From assembly GCA_958299035.1 (NCBI GenBank), contig CATQJL010000001.1, positions 50,780,461-50,844,460 of the forward strand: DNA of 64,000 nt. The letters are read 5' to 3'. The first letter of the stretch is position 1; every line of letters starts with the position of its first letter. The position numbers and the translations under genes were made by a program. This stretch comes from Cylicocyclus nassatus. Taxonomy: Eukaryota; Nematoda; Chromadorea; Rhabditida; Strongylidae. The notes below the pieces were generated by a model that was not told the DNA's origin, did no database searches, and saw only the letters and a list, made by a program, of their open reading frames with translations. Shown here in pieces: positions 1 through 64,000 of the stretch.

Positions 1-2300
1 ATGAAAAAAAACTTAAAAATTTTATGAAAAAGAAGAAAATCGTGGTTTTGTTTTTTCTGAACCAGCTCAGGTGACCTCCGGGTGGGGAAGCCACCTGGGT
101 TAAGAGATGGCGAAGAGCCAGCCTTTGCAGCTAAGCAATAATGCTGCAAAGGACTTCACCTCCGGATTGTGTACGGCAACAATGCGAGGTAAGCACGATT
201 GTTAAAAATTTTGTTAAGATGTACAGTATGTACACGTTCCTACACATCCGCAGTTCCTATATAATGTCCGGGAAGATCAGCACCTTACTCTGGCGAGATA
301 TTCTGTTGAGAGTTCCAAGTAAAATATTTTGGGACTTCTGAGTACAGCAACGTTCGACAAACGGGTCATTTTGGCACAGACGGAAGGATGAAGTTGGAGT
401 CGTCTAAAGGCTTGCGCAGTTCTTCCTAGCGCATTATCAGCCAGTAAAGCATCGTCCATTCCTCAGATGGACTTAAAAAAAGAGATGGGCGACTTTGGTG
501 CATCTCCCCGATGCGCCAGAATGCCTCGCTGTGCTTATGTACTACGTGCCCAATTGATAACATTTGATCTCTCGTTTGGTAAGTAGTATTTTTGGGACCA
601 AAGACTGCCACAGCTCTCCTTGTTCGGGTATTTGCAGATGTACGACGTGATTAGAGTATATTCTACATCAGTAGTGCTTAGAACACTTTTTGAGAACCAA
701 GAAGTGTACAGCACAACACAGTTATGGTCAGGTATACCTCTGATGGTTCTGCTTCATTTTCATAACGGCGGTGTATCCAGCTTTATTTGACTCTCGCATC
801 CCTTAAAGAAAACAATTATCATTCTTTGTTTGAGTTTCGCGAAACAATTGTCGAGGAAACTTTCTGAAACATCTGCCGTCTTTTTGCAAGGCGACCTCGG
901 GTTCAGTGGCCCGCATGGTAGATAAATCTAAAATCTGTCTTTGAGGAAATCATAAGAAGGGAATTTTCTTCTTTATTTGAGGGCTTTGCCGGGATGACTT
1001 GCTGTTCTGATTCATGTAGATTAGCTCAACCATACTAGGTTCTGACAGTTTGCATGTAACCGTCTTTAATTAAGTCGAATGGAGAAGCCGCTCACCTACG
1101 ATCTTGGAGTACATGTTTACGGCGAGCTGGTAAAACTCTTGACGGTCTCATGATGTGGTTGAAAGACATGGACCTTACCATTATACTATAAGCAGAAAAA
1201 TTCATGGACGACATTTTTTACTGGTGCTTTCGCCACTGCTAGGGCTTCTATGTCCCAGAAAGTAATACCCGTATTTCTTTTCCCAGAAAATGGGTGGGTA
1301 CAGGGCAACGGGAATCTGATAGATTTCTAAAACGTGCTGCAACGCTTCCAGCGTTTTTGTGTAATGATGTCACTTCTGTTGGTCTTTGCCAAAACGAGGG
1401 CCATATCTCATAAGGGGTTGACCCGTGTTGATCCCCTGACAGTAGGCAACGAACTGTAGCACTATCGCTTATTAGTCGTCTCGCCCCGGCGATGCAAATG
1501 AGACAGAGGGTAAAACATAATGCCAATTTACAGGTGTATTTTCAAATCTGCGCGTCGGATCATACCAGCTAAGCAAAAAAAAAACTTCGAACGAGGATTT
1601 GCCGAGCCACTGCCTACAAAAATAAGCAAAAAGAAAAACAAATAAATGTGTTCTACACTAGCGCATTTGCAAAGAGCGCAAAAAAAAACTAAAATTTTAC
1701 ACAACACACTTGACTCAGACTTCCACGGAATCCTCGCGGAGCGGGAGAACTCAGTGTAGGGAGTGAAAGCCTAAAAGGCAATGTTTGATGAGTCAATAAC
1801 TAACATGATCAAAGGCAGTGTCCGGGCAAAAACTTGATTTTTTAAAAAATCATTTACTTAGGGTTGCCATCAACGCTAAATCCGAAAACTCACATTAGAA
1901 GGCGCGAAAGCGGCAAGAACATGGTTTACCAAAGCCTTGCCAATTGAAATTTGACGGTCCCCGCAAAGGATGAGACGCAGAGTCGCTGCGGGACCCTATT
2001 TTTGACGATCAGGCCTGAAACTACCGCATTCAAAATTATTTGTGCAGCTCAATATCAAGCCACGACTAGTTTACATAAAAAACCGAAGCTAGTGTAAGTG
2101 ATATTTGCAACCTTTAGCTACTTGCGATTTACAGAGCTTTGCTTCATAGTGGAAAAAACTCATGTAAACCTCAAAAGTCTACTGAAAACTATCGTGATAG
2201 ACTCACCTCTTTATGACCCGAAAACATTACTCGTAACTTAAGAGATAATTGAGATTTAAAACAAAGGATTCAAAGATAAAGAGTCGAATAAATAAAGTGA
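1..2300. other. No recognisable gene (AT-rich, repeat fragments)
   Basis: Short ORFs (up to 92 codons) on both strands show no family resemblance, signal sequence or splice-consistent continuation. Apart from the truncated TTAA-family piece near 1813, I see nothing interpretable. Confidence 0.5.
1813..1990 (+). repeat. Truncated TTAA-family MITE
   Basis: AAAGGCAGTGTCCGGGCAAAAA followed by bases close to AATCCGAAAACTCACATTAGAA corresponds to the left half of the element at 62697-63148. No right end is found. A stray end-like stretch, TTGCCGAGCCACTGCCTA (about 1597-1615), resembles the right end at 42125-42137. Confidence 0.5.
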
Positions 2301-2309
2301 GAGCAAGTA

Positions 2310-2521
2310 TACAGTCTGCCCCAATCGGGATCAGGTCGAACCGTCGGCTGAATTTGCGCGCTCGCAGCGCTAGGGGTTTGCGCTGCATACGCGCGCTGTC
2401 GCAGAGAGCGAAGAGATTGAGGAGAGAGCAGACTAGCTAGACGCAGAAGTGGCGCGAAACCCTCGCGACGCGCACTCCCGCCAAGCCAATTTTGGCCTGG
2501 TTAGGTTTGGGGCAGACTGTA
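2310..2521. mobile_element. 212-bp MITE with TA target duplication
   Basis: TACAGTCTGCCCCAA at the left mirrors TTGGGGCAGACTGTA at the right, each flanked by TA (2308-2309, 2522-2523). The interior is GC-rich. Length and TA duplication fit a Tc1/mariner-type MITE. Confidence 0.75.
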
Positions 2522-3254
2522 TACCAAGTTGCGACCATGGGGAAGTGCGTTGGAGCGTGGTCCTACCACGATCGTGAGTGAATGTGTGAATTACGCACTG
2601 ATCGTGGAACACTTCAATCTTTCTTCACATGCCTAGTGGGCGCAGAGCCTACCGACTTCAATGGAGTTTAGATCGCTGACGCAGAGTACGAAATAGTACG
2701 AAATGTGGCTAACGTTTGATCACTGATGACCGTGTCGTATGAAGAGCTTATAGCTATTCATGCACCATGGTGTAGAATTGCTTTTTCTGAAGTTACACTA
2801 AAATGAAGACATATCTCTTTATATTGCCGTAGACCTTCGCAAACGGCTTCCCTGCAAAACAATGCGTTCCAAAAATCTCGAAGTGAACTTGTTGTGTTGG
2901 AGATTTTTTTAGAAATGCTGTTTCCAACAGAAATCTTTGCTTAATTCTTTGAGCGGTCTACATGAATTCTTTGTTACATTATGATCGTATTTTTGATGAT
3001 TATTGCGAATACCGCTTTCACACATCACTTGTTTTATGATCGAGAATTTATGGAAATGCATGATTCTGTTTAGAATAAGTCCAGCAATGTTTCAGACAAT
3101 TTTTGAAGCAGCTTTCGAGATAATTACACAGTAATGAAGAGAAATAGGTAAATTTACACTGTAAACCTCAGTTAGAGCGAGCCCTAAATTCAATGCTCAG
3201 GGATTCGCGAAGTTTACGCAAAAAGGTGTTGTTGAAAGCATCCTGGACGCTTGT

Positions 3255-3320
3255 CTCCACTACCGTATTCGGGGACGACTTGCACCGGCTTGAGTGCCTA
3301 TGCGGTGGGTCCCCACGCGA
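3255..3320 (+). repeat. Fragment repeated inverted at 11385-11450
   Basis: CTACCGTATTCGGGGACGAC followed by TTGCACCGGCTTGAGTGC resembles the complement of 11385-11450 (CTACCGTATCTTTGAAGACG, then ACTTGCATCGACTTGCATGC). Both can be read as a peptide with F-x-DDLHRL, so this may be a remnant of a mobile-element protein. The match is short. Confidence 0.35.
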
Positions 3321-4220
3321 TAGCATGCAACGCTATGCAAGTTATCCACCAACGGTAGCCGGGTCTGGTTTGTTAAACGTGTTATCTCAGAAGCGAGTGG
3401 ACATATGCGTTGCCGCATGGGCAATGTCTTAGGGGCCCAAAAATGCCCGGACGCTGCCTTCACTGACACGTTCGGCGTTTTCTAAACCTGTACACGACTG
3501 CGGAATATGGCCAAGGTCGACTGCCTGAGAGTCATAAATGGTACTGACGTGTACAGAAAAAAAGCTACATTGACTGTCAAGTATCACTGTTGTGTACTGT
3601 ACACGAAGTGATATTGACACTTAGAGTAGCTTAAGAGCAATATTTGCTGTTTTTAAAACTCTGAGTCGCGAAACCGTGTCAAGACATTGCAAAGTGCGTA
3701 CAAAAACTATGGAGGTAGCAGTAGTTGCGAAGAAGACAAGTTCTTGGCTGAGCTAATGTTATATCCAGTGGCTACACGACAAACTCCCAGACTTCTCCAA
3801 TTAAATTGTTACCGGACGATCCCCACCCCTGTAAAGTTAGCTTCTGTCGTTTATCATTGCGGGCTCAAATCTTAGTCTTTTCACTTCATTTATGGGAAAA
3901 TCCTTCTCCACGCGGTCGACGCGTCTGGCTCTCCCGACTATGTTGTGGAGCGCGGAATGCCATGAGCATTGAAATAGACAACAAGCAAGAGCCGCGTACC
4001 TCATATAACGAAATGGCGCTCGTGATCCCCTCACGATGCTAAATGCGCATAAAATACAAAAATGCAGATGGTAGAACTATTGAAATGAAAATGAGATACA
4101 ACATGAAAGCTCAGGACAAAATAGCAGTAGTGAATAGGAGTACAAATAAGCACAATAGTCTATCATTCCTTCAAACTCATTCATCAGCAAAAGTCCGATG
4201 CTAGACGACCGTAATACTTA

Positions 4221-5627
4221 AAGTGCGGTTCATAATTATACGAACACCCAAAATTTTGTGAGTTTTCGGACTTTTTGGGACGTTGGTACCACGTGATAGA
4301 ACACAGCCGAAAACGGTATATGATCCACAGGAATGGAAATTGATGTCAATCTTAGGAGTGTTTTTGCGCCTAATGCAAATTTTTAGCAGTTCATAATTAT
4401 ACGAACACCTCAAACAAAGGTCCATTTTTCGTTCAAGATTGCAACCATTTGAGTCCAATTTTTTTGTAGAGTTACAGTAACAAAGTCTGACATATCTGCT
4501 ATACAATGAACCCAGTGCAGTTTAAAAAAAGGACCGTTACTTTTTTCAGATGGCTCTAAATGCTTTTTGAGTGATTGCGCTCCAAAAACATCCGTTCTTC
4601 TGTGGTTTATGCGCTCTAATTAGCTTCTACCAAAGCTATGAGATAAAATAAACTCTTTCGATAGGTATTTTGTTTGACGCTTGGAAAATCTTTGCGTTTT
4701 CGTGCTGTTTTTCAACCAAGTTCCAACCTTACCTTAGAGTTAGCACAATTTCGAGCCTCAAAACTCAGCTTCTGAAGCCGTATAATGAAATAAGCATTTA
4801 TTATGTAGAAGTTCACAAGACTGTATATTTGGCTAGAAAAAAATCAGCAGCGTTTGTTTTGGCCACGCAATAAATCTGACGAGTTTTTAATGAGTTATTT
4901 TGCAAAAACGTCATTTACGTCATTTCACCAAAAGCACTGTTTATTTGATTTGTAGCTCCACAGCCTCGAGATTAGTTCTACAAACAAACCAAAACTTTGG
5001 CACAGAAACATCATCATGCAAACAATGCAGCTGCTTCATATCGAATGTTTGCGCAAGAGAGAAGCTGAGTTTTGAGGCTCGAAATCGTGCTAATCCTAAG
5101 GTAAGGTTGGAACTTGATTGAAAAACGGCACGAAAACGCAAAGATTTTCCAAGCGTCAAACAAAATACCTATCGAAAGAGCTTATTTTATCTCATTAGCT
5201 TTGATAGAAGCTAATTAGAGCGCGTAAACCACGAAGAACGGAGGTTTTTGGAGCGCAATCACTCAAAAAGCATTTAGAGCCTTCTGAAAAAAGTAACGGT
5301 CCTCTTTTTAAACTGCACTGTGTTCAGTGTGTAGCAGATATGTCAGACTTTGTTACTGTAACTTTACAAAAAAAATTGGACTTAAATGATTGCAATCTTG
5401 AACGAAAAATGGACCTTTGTTTGAGGTGTTCTTATAATTATGAACCGCTAAAAATTTGCATTAGGCGCAAAAACACTCCTAAGATTGACATCAATTTCCA
5501 TTCTTATGGATCATATACCGTTTTCGGCTGTGTTCTATCGCGTGGTACCAACGGCTTTTTGAGTTTCTCCCAAAAAGTCCGAAAACTTTCAAAATCTTGG
5601 GTGTTCGTATAATTATGAACCGCACTT
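4221..5627. mobile_element. 1.4-kb palindromic element with TA target duplication
   Basis: The terminus AAGTGCGGTTCATAATTATA recurs inverted at 5608-5627, and both sides are flanked by TA (4219-4220, 5628-5629). The arms pair for about 550 bp; the loop is roughly 4770-5060. A second, subterminal copy of GTTCATAATTATACGAACACC occurs in each arm (near 4387 and 5440). ORFs at 4201-4506 (minus) and 5340-5612 (plus) are the same arm read twice. Confidence 0.85.
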
Positions 5628-5701
5628 TAGATCTAACAATAAGTCCTAATTGTAAGTTGGCACGCGTCCTGCTTGCATCTGGCGGGACTTGATGAGCTTC
5701 T

Positions 5702-5751
5702 AAAGAGGAGCGGAGAGGTGGGGGGAGAGAGGAGGAGGGGAGGGGGGGGGG
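5702..5751. repeat. Purine-rich GGA/G tract
   Basis: A run of GAGGAGCGGAGAGG-type sequence ends in ten consecutive G. It is low complexity with G-quadruplex potential. The remainder of 5630-6000 shows no gene. Confidence 0.6.
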
Positions 5752-5999
5752 TACAGGACTCTCGTAGCTCAATCTAATCAGGACCATAAAAAGGAGTAGG
5801 AGGCGCAAAATCTGAGAGTTGGATTTGGCGAGTACCTTCAAGTGCAGGTCAAGATCGAACTTTCGCAGGAATTATGCAACGACATGTACATACCGGGTAG
5901 ACTCAAGTGTAAGGCGTCTTGCAAAACTTTGTCGCAATGCTTCCGGGTAGTTTACTGTTTTTAGTATGGCGTCTTGCATATCCGCATGCGACTTTTACC

Positions 6000-8340
6000 A
6001 AACGCTTTCTTCAATATAGGTCGTTGCTAAAGTTCTTTCCGTTTCTTTAAACTGGGATACTTAAGCACTGCCCGACGCAGCTTTTCTTCCTCTTTTCAGC
6101 TGTCATGCTGTTATGCCGCTTGCTCTTGCGGTCACTGAGGTAATCACCGAAATTGGGAACCCATGGTTTTTACCATGTGTAACTCTGGCAATTTTTCAGT
6201 CTTCATTTTTGACTTTTGGAAAAGCTTTGATGGCAGTCAGATAGAGTAAACAAAGTGCAATGCAATGTAATTTTTCGGCATCTATAGGTAGCTTTAAAAC
6301 ATTTTTTAGAATTATTTTTCTGATGCTATCAAATTTACCTTTGGTGATGTCAAGAATCATAAAACAGAGAACGGCGCACAGCTAAGGTGTCATTCGATGC
6401 AGCTTTTTCCTCCTTTTTTTAAAGAGTACTTTTCTAGTTTTTGGAGTCTTTAGCGATACAATTTCCACAATTCTTGACTTTGAACCAGAGTTGCGGTAGG
6501 GGGAGCAATGAATCTTACCCCCCTCTCGTTTGAGCCAGAACCCGAATGACCTCTTCACCTGAGGGTGATTTGGGAAGGTAATCTGAGAGTGAATCATGTT
6601 CAAAAAGCTATTGGAGATTCACCTCAGTCGTGAAACACAACAACCACATATTCCATGAAAAGAAGAATTTCTATCAGTTACAATGAGACCTGGCGTATAC
6701 AATAGATACTGTAGCATAAAAAATTAACTAAATTCAAGAAAAAATAACTTGGAAATATAAACACCCCAAAAAACGCATATACAAATCAAAAAACATTTGA
6801 ATTTTTTTCAAGAACCTAAATGTTTGATATTGGCTCGCTGCCTCTTTCTTCCATGTTTTTTAGAAAAAATTTTTGAGCATATTTATTTTCAAGCCTTAAG
6901 GTTTCCTAAGGCTTGTCACAGTTTTAAGATAGCTAAAAAATAGACGCCTTTGCTTGTAAGAGAAGCAAGAAAAACCAACTAATAAGTAAGTCTATATCTA
7001 TGGTAAGTCTACCAAGTTGTCGATGCTCGTAAAAACCAAAAAGGTCTTGAAAGACTGCAAAAACAGCTCAGTGTGATATGCAGTGATTACCGTGAATAAT
7101 AAATGACTACGATAGTAAGATTACTTTTTTATGAAATGGGAGGGATTCAAATGCATTTTTTGTCAGCAAAAGCGAATCAGTAGATATATCAGTTAGATAA
7201 ATCCCTCATATCTTACTGCTAAGAAGAGTTAGAAAAAAAGCCGACGGCCTTGGTCGATTCTCCATAATCTCAGCTTTCGAATGATATATAGCTTGTTGAC
7301 GCATCGAGCTTCCCGGCTTCAAAAAAATGCTTGCTCCAGTTACCCATAAAAGCCAATACATTAAAGGAGCTGGGTGGAGCAAGCTAATAGTAAATATCTC
7401 CACCCCATTCTAAAAACTGGCAAAATTCTTCGCAGAGCAGTCTATATACCATTCGAAAGATCAGGCTTCTTTCTAGCCCCCCCCCCCCTCCTCTACCGAG
7501 AGACACACTGCATTTTATCTGAAATCATGTCCATTTTCCACAGCAGATTTCTTCCAACCAAAGACCCAATCACTGCTGTTTATCTATCTATGTTACAGAA
7601 CAAGTCTTCGTTAACAAACGTAGACCGTCGACTTTCTCGTAGCATTCATTTGGAAAGCAGAAAATGAGGACAAAAAATCAGTTGATTTTTGAAGTACATA
7701 AAATCCCTCATATGTCGCGGCACAGAAGACCTAGAAAAAAGCGACGGTCTATATCGATCTTACATGGCCTCAGCTTTCAAATGGTATGTAACTTGCTGGG
7801 GCATTTTGCTTTCAGGGCTCACTTACCCCCTTCACCTTACAAGGATGGGAGTAGCAGAGATCCCCTTCACTTGGAGAGGGCCCGGCTCCTCCTATGGCAC
7901 CTATGCTTTGAACCCTCCCCAGCCTGTACTCATAAAATGCGAAGCGAAATCTTCTATTTCGAAGCGGTAAACACTCACTTGCTTTGTAAAAATTGTGGAT
8001 AATCGTAATCGACTTTTGAAAGTTTCAAAACTTTCAAAATCCGATGATTTGTTAGTGTTCGGTGCGTTTGTGTATTTTGTGACTTCGCAAAAGTGAAAAC
8101 TTCTGAAAAAGCTGTTTTAAAAAATACTGAGAAGCTAGTTCGAATTGCCAAAATAATTGTATCGCATTGCACTTTGTTAACTCTATCTGATTGCTATCAA
8201 AGCTTTTCCAAAAGTCAAAAATGAAGACTACGAAACAGTAGGCATATAGATATGACAGTTGACAAGAGGAAGAAAAAGTGCGTTGGAAAGTGTCCAATGC
8301 GTTTCCCTGTCTTCGTTCCACGTGTTTTTATGATAGGTTG
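6000..8340. repeat. Inverted repeat with ~300-bp arms and a long spacer
   Basis: The left arm (about 6060-6330) contains CATTTTTGACTTTTGGAAAA and AAAGTGCAATGCAATG. The right arm (about 8080-8335) contains the complements TTTTCCAAAAGTCAAAAATG and CATTGCACTTTGTT in mirrored order, and both have a CTTCCTC/GAGGAAG tip region. The spacer holds the direct repeats at 7195-7310 and 7698-7805 but no recognisable gene. Confidence 0.6.
7195..7805 (+). repeat. Direct repeat pair (~110 bp units)
   Basis: AAATCCCTCATAT, then TAGAAAAAA, GCGACGG-like bases, CTCAGCTTTC, AATG and a GCAT end occur in the same order at 7199-7305 and 7699-7805. ORFs over them do not correspond between units. A poly-C run lies at about 7477-7489. 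Confidence 0.55.
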
Positions 8341-8394
8341 AAAAAACGGAAAGAACTTTCGAAACCTAATATTATTTGTAACCTTACTTACGAC

Positions 8395-10111
8395 CAGAGG
8401 TGCGATAGGTGGAGCCGGGCCCCCCAAAAGTGAAGGTGGTTCCAGCTACCACTGACCGGCCAAAAGTGAAGGTGGTAGTGCCGGACACTCACCTCCCAAA
8501 AACGTCGACGGGGGGGGGGGGTAACGTCGACTGAGCCTATCCTTCCAGGTCGTTGCCGCCAATGCGCGGAATATAAGCAAAACAAACGCAAAAAAGATCA
8601 TTGAAGGCATATTTTTAGGTACACGGCGGCATATTTATTTAAAATAAACGTGTTTAGTAAATGGTGTATTTGGAAGTAAAAGATAGCGGGACTGTACGGA
8701 TTTTATTAAGTAAATTTTGTCATAACGTACTACAAACAAAGTAGGTCGATCCAGGGAATAACCGCCGAGAACCAGAATTTTGAATAATAAAATAACGATA
8801 AATTATGCGAAATTTCCATTTTCATAAATCTTGCGGTTGAAGATGTCAGCAATTGCGACTTCATAGGTTTTGAAGGGCAAATGTTGTTCTACCAGACAGT
8901 GAAAGAATTAGGTCGATCTGAGCAGTGGCCGCCGAGGACGAGAATTTTGAAAAATTAAGCGATTTTAGGTTACTTAGTGACAGCTGACGTTTAGACTCCT
9001 ATAAATCTGGAATGTGAAGGAGTGCAATGTTGCGACTTCATAGGTTTTGTAGAGTAAGGATTGCTGTATCGGACTTTGCCTTAGCCGTACCGATCCATCA
9101 AGATACCGCCGAGATTCAGGCTTTCAAATAAAAAACAGGTGAAAAACCGCTTTTTGAACTTCAACAGCTCATAACTTCTCCAGAATTGCATGAATCATGT
9201 TGCGACTTCATAGATTGGATTCTCCTCATCAAGAGCTTTCAGATGATATATAATATGTGGGGGTTTTGCGCCTCTCACAACATATGCCCGGGGGTGGAGA
9301 TTTTTCACCACAAAGTCTCCACTGGCGGTCTCCGGCCAGTACATTAAATGGGCGAGGTGGAGACTTTGGGGTGAAAAGTCTCCACCCTGGGTTAGAGCCG
9401 CAAAAATCTTTGAACCCCCCACATATTATATACCATCTGAAAGCTCTTGATGAGAAGAATCTAACCTATGAAGTCTCAACATGATTTGTGCAATTCTGAA
9501 GAAGTTATGAGCTGTTGAATTTCAAAAATTCAAAAAGCGGATTTTTACCTGCTTTTTCAAGACCCTGGATCTCGGCGGTATCTCAGTGGATCGGTACGGC
9601 TAGGATATACTCCGATAGAGAAATTCTTGCTCTACAAAACCTATGAAGTCGCAACATTGCAAACCTTTACATTCCAGATTTGTAGGAGTTTAAACGTCAG
9701 CTGTCACTAAGCAACCTAAAATCGCTTAATTTTTCAAAATTCTCGTTCTCGGCGGCCACTGCTCAAATCGACTCGATTCTTTCACTATCTGGTAGAACAA
9801 CACTTGGTCTTCAAAATCTATGAAGTCGCAATTGCTGACATCTTCAACTACCAGATATATGACAGTGGAAATTTCGCATGATTTTTCGCTACTTTGTCAT
9901 TCGAAATACTGGTTCTCTGCGGTTACTGCCTAGATTGACCTACTACATGGGAATATGCTCTCAATACTTTCTTTTACTTTCCTTTTGCTTATTTTCCTTC
10001 TTTTAAGCTTCAGCAAAAAAAATTTTTCAAACCCAAAAGTGAAGGTGGTCACCCGGTATCAGCTCAAAAGTGAAGGTAGGCGGAGACTCGGCTCCGACTA
10101 TCGCACCTCTG
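8395..10111. mobile_element. hAT-like foldback element, copy A (1717 bp)
   Basis: The terminus CAGAGGTGCGATAG fits the hAT TIR pattern and is mirrored by CTATCGCACCTCTG at the right end. Both sides carry the 8-bp duplication CTTACGAC (8387-8394, 10112-10119), the size made by hAT transposases. The whole element is a palindrome centred near 9360, with repeated internal blocks such as CCAAAAGTGAAGGTGG and TTGCGACTTCATAGGTT. There is no transposase, so it is non-autonomous. Confidence 0.88.
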
Positions 10112-10138
10112 CTTACGACACCTAGCAAATAAAGTAAA

Positions 10139-10291
10139 GGCTACTGCATGACGAAGGCGCAGAAGCAGCATTGGTTGAGCGGGCGCCGCGACGCGCTCGT
10201 ACTTCAACGTTGTAAATCCTGCGCTTCATGCGCTCTGCGGCTAATAAAGCCGCTTCGCGCCCAAAGATATTGCGCCTTCGTCATGCAGCAG
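10139..10291. repeat. 153-bp GC-rich hairpin MITE
   Basis: CTGCATGACGAAGGCGCA (left) mirrors TGCGCCTTCGTCATGCAG (right), extended by GGCTA/CAGCC. The interior is GC-rich (GCGGGCGCCGCGACGCGC). No target duplication is obvious. Confidence 0.65.
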
Positions 10292-10945
10292 CCTGTACAC
10301 CTTGTGGGTAAACATTAAGCACTAATCGTGACGAATACACTTTTATTATGTAGGACCCGATACAGTCTCACTCTTATTTTTTTTTCATGTCTAGAAATCT
10401 CCTTATAGCTACCTGTGTCAAACGTCAGAGCTCAGTTCTTAAGAGCAAACACTTTGAATTCACATCTTAATGATAGGGGTCGGATTCTACAAATGCTTGA
10501 AATAGTGAAATATCAATTCAGCAGTCGTTTTGTTTTTATGTACCGGTCGTGCTTTGATGCAAAAATGCTGTTCCAGAATTAGCACCCTGACCAAGAAACG
10601 ACAGTTGACAACGTTAGAACGAGGCAAAAGGGTTTTATCTATTAGCACAATGTTGCCGGTGCAGACTATAGTATATACTGTAGTGCTATGAGTTACTACT
10701 ACTTTTTGAGGCTACTGCTCACTCATCTCTTCAATGTAAGCGGTTTATGATTTCCTTTATGCCGATTTCTATCGCCCAAAGTGAGTACAGCCTGAGACAC
10801 CGTCCACTCTCTGAGGTTTATTAGATTTTAACGAGCTAAGATGCGGGCCCGCTAGCTAAGTCTAAGTGCTGCTGTAAAAGATGAGTCTTATGGAGAGAAA
10901 ATCCCTCTTGGTTGGAGCAGCACGCCAAAAACGTGAATGCTCTAA

Positions 10946-11085
10946 GGCCCGTATGCACTAACATCTTTGCGGCGAGGGGAGCGGCGTCCCCCGTTATGAA
11001 GGGACCGCGTGCGGACGCCGCTGCGGCTTTTTCATCATTAGGGACGCCGCTCCCCTCGCCGCAGGGATGTTAGTGCATGCGGCCC
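10946..11085. mobile_element. 140-bp PIF/Harbinger-like hairpin MITE
   Basis: GGCCCGTATGCACTAACATC at the left mirrors GATGTTAGTGCATGCGGCCC at the right; the next 25 bases (GGCGAGGGGAGCGGCGTCCC) are mirrored too. It is flanked by TAA on both sides (10943-10945, 11086-11088). It is the smallest, most compact member of the family also seen at 21644, 31369, 52900 and 57066. Confidence 0.75.
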
Positions 11086-12171
11086 TAAGAGTACTGAGCG
11101 CAAAACTGAGCCCCATATGCCGAGAGATACTGAAAACCTTCATTCGATTAAGATATTCAGTTACCTATAGTTACCCTTTAGATAGTTCTTCAAACCACCC
11201 ACCGACCACCGTGTCAAGCTCTGCTGCATTTACCTTCAAGCGCAACATTCTCCCTTCGGAACCTACTTTACAACGAGACATGTGCAATCAGTTAATGAGT
11301 AGCCCAGCTATCGTGCAGCATCAAAAGCAGTCCAGGAACCTCTTCCCAGTATCTAATCCAACGAACGACTTGCATCGCACGAGTAAAGAGAAATACGCAA
11401 TCGCATGCAAGTCGATGCAAGTCGTCTTCAAAGATACGGTAGCGAGTCTGGCTTGAAAACGAATTTCTTAGGCCCGAGCGCATTCTGCGCTGCTAACTTG
11501 AGCCCATGGCAAAAGCTACAAATACGATGATCCGTTGACCGGTAATTCTGACTCCATCTCTCTTCTACTTCATACTGACTGTGTGTGTAGAAAGACGCAG
11601 TTGTCGTTGGTTTGTCCAGATTGACATCTAGCACTATATACGTCAAGCGTTTTATAAATCCTAACCTGACATTTTCCAAAGATACATCGGATAAGTTGTT
11701 CATTTTTGTCATCGTAGAGGAATTTGAAACATCCACGTCAAAGTTGAAGCCATAGGAATGCAACTACCAACAAGTTCGTTATATTTTAATCAACATTCTG
11801 GCAAGGAGAGGTAGGCACATTTTTGGGGATACCCTTATATAATTACACATAGTTCATTTCAGTTCCCGCAGCCGACTAGATCAATAGTGGAGAAACTCCG
11901 GCTCTTGTACTTAATTTTGCTTCAGTTGATATGACTGAATTCGGTGAAGTTGGACAAGGATACGGAGTTCAGGGGAAAGATGAATCATGATTGGATTCAA
12001 AATGTAAGGGTTTGAGTCATGATCCTAATTATATGGCTCTTGCAATAAATTTCGGTATTCAGAGCTATCTCAACATCTTGGAGTCTAGTCGCCGTATATA
12101 TGTAGTCCATACATTTCAAAGGAAAAAAATGTTAACGACTACTTAAACTTAGGAAAGATTAATGCACTTAA

Positions 12172-12482
12172 AGGCACCGTCCACCCTAAGTTGAAGGTCT
12201 TGAGCTATTGGCAGCATATGATAGTAGGGCCTCCTATCAAAGTCGCTTCGGAAGCGAGAAAATCGCTCCGGAATAACGAAGATGCACGAGGACCCCCATT
12301 CATGCCCGCCCATTTGTGCGCGCCCATCCAATCACAGTTCCGGAAAGCTGACCTGTGGGTTCTCTGGAACGGGGATTGTCGGCGTCTTCGCAGATTTTCG
12401 ACTTTATATTCGAAATCAGGGACATGAGAAGGTCCTGAAACGACAAAAACCTGGAAGACGAAAATCTGGGTGGACGGTGCCC
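12172..12482. mobile_element. TTAA-flanked MITE (311 bp)
   Basis: AGGCACCGTCCACCC at the left mirrors GGGTGGACGGTGCC at the right, with TTAA on each side (12168-12171, 12483-12486). GCGAGAAAATCGCTCCGGAA-type bases are shared with the member at 62697. A TTAA duplication is typical of piggyBac-type insertion. Confidence 0.7.
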
Positions 12483-12489
12483 TTAAGGG

Positions 12490-14750
12490 AACCGTGTGTA
12501 AGTATGTGGAGTGCAGAACAATTCCTATCTCGTGTTTCTCAAAGTGTCATGCTTCAAGACCGTTTTATAATCGCAATGAAACACTCTTTGAATTGTTTTC
12601 TGGAAGACTGTGAAATATCATACCGACCTTTGTTGTTCTGCAAGCGCTGCATCATCATTGGTCTTTTGTCATATTATTTTTTGCGGTATTTTCGCTTATA
12701 AAAAAGCCAACAAAACCGAGATGAAAAACAACGGCACAGAGTACAGAAACTAACATTACAATTTGTCATCTACCAAACATCGTTTGTATGCTAGTTATCA
12801 CTTAGAAGCGCTGCACCGTTGGTTAATGCCATAAGCAATTTTCTTTCAGTATGGGCGCATTTTTGCTTCGTCGAAATTCCAACCCTGTTGCAATTTTCCT
12901 CTGTTTGGGAAACTGTCAGTTCCACGAAAATGAATCTTTACTATGAAATATGTAATCAGCCGAAGTTGTACTAAACTCTGTCATTTTAAAGAACTGCAAG
13001 CACTTTTTCGTTTTCTTGCTAATTGTTTTGGTTTTTCATTGAAGTCTGGACAAAGGTCAATCTCGATCAAAGGTCGAACATAGTTTGTTTTGCATGCATT
13101 CTCATCAAACATCTCAAATTCGAAGCTTCTTCAAGATATTTCGGACATAGCGAAGCTTACGGAAAGTAAACTACACAACAATCAATATTTAGGTAAATTT
13201 TTGAATTTCTAAGTAAAAAGGAACGTTATATTCATATCATTCGCAGGAAAAGTGCTGTTTTGAATGAATTTCATTGTGATACATAGAGCCAGGTAGATGT
13301 TGCACAATGCCTTTTTGAGGAGTATCTCCTTGAAGTTCCCACCGCATCTTCGCAATGCATCCATTTTGGCAACCTATTGGTAACTATCATTCAAAATCTA
13401 TCTCCTCCTAACATACGGTAGTCAGTTGTTTCCTTTCTTTGTTACTAACAGTGAAGAACACAACAGGGGGCAAACATGGGTCAAGTGTATAGCCTAGAGT
13501 GTCTCTCACCTCATTAGTCAGCTAGTCATTAACGTGATTTCGCACTTCTCACAAACCCAAGCGTTTGTTTGCTGTTCGCAAAATGTCAGTAACTGATAAA
13601 TCACCCTTATCTTTCCCGCATATTCAAACGCCTAATCTTCGTTCTATCGGCTCCTCATAACTTACAACCTTTCATGTTGATTTCTGCCAGTCCACTTTCG
13701 TTCCCGACTTTTAGCACTTTCTTTGCTTAAATGTGGTTGTTTTGATTATTTCTCACTTTTCCTTAGAGTTGAAGACTTTTTATAGAATACCTTTGTATTT
13801 ACCACCTTCGCAATGGGCGTATCATCATAACAGTTGTTTTTGTTCCTTCCACTATCTTAAAGAACTGAAAAATTAGGCTGAAGCTATGAATAATGAACAG
13901 TGCTTCCATAAACCTAAAACACGAAGTAATTTGATTCTACTTCTGCTTGGTTCGAATTTTTACTATGCAGTATTTGACAGTATTGCATTGCGACTCTTTG
14001 CTACTTAGCAGAGGTAACTGTACTTCTTACTGACTCATAACTTCTTTTTTTTTCGAACTAGAAGCTCTGAAATTAGTATATCCGAGATTACTCCATTCAT
14101 GGCATCTCTGCTCTGCATGAAGAAAGAATGTTACATTTCGTTACGCAGAAATCAGCTAAAATTTGATTAATCTGATTCTTCTCGAATCCCAACTTATGAT
14201 TTCAAACAATTTTTTGGCTTCAAATCAATCGCTTTTTCTTTCATTGGTAGATTTCTTTTGCTGCATAGGCGAAGTGATATCACTGAAGTGCTAATAACTT
14301 CAAATACCGAGTTTTTTATGCAGTATCTCGAGCACCCCAAAATTTGCATCTTCAAGATCAGAATCTTAGCTATCAATTATCCGAACATACTTTCTCCTTT
14401 TATCTTTCAAAGTATTCATTCTTACGTCAATGCATGAGCTTTTTACGCGTTTTTTGCGAGCTCTTGTTTTTTTTTCAATAAAGAAAGACCGTCCTTCTCT
14501 TTCATACTTACGTTATAGAATTCTATAAATCTTGTCTCATAAGCAATTCTTTCTCTCATCTACTGCTGAAGACCTTCTTACTTCAATTATATGATTCTCA
14601 GTTCACCAACTATGCTAGACATGAGAGCTTTACGAGAGCCTTGCGAAGAAATTTGAGTCAAAGAGTTATACGGACAACATGAAAGCATTTTGTGACGCAG
14701 TTACATACATATGCAAATTTGCTTGAATTCCATTCCATTTCACGTTTTTC
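12490..14750. other. Intergenic, AT-rich; upstream region of the SLC22-type gene
   Basis: No ORF or repeat with support. Toward the right end the sequence becomes T/C-rich, as is common before nematode genes. The promoter of the transporter presumably lies here but no motif can be named. Confidence 0.45.
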
Positions 14751-14767
14751 TTTTTACAGCCGCGATC
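14751..14767 (+). promoter_or_regulatory. Splice acceptor just upstream of the transporter start (possible trans-splice site)
   Basis: TTTTTACAG ends at 14759, eight bases before the ATG at 14768. A short leader after a pyrimidine-rich acceptor is typical of spliced-leader addition in nematodes. An upstream cis exon is not excluded. Confidence 0.55.
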
Positions 14768-17700
14768 ATGGGCAAGTTACCAGAAGCTAAGAAGCCGTTG
14801 ATACCGCAAAATCTTGATGACATCGTTGTTCTGGGAAGGTATACGATGCTCGTGTGCCTTCTCACAGAGTTCGCCTTTCTCTCACAACTCTCTAATACAA
14901 TGTACATGGTCTATGCAGGTGCGTGCCAATCCACTCTTAGTGGCTTATCTTTTCTTGATTTGCTTGAACAAAGGTTTGAATGAACACGTGTGAGGCACGA
15001 GATAAATCTTTTTCATGTAGGAATAGGGATTGTTTTAGGTAAATTCATGAGTTTTCAAACAAAAATTTCTAATGCCCTTGTTTGAGTTTGATTTAGAACA
15101 ATCAAAAATTGAAAAAGGAAACTTAAACACATTGCTACTCGCACAGACCGATCAGCTGTGAACATGGTTCAAAAATCTTTGAAAAAATTGATTTTGAGAC
15201 TCTTCAGCATAATAGCAGAAAATGCAACAAAACGGATTTTTTTCAATCTGCTTGTTCGCCCAATCAATTAGCATCAATGCTAGACAGCGCATAATCTCTT
15301 TTTTCAAAAATAAATATATTATAACAGAGTCGTCGAGAATGGAGGAAATTACAAATCAAAAGCTCTGGTACGATACCTACACCTATAAACCATGTTTAAG
15401 TTTCACTCCTTTAGAATAGCAATGAAAATACTCTTTAGTCAAATATTGGATTTCGACAGAAAAAGCAGATTCCGTACTTGATTGTCGAGATGGTTTATCT
15501 ATGTCATAAAGTATTTTTAGGTTCTTCGCCTGCTATCAAAGGCTGCGGTAATATAACCTTCACGAGCATGGACGATGCATGCGAAAATCTTCACTTGTGT
15601 GAAGGGGTTCCGCTCAAGTTGGAAAGCCAATTTTACTCAGTTAATGAAGAGGTAATGTTTTCTTCGGGTGTTTTGAGGTTTTTTGCGTGCGAAGCAACGA
15701 AGTATGAAAAAATCATAATTACCTGGCCCGTTTGTTGATTTAGCTGCACGCGGTAGGTATAGCTCTTGGTGCTTATCGAAATGCTCAAATGTCAGTCCAT
15801 AAATCAGCATCGCGCTTTCACTAGTGATTAAAGGTGATAGGTCAGCTTGACAGATAGGGACAATGAGTAATCGCCGTTTTTGAATTGAAGACTTAAGCCA
15901 TTCGGATTGTTTCAAGACTTCGAACCATGAGGCTCATGATTTGAAAGACTAATAAAATAGATCAATGATAGCGATCAGTTGCTCTGCTTTGTACAAATAC
16001 ATCGACTCTACAGTGAACGACGCGATAAAATTTGAACAGCACATATTTTTGTATCCTTTGTTTTTGACGCATTTGTAAGTTGTAGTTTAGTTCAACTAGT
16101 CAATGCAAGCAGTCCTAGATTCTCTATATGGCAGAGAAAATAAACAAGTTTTATTCGGGTCATTGATTAGGGCACATCATTATGCTTACAATAGTAAAAA
16201 GTCATGTGACGCTTCAATAGCATGAGGCTTATCGTTTTCAACTTGTCTTTCCTTATTCTTTCAACTCAAATCCGATATTTATTTCATTCAGTAACCTATG
16301 TGCTTTTGCTGCAGATGAAATTCATATCGTAGTGCAAAATGTCCGACATGGAATTCTAGAAAAGAAATTGTAACCCTAGTTCAGTATTTTCCACCCTATC
16401 AGTTATAAAAGCCACATAAAAACTTATAGAAGATCTTTTTTAGTGGGGGATACATTGTGAGGACAGATATCTGGAACGGCGGAGCACTTCGTTACAAATG
16501 CTAGGCGTCATGATCGGATCTCTGACATCTGGACAGATCAGTTCATCGTTTGGACGGAAGAAGGTAGAATAAATACTGAAGATTATGTCATTAATTTTGA
16601 TAATATTATTTTAGCCACTGGTATTCTGTCTAGCTATGACTGGTATACTAAGTTTGGCCACGTACTTCGTTACTGATCTCCTCCAGTTCACTGCCATTCG
16701 TTTCGTATTGGGCCTTTTCACTGGAGGTCATTCAACGTTAGTTGTTTAATTTTTCGAAGCTCCAAAAAATTCTTAGATGTACCGTTTAAATGGCGCGAAT
16801 GTCAAAAAATAATCATTTACTATTTCCCGTCTCCTCATATCTAGCAAGCAACATTTATCACTGAGGCTTGACTAAAGGATTATAAGGAAGAGCGAATTGT
16901 TGCTGTCAAAATAAAGTAGAGAAATTTTTTCTTGTAGCGATTTTACTGCACTACGACCGACTGACCTTGTATGAGCCAGCCTTTTCCTTGTTAGGTATAA
17001 ACATGTAAATCAATGACAATCTCTTTCAGAGTAGTCGTAGTATATTTGCTGGAGAACATTCCCAAAAATTCGAGAATGTGGATAAACACCGCAATCTCAT
17101 ACTCTCCAAATGTGATCATCCTTGGAGTGGTCGCTTACTTCTCCCAACATTGGAGAGTATTAGCATTGGTGATAGCAGCACTTCACATTCCAGCAGTTGC
17201 ACTTATGCTGTGAGTCGTCCCTTTCGTCATACATTTTTTTAGTACAAGTAAAAAAATGATATGTTGCTACCGGTATAGGAAAAACTGTGGTTTTTACCAC
17301 TGACCAGAGAGCAGAGCTTCATAAAATGCAACTCTTTGAACAATGAACATTTTACAGATATCTCCATGAGAGTCCACGCTGGCTTGTGCAAAGGGGCCGC
17401 ATGGATGATGCTAGGCGGGTAATTTTAGACATTGCAAGCATAGATGCCGATAAAGCCAATATCGATGAGAAAAACCTTGACAAAATTCTGCAACTGGAGC
17501 ATGATGTTTGTTCCCAGCAAAACACATGTAGAGCGTATTTCGATCATATATTCAGAGGTTTGAAATAATGGGAAAGAAGAGACACACTTATTGGCACGTC
17601 TTCAGAAAGGCTCATCTCGCACTACCTTTGTGCCTTATCGCCTTCAGCTTGTAAGTTCTTTTCACAAATAAGGAAGCTTTCTACTTACACAATATTCGAT

Positions 17701-20700
17701 TTGAAAAATTCTACTCATTATTAAGAAAGTCTGCTGAGCAGTTGGAGCTATCCCAAACTGTGAGCTAGAGCACAAAAATAGCTTTTTGTCGTCGACTTGT
17801 GCGATCAGACTATATCTGAATGATAGACAGCAAACTATGTAAGATCTTCAAAATCGTTGACTAACAATATTAGGTTGATGGAAAACTTATATTTACAAAA
17901 TTCATGTTCACAAAGTTCAATTTTGTTCCTTAATCTGAACTGGCAGAGAAAATACGAAAATGTATTGTAGATCATTCGATAGAGCAAAGCAAGGTCTACA
18001 AGAAAGCTGGACAAATCTAAGTGAAGTTTGCGAGGAAAATGTCGGAAATTTTGGGTGCCCAAAAATCAGGTTTCCGTTTAAAAAGATCCTCGAACCTTTC
18101 ACTTGGTCAAGCACATACTATAACGTAGGATATCCATCTGTAAACTTGCCGTATTTTAATCGTAACTGGAAAATAGGGAATAAAAATGGGTTACAAATTC
18201 GATAATGTCGCTTTTTTGGGGATATTTATCGAAGACTAAAAATTTATTTTTATACATCCACAGGCTTTAGTATGGATATTTATGTCGGGGCAGTGCAGCA
18301 CTGATTTTGCTAAATCTGCCGAATTTTGTTTTCTCAACTTGTAGCCATTACAATACATATGCATAGCTGATGCCACAAGTGTAATTTTTTGTGAACAAGT
18401 TGGATGTTTGTAGCAATTTTTTCTGAAGAAAGATGTAATTTTTGCGCATTTGAAAATCTTTGGATTTTTTCCTAACTTTCCGCGTATTAAACTTTCTAAT
18501 ATTTGAACACGATCTTGCTTGGCTTGCTTTCCCTATCAAATGATACGTTCCATAGAATTTTTGTCCTTTTCTGCCGCTCAAGGATAAGGTGACATGCATT
18601 AATTATGCAACCTAATACTTCTTTTGCCCAAATTTTGTGCCTCCAAAAAATGCTCAGATAATATACTAAAAGATCAGCTTTTTACCAAGAGCGGGATGAA
18701 TTCGAAAGGCTCACTGATTTCCATAACTCGGCGGCGACTTCTCTCTATACTGATTTCCGACTATAAATGATATGCAATTTTTGAGTTATAGACCGAAGAA
18801 CTTTCATTTTTTTAAACCGGGTTGACAATCCTATGCCCCTTCCCGAGAATTACCCCTCCCCCGGATTCAAATACCATTCTGTAGAAGAGGCTTCAACTTA
18901 GATTTACAGTAGCGAGCGAATTACCTATCACTCTTCGTTACAGTAGGGTGACAGTAAGAACTTCCAGCAGTGGAACCACTGTGAAATATCCATCTGACAA
19001 TTTTTTTTAGAAATATGAAAAGTATGAAAAATGTGCGCTAATAATAAGGTTTTCGCGCATGCTGATTCCACTACACAACTCTTTATGAGTGTTCGGTGTT
19101 TTGACAGTGTAATTACAATTCCGACAATTGGAAATTAGGAAATGGAAATTCGGATATTACGTTTTACCTGGGACAACTCTGAAAAGATCACAGTAAAGTG
19201 GAAATTTCAAATCAGAAATCAGCGACTGACCGTGCAAAGTTTGTGCTGATTAAACATTTCTATGAAAAGTTATGATTTTTGAGCAAGCAATATAGAAAGG
19301 TAATTTTGAATTATTTTGGCATTTTTCTCGTAAATCGTAACATTTGATAGAGGCGTATGTCAATCAGCACAAGCTTGCCACAGTTAACAAGAGCAGGTAA
19401 TAGAACCTATAATACCAACTGCTCAGATTTTTATTGCATTCAAATTTTTTTGTGACCCTACACAGAAAAACTTGAATTCTGCCTTTTCTTCTATCGCTCC
19501 TATCCATGCAACAGATGATCACTAGTAAGCAGCTAAGATGTTATTACAAAAAGCATGACTTACTCTTCCATACAAAATTAAAAGCAGTCAACGGTTGGAA
19601 AAGTCAGAAGTTATGAATTTTTGAATTTGGTGCGAAAGAACTTTCGGGACGACCTAATATATAATACAACTCTTTTTATTTACAAATACTCCGAGATTTC
19701 AGTTTCGCGTCGATGATAGTGAACTACGCCAATATGTTCAATCTCGGAAGTCTTTCCGGATCCATTTATCTGAACTCGATACTTATTGGATCGTTGCGAT
19801 ACTCAATTAATCTGGCTTGCGGCTTACTCGACTATAAATTCCTTCGATTTGGACGTAAAATGGCGCACTTCGGATGCCAATTTCTCGTCGTAGCATCGTT
19901 GCTGATCACAGCAATAATTGTATACACAGGTGAATTTTACTGCACCTTGCAGAATCCTAATAATTCTCGCTATCCTATAGCTCTTACAAGGGAAGTTCAC
20001 TTAGTCGAAATGGAGATTCGGAAGGAGATCTACACCAATGGATAGAGCTTGAAAAGCTGATCTCAGATTACCTTCTATAGCTGCGATGCATTGTTCTAAG
20101 AAAAAGTCACGAGCTTTTCTAATGCCAAATTTTCGTGCATTTTGAGTCGCAAAATCAAGATAATCTCTATACAAAAATGTGCAAGCTCAAACCACCTAGT
20201 AAGCATTGTAGCTCTAATTCGATTTCATCCGAACGCTTTTGAGTGTTTTTCGATTATGTTGTTCATCCACAGGTCGTTTTCATTCCTAGATCACACTTCC
20301 ATTATGTATACAAAAAGCCCGATAACCTCCATCTAGAAAAACGCGTCGCGTCGGAAACTTTTTGGAAATTATCAATGTATAAAATGTAGAACGATGTTCT
20401 CAAATGTATCTTCAATATTTGCGATGCGTTGTTCGAGATGGAGGTTGTGGGCTTTTTTTGTATGTATAATGAAAGTGTGATCTATGAAGGAAATGGCGAC
20501 CTGTGGATAAACAACATGGTCGGAAAGCCCTCGAAAACGTTCAAATGAACTTGAAGTAGACCTAAAATGCTTACTAGGAGGTTTGTTTAAGCTTGCACAC
20601 TTTTGTGCAGAAATTATCATGATTTTGCGACTCAAAGTGCACGAATATTTGGCTTTAGAAAAGCTCCTAACTTTTTTCAGAACAGTGCATCGCAGATATA

Positions 20701-23700
20701 GAAGGTATATCTGAGGTCAGCGTTTTAAGTCCTATCCACTGGTATAGATCTCCTTCCAAATCGCCACTTCGACTAAGTGAACTTCCCTTGTTAGCATTTC
20801 CTAGAAGACCAATGTTTGGAATTTTGTCATCATTGACTTACAAGGGAAGCTTGTTTAGTCAAAGTGGCCTTTCTAAATAAGATGTATACCTTGTTAAAGG
20901 GCATAAAACGCTGATTCCAAAATTGCCTTCCTCATCTGCAGAACGTTTATGGACGGGGAGTTATGAGCGTTTTTTGCAGCCAAAAACTGAATATGCGTTT
21001 TGGGTAAAATGACCATTTGCTAAAATCTTATTAACCCTCAAACAATGCAGTTAAGTGTGGTATATTTTTTTATTTCAGAGTATTTTTTTGAATAAAATGC
21101 TCTGATGATTATCACTGCTCCATTGAGTCCTACTTGCACATCCAATTTTTTGCTTCAATAAGCTCTCACAACTCCTAGTCCATAAATATTCTGCAGATGA
21201 GGAAGCCAGGTTTGGAATCAGCATTTTATTCCCTTCAGTATGGTATGCATCCCAACCAAAAAGGCCACATTAACTGAACATGCATTCCTCGTTAGTCAAT
21301 GGTGGTCGAAAGCATTGCTTGACACACTCACTCAAACATATGGAAAGACTACTTTTCAGGCTGATTTCATAAGCTTGAACTTTGTGCAAATGCTCGCGGT
21401 TCTGTATACGCGTTGCCTATCAGTTAAAGTTTCGTCCACTTTTTGGAGTCCAAGCAAGTGGCGATTACGGGACTTGTCTGGACTCCAGAGGACGTGGAAA
21501 CTTTTATTGGGTGATAGGCAATGCGTATACAGAACCGCAAGCATTTGTACAAAGTTTAGGTTTAAGATCTCTACATAAATAGTAGCCTTTCCACATGTTT
21601 GGGTGAGTGTGTCAAGCAACTTGACATAGCCGCGATTGACTGAGCGTTGCATGCACTAACATCGCCGCGGGGAGGGGATCGCAGCTTAGAAGAAAGCTTT
21701 ATGTTTCGAAACTCCAGTTACCTGGATTTCACGTTGGGTACCTATTCGTAAGTATTTCCACTACCCTTCACTATGAACATGTTGAACAGGAGCGAGAAGC
21801 TGTACAAACCACATTTTCCAGCTTTTGCATGATCCCTGATGATCCCCGGCGCTTTTCTTTAAAGTCATTTTTCTTTCTCCGAAGTTAACGGAAAACCTCC
21901 AATGTTGTGCGTATTATCTAACCCAACAGTGCTAAGCATGTTGCTGATAAGAACAAACGATGTTTTGAAGTCATGAAATTTTCGATGATCCACAGGTCGA
22001 AATTTGAGGTTTACTGAAAAATTCGACTTTTCAAAAACTCATTTGTTCTCATCAGCAATATGCTTAACACTGTTGTGTTAGATGTTCAGTACAACTTTGG
22101 AAGGTTTTCGTCAACTTCGGAGAAAGAAAAATGACTTTGAAGAAAAGCGCCGGGGATCATCAGGGATCATACAAAAGCTGGAAAATGCGGTTCGTACGGC
22201 TTCTCGCTCCTGTTCAACATGTTCATAGTGAAGGGTAGTAGGAATACTTACGGATAGGTACACAACGTGAAATCCAGATATCTGGAGCTTCAGAATATGA
22301 AGCTTTCTTTTAAGCTGCAATCCCCTCCCCAGAGGGGAGGTTAGGGGGGTGGTGCAGGAGGAACCAAAGGGCTGCCGCCTGTATCCGCGGGAGATGATTA
22401 CGAGCGCGAGCGCTATGGAGAATATTTTGGCAAGAAACCAAGAAAACTTGGCAAGGACATTCTCTAGGAACAGATCTTCATAACTTTGCCTGGAGATGAC
22501 TTAGAAAAATTTGAAAAACAGATTTGTAATGCAGATTGGAAGGCGCATTCACTGAGCCCAAAAGTGAGTTAAAATTGGGAATTGTACTGGTAAGAAAATC
22601 CATCCTTATAGGAACTTCTTCTTTTGTGAATTTCGAACTTTCAAATTGTTGAAGACAGGGATTTTCATTCAAAATTTATTTCTTTGGGTAAAGGAATAGT
22701 TTGCCTTTTGAGTTAATGAACCAAAGCATTCGAAATATAATAAAAAATCTGGGCTTGTGTCAAGATGTACTATGCAGTTTGTCTCTAACTTCAAACCTAA
22801 TTCTAATTCTAAATTTTGACACTAGGGATTTCATAGGATTTGCTATTGAGAATGTCGGTAATCGTTTCGAAGCTGTACACAGTAGCAGAAGTTCATCACA
22901 TGCAACCTAGTTAACATTATTTTTGCCACTCCCTATTTTTAACTTCAAATCGAAATTTCATCAAAGAAAATCAGTTAAGTCTTCCACACAACATTGGACT
23001 TGGAATTCCTCAACTTTTGATAATGAATTTTGAACGCTCAGTCTTTGGTAAAATGAAACTCGTGTAACGAGACAGAGTTGTCTATCTATCCGGGCGTACT
23101 ACTGAAAAATGCGCATTTCAATACTGATTCCAAATCTGTCCTTCGTACATCTGGCAGCTAACTTCAAAAAGAGTTATAAGGATTTGTTTCTAATGGATGT
23201 CCTTGCCAAGTTTTCCTGGATCCTCGCCAAAATCTTACCCACAGCGCTCGCGCTCCTAATTGTCTCCTACGGCTACAGGCGGCATGCCTTTGGTTCCTCC
23301 TACACCGCATCCGGGAGGTTAGTGCATGCGGCCCTAAGACAACGATGTCAAAATTCCAAACATTAGTCTTCTAGGAAATGCTAAGAATGCTATAGGAAAA
23401 CAAGAATATATTGCAATATGTTGCAATAAATTCAGTCTGCTCCAAGAATGGGGTGTTGTGCTGAAGAAAGTACCATATTCTCTTCAGTTTTTGAGTAAAA
23501 TCTTTTTAGGTTATGCAGCAACATACAGTGAATTCATCAGGATATGTGTCCTTATAATCTGCGCTATGTCATCTCAGGTGAGCTCTTATACAATACCGCT
23601 CACAGAATGTGCAAAATTTCCGTGAATGTCGCAGAATTCCGGGAATTCCGCGAATGTTCGCGAAATTTCGGAAATTTCACGAAATTCCTGGAATTCCGCG

Positions 23701-25887
23701 AAATTCCGGAAATTTCGCGAAATTCATGTGAATCACGCAAATTACGCAGGGCCATAACTTCTTTCCGAATGAGTGTATTCAAAATCCGAAAACAGCATTG
23801 TATTCAGCTCGTCAAGGCGAATCTTCTGCTATACAGGGTGTCTCCAATATCCTGTTTTCAATAATCTCGAATTTGCATGCGGACTCCTCTTCCCATGGGT
23901 GTAACGCAACGAGCGTCACACGTAGGAGACTGCCGTCGGCACCCTTCGATAGTACTCTTTCAGTAGATTATTCTGCGCTAAACAGCAGCCGAAGACTCTC
24001 TTTTAAAGGAGATAGAAGAGCTGATAAACTTTGGAAAAATTAAGCTGTTCCAAGTTCTACCAGCAGAACTTCCTTCAAAATCAACATTTTCGGAATCCGA
24101 AAGCAGCATTGTGTTCAGCTCGTCAAGGCAAATCTTCCAATACACAATGCCAATGAAATTCTGTTTCCAATTTTTTTAAAATTTTCTGCGCGCGTATATT
24201 CGCAAGGTCGCAACGCAGGGCACATCAAATATAAAAGACTCCAATAAACACTACTGGATTGTGCTGCTTTCGCAGATTACCGAGGGCTAAAAACGAACCT
24301 TGTCTTTTTCAGAAAAGATAGAAGAGCTGGTGAATTCTGGAAAAATCGTGTTGTTTCAAATTTTGCCCACTGTAACCCTGAAATGGGAAGCTCTCCTGCT
24401 AAGCAGATGTGATTTTCGTAATCAGCAGGTCAGATAACCTCTATGAGCGAAGTTTCCTTACAATTTAAGAGCATATACATTTTGACCAAAACTTATCGGC
24501 GAGCTTCAGGGCGTAGAACGAGAAAAATCAAATCACCCGAATTTCTTTGAAAACTTGCTCATAGAGGTTATCTGACCTGCTGATTACGAAAATCACATCT
24601 GCTTAGCAGGAGAGCTTCCCATTTCAGGGTTACAGTGGGCAAAATTTGAAACAACACGATTTTTCCAGAATTCACCAGCTCTTCTATCTTTTCTGAAAAA
24701 GACTCCAAGGTTTAGCCCTCGGTAATCTGCGGAAGCAACACAATCCAGTAGTGCTTATTGGAGTCTTTTATATTTGATGTGCCCTGCGTTGCGACCTTGC
24801 GAATATACGCGCGCAGAAAATTTTGAAAAAATTGGAAACAGAATTTCAAGGGCATGCTGTGTATTGGAAGATTTGCCTTGACGAGCTGAACACAATGCTG
24901 CTTTCGGATTCCGAAAATGTTCATTTTGAAGGAAGTTACGGCTGGTAGAACTTGGAACAGCTTAATTTTTCCAAAGTTTATCAGCTCTTCTATCTCCTTT
25001 AAAAGAGAGTCTTCGGCTGCTGTTTAGCGCAGAATAATCTACTGAAAGAGTACTATCGAAGGGTGCCGACGGCAGTCTCCTACGTGTGACGCTCGTTGCG
25101 TTACACCCATGGGAAGAGGAGTCCGCATGCAAATTCGAGATTATTGAAAACAGGATATTGGAGACACCCTGTATAGCAGAAGATTCGCCTTGACGAGCTG
25201 AATACAATGCTGTTTTCGGATTTTGAATACACTCATTCGGAAAGAAGTTATGGCCCTGCGTAATTTGCGTGATTCACATGAATTTCGCGAAATTTCCGGA
25301 ATATCGCGGAATTCCAGGAATTTCGCGAAATTTCCGAAATTTCGCGAACCTTCGCGGAATTTCCGGAATTCTGCGACATTCACGGAAATTTTGCACATTC
25401 TGTGAGCGGTATTGTAGTAGGACGTAAAAAGCACTAGCTTAAAGCTTTGTTGATTATGTTTGCAGATTTGCTTCATCAAAATGAATTGATTACAGATCGT
25501 GATAGTCAATTCCGTCACGTGCAACGAGCTCTTCCCTACATCCATACGTACTTTATGTTATTCATTTGTACAGTTGTGCAGTCGACTGGGAATCGTCGTC
25601 GCACCTCATGTCTTTTCGTGGGTTAGTGCTATCTCCTTTACCATAAACTCGGTTTTTTACAAAATCCACTCCAGGGAGAATTATGGCAATATCTACCATA
25701 CACTACGTTAATAGGTGTCGTGCTATTGGATCTGGTATGCTTCCAGGTGAGCTAAATAATTAGCGGTTTTTCAATGAAAAGGATCTCGCATAACGATTAC
25801 TTATAGGTTGCACTGCCTGAGACAAAAAACAAGCCCCTCGAAGATCACATAGTGAAAAAACAGAAGAAAATTACGGGAGAAGTATAA
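14768..25887 (+). CDS. SLC22-type (organic cation/anion transporter-like) MFS membrane transporter, 12 exons
   Basis: Exons read by eye: 14768-14918, 15521-15651, 16444-16563, 16615-16736, 17030-17209, 17358-17557 (or to 17534), 17606-17650, 19703-19929, 23510-23577, 25496-25621, 25675-25746, 25807-25887. All have GT/AG borders. Features typical of SLC22 transporters are TM1 in exon 1, a Cys-rich extracellular loop (exons 2-3), the motif GQISSSFGRKK after TM2, ENIPKNSRMW in the TM4 region, ESPRWLVQRGR after TM6, NELFPTSIRTL after TM10 and a PETKNKPLED tail. Family members move organic ions across the plasma membrane; the substrate here is unknown. With the 17534 donor the frame is open from ATG to TAA (499 aa), normal for the family. 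With the 17557 donor, which keeps residues YFDHIFRG, the frame is off by one base. Introns 7-9 are swollen by transposons. The family call is firm; exon 6/7 is uncertain. Confidence 0.87.
17869..18618. repeat. Possible mariner-like remnant in intron 7 of the transporter gene
   Basis: The segment opens with TATTAGGTTGATGG and closes with GCAACCTAATA, so TA-flanked GGTTG...CAACC ends face each other about 740 bp apart. Only the outermost bases match, so this is weak. Part of it (near 17960-18060) resembles the stretch at 50230-50400. The rest of the 2 kb intron (17651-19702) is AT-rich and shows no exon. Confidence 0.3.
19985..20794. repeat. Foldback element F1 in intron 8
   Basis: A long imperfect inverted repeat. 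The left arm starts TTACAAGGGAAGTTCACTTA and the right arm ends in its complement (TAAGTGAACTTCCCTTGTTA). Pairing continues for over 300 bases per arm (for example GAAGGAGATCTA against TAGATCTCCTTC) around a short centre near 20370. Short ORFs on both strands are mirror images of the arms, not genes. It has the architecture of a non-autonomous DNA element. Confidence 0.75.
20833..21302. repeat. Foldback element F2 in intron 8, related to F1
   Basis: Inverted arms: CATTGACTTACAAGGGAAGC at the left answers a diverged complement ending GTTAGTCAATG at the right. Inside, CTTCCTCATCTGCAGAA faces TTCTGCAGATGAGGAAG. The tips (ACTTACAAGGGAAG) resemble those of F1, so the two are probably one family. 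Confidence 0.65.
21295..21640. repeat. 346-bp foldback element abutting F2
   Basis: GTCAAT at the left tip pairs with ATTGAC at the right tip. The arms are about 170 bp and include GCTTGACACACTCAC against GTGAGTGTGTCAAGC and GCGGTTCTGTATACG against CGTATACAGAACCGC. The loop is near 21460. It shares its left tip with the right tip of F2. Confidence 0.7.
21644..23334. mobile_element. PIF/Harbinger-like MITE, interrupted by a second element
   Basis: The left end reads GCATGCACTAACATC and the right end GTTAGTGCATGCGGCCC followed by TAA, matching the family seen at 10946, 31369 and 52900. The arms pair around AATTTTCGATGATCCACAGG (near 21980). The outermost left bases are mutated. A 969-bp foldback (22344-23312) sits inside its right end. 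TIRs starting GGGCC and a TAA/TTA target duplication suggest PIF/Harbinger; there is no transposase. Confidence 0.65.
22344..23312. mobile_element. MULE-like foldback nested in the Harbinger-like MITE
   Basis: The tips GGTGGTGCAGGAGGAACC and GGTTCCTCCTACACCGCATCC form inverted termini, and the arms share GGCTGCCGCCTGTA, GCGCGAGCGCT and CTTGGCAAGGACAT in mirrored order. The element is flanked by direct copies of GGGAGGTTA (22335-22343 and 23313-23321), a 9-bp target duplication as made by Mutator-like elements. Removing it joins the two halves of the host MITE end. Confidence 0.7.
23591..25414. mobile_element. 1.82-kb near-perfect palindromic element filling intron 9
   Basis: The left tip CAATACCGCTCACAG and right tip CTGTGAGCGGTATTG are exact complements and are flanked by TA on each side (23589-23590, 25415-25416). 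Arms of about 860 bp mirror each other so closely that the same 81-residue ORF is read in both (23798-24043 plus, 24962-25207 minus). The outer arm carries short repeats of the type GAATTCCGCGAAATTTCGG. The loop is about 100 bp near 24500. The TA duplication suggests Tc1/mariner-type insertion; the tips match no family I know. Confidence 0.85.
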
Positions 25888-25917
25888 GGATCTGTTTGAC
25901 TGTTTTATTATTTGCCT

Positions 25918-25923
25918 AATAAA
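25918..25923 (+). terminator. Poly(A) signal of the SLC22-type gene
   Basis: AATAAA lies 31 bases after the TAA stop (25885-25887), a normal 3'UTR length for a nematode gene. It marks the end of the transcription unit. Confidence 0.6.
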
Positions 25924-25929
25924 AACTCT

Positions 25930-27090
25930 CATCTCAGTACTGCATTTCATCCTGGAAAATTGACAATCACAACAATTTTTTACTTTATACCAAGCACAAG
26001 GATTGTGCGAAGGCAGCAAGGATAAACTAAAAGCCTTCTAATTACAACACATTTTCGTCCTTCGGCCATAAATCTTCAGTAACACACAATAGATAATAAC
26101 TGGAGATGGACCTGTCCACCTGTGCCACCCAACTTCTCATCTTTGACATAAGCTGGGTCAGAATCACATAATAGTTTGCATGCTACCTTCTTACGCAACA
26201 GCAAACGTCCGTTTGCAGTGTTTGAAAGAATTATCCTCGGTAATCTATGCACTCAACATCTTCTTTAGCATTTGCAGTATGCTTAATTTGTTTCATCACG
26301 AGGCAGGGCGAATGCAATTGCCGACATATAACACACAAACGTTCAACTGTGTTCTTGTATCACAAGTAAGCAGGCTCACAGTGAGTGGTTGCATCATTTC
26401 CAAGGTTGAGCAAGGTCAGGCACATATCCTCTGAAAACGACCCTTTCAAAGTGCGACCCTTTTGCACACTTACCTGTGTTACCTCAGCGACCCCTGCTTC
26501 CTTGTCCTCACCTCCATAATCTCATAGTGTTGCAATTTGAAGAGAAACAAGACAGTAATGATGTGCTCCTAATTTTTTGAATTCTTTGCGCTTGTTTTAT
26601 GCGACTGCACACTGGCACGGTAAAAAGGTATACTTGACGATTACTCTTGGGTATAAGCTTTTCAAAAGTCATGATTTCCTCAAGGAAGGGTCTGGGTCAA
26701 AATACTATTGCGGCAAAAAAGGTTTTGAACTTTTACTCATAACAGAAAATGATCGTCTGCGGATTTTGAAAGTAAGTAAGGTAAGTGGGCCAGGCACAAA
26801 GTACGAAAGCTCAGACAGACTGACCATTTGAGGGCTACTGCTTGACCTTATTAGTTTTATCTCAAGAAAGCTTTTCCACTCAAGTTCTTTGTTCGTTAGC
26901 AAATACTTACAGAGATTGAGCCCAGTACTTACAGATTGAGCACTTAATTTTCGGTCCTCTTGAAACTATTTATTATTCTAACAGTGACCACAAGAGCAAG
27001 ACAAACTCTTCCTCTTTACTCAAACACATTATTTGTGCTTGAGTAAAAAGGAATTGTGTTTATGTGCATATGTAACTTGGCAGGCAATGT
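25930..27090. other. Intergenic stretch without recognisable gene
   Basis: Several short ORFs exist, none with family features. A run AGTAAGTAAGGTAAGTG near 26771 looks donor-like but joins no supported exon. It could hide an upstream exon of the small gene at 27.6 kb. Confidence 0.4.
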
Positions 27091-27199
27091 CCCAGCAGAT
27101 GCTCGCCCTGTGAGTTGTTGTTGTGGTGGGGTTTCTGGTCATTCCACTAACGCCCAGGCCCAGTCCGGTTGGTTAATGTTTACCAGCGCCGAGAAAACA

Positions 27200-27385
27200 G
27201 CCTTCGAACCGGCGCGCTCAACCCCAGCTCAGACATTCGCCGTTGTCACCCGCAGGTGGACCGCCCACAAAATGGCTGATCGCACCAAAACCCGGTGCAC
27301 CGTCGGGAGACATGAATTTAGTTTTGACCGGATTTTACTGCGATTTTGCCCCGACGCGCGAGCGCATGTTTTAACACGCCCGATA
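27200..27385 (+). repeat. GC-rich repeat, left copy flanking the small gene
   Basis: CTCAGACATTCGCCGTTGTC followed by ACCCGCAGGT, AAAATGG and TTTTGCCCCGAC recurs as the complement at 29390-29600. GC content is far above the neighbours. Confidence 0.6.
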
Positions 27386-27594
27386 GCGCGTTCCAAGTAA
27401 TCTTCCCGCTCATTCGAAACCAGGCACCGCGGAGAAAAGGATTTCGAGTACCGTCAGTCTCACTTATCGTTTTCCTTTTAATTTTGTTAGTCGTCGTCTG
27501 GTAGTCGTTCCTTTTGATCATCTCACTTCTGTAAAACCACTATATCATTGTTCTCAATAAAATCACGTCCTTGTTCCTGTTTTATCCCGACTTT

Positions 27595-29112
27595 ATGCAT
27601 TCTACGCTCTCATACTTACCGCGTTTGCTCTGCTTTATCGACTTTTCATATTACCAAAGTATTTCAGATGGCAGAGCATCTGATGAAGCTTTTGCTGCGG
27701 AGGATTCTTTCTTTAAACACCTGTTGTCATTCCAAATGTTCCGCTATGCGCGTACGGCTCTTGGTCTAGGAACATTACCAATCGGCATGTTGATCATGTT
27801 GGCCAGAAAGTAAGTCCATAGTATTTTTTAGCATTATTTGTATTTTTTCACAGCTATCTGCCATTCATCTTTATCAATCCATTTGATTTTCGAAAATTTT
27901 CTCATGCAAGATAGTGCAAAACGTAGGAATGTGTTTGGCTGGTTTCGCATAAATTTTAGGGCACACCCTTATACTGACATTGAGTTTTTGTACTTTACTG
28001 TGGGTATAATGTTACGCATTCTTTCAATATCGTAAGATATCTTACAAAAACAATTTTTGCACATTTCGTACCTTTTCCTGCACCTTTGGTAAATTAAAGC
28101 CCGGCTAATAAGAGAGTGCGGGTATACAAACAACATGCTAAACAGGCCCTTTGATAAAACACAGGCTTTTTGAGCACTTACCGTGGACTACCGTAATATC
28201 ATAACTTCCACTGGAATTGGTGTGATGTTCATTTTTATTACGAACTCTCTAATTTGGTCTCCATCATGCTCAAAAGAGTGTGAATGCCTTCCTCTTTTGC
28301 AGTTTTTGCTTTCATATTCCATTTCTTTTTTCTCACCAAACATTTAACAATAAGAATTTTTCCTTTTTCATGCCTAAAGCGAAAGATTCTCCTCTGCATA
28401 CCATTCTTTTGAGAGCTTTTCAGTGATTGTTACATAAGGCCTCTTATCTGAAAGAGGGGTTTGGACCGTGAAAGGAATTTTATTTGTCTCCAGTGTGTTA
28501 CTGCCAACACTTGAACATCATTGTTGCCTGGCTGCACTTCTGTGTACAGATGCAAAAATGTATGCGGTCCATTAATAATCGGTGCACTTGTCCAAAAAAT
28601 GTACTATAGTATTATTCAGGGTTTTTACTGGATGCTCTTGGGTTGCCGGACAGAGAACTTTTACAATCTGCATCCGAATACGAACGCAATCCAGACAGAT
28701 AAGTCCACTTTTGGACCTTTCATGCACTATTAATTTAGGTGGTGGTTGAACCTGGCTACGAACAACGAGGAACGCAGACGGAAGTACGACAATCTTTCGG
28801 AAGCGCGGATGACTTGGATTGCATGCACACGCATGGCCATGGGAAGAGCACTGTGAGTTACAAAGTTCTAAAGCAAAGGTGCCAATTGACCATCACACCT
28901 ATTTAGAACGGATGTGCGTGCGTACCATCTCGATGCTGACCGAGGAACTCTGCTGGCATCGAAGGTAAAACTTTCTTCCTCAAAATTTACGCTGTGATGC
29001 TGATGATGTTTTTCAGAAGAAGCCCCCCTGCACATCTGACGTGAATGGCTTGAACGTCATCCAAAAAACGGACGCCGACATCGCAGAAACGGATGCCAAC
29101 GACTCATATTAG
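27595..29112 (+). CDS. Unrecognised small membrane-anchored protein, four exons
   Basis: Exons 27595-27809, 28739-28852, 28907-28964 and 29017-29112 have GT/AG borders, and the phases close exactly (483 nt, 160 aa with stop TAG). The protein has one clear hydrophobic stretch (LGLGTLPIGMLIML, preceded by FRYARTA), then a basic, Trp- and Arg-rich segment (WWLNLATNNEERRRKYDN, TWIACTRMAMGRAL), and an acidic-polar tail ending DSY. The 5' end is uncertain. TTTCAG at 27667 could be an acceptor, in which case the first coding exon lies further upstream and the ATG at 27595 is intronic. I recognise no family. Consistent phasing over three introns argues for a real gene. It sits between inverted GC-rich repeats. 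Confidence 0.55.
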
Positions 29113-29213
29113 ATCATATACACATTTTCAGTTGTGTTTTTTGTCAAGTGCTTTCTCGATGTAGCTTATTTGATTTTGCGCTGATGCAGATTTTTCCCCA
29201 CCATGAAGTTTTC

Positions 29214-29219
29214 AATAAA
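29214..29219 (+). terminator. Poly(A) signal of the small four-exon gene
   Basis: AATAAA about 100 bases after the TAG at 29110-29112; the intervening 3'UTR is T-rich. Confidence 0.5.
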
Positions 29220-29328
29220 TTTTATAGCTTGATTTGTAAGGGACAGTGAAAGAAAACAGCACGGTGGAAGTGAAACACACAAGCATAGACCGTAACTCTG
29301 TACTTGTGTGTTCCACTCCATACTTACG

Positions 29329-29329
<1 letters not shown>

Positions 29330-29362
<33 letters not shown>
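29330..29362. repeat. (TA)n microsatellite
   Basis: About 16 uninterrupted AT dinucleotides after CTTACGC. Confidence 0.9.
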
Positions 29363-29366
<4 letters not shown>

Positions 29367-29389
29367 ACAAAGGTGAACCACAGCTCTAA

Positions 29390-29600
29390 GGATCGGGGCA
29401 TTATGGTGTCTCCCGCAGGTCACTCCGATAATGACCGGAGAATGCCGTGTCGGGGCATTATGGTGTGTCCCGCAGGTCGCCGCGCTGCAAACACAGGTGA
29501 CCTGATTTTGCCCCGACACCGATTTCGTGTGACGCGCCGTTGGTCAATGAGATCACACCATTTTAACCTGCGGGTGACAACCGCGAATGTCTGAGAGTGC
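29390..29600 (-). repeat. GC-rich repeat, inverted right copy, with internal duplication
   Basis: Complement of the 27200-27385 repeat. It contains two direct copies of GGGGCATTATGGTGTSYCCC followed by GCAGGTC (29396 and about 29455). Confidence 0.6.
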
Positions 29601-29654
29601 GCGCTCGGAGGCTTCGCTTATCAGTTCGGCGCGGGACCCCAACGCTCCCGCATT

Positions 29655-29840
29655 GTCGGGTCCGTATCAAATGATACCCGACCAGCCGCTTGCAGCCACG
29701 CTGGGTGGTAATTAAGGAGCCGCGACTTTGATTGCGGTGCGCTGCGCCGCTTTCTCTCTCGCTTCTCTAACTTCTCTCTCGATTAGGATCTTTCGTCACC
29801 ACGCTCTGAGGAGCGAAATGACCTAGATTGCATACCATTG
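29655..29840 (+). repeat. Dispersed repeat R (copy 1)
   Basis: GGTCCGTATCAAATGATACC opens a block with CAGCCGC, TGGTAATTA and later CACCACGCTCTGAGG-GCGAAA. The same order occurs at 34950-35125 and, inverted, at 35980-36115. Confidence 0.6.
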
Positions 29841-29849
29841 CAGGCCGTT

Positions 29850-29899
29850 AGGGTTCCTTCATACTACGCCGCGCGCGCAGCGTAGTATGAAGGAACCCT
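29850..29899. repeat. 50-bp hairpin with perfect 20-bp stem
   Basis: AGGGTTCCTTCATACTACGC pairs exactly with GCGTAGTATGAAGGAACCCT across a 10-bp GC-rich loop. TTA occurs on both sides of GGGTTCC...GGAACCC, as if a 48-bp insertion had made a 3-bp duplication. Confidence 0.6.
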
Positions 29900-30224
29900 T
29901 AGAAAACTAATTGATCTACCAGGCAGGGTTCTTTGTGCCACGGCCTTCCAACTTTCCATTGAAACTCTCGTCTGAGTTGCCTCTTAGAAATTGGGCGAAC
30001 ACCCCTAAAAAGAGCTTTAATCTTGTTCAAAGTTCAATCTACGCGTTGAAAGGGCCTAAAAATGCAGAAAGGTGGAAATGCAAAATTTGCCGGGACACTG
30101 TCTTTAAGAATAAAGCGATGTGGGTCCCTGGACTTTCTCTTGGAGATGGCGCGCGAGCTGGCAACGGCGTTTATCGTAAGCAAATACGTCATCTACACCT
30201 TTTTGCGAAGACAGTGCGCAACGG

Positions 30225-30811
30225 CTCAGATAATCGCCAGGGGCAGGCGGCCATACGATTTTGAGCAAGCGGGCACCGGAAAAATAGTCAGCTCATTTCT
30301 TGCGGTCCGCTTGCAGATTTATGGAAGAATTTTAGCGAAAGTTTAGATGAATGCTTGGAAAACAATCGCGGTTTCCTTAGGGATTAGCTGCGGCGCAGTG
30401 CCGCATTCTCGCGGACTTTCCGCAATAATATGCAAGAATTTCGAGGGCCGCACGGTCCTTTGTGAAGGACCGCGCAACTCCCAGGTACATTCCGCTGAGA
30501 GAAAGTACCTCAAACTTGAGTAATTAAACCATCGATGACACCTCTGCCATGTAGAGTCTCACCTTTGCTCGGCATACGCCCGAAACTGCTCAAAAACCGT
30601 CCGTGCGCCAGCTGAAAACTTGACCAGCGCTCGCTGAAAGAGATTATTTGACGGGCGCCTGCAGAAAATTCTGTGTTGCTGCCCGCTGGCAGAACATTAG
30701 ACTGTAAAGGAAGTACCGATCGCTGAAAGTTTGGCCACGCCCCAAAATTCTGCTGACCGCTTGCAGAAAAGCGCGAGTTTGCGGACCGCCTGCCCCCGGC
30801 TATGATCTGAG
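30225..30811. mobile_element. SL1-carrying repeat, copy 1 (587 bp)
   Basis: Tips CTCAGATAATCGCC and (rough) ATGATCTGAG are inverted, with GGGGCAGGCGG facing CCGCCTGCCCC further in. The two other copies (45725-46309, 46914-47501) have almost the same length and are collinear throughout. GC content is clearly above the surrounding DNA. Internal motifs such as GCTTGCAGAAA and GCGCTCGCTGAAA recur. The short ORFs inside are not conserved as proteins between copies. Confidence 0.8.
30405..30530 (-). ncRNA. SL1-RNA-like core in repeat copy 1
   Basis: Bases 30530-30509 (minus strand) match the 22-nt nematode SL1 leader except position 12 (T for C). The leader is followed directly by GT (GTACTTT). 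Next come a stem GCGCGGTCCT/AGGACCGTGC with a 6-nt loop, a degenerate Sm-like AAATTCTTG, and a hairpin (30405-30429) whose arms include GCGGA/TCCGC. Leader, donor, stem, Sm site, stem is the order of an SL RNA. It may be a pseudogene. Confidence 0.6.
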
Positions 30812-30899
30812 GGTATGAGACCCTAAAAGTAGCGCAAAACCGGCCGACTATGCCAAGTTTACGATTTAGGATAACGAGAATAAAAGAGACCAGCCCAAA

Positions 30900-31310
30900 T
30901 CATTATGACTTGTAGTAAAGCGCGTGTCTGTCCGTTTGTCTTATGGTGGTTTCATGTCTGCCTGTCACGGAATTCATAGAGGATGTTGTAGGCAAGATCT
31001 TGAGCTGAATCGGTCATAGCACCCAATCAGCAGGTAGGTAAACAGTGTAGAAGCACAAGCTGATTCGATGATTGTAAACTTCAAAAACTACGCATCAAAA
31101 GGGTTCACGCAACTTTTTGGCCGACCAATGTGAGTCAGGGATTGTACTTTTTGCGATATTTGCTTAACAAGTAAATTGCAGACCATAGACTTAAGTCCAA
31201 AAAGTGAGCGATATCGATTCTTACGCAAATCAGCGCCAAAAAAGAGTAATGACGTAGATCATCAAATTGTCAAGGTTTTATCTAATTAATTGCGAAGATT
31301 TCTGCTCAGA
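30900..31310 (+). repeat. Degenerate member of dispersed repeat W
   Basis: CCTGTCACGGAATTCATAGA, later AGATTTCTGCTCAGAAATATAG and other short blocks follow the order seen in the better copies at 32755-33355 and 44805-45432. Strongly diverged. Confidence 0.4.
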
Positions 31311-31368
31311 AATATAGATGATGGAAGTGACTGTCCTTTGTGGAAACTACCCGACCTTAATAGCTTTA

Positions 31369-32090
31369 GGCCCGTATGCACGTACATCCCCGAGGGGAGG
31401 GGAGGGGATCTGAGAGGGGAATCGTCATATCTCGCTAGTCTGCATATCTTTCTTCTTCTTTCTCTGTCTTGCTTTTGAAGGTTCTCATACACTGATACTT
31501 GCGCATAACGAATGCCAGGTTACTGCATTCAAGATTAAATATTCACTATTTCGTCTGATCCCCTGGGGATCCCCAGGGATCACCTCACATTTTCAAAGTC
31601 ATTTATCTTCCTGAAAACTTGATGAAAATGCTCTAAAATTGTACTGAGGATATACTACAGCACTGCTAAACATGTTTATGGTAGAAATGAGGAAATCTCA
31701 AGATATCAAAATTTTCGATGAACCGCTGCTCGCGAGCCAGGGATTATCGAAAAAAATCTTCAGATCCCATTCCTTCTGTAAAACATGCTCAGCGGTATTT
31801 AGTATATCTTCAGTGCAATTTTGCAACGTTTTCATTGATTTTTCAGGAAGATAAATGGCTTTAAAAATGTGAGGTGATCCCCTGTGGATCCCCAGGGGAT
31901 CACACAAAATGGCAAAAAACCAATCTTGTATGGCAGTAAACTGGCATCCATTATGCGCAAGTATCAGTGTATGAGAACCTTAAAAAGCAAGACAGAGAAA
32001 GAAGAAGAAAGATATGCAGACTAGCGAGATATGACGATTCCCCCCTCAGATCCCCTCCCCTCCCCGCGGGGATGTACGTGCATACGGGCC
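31369..32090. mobile_element. PIF/Harbinger-like MITE (722 bp)
   Basis: GGCCCGTATGCACGTACATC at the left mirrors GATGTACGTGCATACGGGCC at the right, flanked by TTA and TAA. The arms pair (GACTAGCGAGATATGACGAT against ATCGTCATATCTCGCTAGTC) for over 150 bp. An inner palindrome, CCCCTGGGGATCCCCAGGG, occurs near 31560 and mirrored near 31880. Confidence 0.75.
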
Positions 32091-32199
32091 TAAGTAACTG
32101 ACCGAAAATCTCTTTTAATCTTTTGCGCAAAGATTTTCTCTTTTCAGTCTACCGCTCTTACATGGAAAAGTCACGGAATGAGTTGTTGTTACAATTCGT

Positions 32200-32660
32200 T
32201 CATGATGGTCAGCATCGCATAGGCTTTGGCCATAGTTTACCCGTGTTACCGGTGTTACTAGTGTTGCTCATGTTACTAGTGTTACCCATTTTACCAGTGT
32301 TACCCGTGTTCCTTGTGTTACTGGTGTTACCGGTGTTACTAGTGTTGCTCATGTTACTAGTGTTACCCATGTCACCAGTGTTACCCGTGTTACTTGTGTT
32401 ACTGGTGTCACCCGAGTCACTGGTGTTACTGGTGTTACTAGTACTAGTGTAACTAGTGTTACTTGTGTTACTGACTAGTCAGTGATACTGCGTTTTGAAA
32501 TGAGATTGTATCGTGATCATTTCATCTATCAACAGCAATAAAAGCGGGACACTAGTAACACCAGTAACACCAGTAATAACACGAGTAACACTAGTAACAC
32601 CGTTATCATGGATAACCGGGTAAAGTATGGCCAAAGCCATAGTGAGTTTTAAAGTCAGCA
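32200..32660. repeat. GTGTTAC minisatellite within a foldback
   Basis: From 32239 to about 32475 the sequence is a run of GTGTTACYNGTGTTACTR-type units (9- and 18-bp periods). 32550-32612 carries the complementary run (AGTAACACCAGTAACACC). The outer bases GGCTTTGGCCATAGTTTACC and GGTAAAGTATGGCCAAAGCC are mirrored. The Leu/Val/Pro ORF across it is a by-product. Confidence 0.75.
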
Positions 32661-32754
32661 TCATGCAGCAAGAGGAAGGCATGATAGAGGAGTCAATGCG
32701 AGACTCTGCGAAGCAGAGATAAAGAAATGGTAAAACATCAAGACCTTATAATAA

Positions 32755-33355
32755 GGGGCTAAGAGTTGTTTACGTGTTTTTGTGTGTATGTGTGTGTGTC
32801 CGTCTGTCACGAAATTCGTAGAGCGTGTGCCAGCCAACGTCCTAAACCCAAATTTTGCACAGCGCATGCTACCAGCATGAAAGTCCACCATGCAAAAGTA
32901 CGAGCGGATCCGTCAAGTGGTCCCCTCAAAACTGTAAGACGGATCCACTTGGCTTCTGGCCAGCATGGGTCCATAGTGTAACTATTTGCAAAACCTAGAT
33001 ATGTTTGACAAGTGGATATGCATGCCATGGACTTCAGCTCAAAAAAGTGGTCAAAAGTCTGTTACAGTACGAAGGCGGCGCCAAAATGATTGGTTGCTTA
33101 ACTGATCAATATGCCAAGGTGCTAGTTGAGTATTTGCTAAGATTTTTGTACAGAAATGTAGATCACGGTGTTTGTCGTTCTTATGGCGACTATCATGTTG
33201 CAATATATCCAAAAACTAATTTAAATTGCATTTGCTCTTTTGCGAGAAGTTTCATCCACGCGAGTTTACCGATCTCACATAAAAAAGCTGGGAATGAATA
33301 GTTGTTTACGGCTTATCCGTGATAGCCAGCACCGCGCGGTGAGTTTCAACGCCAT
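32755..33355 (+). repeat. Dispersed repeat W, forward copy (~600 bp)
   Basis: TTTACGTGTTTTTGTGTGTA, then TTTTGCACAGCGCATGCTACC, GGATCC blocks, GGCGCCAAAATGATTGGTTGC and GGAATGAATAGTTGTTTACG. All recur as complements in the same spacing at 44805-45432. Confidence 0.7.
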
Positions 33356-33454
33356 CATTATGCGGGAATGAGTAAGGCACACAGATAACAGAACCAGTGC
33401 GAACTTCTGCGAATTAGAGGTGACGCGCTGGTAATCGAATATAGTCATAAGCAT

Positions 33455-34546
33455 AAGGCCTAAGGCATACCTCCAGCGATCCATTCGTTACGATTTTCCA
33501 TCGCTGCGATTAGATTGCCTGGGCGACCGTCCGGTGCGTCAAAATCGCTCGACTCTTGGGCATACCCGTAGCGATTTTGTGAACGCTCACGCACCATACC
33601 GCATTATACGCGTTTTGGAAAAATTGCGCTAAATTTTCTGAAGTGCGTTTATTCGAGAGAATTCGAACAGAATGTGGCGCCATATGCTTCAAGAGAGCAT
33701 TACATCAAACGAGAAAGGATATGGATTCACACACATCCCAGTATTTACCAACGTTTTTCTATCGGCGCAAGTTTAATGGTTACATTGCAATGAAATCGAT
33801 AACTTGACACTGGTATAAAAATGTGCAAGTGACTTGTTTATTTTTGTAAACAATTAAAATAATTTTTAAAATTTTTTAAAAATTCAAATAAGCCTTATAA
33901 AAAATTTTTTTTGGGGGCGTGGCTGACGCCACGCCCCCTTTTTCCAGATTTTAGGGGTTGGGGGCCCGAAAAATTTTGAGAAGCCCCCTATAATTTTTTC
34001 GGAGTGCGTGGCTAACGCCACGCACCTTCATTTAAAAAAAATTTTGCCGCCCCCCCTCGAGCCGAAATCCTGGGTACGCCACTGCCTCTGTGTGCGCAAA
34101 GATCGCAGTCAACTCGTCGTCACGATTTTAAAAATGAAACATACTTTGCATGTGTTGTTTTCAAGAATGTATTGCATGGAATGTTAGATGACCTACCTTC
34201 TCTCATGCAGAGAGGAAGCGCTTGTGTGAGATGAATCCTAAATGAGATTCGCATGTTTGCAAAAAAAATACAAAACATCTTGCGAAAAAAGAAGGCATCC
34301 GAGCGATTCGCCCATCGCTGGGTCGAAACTAGCGATGGCGACATCGCTGAGTTTTAGCGATGTCGCAACGATTTCCTTGCTGAGGTATGCCCGTCCAAAA
34401 ATGGCCCGCGATTCGTCGCGGCTTCAATCTAACACAGACGTGGCGGCACCACACAGTTGAAGGCGCGTGCGCTGCGGACTCGGAACATATGTCCGAGTTG
34501 GAATTTGCGACGCGACTGGGATCGCGGGAGGTATGCCTCAGGCTTA
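33455..34546. mobile_element. ~1.1-kb element with ~23-bp inverted termini, holding a second element
   Basis: CTAAGGCATACCTCCAGCGA (33460) mirrors TCGCGGGAGGTATGCCTCAG (about 34522-34541). A second inner pair, GGGCATACCCG and GAGGTATGCCCG, occurs. The middle contains an inverted fragment of the hAT-like family ending at 34082. No target duplication is certain. Confidence 0.5.
33815..34082 (-). mobile_element. Truncated hAT-like element, inverted
   Basis: Read on the minus strand it begins CAGTGGCGTACCCAGGATTT, a typical hAT-type end, followed by a C/G-rich block and GAAGGTGCGTGGCG-TTAGCCACGCA, matching the left end at 57171-57260. The other terminus is missing. Confidence 0.6.
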
Positions 34547-34949
34547 AGACGTGTTTGACACGAAAAAGCATGTGATGTGAACTGCTTGGCGATCTACCCG
34601 TTATCACAGAATCGTTTTTGCATTAAGTATTTTGAATCGAAGCTTTAGATATAGCATAGTACTTGCTCCAGCTTACAAAATGTTATTCATTGAAAAAACA
34701 CGTCAAGGCAAAAAAGGGGCGATGTAACCTGCAAACCCCGAAACACTTGCCGCCACGAAGTTTGCAGAGGCCATGGAAGGTCATGACTGTCAGCATGTCA
34801 CCGAATTACACCCAAATTACACTCAAGATGAGCTGATTCTTCTCATGGTCGCCAGAGGCTCCTAGATTGTGGCGAGGTGGAGCTGCACTAGCAGCTTTTG
34901 CATTGCGGTTGCTTTGTGCTGAGGCGTACCTGATCGGTCGATCGTAGGG

Positions 34950-35125
34950 AAAGGGTCCGTATCAATTGATACCCGGACAGCCGCCCGCAGCCGCACCGTG
35001 TGGTAATTACGGATATGCAACGCTGCCCTGACTGCGCAGCGCTACGCGGCAGTCCCTCTCCCCCCTCTCTCGGTTACAGTCTCTCGCCATCACGCTTTGA
35101 GGTGCGAAAATCCTGGACTGTGCAG
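34950..35125 (+). repeat. Dispersed repeat R (copy 2)
   Basis: GGTCCGTATCAATTGATACC, then GACAGCCGC, GCAGCCGCACC, GCGCTACGCGGCAG and ATCACGCTTTGAGGTGCGAAA. Collinear with copies 1 and 3; not a gene. Confidence 0.65.
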
Positions 35126-35439
35126 TCGCAATGGTCAAAATTTCTGTTAAAGATGAGACAGTTTTTACGAAGGATTTTCTGGAAACACGCAAACGCAGAT
35201 ATTTAACAATGAATTCAAATATTCGAGTATTGACCATCTTAGAAATGAGATTTTTGAAAAGGGAAATATTGGAAATGGTCGAATAATTAATTATTTGAAA
35301 AATCAAGATTTGAAAATAAATTCAACTCTTTTTAGAATTCAACTCGAATTTTTTAACAACTATCAGCTTTGAGTGTTCTTGGCTGATAACGAAAAAAACA
35401 TAGTGAAGAATAAACAAATTAGGCCTTTTTATGCAGCTC

Positions 35440-35626
35440 CTATACTCTGGGCTAGCCACACCCCCCGAAAAATTTTTTTGTAAGGCTAGCAAATTTGAAA
35501 AAATTCTAAAAATTATTTTTATTTACAAATATGACCAAGTCACTACATTTTTCTGACTCATGTAAGTACTTTCAAAATTTTTGCGACCCATTCTCGAGCC
35601 CCCTCCCCTTTTGTTACACCACTGAT
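35440..35626 (+). mobile_element. Right-end fragment of the same hAT-like family
   Basis: ACTCATGTAAGTACTTTCAAAA, TTGCGACCCATTCTCGAG and the terminus ACACCACTG match the right end at 61520-61606. The left side is truncated. Confidence 0.5.
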
Positions 35627-35979
35627 GCTTAGTTATTACAAATGACAGTTGCGAGACTTTGTCGTATACCCTGAAAATTAGGAATTTGAAATTTTCAAAA
35701 ATTAGATGCAGTCATGTTTGTGAATGGAAAAGCCGGAGGAGGAGACATTCATTTCTTTCAAGGAGACATTCATTTCTTCGGGAAGCAGGGAAGTGTAAGC
35801 TAAGAGACATTGCCACATTTGAAAAGCTGTCAGGAAAAGAAGGAAAAGATTTCACTCTTGTTTTTAGAATTTTGATGATATGCTAGTAGGAGCCCAATTT
35901 GCCTACGAGTCTTGTCAGTCTACATATTTCACTGTTCTTCTAGCCTATTTGTATTGGCTGTGCCATAAGAATTGTTGAT

Positions 35980-36115
35980 GCGCGACCTAGGTCTTTTCGC
36001 ACCTCAGAGTGTGGTGAATGGCAAGAGATTCAGGCTGCCGCGTAGCACAATACAAGTAAGCTCCTCGCTAACCACCCGGTGCGGCTGCACGCGGCTGTCA
36101 GGGTATCAATCGACC
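35980..36115 (-). repeat. Dispersed repeat R (copy 3, inverted)
   Basis: The complement reads GTATCAATCGATC-like bases in reverse order, with TTTTCGCACCTCAGAGTGTG and CTGCCGCGTAGC. It faces copy 2 across about 850 bp, giving a loose inverted repeat. Confidence 0.6.
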
Positions 36116-36694
36116 GCCTCCCTTAGCGAAGATCACGCTCAACCTGAGGTTATGAAATCGGGATATCGAAACATAAACTCAAAATAGCGATTTTCGTCCG
36201 ATTGGAGTACGAATTTGTAGGTGTATTTGATGTTTCCGCATAAGATGGAGGCTTTCCGTAAAACTTTGAGATTTTCTTCTTTTGAAATTTTTTTATAAAT
36301 GTCACTGCAGTTTCGGTATATTCAGAGGTTTTTTGACATGTTTTTCCGTGAATGCTGGTTGCTTAGAACCTCATAACTTTTCCTTTTGGATTGAGGTTTT
36401 TTTTCACAACTGATACTGCTGGTCGGTAAAAACAGTATTTGGGGTTTTCAAGTTTTCTATCACTTTCCGAATATAATGGTGGTTTTGCTGGAACCCTTAA
36501 ATCTTGATTTTACCAAAATTCTGTAAGAAGTATTTCAAAAAACTTCCAAAATTCTCAGTAAAACCGTCATCATATTCGGAGACATGACAGAATACCCCTA
36601 AACACCAACTTTGAAAGGTTTGCCGGGAATTATAAGAAAAAACTGATCAATCATATTGATCGCCGATTATTGTTAGCGGCTACCCAACTTCACT

Positions 36695-37235
36695 ATGCTA
36701 CGGTTGCCTCCTCGGCCTCTACCAGCCTCCTTCTTCGACCTCCATCTGTTTCCTTCCAACTCGTTCCTCAATATGTGTTTCTCGAGTGCCTCAGCAAGCG
36801 GCTTCCCAACGTCGTCTGCCGACGTCACTCATTTCGCTTCCATCCATCTCCCCCTTCGACTACCTGGCTCCCATTCCTCCACGGCCACCACACCCTCGAC
36901 TGGGAGATGCAAGCTAGACGGCCCTGCCAGCTCCTCAATCGACAACTTCATATCTGGACCATCCTCTCGTCTATTAAGCGTCGTGATTGATCACGGCTAT
37001 CTCCCGTCGTCTCACACCGCCATCCCAAATCATGCCACGCCGTTCAAACCTCGTGTGCCCCCCCCCCACCTCAGCTCTTCTTCGTACCTGCCCTGATGCC
37101 GCCGAAAAGAGGCAAGGAAAGAAGTGAAGAAACCACTGCATGCCCTACATGGCTCAAAAAAATGATGAAGGATTGTGACGCTTACGTTGAAAGGTTTGAC
37201 TGTATTTTTGATCTTTTGGTTAAATGCAAATATTA
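36695..37235 (+). pseudogene. Ser/Pro-rich ORF followed by a 46-codon ORF: possible retrotransposon ORF1 fragment
   Basis: A 133-codon Ser/Pro-rich frame ends in TGA at 37094-37096, overlapping the ATG (37096) of a second frame (TGATG). The second frame begins MPPKRGKERSEETT, continues with a charged, helix-prone stretch (KKMMKDCDAYVERFDCIFDL) and is cut by a mariner-like MITE at 37236. Basic start plus coiled-coil-like stretch is reminiscent of LINE ORF1 proteins; this is inference only. Confidence 0.35.
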
Positions 37236-38148
37236 GGTTGATGCAAAAGTAATGGCCGATTTTTCAAGCCTTTCTTCAGGGCAACTTTTTTCCACCAGAA
37301 TATCTTTTCTAAATTACATGTAACACATCACTGAGAAGCTGTTCTTATGCTCCATCTAATGGTGGTTAAAGCGGGCTTCTATCCTCATCTGTTATAAAGT
37401 TACTGAGCTTCAAATAACCGCATCCAAATTCAGAATTTCATTGCCTTCACTTTTCTGGACAGAATTCAAAAGCGCATGAACTGCGCTTCATAGGAAATTT
37501 CGCTATTGTATGTAATAGAAATTATCTATATTCAGCATACTTGACTGTATTTTCTGAAGTTGTCCAGGGGCTGAGATATCGGAATCTCATTATTAGCCGT
37601 TGCGGTCATTTTATGATCCATAAATCCATTTTGAAGAAGTCTATCGCTGAAGCTTTGCTCAATTCTTTAAGCGTAATGCTAGTGCATCCTAACAGCTGTT
37701 TTTGCAAAAACATCCGGCTGTTCAGTACGCAGGAATTCGCAAAATTCTATATTTGGGGTCTTGAGGCATACTGAAAAAATGTTGAAAAAACTGACAATTT
37801 TGAATTTTAATTTTTTTCCTATTCGCAAATTATCTTTCTTCAAACCGTTTTCATCGTATTTTGTACTATTGGCTTGCGGCTACATGATAGGCCACATATT
37901 ATTCGTTATAACAAATTTTGAAGGAAGTTATGAATTGTCAAAATAAGGTTTTAGGAAAAAACCTTCTTTGTCTTTTAGTCCGTATTTTTCTTCCCGTTTG
38001 CGCTGTGAGTATAAATAAGTGTGCGCTGTATTGCGAGAGGATTGCTGCTTCTGATGGTCTTTACTTCATTTAGAAAGGTGGATTTCATAGAGAGTTATAC
38101 CACGTCAAATTGAAAATTTGCAAAACGGCCATGATTTTTGCATCAACC
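37236..38148. mobile_element. Mariner-like MITE, copy 1 (913 bp)
   Basis: GGTTGATGCAAAAGTAATGG at the left faces CATGATTTTTGCATCAACC at the right, both flanked by TA. GGTTGRTGCAAAAGTAAT is a classic mariner terminus. The interior is collinear with 57379-58282 but encodes no transposase; the short ORFs differ between copies. Confidence 0.8.
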
Positions 38149-38299
38149 TATTACAATATTTATTTGATTTCGGGAATTAAGCGCGCGCGTTTACTTCTTG
38201 TCAGGAAATACATGAATTATGCCAATTACAGCGCTCTCGTAAAGTACAATGCATATTCTCGTATCGTTCAAAAAAAGGCTACAGGATAATATGGGTCGG

Positions 38300-38850
38300 G
38301 ATGAGAAGAACACCCCTGAAGCGACCGCCGCATTTACAAGGAAGCAATCAAGAAAGTGATTGACGTGATGATGAAATGTTTTTGGAATAGGTCAACCATT
38401 GAACTGATGTCCGCTTCTATCCTGAAGTACGCACAAGGAGAATTTGTCGCCCTTGAATAATCAAGACAACCGCAGCGCAGTTAATAAGAGACACCTTTCT
38501 TGATTATATGAAAAAGGCTAGGATTTCGTTGACTAAGCAGTGATTCTTATGCGCGCAGGGACTACACCCGTGAAGTCCTTGAGTTTGACAGAGAAAGCCC
38601 ATTTCTCATCTCAAGCAAGTTTTTGTACGTAGTGCGCTCAAACCACAAGCTCAAAAATCCGCGCGAACGGCCAAGCCACGGTAATGTGTTTAATGGCACT
38701 TTCGAGCAATCTGCGAACCTTACTGTCCTTGCAGTTCCTCAAATTTGCAGTCAGGTTAACAACTCTTCTGGTCATCTCCAATCAAGTCGAAGCCACTTAA
38801 TGGCCCGAATACCTAACCATGGCGCATTGGATCGCTAGGATGAGTGTATA
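38300..38850 (+). pseudogene. Coding-like but broken sequence, unrecognised
   Basis: ATGGGTCGGGATGAGAAGAA opens a frame that breaks after about 22 codons and seems to continue in another frame (IKKVIDVMMKCFWNRSTIEL). A third stretch near 38585 gives FDRESPFLISSKFLYVVRSN. Codon use looks protein-like, but frameshifts prevent any identification. Confidence 0.25.
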
Positions 38851-39370
38851 AGATACGGTGGGTGTGTAAGATGTAGAAGCCGAAGTCGTATGGATCGAGC
38901 GAATGGCTGCTGCGAGTTATGGTTGCAGCATGGATACTGTATTGCTTTCGATGTGCACTAACAGCGCTTGCAGAAGCTCAATAACAACAACCGTGCAGAT
39001 TATACTTGAGTGGCTATCAGCATCTACATCTAATTTCAATTGCTAATATGTTCCGTTGTTTCTCCTGTGACAATGTTGCTTTGTTTTTGTAATGTTCGGT
39101 TAAATGCTTGATTGATTGTTTGGCTGTATAGATAAGCTGTCTCCTTGGGACGGATCGGACAATGGATGCTGGATATCTTATTTTGTCTCTTCCTCCTGCA
39201 ATTCTTTCGTGAGTTCTGATGCAAAATCTTTTGTTCTTTCTGCTTCTTGTCTCTCCTTTTAGTAATAAATCTTTAATAATTTTAGTCAATGTGCATAAGA
39301 AACATCCGTTACTTAGTTACCTCCTTTTTTAAGCTCGCGTCGTACCCCAATGTAAAGGGAGCTAACAGCA

Positions 39371-40391
39371 GGGCCGGTAGTAATCTACCCTACTTGGCGG
39401 CTTCAAAGATGCCGCCAAGTTACCACACATCGCGGGAAGTTGCCAACTCCGGCGGCATCTCGCGGATTGCTTTTAGGTTTTGGTAAACTCATATAGTCTT
39501 TATGGTCAACTCATATAGTCCCTATTCACATGAAGTTTTGATGATCAGACAACCGCAAAACAACGACACCGATCGCATTCGAACCCGCGTGCTTCATCTT
39601 TCAGCGCCGCCGCACCAACCACTCGATCAAGCGGCCAATTTCTCTGTGTTTGCGGCAGCCATTACAGGAAGGGAACGTACAGGTCAGTGTTGCCTGTGAG
39701 AGGGCGTGATCAATACTTTGCGCGATAGGCGCTGACCTGGAAGAACAGCTGAGTGATATAGGCACGAGAGAGCCAAAATCGTTGCAAACAAGATTTAGAG
39801 GGATTGCAAATAGAAGATGACGTTCTTTTTTTTTGTTTTATAAGATTACTAGACATCTCTTCTACATAATTAGCATCAATTTTTAACGAGGAAAATCCGT
39901 ATAACGAAAAAAATGATGGTTTTTGATGGAAAGCGAATTTTTTTGGTTTTTCTGCTTGACGTGGAATGTGTGATATTGCCGCACTACCCAAACTTGCAGA
40001 CGCCGCCAGCAAGGTGCCACCACCTCGACGTGGTAGGAGCACGTGGGGTGGTGACACCTTGATCTCTCAAATAAGCACGCTATTTCTCGTGCTCTCTGAC
40101 CTGGCGGCATCCCTCAGTGCTAAAATTTCGACGAGATGCCGCCAAGTCAGCTCGCGAAGTTGCGGCCAGCACTTCCTGCCTACCTCAACAATTTTATTTA
40201 GGGGGGTTAGAATCTTCAAGTGCCAAGTGAGGTTCCTTTAAGGTCACAATGACTGCTCGACCAGGAAGATCGTGGTGAAAGGGGTTTGGAGGGCACAGAC
40301 TTGAGGTCGGTTTTCCCGCCGACTTCACGTAAAGGTGACGGCGACCTGACGGCGAAACATGCCGCCAGGTCGGGGGAATTACTACCGGCCC
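39371..40391. mobile_element. 1.0-kb foldback with GGCGGC/GCCGCC hairpins
   Basis: The termini GGGCCGGTAGTAAT and ATTACTACCGGCCC are exact complements. The interior carries repeated small hairpins: TTGGCGGC...GCCGCCAAG at 39399-39421 and 40101-40147, GACCTGACGGCG...GCCGCCAGGTC near 40340-40373, and GGTGCCACCACCTCGACGTG mirrored at 40036-40058. No target duplication is found. It includes the tRNA-like stretch at 39560. Confidence 0.65.
39560..39636 (-). repeat. tRNA-like sequence, probable tRNA-derived SINE head
   Basis: On the minus strand TGATCGAGTGGTTGGTGCGG resembles a tRNA A box with D-arm, and GGGTTCGAATGC resembles a B box/T-loop about 35 bases further on. The acceptor arms do not pair (GCCGCTT against ATCGGTG), so this is not a functional tRNA. 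Confidence 0.45.
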
Positions 40392-40599
40392 AGGTGCCAT
40401 GGCTGGCCCACATACTTTTTCTTTCAATTCTTTTTTTATTAGATCGCCTTCCGTTATTTTTTCAATGCCCGTTCTATTGTAAATAAAACCCCGATTGAAA
40501 TTTCTTCTCATAAGCCACCCACTTTGCGTAGTCGTCACCAAAGCTTGTGTAAGCCTTCTCTTATACATGACGCTGCCATCACTCAATCAAATGAGTATT

Positions 40600-43050
40600 G
40601 CGTATATCGTTGTGATCGGGAATCACTTTTGGCGTCGTGTTTGAAGCATTCGCTTTAGAGGCAAGTTTTCAGTGATTTTTGCCAATACCTCATCACTCAA
40701 GTTACTACTGCAAGTCGTGACTTATACATGGTTGCCGTTTACAGAAGCCCTTCATGCAACTTGCTTTTTCCAACTTACTCAATTTTCTCAATGTTTCTTT
40801 TGAACGAAACCACGGATTTATTCTTCTTTTGGAATCGACCTCCCACTGATAGATTGGGATAACACATGACTACCAAAGACAACATTCAAACAACTGCCGC
40901 TGCAATCTTCGATTTCTGTTTATTGCATGGCCTCTCCCAGCTTGTAGCTCCTTCTAGCCATGGGCTCAATATCCTTGACCTGGTTTTGGTTAACACATCT
41001 GTTATCAATGGTGTTTTGCTACCTCTGTTTAGCACCTCAGATCGCAATATGATATGCCTAAACTCTGCTGAAAATTACTCATTGAACCTAAAGGTAACGT
41101 CTTTGAATATCGTAAAGCTAACTTCACTGACATTGCGCGAACTCAATTCGTTCAGTTGTATCAAATCTTTCACTGCTGTACCAATCCAGGCGAATGTTAC
41201 GGTCAGTTTACTGCCATTTGTCGTCTACTTATCAAAAACGATTTATCCCTTCGTATAAAGCAAAGCAGATATGCCATGGTGCCTGATACGTTTAGTAGAG
41301 TGGCCCAATTCCATCGCCTTCGGGTCATATTGGACATGCGTGCATTGCCTCGCTGGAGAAGCGTTTGTGGAAAAATTGCCATATTGGGTAATAAAAGAGC
41401 CTTTTATGATAATTAATTTAAAAACTAAGGCTTTTTGACAGTATACCTGATCTCCAAAGAAACAACAATATTGTGCACAATGACTTGCGCACAACAAATC
41501 TCTTTGCGGACCAGAATGAAAAGGTCTGTGAAAGTTTCCCTCCTACTTTTGTTACATTGACCCCTAGAATTGCAGAAATACTCGATTGGGTTGTCCACCT
41601 CAGTAGTTTATCGAAAACTCCTCAGTTTAAGAAATAGGAATTCCATCTCTCTAGATAAGATACCCTACATATTTCTATTGCTCTGGGAGTAGCCACCGCT
41701 TACCATAATATTCCACAGGGTCCTCTTAAAGGCAGCACCTCGCCAAAACCGAACATCCCGACATTTTGACATAGAAGGTCGTTCGCACCCCAAACATGAG
41801 AACAGAGCAGGTCCGAGCGCACAGCATGCTGCCCTTGCCTAGAAAACCCCGTTACGCGCAAGCTATTCTAATACGCGCGGACGAGCTTGCGGTTCTCCCT
41901 GGCCCGTCAGAGAATGCATGCCGCAATGTTATAACTGCGAGGGTCCCGCAACGATTCCGCTTCTCTGACCTTGGCGTGACATGCTCCACTCGTCCAAATT
42001 TAAAATAGGAGGCCTTGGAAAAGTGGTTTTTGCCAATTTTGCGCTCTTCAAGGTGGATCTTTGGAATCAGCGCCGCCTCGTATTACCCCAGGTAAGCAAA
42101 AAAAAATCCAAGTCGAGAATCTGCCGAGCCGCTGCCTTTAAGAGGTGAAGTTCCTGAAATGTGGAAGCTAGGACTGGTCAAGCCCTTCTACAAAAAAGGT
42201 CTTAAGACAGCAGTAGACACTACCATTCAATTTACCGCTCAACATGTAAGGTTATGGAGAAAATACTTTTTGAAGGTATTACCATATTTCTTATCCAAAA
42301 TGGGTTCTTTTACAAAACGCGAATGGTTTTCTAGTAAAAGATCGACAATGTCTGCTGTTATGTCAACTCTTTCGCTTTGGGACGAGGAAGTGGACCGATT
42401 CTCTGTATGCTTTGTCGATTACAGCAAAACCCTTGATTCAACTTCATACACCTACCTTTAGATAAGCTTCATGCCTATGGTAAACAGGGCTCATTGCTCA
42501 GCTTTTTGAACTCTTTCCTCAACTGTAGACGCAGTAATTACTATCAACAATGTTGGTTCACGGGTTTACAGCACTACTAGCGACGTGCCTCAAGGATCGC
42601 CCTTTGTATTCTTGGAAAAAGCCGCCCTACATTTCATTTCATGCTAGATGGCTGCATCTTTAATTGTACTTATTCAGTTTATGTTTGGGTGTTGCATATA
42701 CTGACAGTTGGACATCCGTGGCTACATCTTGAGTTTATCTTGAAAGCCAAATGCTCAATTCAAAACTCAAAGCATTCAACAGTTGTACTCCGTGCTTCTG
42801 TTCAGATTGTTTACTATATACGTAAGACCCTTACATGAAAATTGCTCACCATTGTGGTCTCCTTAAAGTAGGGCACAGATTTCAGAAAGAGAAAGTCCAG
42901 AGTTCTTCACCTATACAACTTTTGCTAGAAGAGGCATTCTTGGATTGTCGTATCTCGGCAGAATCAAAAAGTTACAAATATTGACTCTACTGGGCAGAAG
43001 TTATCGGGCCGACTTTTATCCATTAGCTCACTACAAACGAGCTTAATCTC
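40600..43050 (+). pseudogene. Degenerate LINE retrotransposon (endonuclease + reverse transcriptase, CR1/jockey-like)
   Basis: Pieces of one polyprotein appear in order, in shifting frames. Endonuclease: LYMVAVYRSPS at about 40720, LPLIDWD-like bases at 40840, NILDLVLVN and a STSDRNM that replaces the usual SDH at about 40965-41050. Reverse transcriptase: VPEMWKLGLVKPFYKKG at 42150, SSKRSTMSAVM at about 42335, FVDYSKTLDS at about 42410. C-terminal region: CSPLWSP-like at 42845, FQKEKVQSS, LLGRSYRADFYPL ending near 43025. Frameshifts, stops and a 408-bp MITE at 41730 show it is dead. CR1/jockey assignment is from motif order. Confidence 0.75.
41730..42137. mobile_element. TTAA-flanked MITE (408 bp) inside the LINE
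   Basis: AGGCAGCACCTCG (left) and GAGCCGCTGCCT (right) are inverted, and TTAA lies on both sides (41726-41729, 42138-42141). It splits the LINE between the segment coding IFHR and the one coding VPEMWK. Keeping one TTAA puts both halves in the same frame. Confidence 0.75.
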
Positions 43051-43930
43051 AAGCTGTTTGATGTTTTGAGGAACCACAACTGTCGCGGATTAGGCCCCCA
43101 GCTCCCACCGTCAGTGGTACTAAGGCTCTCCTGCATCGGCGAGGGGAGCCAGGGGTCCCATCCGGTATAGGATATAGCGTAAATTGTGGTGGCGTCACCT
43201 GTGAGAATGCTACTTGCGCCTGCCACACAACACGTCATGCACACATAGAGGCCCTTGCCACCAACCTACTTAGCTGTTACTCGACACCTGCGACTTGACT
43301 ACTCTCAACTATCGACGGTTGGGGCATGTACATATAACCAAGGCACGTAACTAGTATTGTGCCAGCCTTCCGACAGATCTATCACACTAGGCATGATTAT
43401 AAGATACACACAAACATGATGACACAAGATATCGCCGGAGCCACAGCCGAGCTGTGGCTCACCGCGTCAAAACAAATCACACGTGCAAAATGCCCACCAT
43501 TTATCCACAACTATTCCCCAAACTCAAACACAAGAGGTGAGCACAACCAGCCAGATCTTATCCTAGAGGCCGACAATATCGGAAACACCCCGTGGTGGTA
43601 TCGCCGGCGTATGCCAGGCGCGAGCTCTTAGGGGTTACCTCGTCTGCGAGGTTGCCTGTCCCCCGTGGCGTGTTGGATGTAGACGACGCGGAGTTGGGAC
43701 GGCGCTGCATCGATCGATAACATGGTAGACGAAACTGGGACCCAACCGCTCACCAGGTAACGAGATTGAAGACTGATTTGAAAGCTGCGGCGGTAGCGAT
43801 GGGAAGGCGGGAGCAGCGCGAGGACAGCGTCTCGGGATCTCTTCGCAGGCGGCGGCGGCCTCCTTTGAAGGAAGTCGCGAATCCGCGACAACAACGAACA
43901 AGTGTGACAAGGGCCCATTAAAGGTTAAAG
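43050..43930. other. GC-richer stretch without assigned gene
   Basis: Contains a 90-codon frame (43359-43631) rich in polar residues and a 96-codon minus frame (43628-43918) rich in Arg/Pro. Neither shows a family motif. A small palindrome, GAGCCACAGC-CGA-GCTGTGGCTC, lies near 43438. This may be further retroelement debris. Confidence 0.35.
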
Positions 43931-44804
43931 AGGATAAAATGAGTTTTACTTCCTATGAGTAAAGCTTCGTTTGTCGCGTGCAGATGCCCTGGAATGCTTT
44001 TGATTGCGAGCTGTCCAAGTGCTCCTCTTTTATCTGTTTTGTTCACATCTGCTTGAACATCTCCAGTTACAAACGAGAACGTTAATAGGGTTAGCGCTAT
44101 TAGCGTTTTCTCGTTTGTGTGGCTCTATTGGCTGTTGAATTGTACCGATGTGGTGAAAACGGAGCAATTGGGAGGATAGATTGTGAACATCTTCAGTTAG
44201 GTGGTATGTTAGTCTCCACTTTTTCATCCTTTGCTTTGTTTTCTTTATAAACGTTTTTTTCTGTTTTTTTACGTTCACTGTTCCCTTTTGTCACTAACTT
44301 TTGTCTTTCTTTCATCATCCTGTTTGGCAGATTAAACATGAACATGAACTTCAAATGCGATTTTGATAGAATCTATTTTATACATTGTAGAATGAGGAGC
44401 AGTTACCCTGAGCAGCATCAACTCTCTTTGGTAATTGAGAGCAATTGTGCGTTGCTGACAGTTCATGACCGCCTATACACCGCGTCAATTGGGGTGTGGC
44501 ACGCCATACCTGGGGGTCGTATTGAGGAGTCAAAACGGGAAGGGGGTCATACTCGGATAATACTGATAATAACGATAACATGTTTTCGTTATTATCAGTA
44601 TTGAGTGAGCAGTTTCAGATAGCCCCATTATGCGAAATACAAGCACATGAATCTTGACTTATCATCGAGTACCTACCATATCATGATAACGACACCCTAT
44701 CAAGCATAACGAGCAATATATTTATACCAGTGCGTCACCTCTGCTTCGCAGAGGCCCGCACTGGCTCCACTATCTAGGCCCTACTCATTCTCGCATAATG
44801 ATGG

Positions 44805-45432
44805 CATTGGAACTCACCGAGCATAGCCGACTATCACGAACAAAATGTAAACAACTACTCATTCCGAAAGCTTTTTATGTGAAATCGGTGATTTCGCATG
44901 GATGAGACTTTTTGCAGGAGAACAAACGCAAATTTTTACAGGTTTTTGATTTTCCCATGGACTTGACAGTTGCAATAAGAACGGCAGTCACCGTGTGCTA
45001 GGTCTTTGTGCAAAAATCTCGTTAAATGCTCTAGTAAAACGTTGGCAAATTGACCATTTATGCAACCAATACTTTTTGGCGCCGTTTCTCTGAAGTAATA
45101 CACTTTTGATCACTTTTTGGGTCTAAGTTCATGGTTTGCACTTTTACTTGACATAAACATCCACTACTTTGCGAAAAGTGGAATTATGGACCCAATTATG
45201 CGGCCCAAATGCAAAGTGGATCCGTTTGACGCGCAGTTTCTGAGGGATCCACTCAACGAATCTGCTCGTGCTTTTGCATGTTGGACTTTCATGCGGGTAG
45301 CATGCGCTGTGCAAAATTTGAGCCCAGGAGGTAGGCTGGAACACTCTCTACGAATTTCGTAACAGACACACTCTCACACAGACACACAGACACACAGACA
45401 CACAAAGTCACGTAAACATCCTTAGCCCATTA
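44805..45432 (-). repeat. Dispersed repeat W, inverted copy
   Basis: Complement of 32755-33355: GTAAACAACTACTCATTCC, GCAACCAATACTTTTTGGCGCC, GTAGCATGCGCTGTGCAAAA and a CACACAGA microsatellite (45373-45403). No coding sequence is kept between copies. Confidence 0.7.
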
Positions 45433-45724
45433 TTATAAGTTATGATAATTAGCATGTCATATAACCCCGTGGAAGAAGTTTGGGCGAATTCTGAACATTT
45501 CGGATTCTGGGCCACCTGAGTGAGGTGGTCATATTCGAACATGATTAGTTCCGTTTCAAATTTGAATTAGCTAATCTTTTTGCACTCGGTACAAAGCATA
45601 CTCCTTCTTTGTCGAGCCAGAAATCCGCTTCAAAAGACCTCCAAACTGTGGAATAAGAAGCCGACCAAAATCTGATTTTTTTATTTTTCGCCTTTGATGG
45701 CTGTGCTTTCACCAACGGTTACTC

Positions 45725-46309
45725 CTCAGACAATCGCCGGGGGCAGGCAGCCATGCGAATTTTGAGCAAGCGGGCGCCCAGAAAATAGTTCGCTGATTTC
45801 TTGCAGTCCGCTTGCAGAAACTTGAGATAATTTTGGCCACTTTTTGGATAAACGCTCGGAGAACTATAACGGTTTTTCTGTGGGTAAGTTGCGACACAGT
45901 GGCGCATTCTCGCTGACTTTCCGCGAGAATATGCAAGATTGTTGTGGGTTGCACGTCCTTTGTGGGGGACCGCACTGCCCAGGGTACCTTCCGCTAAAAG
46001 AAGGTACCCCAAACTTGGGTAATAAAACCATCGATGGCACCTCTGCCACATAGAGTCTCACCTTTGCTCGGCGTGCGCCCGAAACTGCGTAAAAAGAGTC
46101 CGAGCGCTTGGTGAAGTTTTGGCCAGCGCTTGCTGAAAAAATTATTTGCCGAGCGCTTGCAAAAAATGCTGTATTGCTGCCCGCTGGCAGAATATACGAC
46201 TGTAAAGGAAGTGCCGCCCGCTGAAGATCTGGCCACGTCCCAAAATTCTGCTGACAGCCTGCAGAAAAGCGCGAATTTGCGGACCGCCTGCCCCCGGCAA
46301 TTCTCTGAG
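45725..46309. mobile_element. SL1-carrying repeat, copy 2 (585 bp)
   Basis: Collinear with copies 1 and 3, with tips CTCAGACAATCGCCGGGGG and CCCCCGGCAATTCTCTGAG. It lies in the spacer of a larger inverted repeat (45433-46832), so it probably inserted there or travels with it. Overlapping ORFs of up to 156 codons on both strands lack counterparts in the other copies. Confidence 0.8.
45906..46029 (-). ncRNA. SL1-RNA-like core in repeat copy 2
   Basis: Bases 46029-46008 match SL1 at 20 of 22 positions and keep the central TTACCCAAGTTTG exactly. GT follows, then GGTACCTTC/GAAGGTACC as a 9-bp hairpin, then a stem with one base lost, AACAATCTTGC in the Sm position, and a terminal hairpin ATTCTCGCGGA/TCAGCGAGAAT. 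The deletion and mismatches suggest decay. Confidence 0.6.
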
Positions 46310-46913
46310 TCAGAACAAAAACGACCAATCTGGCTCAAATCTCCTTTGGAATCTAAGAGCTTCAAGCTATCGAACCGCATAATTACTACTGGTGTGGCAC
46401 AATTCCAAAAAAGCTGTGGCTGTGACACCTTTTTGGGGTTGTGCCACATCCCATTAACTGTCAAAAAAACATTTTTAGCGAGTAGCGTTTACACGTTTGG
46501 TAGCTTGTAACTTTCAGATTTCACAAGAGTGATTTGAGCCTAATTGATCTTCTTTGCGCTGAGTTATTAAAGCGAAAAATGAAGAATAAAACAACACAGT
46601 TGGCTTCTGATTCCACAGTTTGAAGGTCTTTCGCAGCGGGGTTTCTGACACAAAGAAGGAATACTGCTTTGTACCGAGTGCAAAAAGATGTAGCTAATCC
46701 ATGTTTGAAACAAAGTTAATCATGTTCGAATATGATCACCTCACTCAGTTGGCTCAGCATCTGGAAATCTCACGATACGCCCAAACTTCGTACACACGGG
46801 TTATTTGACATGCTAATTATGAATCCATTAGTCCTTATGCTTGGTAGGGCCTTCAAGTTATGCATATCTTAGGTATGCAGTAATTCAGGGAGGCCTTCTC
46901 ATGACAGCAACTA

Positions 46914-47501
46914 CTCAGATAATCGCCGGGGGCAGGCGGCCATACGAATTTTGAGCAAGCGGGCACCAAAAAATAGTTCGTGGATTTCTTGCGACCCGCT
47001 TGCAGTTTGGAGGAATGTTGACCAATTTTCAGACGAATGCTCGGAGAACTATCGTGGTTTTCCTATAGATTAGTTGCGGCGCACTGGCCGCATTCTCGCG
47101 GACTCTCCGCGAGAATATGCAAAATTGTTGAGGGCCGCGCGGTCCTTTGTGGAGGACCGCGCAGCCTTCAGGTAGTAGTTTCCGCTAAGAGAAAGTACTT
47201 CAAACTTGAGTAATTAAACAAGCGATGACACCTCTGCAGCATAGAGTCTCACATTTGCTCGACATATGTCCGAAACTGCTTAAAAAGAGTCCAAGCGCCT
47301 GCTGAAACTTCGGCCAGCGCTCGCTGAAAGAGATTATTTGACGAGCGCCCGCAGAAAACTCTGTATTCTGCCCCGCTAGCAGGACATTTGACAGTAAAGG
47401 AGGTACTGCCCGCTGAAGGTTTGGCCACACCCCAAAGTTCTGCTGGCCGCCTGCCAGAAAACACGAGTTTGCGGGCCGCCTGCCCCTCGCGATTATCTGA
47501 G
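46914..47501. mobile_element. SL1-carrying repeat, copy 3 (588 bp)
   Basis: The tips are the best kept of the three: CTCAGATAATCGCC at the left and GCGATTATCTGAG at the right; with the next bases they extend to CTACTCAGATAATCG/CGATTATCTGAGTAG. It lies about 600 bp from copy 2 in the same orientation. No clear target duplication can be read. Confidence 0.8.
47092..47220 (-). ncRNA. SL1-RNA-like core in repeat copy 3 (best-preserved RNA fold)
   Basis: Bases 47220-47199 match SL1 at 19 of 22 positions (first, twelfth and last differ), and GTACTTT follows. The RNA would then contain a perfect 10-bp stem GCGCGGTCCT/AGGACCGCGC with a 6-nt loop (47137-47162), AACAATTTTGC as an Sm-like site (47119-47129), and a perfect 11-bp hairpin ATTCTCGCGGA-GAG-TCCGCGAGAAT (47092-47116). 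A hairpin-Sm-hairpin 3' half is standard for SL and U snRNAs. The fold is very good, but the leader itself is imperfect. Confidence 0.6.
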
Positions 47502-47801
47502 TAGAAGGGGGGGGGGGTTGGATGTATCTCGTGATCCTATGCCAGATTCTTGCTTGACCTTGCTTATGACCTTTGTTAACTATGTGTCGGAAAGTCTTTT
47601 GGAATAGGTAAGTTCCCTATCCCAAAAAAGTTACTAGCAATCAAGTAGTGTGTACACATTTGAGATACCTTGTATATCAGTAATATAAAATCCGGCTAAT
47701 CAGTACTTTATAGATGAGTTGCTTATACGGAGTCAAATTTGTTATATGTAAGACAGCACAAATTCTAAATCATCAACATTTCAATTAGGTGTACTCTAAA
47801 C

Positions 47802-47807
47802 TTTATT
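47802..47807 (-). terminator. Poly(A) signal of the str-type receptor gene
   Basis: TTTATT on the plus strand is AATAAA on the coding strand, about 130 bases after the stop codon. Confidence 0.45.
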
Positions 47808-47935
47808 GCTGCAATCCAAAAATAGTTTACAAGTTCTCTGTGCAATACCACGCAAGAAGGTTCAATGTAATGTGGAGTAAAGAGTAAAGCATCGATTAAT
47901 TGGAGCAGTGATATAGAGTGCAAGGACGAATGCAA

Positions 47936-49392
47936 TCAGCAAATCTCGGGAGCTGTTTGCTTGCTCACTGTAAAGCTGTGATGGTTACGGGGAGATTTTG
48001 CTACTGAATGTAAGCTCTGAGCATTCACGGTTGTTGTTGCAGTTGTTGAAGACGTTGTGCGCACAGGGCTCAAAACTATCTTGTAAATCGCTCTCCTATA
48101 ATCGCTGATAGTAAGCATAATAGCCACTGGATCGATCACCGTAATGGAAAATGTTATGATGAGAGGAAGGTACTTGAAGAGGCTAAAATGTCACGATCAC
48201 ATTTGTTAATTCAGCAGAATTAGAAACCTTGGTGGTGGGAGTTCCATTATCACGAAGAAGAGCATTATAAAGCGAGGTATAAAAGCCAGCACACTAGGAA
48301 GCATCGCCTGAAAAAGGTGAAAGTGTCTTGTTATCACGGGAAGGCTTACTTTGTAGAATTCAAGCTTTTATGTAACTCTTCTATGTTTACCTGGATTGTC
48401 AAAGCTATAAGCATCTGCTTCTGAAGCTTGATTGTTTTCTTGCTAAAAGCGCCTCGCTTTAGTGTTCTCGATGTCTGAACACCAAGGAAAATCATAACAA
48501 TGAATGTTGCAATCGTCATCAACATCATAGTTGCTAAGCCCACTGTTGGCTTCCAATAAATGAGTAAGGAATTGTCTATCACTTGCTAAAATGTTGAAAA
48601 AGGGGTCATTAATCACAAAATTATGATGAGCTTCAAACAAGTAAGGCAACACACTAACATATGTCAAGATACACATGTGTGGTAATTCATGCAGATCACG
48701 ATGAAAATTATTTCGAACTGCTTCTCCGGCATACTCATAGCATTCTTTGGTAGGACCGAACCAATATATGACAATAAGGAAGTAGATAAGACCCCAAACA
48801 AGATTGAATACAACCCAAATTGCAAGCTTAGAATTTTTGAAGTACTGCTTCTTTTCCGGTCTAAATACGATCGCATTAGGGTTATTGAGCAATCTTGACA
48901 CCTTTTGATGGTTTTACCACTTGCACATCTCAACTAACCTGCATACGATGATGTAACGGTAAAGAAAGTGCAGAATTAAAAGTGCACATTCTATTCCATG
49001 CATGGAGAAGAAAAGGCCCATGAACAACGGGTCCAATGCGTGCACGTTCGTTATAATTCCGTTGTTAAAAGACATAATTGAATGCCCATATATGAAGTTA
49101 ACCTGCTCAAGATAAATTCTTTGCATCACAATGTTTTTCTCTTCGATTTATTGAAGTGGAAGTCCTCTTGCGTAATAGGACCTGTCAAGTGAATTAGAAA
49201 CCATACCGGTTTGGCGATATACTCCACGGATGAATACAGAATGTTATATATTGCGAAAGCAACCAAAAGGTATCTATAGGTACCAATGCTTTTCCGTTCT
49301 TTTTTGCAGGAAACATAAATGAAGAAAGCGTTTACGACCACCGAGAGCGCAGCCGCTACCGAAGAAATGGGAATCAAAGCATTTTTATCCAT
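47936..49392 (-). CDS. Str-family seven-transmembrane chemoreceptor (nematode serpentine receptor), six exons
   Basis: Exons in coding order: 49392-49207, 49102-48939, 48893-48659, 48585-48391, 48307-48228, 48182-47936. Together they make 1107 nt, an uninterrupted 368-aa frame ending in TGA. Introns are 40-105 bp. Seven hydrophobic segments can be placed: TM1 ISSVAAALSVVVNAFFIYV, TM2 with IGTYRYLLVAFAIYN before it, TM3 ending HFLYRYIIV, TM4 LAIWVVFNLVWG, TM5 VGLATMMLMTIATFIVMIF, TM6 LPSVLAFIPRFIMLFFVIM, and TM7 with IDPVAIMLTISDYRRAIY. The GxYRYLL motif in the first intracellular loop, the YRY after TM3 and DP...YR in TM7 are hallmarks of the Str superfamily (str/srd/srh/sri/srj). Such receptors usually act in chemosensory cilia. 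The Ser/Thr-rich tail is normal. No inactivating change is seen. Confidence 0.88.
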
Positions 49393-49399
49393 CACTGTT

Positions 49400-52300
49400 C
49401 AATATCTGAATAAGATGTTTTACGGGGGGACGAAGCAAAGAAGGAGAATCCCTGCAAAGAAAAAGCGGTAGAGCTATTTTACACCGATCAAAACTATGAA
49501 CGTATGAACGAATATGAAAGCCGTCACAAGTTGTCGAGTGATTGTGACGTCCCATTGAAGGCATTTGAGTACTAGTTAGGTCAAACAATCACTCAATCTG
49601 TTCGCAAGTCAAAATTTTAGCAGATCCCAAGTCGTCTACCAATACTGCCTTTTTTTGAAAGAGAAGTCATTTTAAAATCACATGGCCATGCTAAATCAAG
49701 TTGCGATCTTTGTTATCCTGGCGATATAATTCTGTAACTGCTGCTAGTGTCACGCACCATCTATGCCTTAGTTTGATGAAAGTTTAAGAAGAGAGAATGA
49801 CTACAAATTGAACGACTACATTCTTCAAGTTTTGAAGCGGCTTTGCAGACAGTCTCTTATTTTCCTGAAAGGATGCTGGACCAAGGCTTACCATACTAAT
49901 AATATGAGAAAATCAAAGCTGAGCTAATTTTTGTTTGATGCCACAACAAATATATACAACAAGTTTGTTAAACATTATACAAATACATTATTCATCATAA
50001 AAAAATCTTGTTCTCATGATGCCAGAAAAGCGCATAAGATAGTAGACAAGATACGCGGAAATCGTTTCTGTGGATAAACGTGGTAATTATGGCGAACAAT
50101 TTCTTGTTGACAATGTATGTCGAGCGAGTCCCACCACAAAAACGTTTAAAAATGTATTAGGTTGTTCGGAAATGATGTCGCAATGTCTGCAATTGACAAT
50201 AACTTGGCAGAGTGAGCAAGTAACTTGACAGAGTGAGGTACTATTATTTGATAAAGCAGAGCAAGCTCTACAAGATAAAGCTCAGATATCCGCTTCAAAT
50301 CTGTACGTAAACTTTGAATCATAACTTCAAGAACACCAAATGCCTGAAAAATCGAAATTTCGCACCTTCGTCCAAAAAAAATCCTAGGGACTCGCAACTT
50401 CAACTTGCTCAGGCATAAACTCTCTAATCAGAACTCGCTTGCACGGTTTCGCAATTTTCTCATGGAACCTGGAAAAACGAAATTTGGCATACTTTTTGCT
50501 CCTGGGCCTTCCCAGATAACTGATTCTATAACACCTTTAGAAGTATAACAACGTTCGGTTTTCTATAAAAGCTAATTTTCGATGAACATCAAATACATCT
50601 CACAAAAAACCGAAAATCGCGACATATTCGTATTTTTGACTTAGAACCCGATTTTCAACATGTTCAGTGATATTCTCATTACTTCGACACCTCAATTGTC
50701 TTATCAGAAGCATGAGCACTGTTGAATTACTCTAGTTTCACATAGGACGCAAGGGGTTTTTTTTCCCAAATCGAATAGCACAGACACGTCGAAAGACTTG
50801 GCGACTAAAGAACTATTTACAGTGCTGCATATTGCCAGACAGTATCGCGCGGCATAAGTCTCATTTTCCAAAAAACAACGAGGCGGCTGAGCGGCGCGCT
50901 TGAAAAACCGAGAAAGGTGCGTCTTACACGCGTGAAATTAGGGTAGATGATTTGCACAGCATTGACTGTTTGCAATGCAAAAAAAGGAAAAGGACCTTGA
51001 AAAAAAGACGATTGCCTGAAAAGGATCATCGGAGACACGAAAGAAAATGTGAAATGCACATTTTAGCAAGTTCTATTCGAAATGCTTTATATGAAAGGGG
51101 GAGCGAAACCACTTGAAGATAAGTGTTTCAAAATTCTAGAAGCCTTAGAAAACGCTAAGGGGGTATACCAGAAAGTGGCATGTTCTTCTGTCTATTCATT
51201 TCGAGAAAAATTCCAAGGCCAAATATTAGAGGTCAAAAACTCTTGAAAATGCGACGAAAAATTCGTAGAAGTTTTTCTTAGTATTCGTCCAACCCAGCAA
51301 GTGATAGCCTTGAACAGCAGTAAGCTAAAGCGCTGTTTTTAGAAGACTCGCATTACTTACAAATACAGATCTCCACCTCGTACTGAAGCGGAAGTTTGTG
51401 TTGGCGTCAGCCCGAGAAGTCGTGCCTCTTGACCGTCTTCCAGGCTACATACGCCGAATAAGTCAGCTAGTCATTTCCAAAAAGCCAGGCTCTACTTAAG
51501 TTTGTTTGTCAGTATTGGACGTCCTAGCAAAAACCGAAAATCAATTGTTGCCTCTTGGTAAGGCCGTCATACTCATACTAATCTTTCTCTTTGCAAAAAT
51601 CTTAGTTTAGCATAGGAATTGTAAAAAAAGTACTGTTCCACAATACACAACTCAAAATTTCCAGACGTCGGATTTCGCAAAGCTTTGACAGAAGCTGTCT
51701 GACATGCTGATCACGAACATGGTACTATACCGCATGAAAGAACTTTTGTGGTTTGACGGCAAAGCGTCAAAATCTCAGAATTGGCTGAAACTGGCGGGTG
51801 AGAATATTCGACACCCCGGTCATGAATGTTATATCCATTCCTCATCGTATACATGGTAGGTTACGGTAAGTATACTGTGTGGAATCAAGATATACCTACC
51901 GCAAGCCCATTTCATGGCAGTAGTCATGATCAGCATGTCAAATGACCCCTTTGAACCAAATTTCAGCCGAGTCTAAGATTTCACACCTACCGTGTAACTG
52001 CCGTAATCTCAAACACATGTTCCTTCTATGCAAGATGAGTATTATTACTCTAGTCATCTTGTGCGCAAAAGTTTCGCGAAATTCGAAATTTTGATCAGAG
52101 CTGTGTGTTCTGGAATGAAGGTTATTTCCAACTTCCACAGCTTGAAGGCAAGCTTCGAGCAAAAACTCCACTTCTAACTTTTTCGCTTACCTGGGCTTAT
52201 CGGCTGCGCTGAGTAGTTCAGTTCTATCCTTAAAAGCGGAAACGACGAGATTAGGCGATTACAAAACCCATAGCTTAGAAATCGGAGAGAGCGGCTTTCA

Positions 52301-52535
52301 CCATCCCCTGGACCACTGAGGGACGCTATCATCTTGACGGTAGCGGCATGCGCACTCTAGCTTGCAGTGTGAAATTGCAAGTGGTTTTCCTTTTGAGCGT
52401 AAATCTCCCAGCTTCCCAAGCGGATTTGTGGCTCGTGGTCAAACTTTAAGCTGCGCACTTGTGCGAGGGCGTGTCCGAGGGGTCCACTTTCACGTGGAGT
52501 TAAAATCCTAGAGATTTTAAGCTGCCGGAAAACTG
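49400..52535. other. Upstream of the receptor gene and intergenic; no further gene seen
   Basis: TTATTCAG about 16 bases before the receptor ATG could be a trans- or cis-splice acceptor. Beyond it only short, unsupported ORFs and the mariner-like fragment are visible. Confidence 0.4.
50157..50420. repeat. Mariner-like left-end fragment
   Basis: TATTAGGTTGTTCGGAAATG resembles a mariner terminus next to TA. The following bases (GATAAAGCAGAGCAAGCTCTACAAGA) resemble 17970-18010. No matching right end is found. Confidence 0.3.
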
Positions 52536-52539
52536 CCTT

Positions 52540-52676
52540 CAAGATGGACAGAAAAATTCGGAAAGTATTTCTTCGATAGCAGTTAATAATCTTCGAAGAG
52601 GTCATTGTATATGGCCTCTTCGAAGATTATCAACTGCTATCGAAGAAATACTTTCCGAATTTTTCTGTCCATCTTG
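52540..52676. repeat. Long near-perfect hairpin (62-bp stem, 13-nt loop)
   Basis: 52540-52601 and 52615-52676 are complementary with one mismatch; the tip CAAGATGGACAG faces CTGTCCATCTTG. A transcript through it would be a long double-stranded RNA. Shape and length also fit a recent foldback insertion. Confidence 0.8.
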
Positions 52677-52899
52677 TCTCACTTATCCGCGCATATCAAG
52701 TTGCAGCTCCTTTAGGTAGTTGCTTTGAAGTGTGCTTTTTGAAAATAGACCACTAGGGTCACAAACTTACAGAAGTGACCTGTTCTGCTTAAATATTTGA
52801 ACAATTCTCAATGATTCTTAAGATATATATTTCTTTCGAAAGAGATCTCGGTAGCGTGGTTACTCTTACGCTTCTAACGAGGATTCTGGGGCCATGTAA

Positions 52900-53621
52900 G
52901 GGCCGCATGCATTAACATCCCCGATGGGGAAGGGATCGCTGCTTGAAAGAAAGCTTCATAATCTGAAGTTCCCTATACCTGCATTTCACGTTGTCTACCT
53001 ATCAGTAAGTATTCCCACCATCCTCCACTATGAATATATTGAACAGAAGCGAGAAGCTGTACAAGCCGCTTTTTCTAGCTTTTTGTATGATCCCCTAGTG
53101 ATCCCCGGGGACGACCGTCTACGCTTTGAAGTTATTTTTCTTTCTTCAAAATTAATGAAAACATTCCAAAGTTGTATTGCTTATCTAATCCAACAGTGCT
53201 AAGCATGTTGCTGATAAGAACAAATGATGTTTTGCCGTCATGAAATTTTCGATGAACCACAGGTCGAAAGTTGGGGTTTATCGGAAATTTCGAAATCTCA
53301 GAAACTCATTTGTTTTCATCAGCAATATGCTTATCACTATTGGGTTAGATAATCAGTGCAACTTTGGAATGTTTTCATTAACTTTGAAGAATTGAAGAAT
53401 GAACGATCGTCCTCCGGTGATCATCAGGGGATAATACAAAGAGTTGAAAAATGCGGCTTGTACAGCTTCTTGCCCTGTTCAATATGTCCATAGTGATGGA
53501 TATTAGGAATACTTATGGATAGGTAGACAACGTGAAATCCAGATATCTGGAGCTTCAGGATATAAAGCTTTTCTTTTGAGCTGCGATCCCCTCCCTAGCG
53601 GGGATGTTAATGCATGGGCCC
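52900..53621. mobile_element. PIF/Harbinger-like MITE (722 bp, complete)
   Basis: GGGCCGCATGCATTAACATC mirrors GATGTTAATGCATGGGCCC, and TAA flanks both ends (52897-52899, 53622-53624). The arms pair through AAAGAAAGCTT and TTTCACGTTGTCTACCTATC to a loop near 53260. Collinear with 21644-22343 and with the split copy at 57066/62218. Confidence 0.8.
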
Positions 53622-54248
53622 TAAGAGTTGGAAAGCATCCTAGCAAAAGTTTCGGGTGGCATGGCTGACTCCAAGCATCTTCTCCCATAATTGAACCCGA
53701 TATCAAAAAAGGCGACGGCTGCATTGCTCCGCCCCTGCATATGACTATGCCGTTTAATTTGAAGAGAGCCAGTCGCGGAACAGTGCCTTAACGTTGAAAG
53801 AAGTGGCGGTGTAATCCTGAGCGTAGAAGAACGCAGACATCGACGTCGATAGTATCACGACACGCAAGGTGCGCTACGCTCACATTTGCTGTTGAAATAT
53901 GGAAGCGCTTGCCAAGTGCGCTGAAATTAATTCAAGCATGTGATGATGACGAAGGAAGTTCGGCTTGGGATTTTCCGCCAAAAACTCGTCCGATAGTGAG
54001 TTTGTTGAGCCTTCCCTCCGAATTACTGCTAATTTTTTCGCCACTGGTATCTATGTCTACAACTTTCCAATTTGTTCACCGTACCTGACTGCGATACCTT
54101 GAAAATCTCTTTGCGCAATACTGCTGTTATGATTGTCATCAATAGAGTGCGGACATGAGTTTCGGTCAAGGTGCCCTAATTTACACATCGACCAACTCAG
54201 CATAACAATATTTGCCCTTTTTGGTAATTAAGATCCACGCGAACACGC

Positions 54249-54309
54249 GCTTTCAGTATCGTACACATTGAAAGCGAAAATCGCTTTCAATGTGTACGAT
54301 ATAGAAAGC
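54249..54309. ncRNA. miRNA-precursor-sized hairpin
   Basis: A 29-base arm (starting GCTTTCAGTATCG, ending GAAAGCGA) pairs with 54281-54309 (TCGCTTTCAATGTGTACGAT, then ATAGAAAGC) across AAA, with two mismatches. Length suits a small-RNA precursor, but the 3-nt loop is tight and no expression is known. It could be a tiny foldback. Confidence 0.35.
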
Positions 54310-54559
54310 ATATGTTTAGCTCAACGCATCCATCTTTTAATTCAGTAATTGGGAATGTTCTTAGCAATTCATTACAGAAGTGCAAAAGCATGTCGGAAGC
54401 AAATTACATCTTTTGATTTCATCTAGTGAATCACAAACACTTCAAAAGCTACTTTGCTTATGAATTTATTTATAGGCAAAAAAGCTTTCAACAAGAACAC
54501 TCACAATATTGTTTCGTAATCATAGCTTCATAACTATAGACAAAAGTTGCGAAGGAAAG

Positions 54560-56700
54560 TGAATTCGACGTCTGCGGAGTAAACTTTATTTTGGAAAGTT
54601 CATTCCCGTTCATATCCAAATTTCGAAGAAATCCTTGTAAAAAAATTAGATTTTCCTCAAGAAAAGAGCATTCGTCCAGTTCTAATTTCGGTGTAAAATT
54701 TCACGTCCTGCGGTAGAGCCTTGTTTTGGAAATTCATCCTTTTTTTTCTCAAAAATTTCAAAAAACTTCCATGAGAAACTCATTTTTTTGAGCAGGTTTG
54801 CTGGAATATCTTATTTTTATAGCGAAAAACTGAGCGTTCAATCAACTTTGGTCTTGAGGAGAGGTAGGATTTCACACCCTGTAGAGTAGAGACTTAATTC
54901 AAAAAATTCATGCCGCTTACCCACAAATTTCACGTAAGTTTGTGAAGCGAAGACAAAAACAACCTTGCTTTTTGTTTTGCTAGAAAAATCACGCTTGGGA
55001 CCGCACCATTTTGGGCGAAACTCCCACTAACGTCCCTCATGCATTTGGCCCGTGCATATGCGCGCATGCACGAAAACATTATGTGGGATTCTTTCTGACG
55101 CTTATTTATAAAACATGCGAAGTTTGTCAGAGTTACATCTATATCACAGAACTTCACCGGGACCTACACACATCAAGGTTTTTGCATCGATTTTCCACCT
55201 AATAAACTATGCAATGGATATCTAAGGTATCCGCTTCGAACAAACGTTGTATTACCAGGTGTTTTTTGCCTGATTCATCCTTATTTGCTTTCAAAACAGC
55301 TATACAGAGTTTTCACCTTTTCGGATAAACGTTATCAGCATGCATTCATCACATCAAAAACGAACTGATTACCCAACTTGCGGTCAAGACTTCTGAACAG
55401 CCTGTGTTCTGTAAGACAATCAGGCCACCAGTAGTATTACCTGCATAGAAGTTACCTCAAAACTTTTCATTTACACCTAGAAAACGAGCGTGTATATGCG
55501 CGGATGCACGAAAATGCAAACGGGAGTCAGAGCATGCATACGTGTGTATGCACAAGATCGTCAACGTGTTAAACAACTGTATATTGCAGGGAGGTAAAGT
55601 TCGACATTGTGGAGCGAGCCTTAATTCTAGAGACTTATCTTTGCATACGCACTAATTTCAGGAAAATCTATGAAAAACTTATTTTTCTCGGGCAATTTCG
55701 GCAAGTTAGCTGGCGGAGTATATCCTTATTTTTGGATTCTTCTTTCTTTTCCGCACAAATTGCAACAAAATCATTTTTTTGAGAATATGATAAAAAATCT
55801 GAATTTTCTAGCGATAGAAGAGCTCAATCAGGTAAGTTTTCCCGAGTAGAGGTGAATTTGACGTTCTGCGCAGTAGTGCCCGATTACAATAGATTCATAT
55901 CACTTTCCCCACAATTTTCAGGAAAAAAAAACGATGGAATCCTTTTTCTCGAGTAAGGTCTCCGAAAAATGTAATGTTTATAACAACAAAATCATTTGAA
56001 ACGTTCCATTGAGATCTAGAGTTTGATGGTCTGCGGAGTAGAGCCTTAGCTCAATAGATATATACACCTTTTCCGGACAACTTTCGAGAAAATCCGTAGA
56101 AACCTTGTTTTTGAGAGGTTTCTGTGCGGAGAAATCATGCTTTTATCTCGAAAACTATCGCTTAAAGTCCTCGAGGGGAACTAAAATTGCACGAGCGTGT
56201 CAAGCATTGTTTCGGAAGATTAGTCCCTCTTTTCGCACAAACTCTGGGAAATTCCTGAAAGACTCATCTTTTCGAGCTTTTGTTGAAAAATCTTGCGAAA
56301 AGCTGAGCATTCATTTAATTTTGGTCTCGAGGGTAACTGACGTTTTGCGGAATACAGCCCTATGAAAGTTCACCCTTTTCCTGGACAAATTCCAACAAAA
56401 TCCATTGGGAACTTGCTTTTGAAGTTTATGTTCCTGCTTTTCAAAAATTTGATTCACCTAAGAAAGAGCGTTTAAGCGATTTTGGTTTCGAGGGGGAAAT
56501 TGTAAAGGCCCGCGGAGTAGAGCCGTATTTTGGACAATCTAGCTGTTTTCCGCACAGACTTCAAGAACGTCCATGAAAACTCACTTTCACGAGCAAATGA
56601 GCTGAAAAAATCCCTTTCCTTTCTTAAAGAACTGATTGCTCAGCAATATAGTCTCGGGTGAAGGTAATGTTTGACGTTCCACAGAGTAGAACTTTATTCT
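54560..56700. repeat. Decayed satellite, ~165-bp period
   Basis: A block CTGCGGAGTAGAGCCTTATT followed by GGAAA-TTCATC, TTTTCC-CACAAATTTCA, CATGARAAACT and GAAAAACTGAGCGTTCA recurs. Anchors lie near 54572, 54708, 54879, 55606, 55866, 56031, 56345, 56510 and 56679; the clean intervals are 165-171 bp. An unrelated stretch (about 54930-55580) interrupts it. No coding role. Confidence 0.7.
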
Positions 56701-57378
56701 GGAAACCTTATCTCTCTTTGCTCCTAAATTTCATGAACCTACGAGAAGCTTATTTTTGTGAAAAGTTTGCTCAATAATTTTGATAATGAAAAATCATGAG
56801 ACTAGCGTTGATTAGAGAAAAATGATGGAAGGACTATTTTCTCATAAAGGGAGGATTCCAAGGCGCAGCGGCGAAACGGAATAAAATACGTATTTTTAGA
56901 TGCGTTTTGATGAGCTGCAAATCTACCTTGCATATCTGCTGAGCGATTCTCTAGAAGAAGTCATGCGTGGTTGAAGTGTGAAGCCATTGTGGGTTTGTTA
57001 ATGGCTTTATAATCAGCTTGACAATGCAGTAAGTAACATGGTTCTGAATATACACCGGTAAAAAGTAAGGACCGCATGCACTGATATCCCTGCCAGAGAG
57101 AGGATCGTAGCTCAAAAGAGAGCTTCATATCTTGAAGATCTGTTATTTGGACCTCACGTTGTATTTATAGAAGTGGCATACTCAGAATTTCCGTTCGGGA
57201 GGGGGGGGGGACAAAATCACCGAATGAAGGTGCGTGGCTCAGCCACGCATTCCGGAAACTTTTTTGGAGTACTTTCCAAAATTTTTGCGGGCTCATGACC
57301 TCGAAGGCGGCAGCGACGCTATCGAGAAAATATATTTCACAAGGCTAGTATGGATTTTAAAAATTTTAAAAATTATTA

Positions 57379-58282
57379 GCTTGGTGCAAAAGTAATGCGC
57401 GTTCTTCTAGCCCTTGTTTTAGGGCAACTTTTCTCCATCAAACTTTCTTCTTTGGAAAACTTAGCACACCATCAAGAAGCTCCTTTCATCCTCTATCCAG
57501 TGGTGGTTGAAAAGGGCTTCTAGCTTCATAAGTGAAAAAATAAGAGAGCTTCACACAACCGCACTCGAAATCAAAATTTCATTCCAATTACTTTTCTGTC
57601 CAGAAATCAAGTCCAAATAAAGGCAAACTTTTGAAACTCTAGCTACTATATTTAATGGAAATTACCTACATCATGCACATTTTACTATTTTTTCAGGAAT
57701 CACCTAGACTGAGATTTCGCTCAACATGGACAGTCGTTTTGATCATTCTGTAACCCATAAATTTCCCTTGAAGAGGGCAATCGCCAAAGCTTTGCTCATT
57801 TCTGTAAGCGTAAGGGTTGGTCTCCTACTGACAGTTTTTACAGAATTGTGTAGCTGTTCATTAAGTAGAAATTCAGAAAAATTCCATATTTTGGGATTTT
57901 TAGGCCCGCGAAAAATTGTCCAGAAAAGCGGACAATTTTGGATTTTGATTTCTTCCTTTTTGCGAATCCTCTCTGTTTGGCCCTTTTCAACTATTTTTGT
58001 ACTATTGGCTTCCGGCTACAACATAGACTATTTATTATCTATACTAACATATTTTGAAGAAAGTCATGATCAGTTAAAGACGAAGTTTCAGAAAAAAACT
58101 TCTTCTGCTTATCAGTCCATATTTTTCTGCCCGTTGGTGATATGAGTGTAGGAAGATGTGCGTTGTATTGCGAAAGTTGATGTCTCCAAGTTTTTTACAG
58201 CATTGAAAAATGTAGATTTTTTAGAAAGTTGTAACAGGTCAAAGCGAAAACTTGCAAAACGCGCATTCATTTTGCACCAACT
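57379..58282. mobile_element. Mariner-like MITE, copy 2 (904 bp)
   Basis: GCTTGGTGCAAAAGTAATGC at the left faces CATTTTGCACCAACT at the right. TA flanks the left; the right TA is mutated to CA. Collinear with 37236-38148, for example CATAAATTTCCCTTGAAGAG against CATAAATCCATTTTGAAGAA. Confidence 0.75.
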
Positions 58283-58850
58283 CAATAGTTTAATTGTTAG
58301 ATTGTCCTGGAAGTTCTGTCGCTTTGATTTTAAAAAACACGTAACAGCTCCTTATGCGAACGTATTTACTTACAAAAAATACCCACAAATAGAAGATTTT
58401 ATCTAGTTTCTAAAATCATCTTTGCGGCACTTTGGCAACAGGTGACATCAGCGATAAAAAATCAGAAAAATCAGAAAAGAAAAGCCACTCAAACTCTTCA
58501 TTTTCGAAAATAAATCGTTAAAAATCTGGAACGCTGCAGAAAAAATTGGGGAGCACTTCTTAGAGTCTGCTCTTTCCTGATGGTCCCAAATTTGTGCCAA
58601 CGGAGCTTTTCTCCCGAAAGCTATGATTTTTATGAAAGATGCAAAAAACGCCATAAACGAGTTTTTCGCATTTTTCTGGATTGTTCACAAAAATCATGAC
58701 TTACATAGAAGAGCAGACTCAACGATAACATCCCAAATTTATGTTGATGGCCTGATTCAACATTCTAAGCATGTTTATGACATGAAAATGATTAATGTCA
58801 ATCAGCATTGACTTGGCACTGTTAGAAAGAGCAGCTCACAAGACCTTTAA

Positions 58851-59391
58851 AGGCAGCGTACACCCAAAATCTAAGTCACGGAATTTCCTAAATCTTTCTT
58901 TACCGTGTATATACTGGGCCCAGAAGAACAACTGCGTTGGTCCGGTCTCCCTATGTTGCTTCTGAGCGGAGAAAACCTCCCTCAATTTTCTTTCACTCCG
59001 CCCCTTTTCTTACACTCCGCCTCCTCCGGACGAATCCACGACAGCGTAAGCTTCAGTTGCTGTTGCAGTTGCTGTTGCAATGCTGTTGCATCTGCAACTG
59101 TAGTTGCAACAAAGCAGCTGCTTTTTGCGGTGCGCCTCCTTCGGGCGACGAACCACGACAGCATATGCAGCAATTGCAGTTGCAACTTCAGGCTGTCATG
59201 CTGTTGCAGCTGCTGGCATGCCGACGGCGACGAGCAGTTCGAAACTCGTCCGCCCCTGAAGAGAGGGTCCTCGGAAATCGGGTTTTTTTGGGACTTTTGG
59301 AGGATCTCAATGACATAACTGTAATTAGCGGCACGGAAAGGCCCCAGAATGACAAAAACATCGAAGGTGAAATTTTGGGTGTGCGCTGCCT
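58851..59391. mobile_element. TTAA-family MITE (541 bp) with internal trinucleotide-rich duplication
   Basis: AGGCAGCGTACACCCAAAAT mirrors ATTTTGGGTGTGCGCTGCCT; TTAA lies at the left, GTAA at the right (mutated). Inside, GTTGCTGTTGCAGTTGCTGT runs and two copies of CGCCTCCTYCGG with CACGACAGC (59017 and 59122) show internal duplication. ORFs over it read as Gln/Leu- or Cys/Ser-rich low-complexity peptides. Confidence 0.65.
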
Positions 59392-59603
59392 GTAAGGAAC
59401 ATGCTCCCCAGTTTTTCTGCAGCGTTCCAGATTTTTGACGATTTATTTTCGAAAATTAGGATGAGGGGCTTTCCTTTTCTGATTTTTATCTCTGGAGTCA
59501 CCTACTGTCAAAGAGCTGCAAAGATGCTTTTAGAAACCAGATAAAATCTTCTATCGGGGGTATTTTTGTAAGTAAGTACTTTCGCATGAGGAGCAGTTAC
59601 GAA

Positions 59604-61441
59604 CAGAGGTGCGATAGGGGGAGCCAAGTCTCCCCCTACCTTCACTTTTGAGCTGGTACGGGGTGACCACCTTCACTTTTGGAATAAAAAATTTTTCGCT
59701 GGACGACAAAGAAGGAAAATAAGCAAAACAAACGCAAAAAAGATTATTGAAAGCATATATTTATGTATACGGCGGCATATATATTTAAAATAAAGGTTTT
59801 TAGTAAATGGTGTATTTGGAAGTAAAGCTTAGCAAAACTGTACGGATTTTATTAAGCAAATTATGTTATAACGTATAGCGAAGGAAGTAGGTCGATCCAG
59901 GCAGTAACGGCGGAGAACCAGAATTTTGAATATTTAAATAGTGAAAAATCATGCGAAATTTCCACTGTTATAAAGCTGTTGTTTGAAGATGTCAGCAGTT
60001 GCGACTTCATAGGTTTTGAAGAGTAGATGTTGCTCTATCAGCTAGTGAAGGAATCGGGTCGATTTAAGAGATAGTCGTTGAAAACCAGAGTTCTAAAACT
60101 TTACGCCATTTTTGCGTGTTTTTTGACTGTTGAGAGTTAAACTCTTATAAATCTTGAATGTGGAAGTGTATGATGTTGCGACTTCATAGGTTTTATAGAG
60201 TAAGGTTTGCCTTATCAGAATATGTCTTGTCCGTTCCGATCCATTGAAACACCTCCGAGATCCAGAGTCATGAAAAAGCAGGTAAAAAAGAGCTTTTTGA
60301 ACTTCAACAGCTCATAACTTCTTCAGAACTGCATGAATCATGTTGCGACTTCATAGGTTAGATTCCTCTCATCAAGAGCTTTCAGATGATGTATAATATG
60401 TGGGGGTTTAGAGCCTCCTGCGAATTATGACCGGGGGGGGGAGACTTTTTAGGCCAAAGTCTCCCCCTCGCCCATTTTAATGTATTGGCTGGAGGCTGCC
60501 GGGGGAGACTTTGGCCTAAAAAGTCTCCCCCCCCCGGGCATATGCCGTAAGAGGCGCGAAACCCCCACATATTATACATCATCTGAAAGCTCTTGACGAG
60601 AAGAATCTAACCTATGAAGTCGCAACATGATTCGTGCAATCCTGAAGAAGTTATGAGCTGTTGAAGTTCAAAAAGCTCTTTTTTACCTGCTTTTTCATGA
60701 CTCTGGATCTCGGAGGTGTTTCAATGGATCGGAACGGACAAGACATATTCTGATAAGGCAAACCTTACTCTATAAAACCTATGAAGTCGCAACATCATAC
60801 ACTTCCACATTCAAGATTTATAAGAGTTTAACTCTCAACAGTCAAAAAACACGCAAAAATGGCGTAAAGTTTTAGAACTCTGGTTTTCAACGACTATCTC
60901 TTAAATCGACCCGATTCCTTCACTAGCTGATAGAGCAACATCTACTCTTCAAAACCTATGAAGTCGCAACTGCTGACATCTTCAAACAACAGATTTATAA
61001 CAGTGGAAATTTTGCATGATTTTTCACTATTTATTTATTCGAAATTCTGATTCTCGGCCGTTACTGCTTGGATCGATCTACTTTCTTCGCTGTACGTTAT
61101 AACAAAATTTGCTTAATAAAATCCGTACAGTCCAACAAACTTCTACTTCCAAATACACCATTTACTAAACACGTCTATTTTAAATTTTTATAAATAAAAT
61201 TTATAGATATTTTTAATATTCATCGTATCTGTGGCCATAAAGAGGGCCGTTGGGTCGACGTTAGACCTAGAAAGATAGCTCCGTTCGTCCGTTCTATCCT
61301 CCCCCCGCACCTCCCCCCCCCCCCCCGTCGACGTTTTTGGGAGGTGAGTGTCCGACACTACCACCTTCACTTTTGGCCGGCCAGTGGTAGCTGAAACCAC
61401 CTTCACTTTTGGGGGACCCGGCTCCCCCTATCGCACCTCTG
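59604..61441. mobile_element. hAT-like foldback element, copy B (1838 bp)
   Basis: Same termini as copy A: CAGAGGTGCGATAG and CTATCGCACCTCTG. The duplication GTTACGAA is exact on both sides (59596-59603, 61442-61449). Palindrome centred near 60485; the inner blocks AAGTCTCCCCC, CTTCATAGGTT and CCACCTTCACTTTTGG match copy A. Confidence 0.88.
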
Positions 61442-62696
61442 GTTACGAATCTTTCAAAATCAAAGCGACAGAACTTTTGAAATAACCTAATATTTACAAG
61501 TTTAAACAAGTCACTTAAACAGTTCTGTAACTCATGTAAGTAACTTTCAAAAATCTTGCGATCCATTCTCGGAGGGGACGGACGTCCTTGCCCCCGGTGC
61601 GTCACTGATCCATAAATATATCACCCTGATTATACCATTATAAAAAAGAGCGCATTCCCATGGAATTCGCTTTTCCAGCTTTTTGTATGATTCCGTGATA
61701 ATTTCTAGCGGTCGACCTTTTTTCTTCAGAATCATTTATCCTGCTCTGAAGTCAAGGATAACATCCCAAATTTGTGTTGATGGCCTGATCCAACATTCTA
61801 AGCATGTTTCTGACAAGAAAATGATTAATTAAACATAATGAAATATTCGATAAACCTCAAGTTTCTACTTGTGGTTGATCGAAATTTCCATTGTTTTGAA
61901 ACTTCGATTGTTCTCATTAGGATCATGGCTTTGTTGGAATAGATAATCAGTGCAACTTTGAAATTTCTCCACTGACTTCAAAAAAAGAAATACAGCTTCA
62001 AAAAAAAAAGAAGGACGTCGGCTGGGGATATTCAGGGGATCATATAAAAAGCTGGAACATGCGTCTTCTACAAATTTGTTCAACTGTTCAATATATACGA
62101 AGTCGGTAGTAGAAATACTTGCGGATAGCCAGACAACGTGAAATTCATATAACTTGAAGCTTCAGAAATGTAACTTTCTTTTGAGCTGCGATCCCTTCCG
62201 ACGGCACGTTAATGCATGCGGCCTAGTGTTTCAAATGCCCAGTACTCAAATGTTTGGCACCGTTCATTTGTAAAAGCTCATTTTTTATAGAAAATCGCTA
62301 AACAAGAAAGTAGGTTGGATTTGGAATTAGCTCAACAAACCGCGTCTAATGATACGCATTCCATTTCAAATCGCCATCGCGACTTGGGATCCTTCTCAGT
62401 TAGATGCATTTGAGAGCGCAAATGCGATGATTTGAGGAAAATAAGGGTCCTTCAAATTAGCTGTGCTGTACTACGGGAAATATATCTGGCGCGACTTCTA
62501 AAATGTCAAATTTGATGCCAGTAGTAGAATGGAAACTTGTGCAAGAATAGCGGAAGATGTAGTAGTGTCGTCAATTTTTATATGTGTATTTCTTTTCCAG
62601 CTTATGACCTTCGACTTATTAGAATTACTTTTAAGCTTGCTGCGCATACTGTTTCTGAGACCGTCAGTGAATTAGATTAGATATTTGTTGCCTTAA

Positions 62697-63148
62697 AGGC
62701 AGTGTCCGGGCAAAAAGTCGATTTTGAGATTTTGTGCTCACCCGGGCCCATTCGCTACGCTGAATCCGAAAATCCACACTAGAAAGCGCGGAAACGGCGA
62801 AAAAGGGCTCTAACGCAGAAGGGGAATCAAAAGTGGGCGGGGTCTTCCCCAGGATGAATTCACGGTCCCAGCTCCCGGAGCGATCTTTTCAATTCAACTA
62901 ACCGCCCTGACATCTCAACGGACCAAGTGCGAATGCATGATCTGAAGTCGGAAGCGAAAAGATCGCTCCGGGAGCTGGGACCGTGATTTCACCCTGGGGA
63001 AGACCCGCCCACTTTTGATTTCCCTTCTGCGTTAGAGCCCTTTTTCGTCGTTTTCGCGCTTTCCAGTGTGGATTTTCGGATTCAGCGTAGCGAATAGGCC
63101 CGGGTAAGTACAAAATCTCAAAATCGAGTTTTTGCCCGGACACTGCCT
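62697..63148. mobile_element. TTAA-flanked palindromic MITE (452 bp)
   Basis: AGGCAGTGTCCGGGCAAAAA mirrors TTTTTGCCCGGACACTGCCT, with TTAA on both sides (62693-62696, 63149-63152). The arms stay highly similar for about 190 bp (GATCGCTCCGGGAGCTGGGA against TCCCAGCTCCCGGAGCGATC), so it is fairly young. Confidence 0.85.
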
Positions 63149-63152
63149 TTAA

Positions 63153-63469
63153 AGGCAGCGTCCAGGCAGATCCGAGCTCGACGACCACGCCCACTTCCCT
63201 CGGACGGCCAACCAATTATGAACGAAATCTCCCCAGCCTTGACGTGTTTTCACATGACCAACACAGTCGAACTTACAGCGTTTACCTGTTAATACTTGCT
63301 TTCGACAAGGATAACATCAGAAGCACTCGTCCTGGTTTTCCCAAAATAGCCCCAAAAGGTGGTTTTCTGAGAAATTCACGCTTTTTAGTTCCATATTCGG
63401 AGTCAGCGCCATGAAAAGGCCTGGATAACATAAAAATATAGAAGTCGAGAATCTGCCTGGACGCTGCTT
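63153..63469. mobile_element. TTAA-flanked MITE (317 bp) sharing its TTAA with the neighbour
   Basis: AGGCAGCGTCCAGGCAGA mirrors TCTGCCTGGACGCTGCTT. The left TTAA (63149-63152) is also the right target site of the preceding MITE; the right TTAA is 63470-63473. Less conserved arms than its neighbour. Confidence 0.7.
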
Positions 63470-63474
63470 TTAAA

Positions 63475-64000
63475 TATGCGACTCTCAATGAAACCACCCC
63501 CATCCACTTGCTAGCGACCCATAGGGTACTAGATACTTCGGGGTTGCTGTAAACAGGTTGACACTCATTTCATTTTTTGAACGACTCGCGAGTTGTAAAT
63601 ATTGGTACAGACAAAATACTACGCTCTGAAAGAAGAAGCATCTAACAGTAGGAAATCATCTGCTCATCTTTACTATCATCTTCGCAGGAATCCTATTCCA
63701 AAAATCCCAGTTCCTAATCTTTTCACTGAAAATCAGCAAAGATCATCTCTAATGAAGAACAGCTGCTTTCGACCAAAGATCAGATTGATTTTATGTAACA
63801 CTGTTATACCTTGAAAAGCGTTAAGCTTTTTCCTTGAGAAAAACCAACTACAGATGCATACCTCCTTCGAAAGCAGCTTTCACTAATTTCATAAGACTGA
63901 ATCTCTGACATTTTCTGCCCACCGGAACCAATACGCCCTAATTTTTTTTCCATTGACGACAAAAGTAGAGAACTTAGAGTGTAAGACTTCAAAAGTTTTA
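63475..64000. other. Right edge without recognisable gene
   Basis: Only short ORFs of up to 70 codons. A loose inverted match GCTGCTTTCGA / TCGAAAGCAGC (63764 and 63869) is present; nothing else can be supported. Confidence 0.4.

Follow-up and report, generated by a model that had tools for sequence, protein, structure and literature searches.

Many worm mRNAs receive at their 5' front a short RNA, the spliced leader (SL), and SL RNA genes ordinarily lie in tandem arrays. Mobile elements linked to them include NeSL-1 and the SLACS/CRE-type retrotransposons, which insert into SL genes, while gene capture by non-autonomous DNA transposons is known from the Pack-MULE type, with target duplications of about 9 bp. 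In Brugia malayi, SL1 sequences are reported near PAO LTR retrotransposons (PMC7181701). Repeats derived from small RNAs include the SINEs from 7SL and tRNA and the snRNA pseudogene families (PMC4233971). Within the open-licence literature searched, no MITE bearing an SL gene was found.

The window analysed here, a stretch of 64,000 nucleotides from the strongylid nematode Cylicocyclus nassatus (contig CATQJL010000001.1, positions 50,780,461 to 50,844,460), holds three copies of a repeat carrying an SL1-like leader (Table 1). The preliminary description had reported three repeats of ~587 bp with inverted tips, and these hold up well: pairwise identity is 80-83%, the six tip matches show 0-2 mismatches per 20 bases, and the 2-bp flanking duplications are exact in all three copies. 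It had also reported SL1 matches at a common place and strand, each followed by GT, a stem-loop, an Sm-like motif and a strong hairpin. SL1 matches of this quality appeared in none of 100 dinucleotide shuffles of the window, the GT is present in 3/3 copies, and folding from the leader through the third hairpin gives z scores of -4.2, -4.6 and -6.6 for copies 1, 2 and 3. The Sm-like motif stood only in part, being intact in copy 3 (AATTTTG) and degenerate in copies 1 (ATTCTTG) and 2 (AATCTTG). One of ten tested reading frames contains the chemoreceptor domain Str, and the nearest protein comes from Cylicostephanus goldi, both of which speak for a nematode host.

Table 1. Coordinates of the three element copies and their features within the window
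Feature	Position	Strand	Remarks
Copy 1 of element (subfamily A)	30225..30811	-	587 bp; target duplication CC
Copy 2 of element (subfamily C)	45725..46309	-	585 bp; target duplication GA
Copy 3 of element	46914..47501	-	588 bp; target duplication TA
Terminal inverted repeat, copy 1, SL 3' side	30225..30250	+	outermost 20 bases matched; 26-bp length from A consensus
Terminal inverted repeat, copy 1, SL 5' side	30786..30811	-	outermost 20 bases matched; 26-bp length from A consensus
Terminal inverted repeat, copy 2	45725..45750	+	outermost 20 bases matched; length from A consensus
Terminal inverted repeat, copy 2	46284..46309	-	outermost 20 bases matched; length from A consensus
Terminal inverted repeat, copy 3	46914..46939	+	outermost 20 bases matched; length from A consensus
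Terminal inverted repeat, copy 3	47476..47501	-	outermost 20 bases matched; length from A consensus
SL1-like leader, copy 1 (T at position 12), 21/22	30509..30530	-	GT donor 30507-30508
SL1-like leader, copy 2 (T6, G21), 20/22	46008..46029	-	GT donor 46006-46007
SL1-like leader, copy 3 (three changes), 19/22	47199..47220	-	GT donor 47197-47198
SL-RNA-like block, copy 1: leader, hairpin I, hairpin II, degenerate Sm-like motif, hairpin III	30401..30535	-	folding; 150 bits against the family model, of which copy 1 is a member
SL-RNA-like block, copy 2, degenerate Sm-like motif	45902..46034	-	folding; member of family model
SL-RNA-like block, copy 3, Sm-like AATTTTG at ~47120-47126	47088..47225	-	folding; member of family model

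These copies belong to a family of 575-598-bp units, with a consensus of 589 bp for subfamily A and 578 bp for subfamily B, and inverted tips that read CTCAGATAATCGCCGGGGGCAGGCGG. The terminal inverted repeat is perfect over 26 bp in the A consensus; in B the tip is perfect for 9 bases only, with a mismatch next. Exact 2-bp target duplications flank 26/30 A copies (window copy 1 among the 30) and 16/20 B copies (three of the 20 having one common flank), their status being uncertain in L006 and L014 (A) and L074 (B), where the search trimmed one end. Both samples are non-random, each consisting of the top-scoring matches to one query, and the consensus of subfamily C was built from three copies, one of them gapped in hairpin II. 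Searched against the genome, copy 1 finds itself at 100%, and its remaining best matches reach at most 92%. The 26-mer made of the T12 leader (GGTTTAATTACTCAAGTTTGAG) and GTAC has 998 exact sites in the 515-Mb genome and its reversed control has 0; this count, being for the leader word alone, is no evidence that the leader is retained, and surroundings were examined in the fetched loci. No long reading frame is present, the longest open frame of the A consensus having 99 codons, so that the element combines the inverted tips, target duplication, short length, high copy number and lack of a transposase frame that mark a MITE. Protein searches returned short unannotated ENA proteins (P0002-P0004) and, weakly, P0005 (E 0.094). 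Judged from the alignment of P0002-P0004 (P0004 in part), the short proteins are read-throughs of related copies and show relatives in other data.

The leader of the A and B consensus agrees with SL1 at 21/22 positions and is followed by GT, and the Sm-like motif reads ATTTTG in A and ATTTTTG in B. Hairpins I and II, the Sm-like site and a 3' hairpin stand in the order of an SL RNA, as defined by predicted folding and motif. The block folds with z of -7.6 (A) and -8.7 (B), same-strand windows entirely upstream of the leader give +1.65 to -2.26, and the strong folding is limited to the block, whose opposite strand folds well too (-7.4 in A, -5.7 in B).

The host SL1 gene sits in a ~680-bp tandem array. 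Between -5 and +31 the family consensus agrees with it at 33/36 bases, and around the Sm site at 13/14, as computed from a consensus that included window copies 2 and 3 together with the misoriented L030, the A consensus having been corrected afterwards. The two share TCGAY before the leader (4/5 bases only in this upstream part), GGTAYTTTCT after the donor, and the Sm block, whose match without the leader part was equalled or exceeded in 8/5000 shuffles. From +32 to the Sm site the body gave no alignment with the array gene. In A and B the position of the Sm site is +93 (donor at +23), as opposed to +68 in the array; therefore the gene has been much changed or comes partly from elsewhere. Rfam searches gave no SL1 match in the copies, only unrelated families below threshold, and at the gathering score they gave none in the array gene either. 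The family model gives the array gene 30.0 bits, but its score alone proves little, because an unrelated, hairpin-rich and leaderless stretch of the window receives 25.3 and 23.7 bits.

Given these features, we contend that a non-autonomous, MITE-like DNA transposon probably took up a copy of the host SL1 RNA gene and spread it widely. Such an element would have picked up a genomic copy of the gene, and transposase supplied in trans would have moved it to many sites. Since the match to the array gene begins upstream of the first base of the RNA, DNA and not RNA appears to have been captured. Most copies would then be passengers decaying without selection, their strong hairpins presumably inherited from the source copies.

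A different reading holds that the captured gene works in some copies: its T12 SL-like RNAs would be trans-spliced, or would tie up Sm or trans-splicing factors, and this would keep the block intact in transposing copies. It is favoured by the comparison of A with B, both of which retain leader, GT, Sm-like motif and three hairpins, and which differ at 3/138 block positions versus 43/440 elsewhere (Fisher p 0.003), with no difference from +1 to +52. However, when C is compared with A or B the block is no better conserved than the rest (14/137 versus 50/440 and 17/137 versus 52/440; both p 0.88), and because of this the likeness of the A and B blocks may be due to recombination. The 100 bases just before the leader, where a promoter would be expected, differ strongly between A and B (18/100). 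The spacing of Sm site and donor in both subfamilies also exceeds the SLIDR default of 20-60 bp (PMC7986045).

Private mutations strike the block at the general rate in A (55/4140 versus 179/13530 outside) and in B (8/2484 versus 24/7920, in 18/20 copies, leaving out L069 and L070, two of the three with a common flank). Leader and GT together are not significantly spared in either A (5/720 versus 229/16950, p 0.18) or B (1/432 versus 31/9972). Their mismatch rate in the 30 A copies is 1.1% versus 4.0% overall, with 5.3% of windows as low, and its reading as selection was given up on the private mutations just cited. In A, the stretch after the block carries more private mutations than the rest (89/5100 versus 145/12570, p 0.002); therefore, rates vary along the element.

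Evidence from base pairing is similarly divided. In the alignment of 51 blocks, both partners of a pair are changed in 10 cells, against 3.7 in shuffles, with 1/500 as high; but the number of double-changed pairs is ordinary (47/500 shuffles as high), and the structure shifted by +2 columns still gives 6 double-changed pairs and 8 cells. The C consensus breaks fewer pairs than random placement (P 0.05, and 0.05, 0.09 and 0.013 for its member copies). Changes between A and B break 0 pairs, but chance would do alike (P 0.57). These comparisons give weak signs of kept pairing in the block. We regard a working gene as unlikely, and as slightly less likely still the related proposal of a selfish carrier, in which a subset of copies would make a T12 SL RNA and mRNAs of the host or of transposons would receive its leader by trans-splicing; if that were true, trans-splicing in the worm would draw on a mobile gene pool. 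Most likely the SL genes in the copies are carried along passively and are for the most part dead, although some may be expressed.

The earlier proposal of a mobile repeat that captured, or descends from, an SL RNA gene is thus upheld by the tips, target duplications, dispersed copies and array-gene homology. Its extension to a spread of working variants or to competition for trans-splicing factors gained little support, as the block decays at the general rate and is conserved in only one (A-B) of three comparisons. A lack of excess conservation of leader, Sm site or stems, which the preliminary description had named as counting against it, was encountered in part, and it bears on function and not on origin.

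An origin of the leader from RNA, through copying into the element of either a trans-spliced mRNA or an LTR retrotransposon with SL1, is very improbable. Exact SL1 with GT does lie within LTR-like repeat pairs in this genome, and the Brugia paper accounts for such sites through the addition of leaders to PAO elements that are expressed (PMC7181701). The element, however, retains the array sequence past the donor, the TCGAY upstream and the Sm block, whereas TCGAY directly before the leader was seen in 0/20 fetched dispersed SL1 sites. The nearest likeness after the leader among these 20 is GTATTTC in L040, and 13 of them, all exact SL1 followed by GT, receive 13.7-17.4 bits from the family model. 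The element itself is no SL1-bearing LTR retrotransposon, as ruled out by its 575-598-bp units, inverted tips and 2-bp duplications; the tips and duplications equally rule out a SINE or other retroposed small RNA.

That a palindromic stretch of an ordinary MITE came to resemble SL1 by chance or convergence is scarcely credible: the T12 leader is mostly self-complementary, and in the three window copies by themselves it is no better kept than the rest (17/22 columns invariant, equalled by 43% of 22-column windows), but the A and B leaders lie one change and the C leader two changes from exact SL1 in a nematode genome, and a chance match is ruled out by the shuffles together with the homology, flanks and Sm block included, to the host's own array gene.

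Capture by a transposon would provide a DNA-level route for scattering and diversifying SL RNA genes, and bears on the origin of variant leaders as well as on the SL pseudogenes listed by genome surveys. For annotators, near-SL1 matches in such a genome would often be transposon copies, and the T12 leader offers a testable mark of mobile elements feeding the trans-splicing system.

The Brugia PAO case likewise has an SL1 leader borne by mobile elements away from the arrays of SL genes; there, however, LTR retrotransposons have the leader, whereas here a DNA element with terminal inverted repeats has leader, donor, hairpins and Sm-like site. The SINE and snRNA pseudogene families also turned a small RNA gene into a dispersed repeat but spread by reverse transcription, unlike the present element with its inverted tips and 2-bp duplications. 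NeSL-1 and the SLACS/CRE-type elements are likewise linked to SL RNA genes, which are their insertion targets, whereas the present element contains the SL gene. The Pack-MULE type is similarly an element with terminal inverted repeats carrying a piece of a host gene to many sites; here the duplications are 2 bp, and it is a gene for a small nuclear RNA that was captured.

The preliminary description had proposed three inverted-tip repeats, each with an SL1 match followed by GT, and all three were borne out on the minus strand of the window. Copy 1 belongs to a subfamily designated A and copy 2 to a subfamily designated C. The unit, a non-autonomous transposon of the MITE type, measures 585-588 bp, with GT directly after the SL1-like leader in every copy, and no chance SL1 match arose in the window in 100 dinucleotide-preserving shuffles.

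Copies of the SL1-bearing element in the window
Feature	Coordinates	Strand	Characteristics
Element copy 1	30225-30811	minus	inverted tips; exact 2-bp flanking duplication CC; SL1-like leader with 1 mismatch
Element copy 2	45725-46309	minus	inverted tips; exact 2-bp flanking duplication GA; SL1-like leader with 2 mismatches
Element copy 3	46914-47501	minus	inverted tips; exact 2-bp flanking duplication TA; SL1-like leader with 3 mismatches

The leader-bearing stretch folds far more stably than its own shuffles (z -4.2, -4.6 and -6.6 for copies 1, 2 and 3). Sliding-window folding of the A and B consensuses (B being a further subfamily) confined strong structure to windows overlapping a block that runs from the leader through hairpin I (immediately adjoining, 11 pairs), hairpin II (17 pairs) and an Sm-like stretch to hairpin III. 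The opposite strand folds nearly equally, and folding therefore gives no strand. Across 51 aligned blocks, pairing holds in 96.5% of cells. Two-sided changes, whose counts are also inflated by kinship among rows, occupy 10 cells against a shuffle mean of 3.7 (1 of 500 shuffles as high) and an unremarkable four pairs (47 of 500 as high); shifting the structure by +2 columns gave six pairs and eight cells.

The assembly searched comprises 514.7 Mb in 369 contigs. Copy 1 gave at least 63 matches from the best 40 of 3832 first-look candidates scored; subfamily B was met beside other element copies, and its own search scored the best 40 of 3383 candidates. A 26-mer joining the leader with T at position 12 to GTAC occurs at 998 genome sites, against none for the reversed 26-mer, with the surrounding sequence viewed at fetched loci only. 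In the A sample 26 of 30 copies, and in the B sample 16 of 20, are bordered by an exact 2-bp duplication. Since the 30 A copies diverge from their consensus by just 2.7-5.8%, the family appears to have transposed fairly recently. Most likely, a transposase encoded at another locus would recognise the tips and move the unit, with the SL gene as a passenger.

The preliminary description had looked to excess conservation of the leader, Sm site and stems among copies, and such an excess was seen for the block as a whole between A and B but not in the comparisons with C. A and B differ at 3 of 138 block positions against 43 of 440 outside (p 0.003), and conservation begins one base ahead of the leader, the preceding 100 bases holding 18 differences. 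Conservation equal to that of the block marks the outermost 100 bases on the 5' side (2/100), as would be expected of an end bound by transposase. The excess is absent between C and A (14/137 against 50/440; p 0.88) and between C and B (17/137 against 52/440; p 0.88), and private mutations are no rarer within the block than outside it in either the A or the B sample. Broken pairs are fewer than under random placement in the C consensus (P 0.05) and match chance among A-B changes (P 0.57). We read the copies as decaying neutrally; for the block common to A and B, either recombination or weak selection acting on source copies would be the best explanation. That the element spreads SL variants, as was first suggested, seems improbable.

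Exact SL1 occurs at 582 genome sites, 470 of them followed by GT. A large SL1+GT group on one contig, C1, forms ~680-bp tandem arrays with the order leader, GT, stem, AAAATTTTGG and 3' hairpin; judged from this anatomy, the unit is probably the host's SL1 RNA gene, and Rfam did not flag SL1 in it at gathering score. The A consensus matches the array unit at 33 of 36 positions from -5 to +31 (counted from the leader start) and at 13 of 14 over AAAATTTTG[G/C]ATAT, with no alignment between +32 and the Sm site, which lies 25 bases farther out in the element. Without the leader part, the top-scoring local alignment reached 12, a value equalled or exceeded in 8 of 5000 shuffles. A covariance model built from the 51 blocks scores the array gene at 30.0 bits and 13 of 20 fetched dispersed exact SL1+GT sites at 13.7-17.4 bits. 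Because it also scores units of a different SL1-bearing repeat, L052 (22-32 bits), and an unrelated, leaderless, hairpin-rich stretch at window 23589-25416 (24-25.3 bits), the case for the block's descent from the SL1 gene rests on the alignments. The leaders of A and B depart from SL1 solely at position 12 and that of C at positions 6 and 21, so by parsimony the ancestral element would have carried exact SL1.

Other SL1 sites and repeats were also observed. In the first 28.4 Mb of C1, three pairs among the 20 dispersed SL1+GT sites (L031-L050) are near-identical direct repeats of 339-657 bp, 7.8-9.7 kb apart, which makes just these pairs appear LTR-like; they scarcely resemble one another. 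ATAAA abuts the leader's 5' side at 9 of the 20. Ahead of the first C1 array, 27 exact SL1 sites were listed and 20 of these have GT next, which is at odds with a simple origin from mRNA-spliced leaders. L052:570-2200 (C1:31164500-31167200) is repeat-rich; exact SL1+GTAC units are numerous there, occur in either orientation and are accompanied by palindromic GTGACGTCAC-like motifs; one unit has TCGATGG ahead of the leader, as in the MITE. In the window, 23589-25416 forms a large inverted repeat that contains tandem AATTTCGCGAAATTTCCG-like units and whose 476-nt arms are 99% complementary, and two related long foldback elements lie at 59777-61191 (arms 691 nt, 95% complementary) and 8740-9944 (392 nt, 86%). 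One of ten open frames tested, at 48446-48913, is a partial Str-type chemoreceptor gene (Str above cut-off, E 2.4e-8). The one database protein matched by this frame belongs to Cylicostephanus goldi, at 73% identity across 46% of the query; these matches identify the window's host as a nematode, probably a strongylid.

No report of a MITE holding an SL RNA gene was found in the open-licence literature searched. Published work describes 120 SL1 sequences beyond arrays in Brugia malayi, of which 60 lie no more than 1 kb from PAO LTR retrotransposons (PMC7181701), SL pseudogenes in several animals (PMC7986045), and degenerate SL1 and SL2 sequences in Haemonchus (PMC7652881); a review names U1 as ancestor of SL RNAs, which also occur dispersed at other loci (PMC4233971). 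The tandem SL1 gene array at L051 (C1:30137500-30141500, ~680-bp unit), in whose 4 kb no 5S rRNA was detected at Rfam gathering score, differs in this respect from the SL1 array of C. elegans, which is 5S-linked (PMC1657053).
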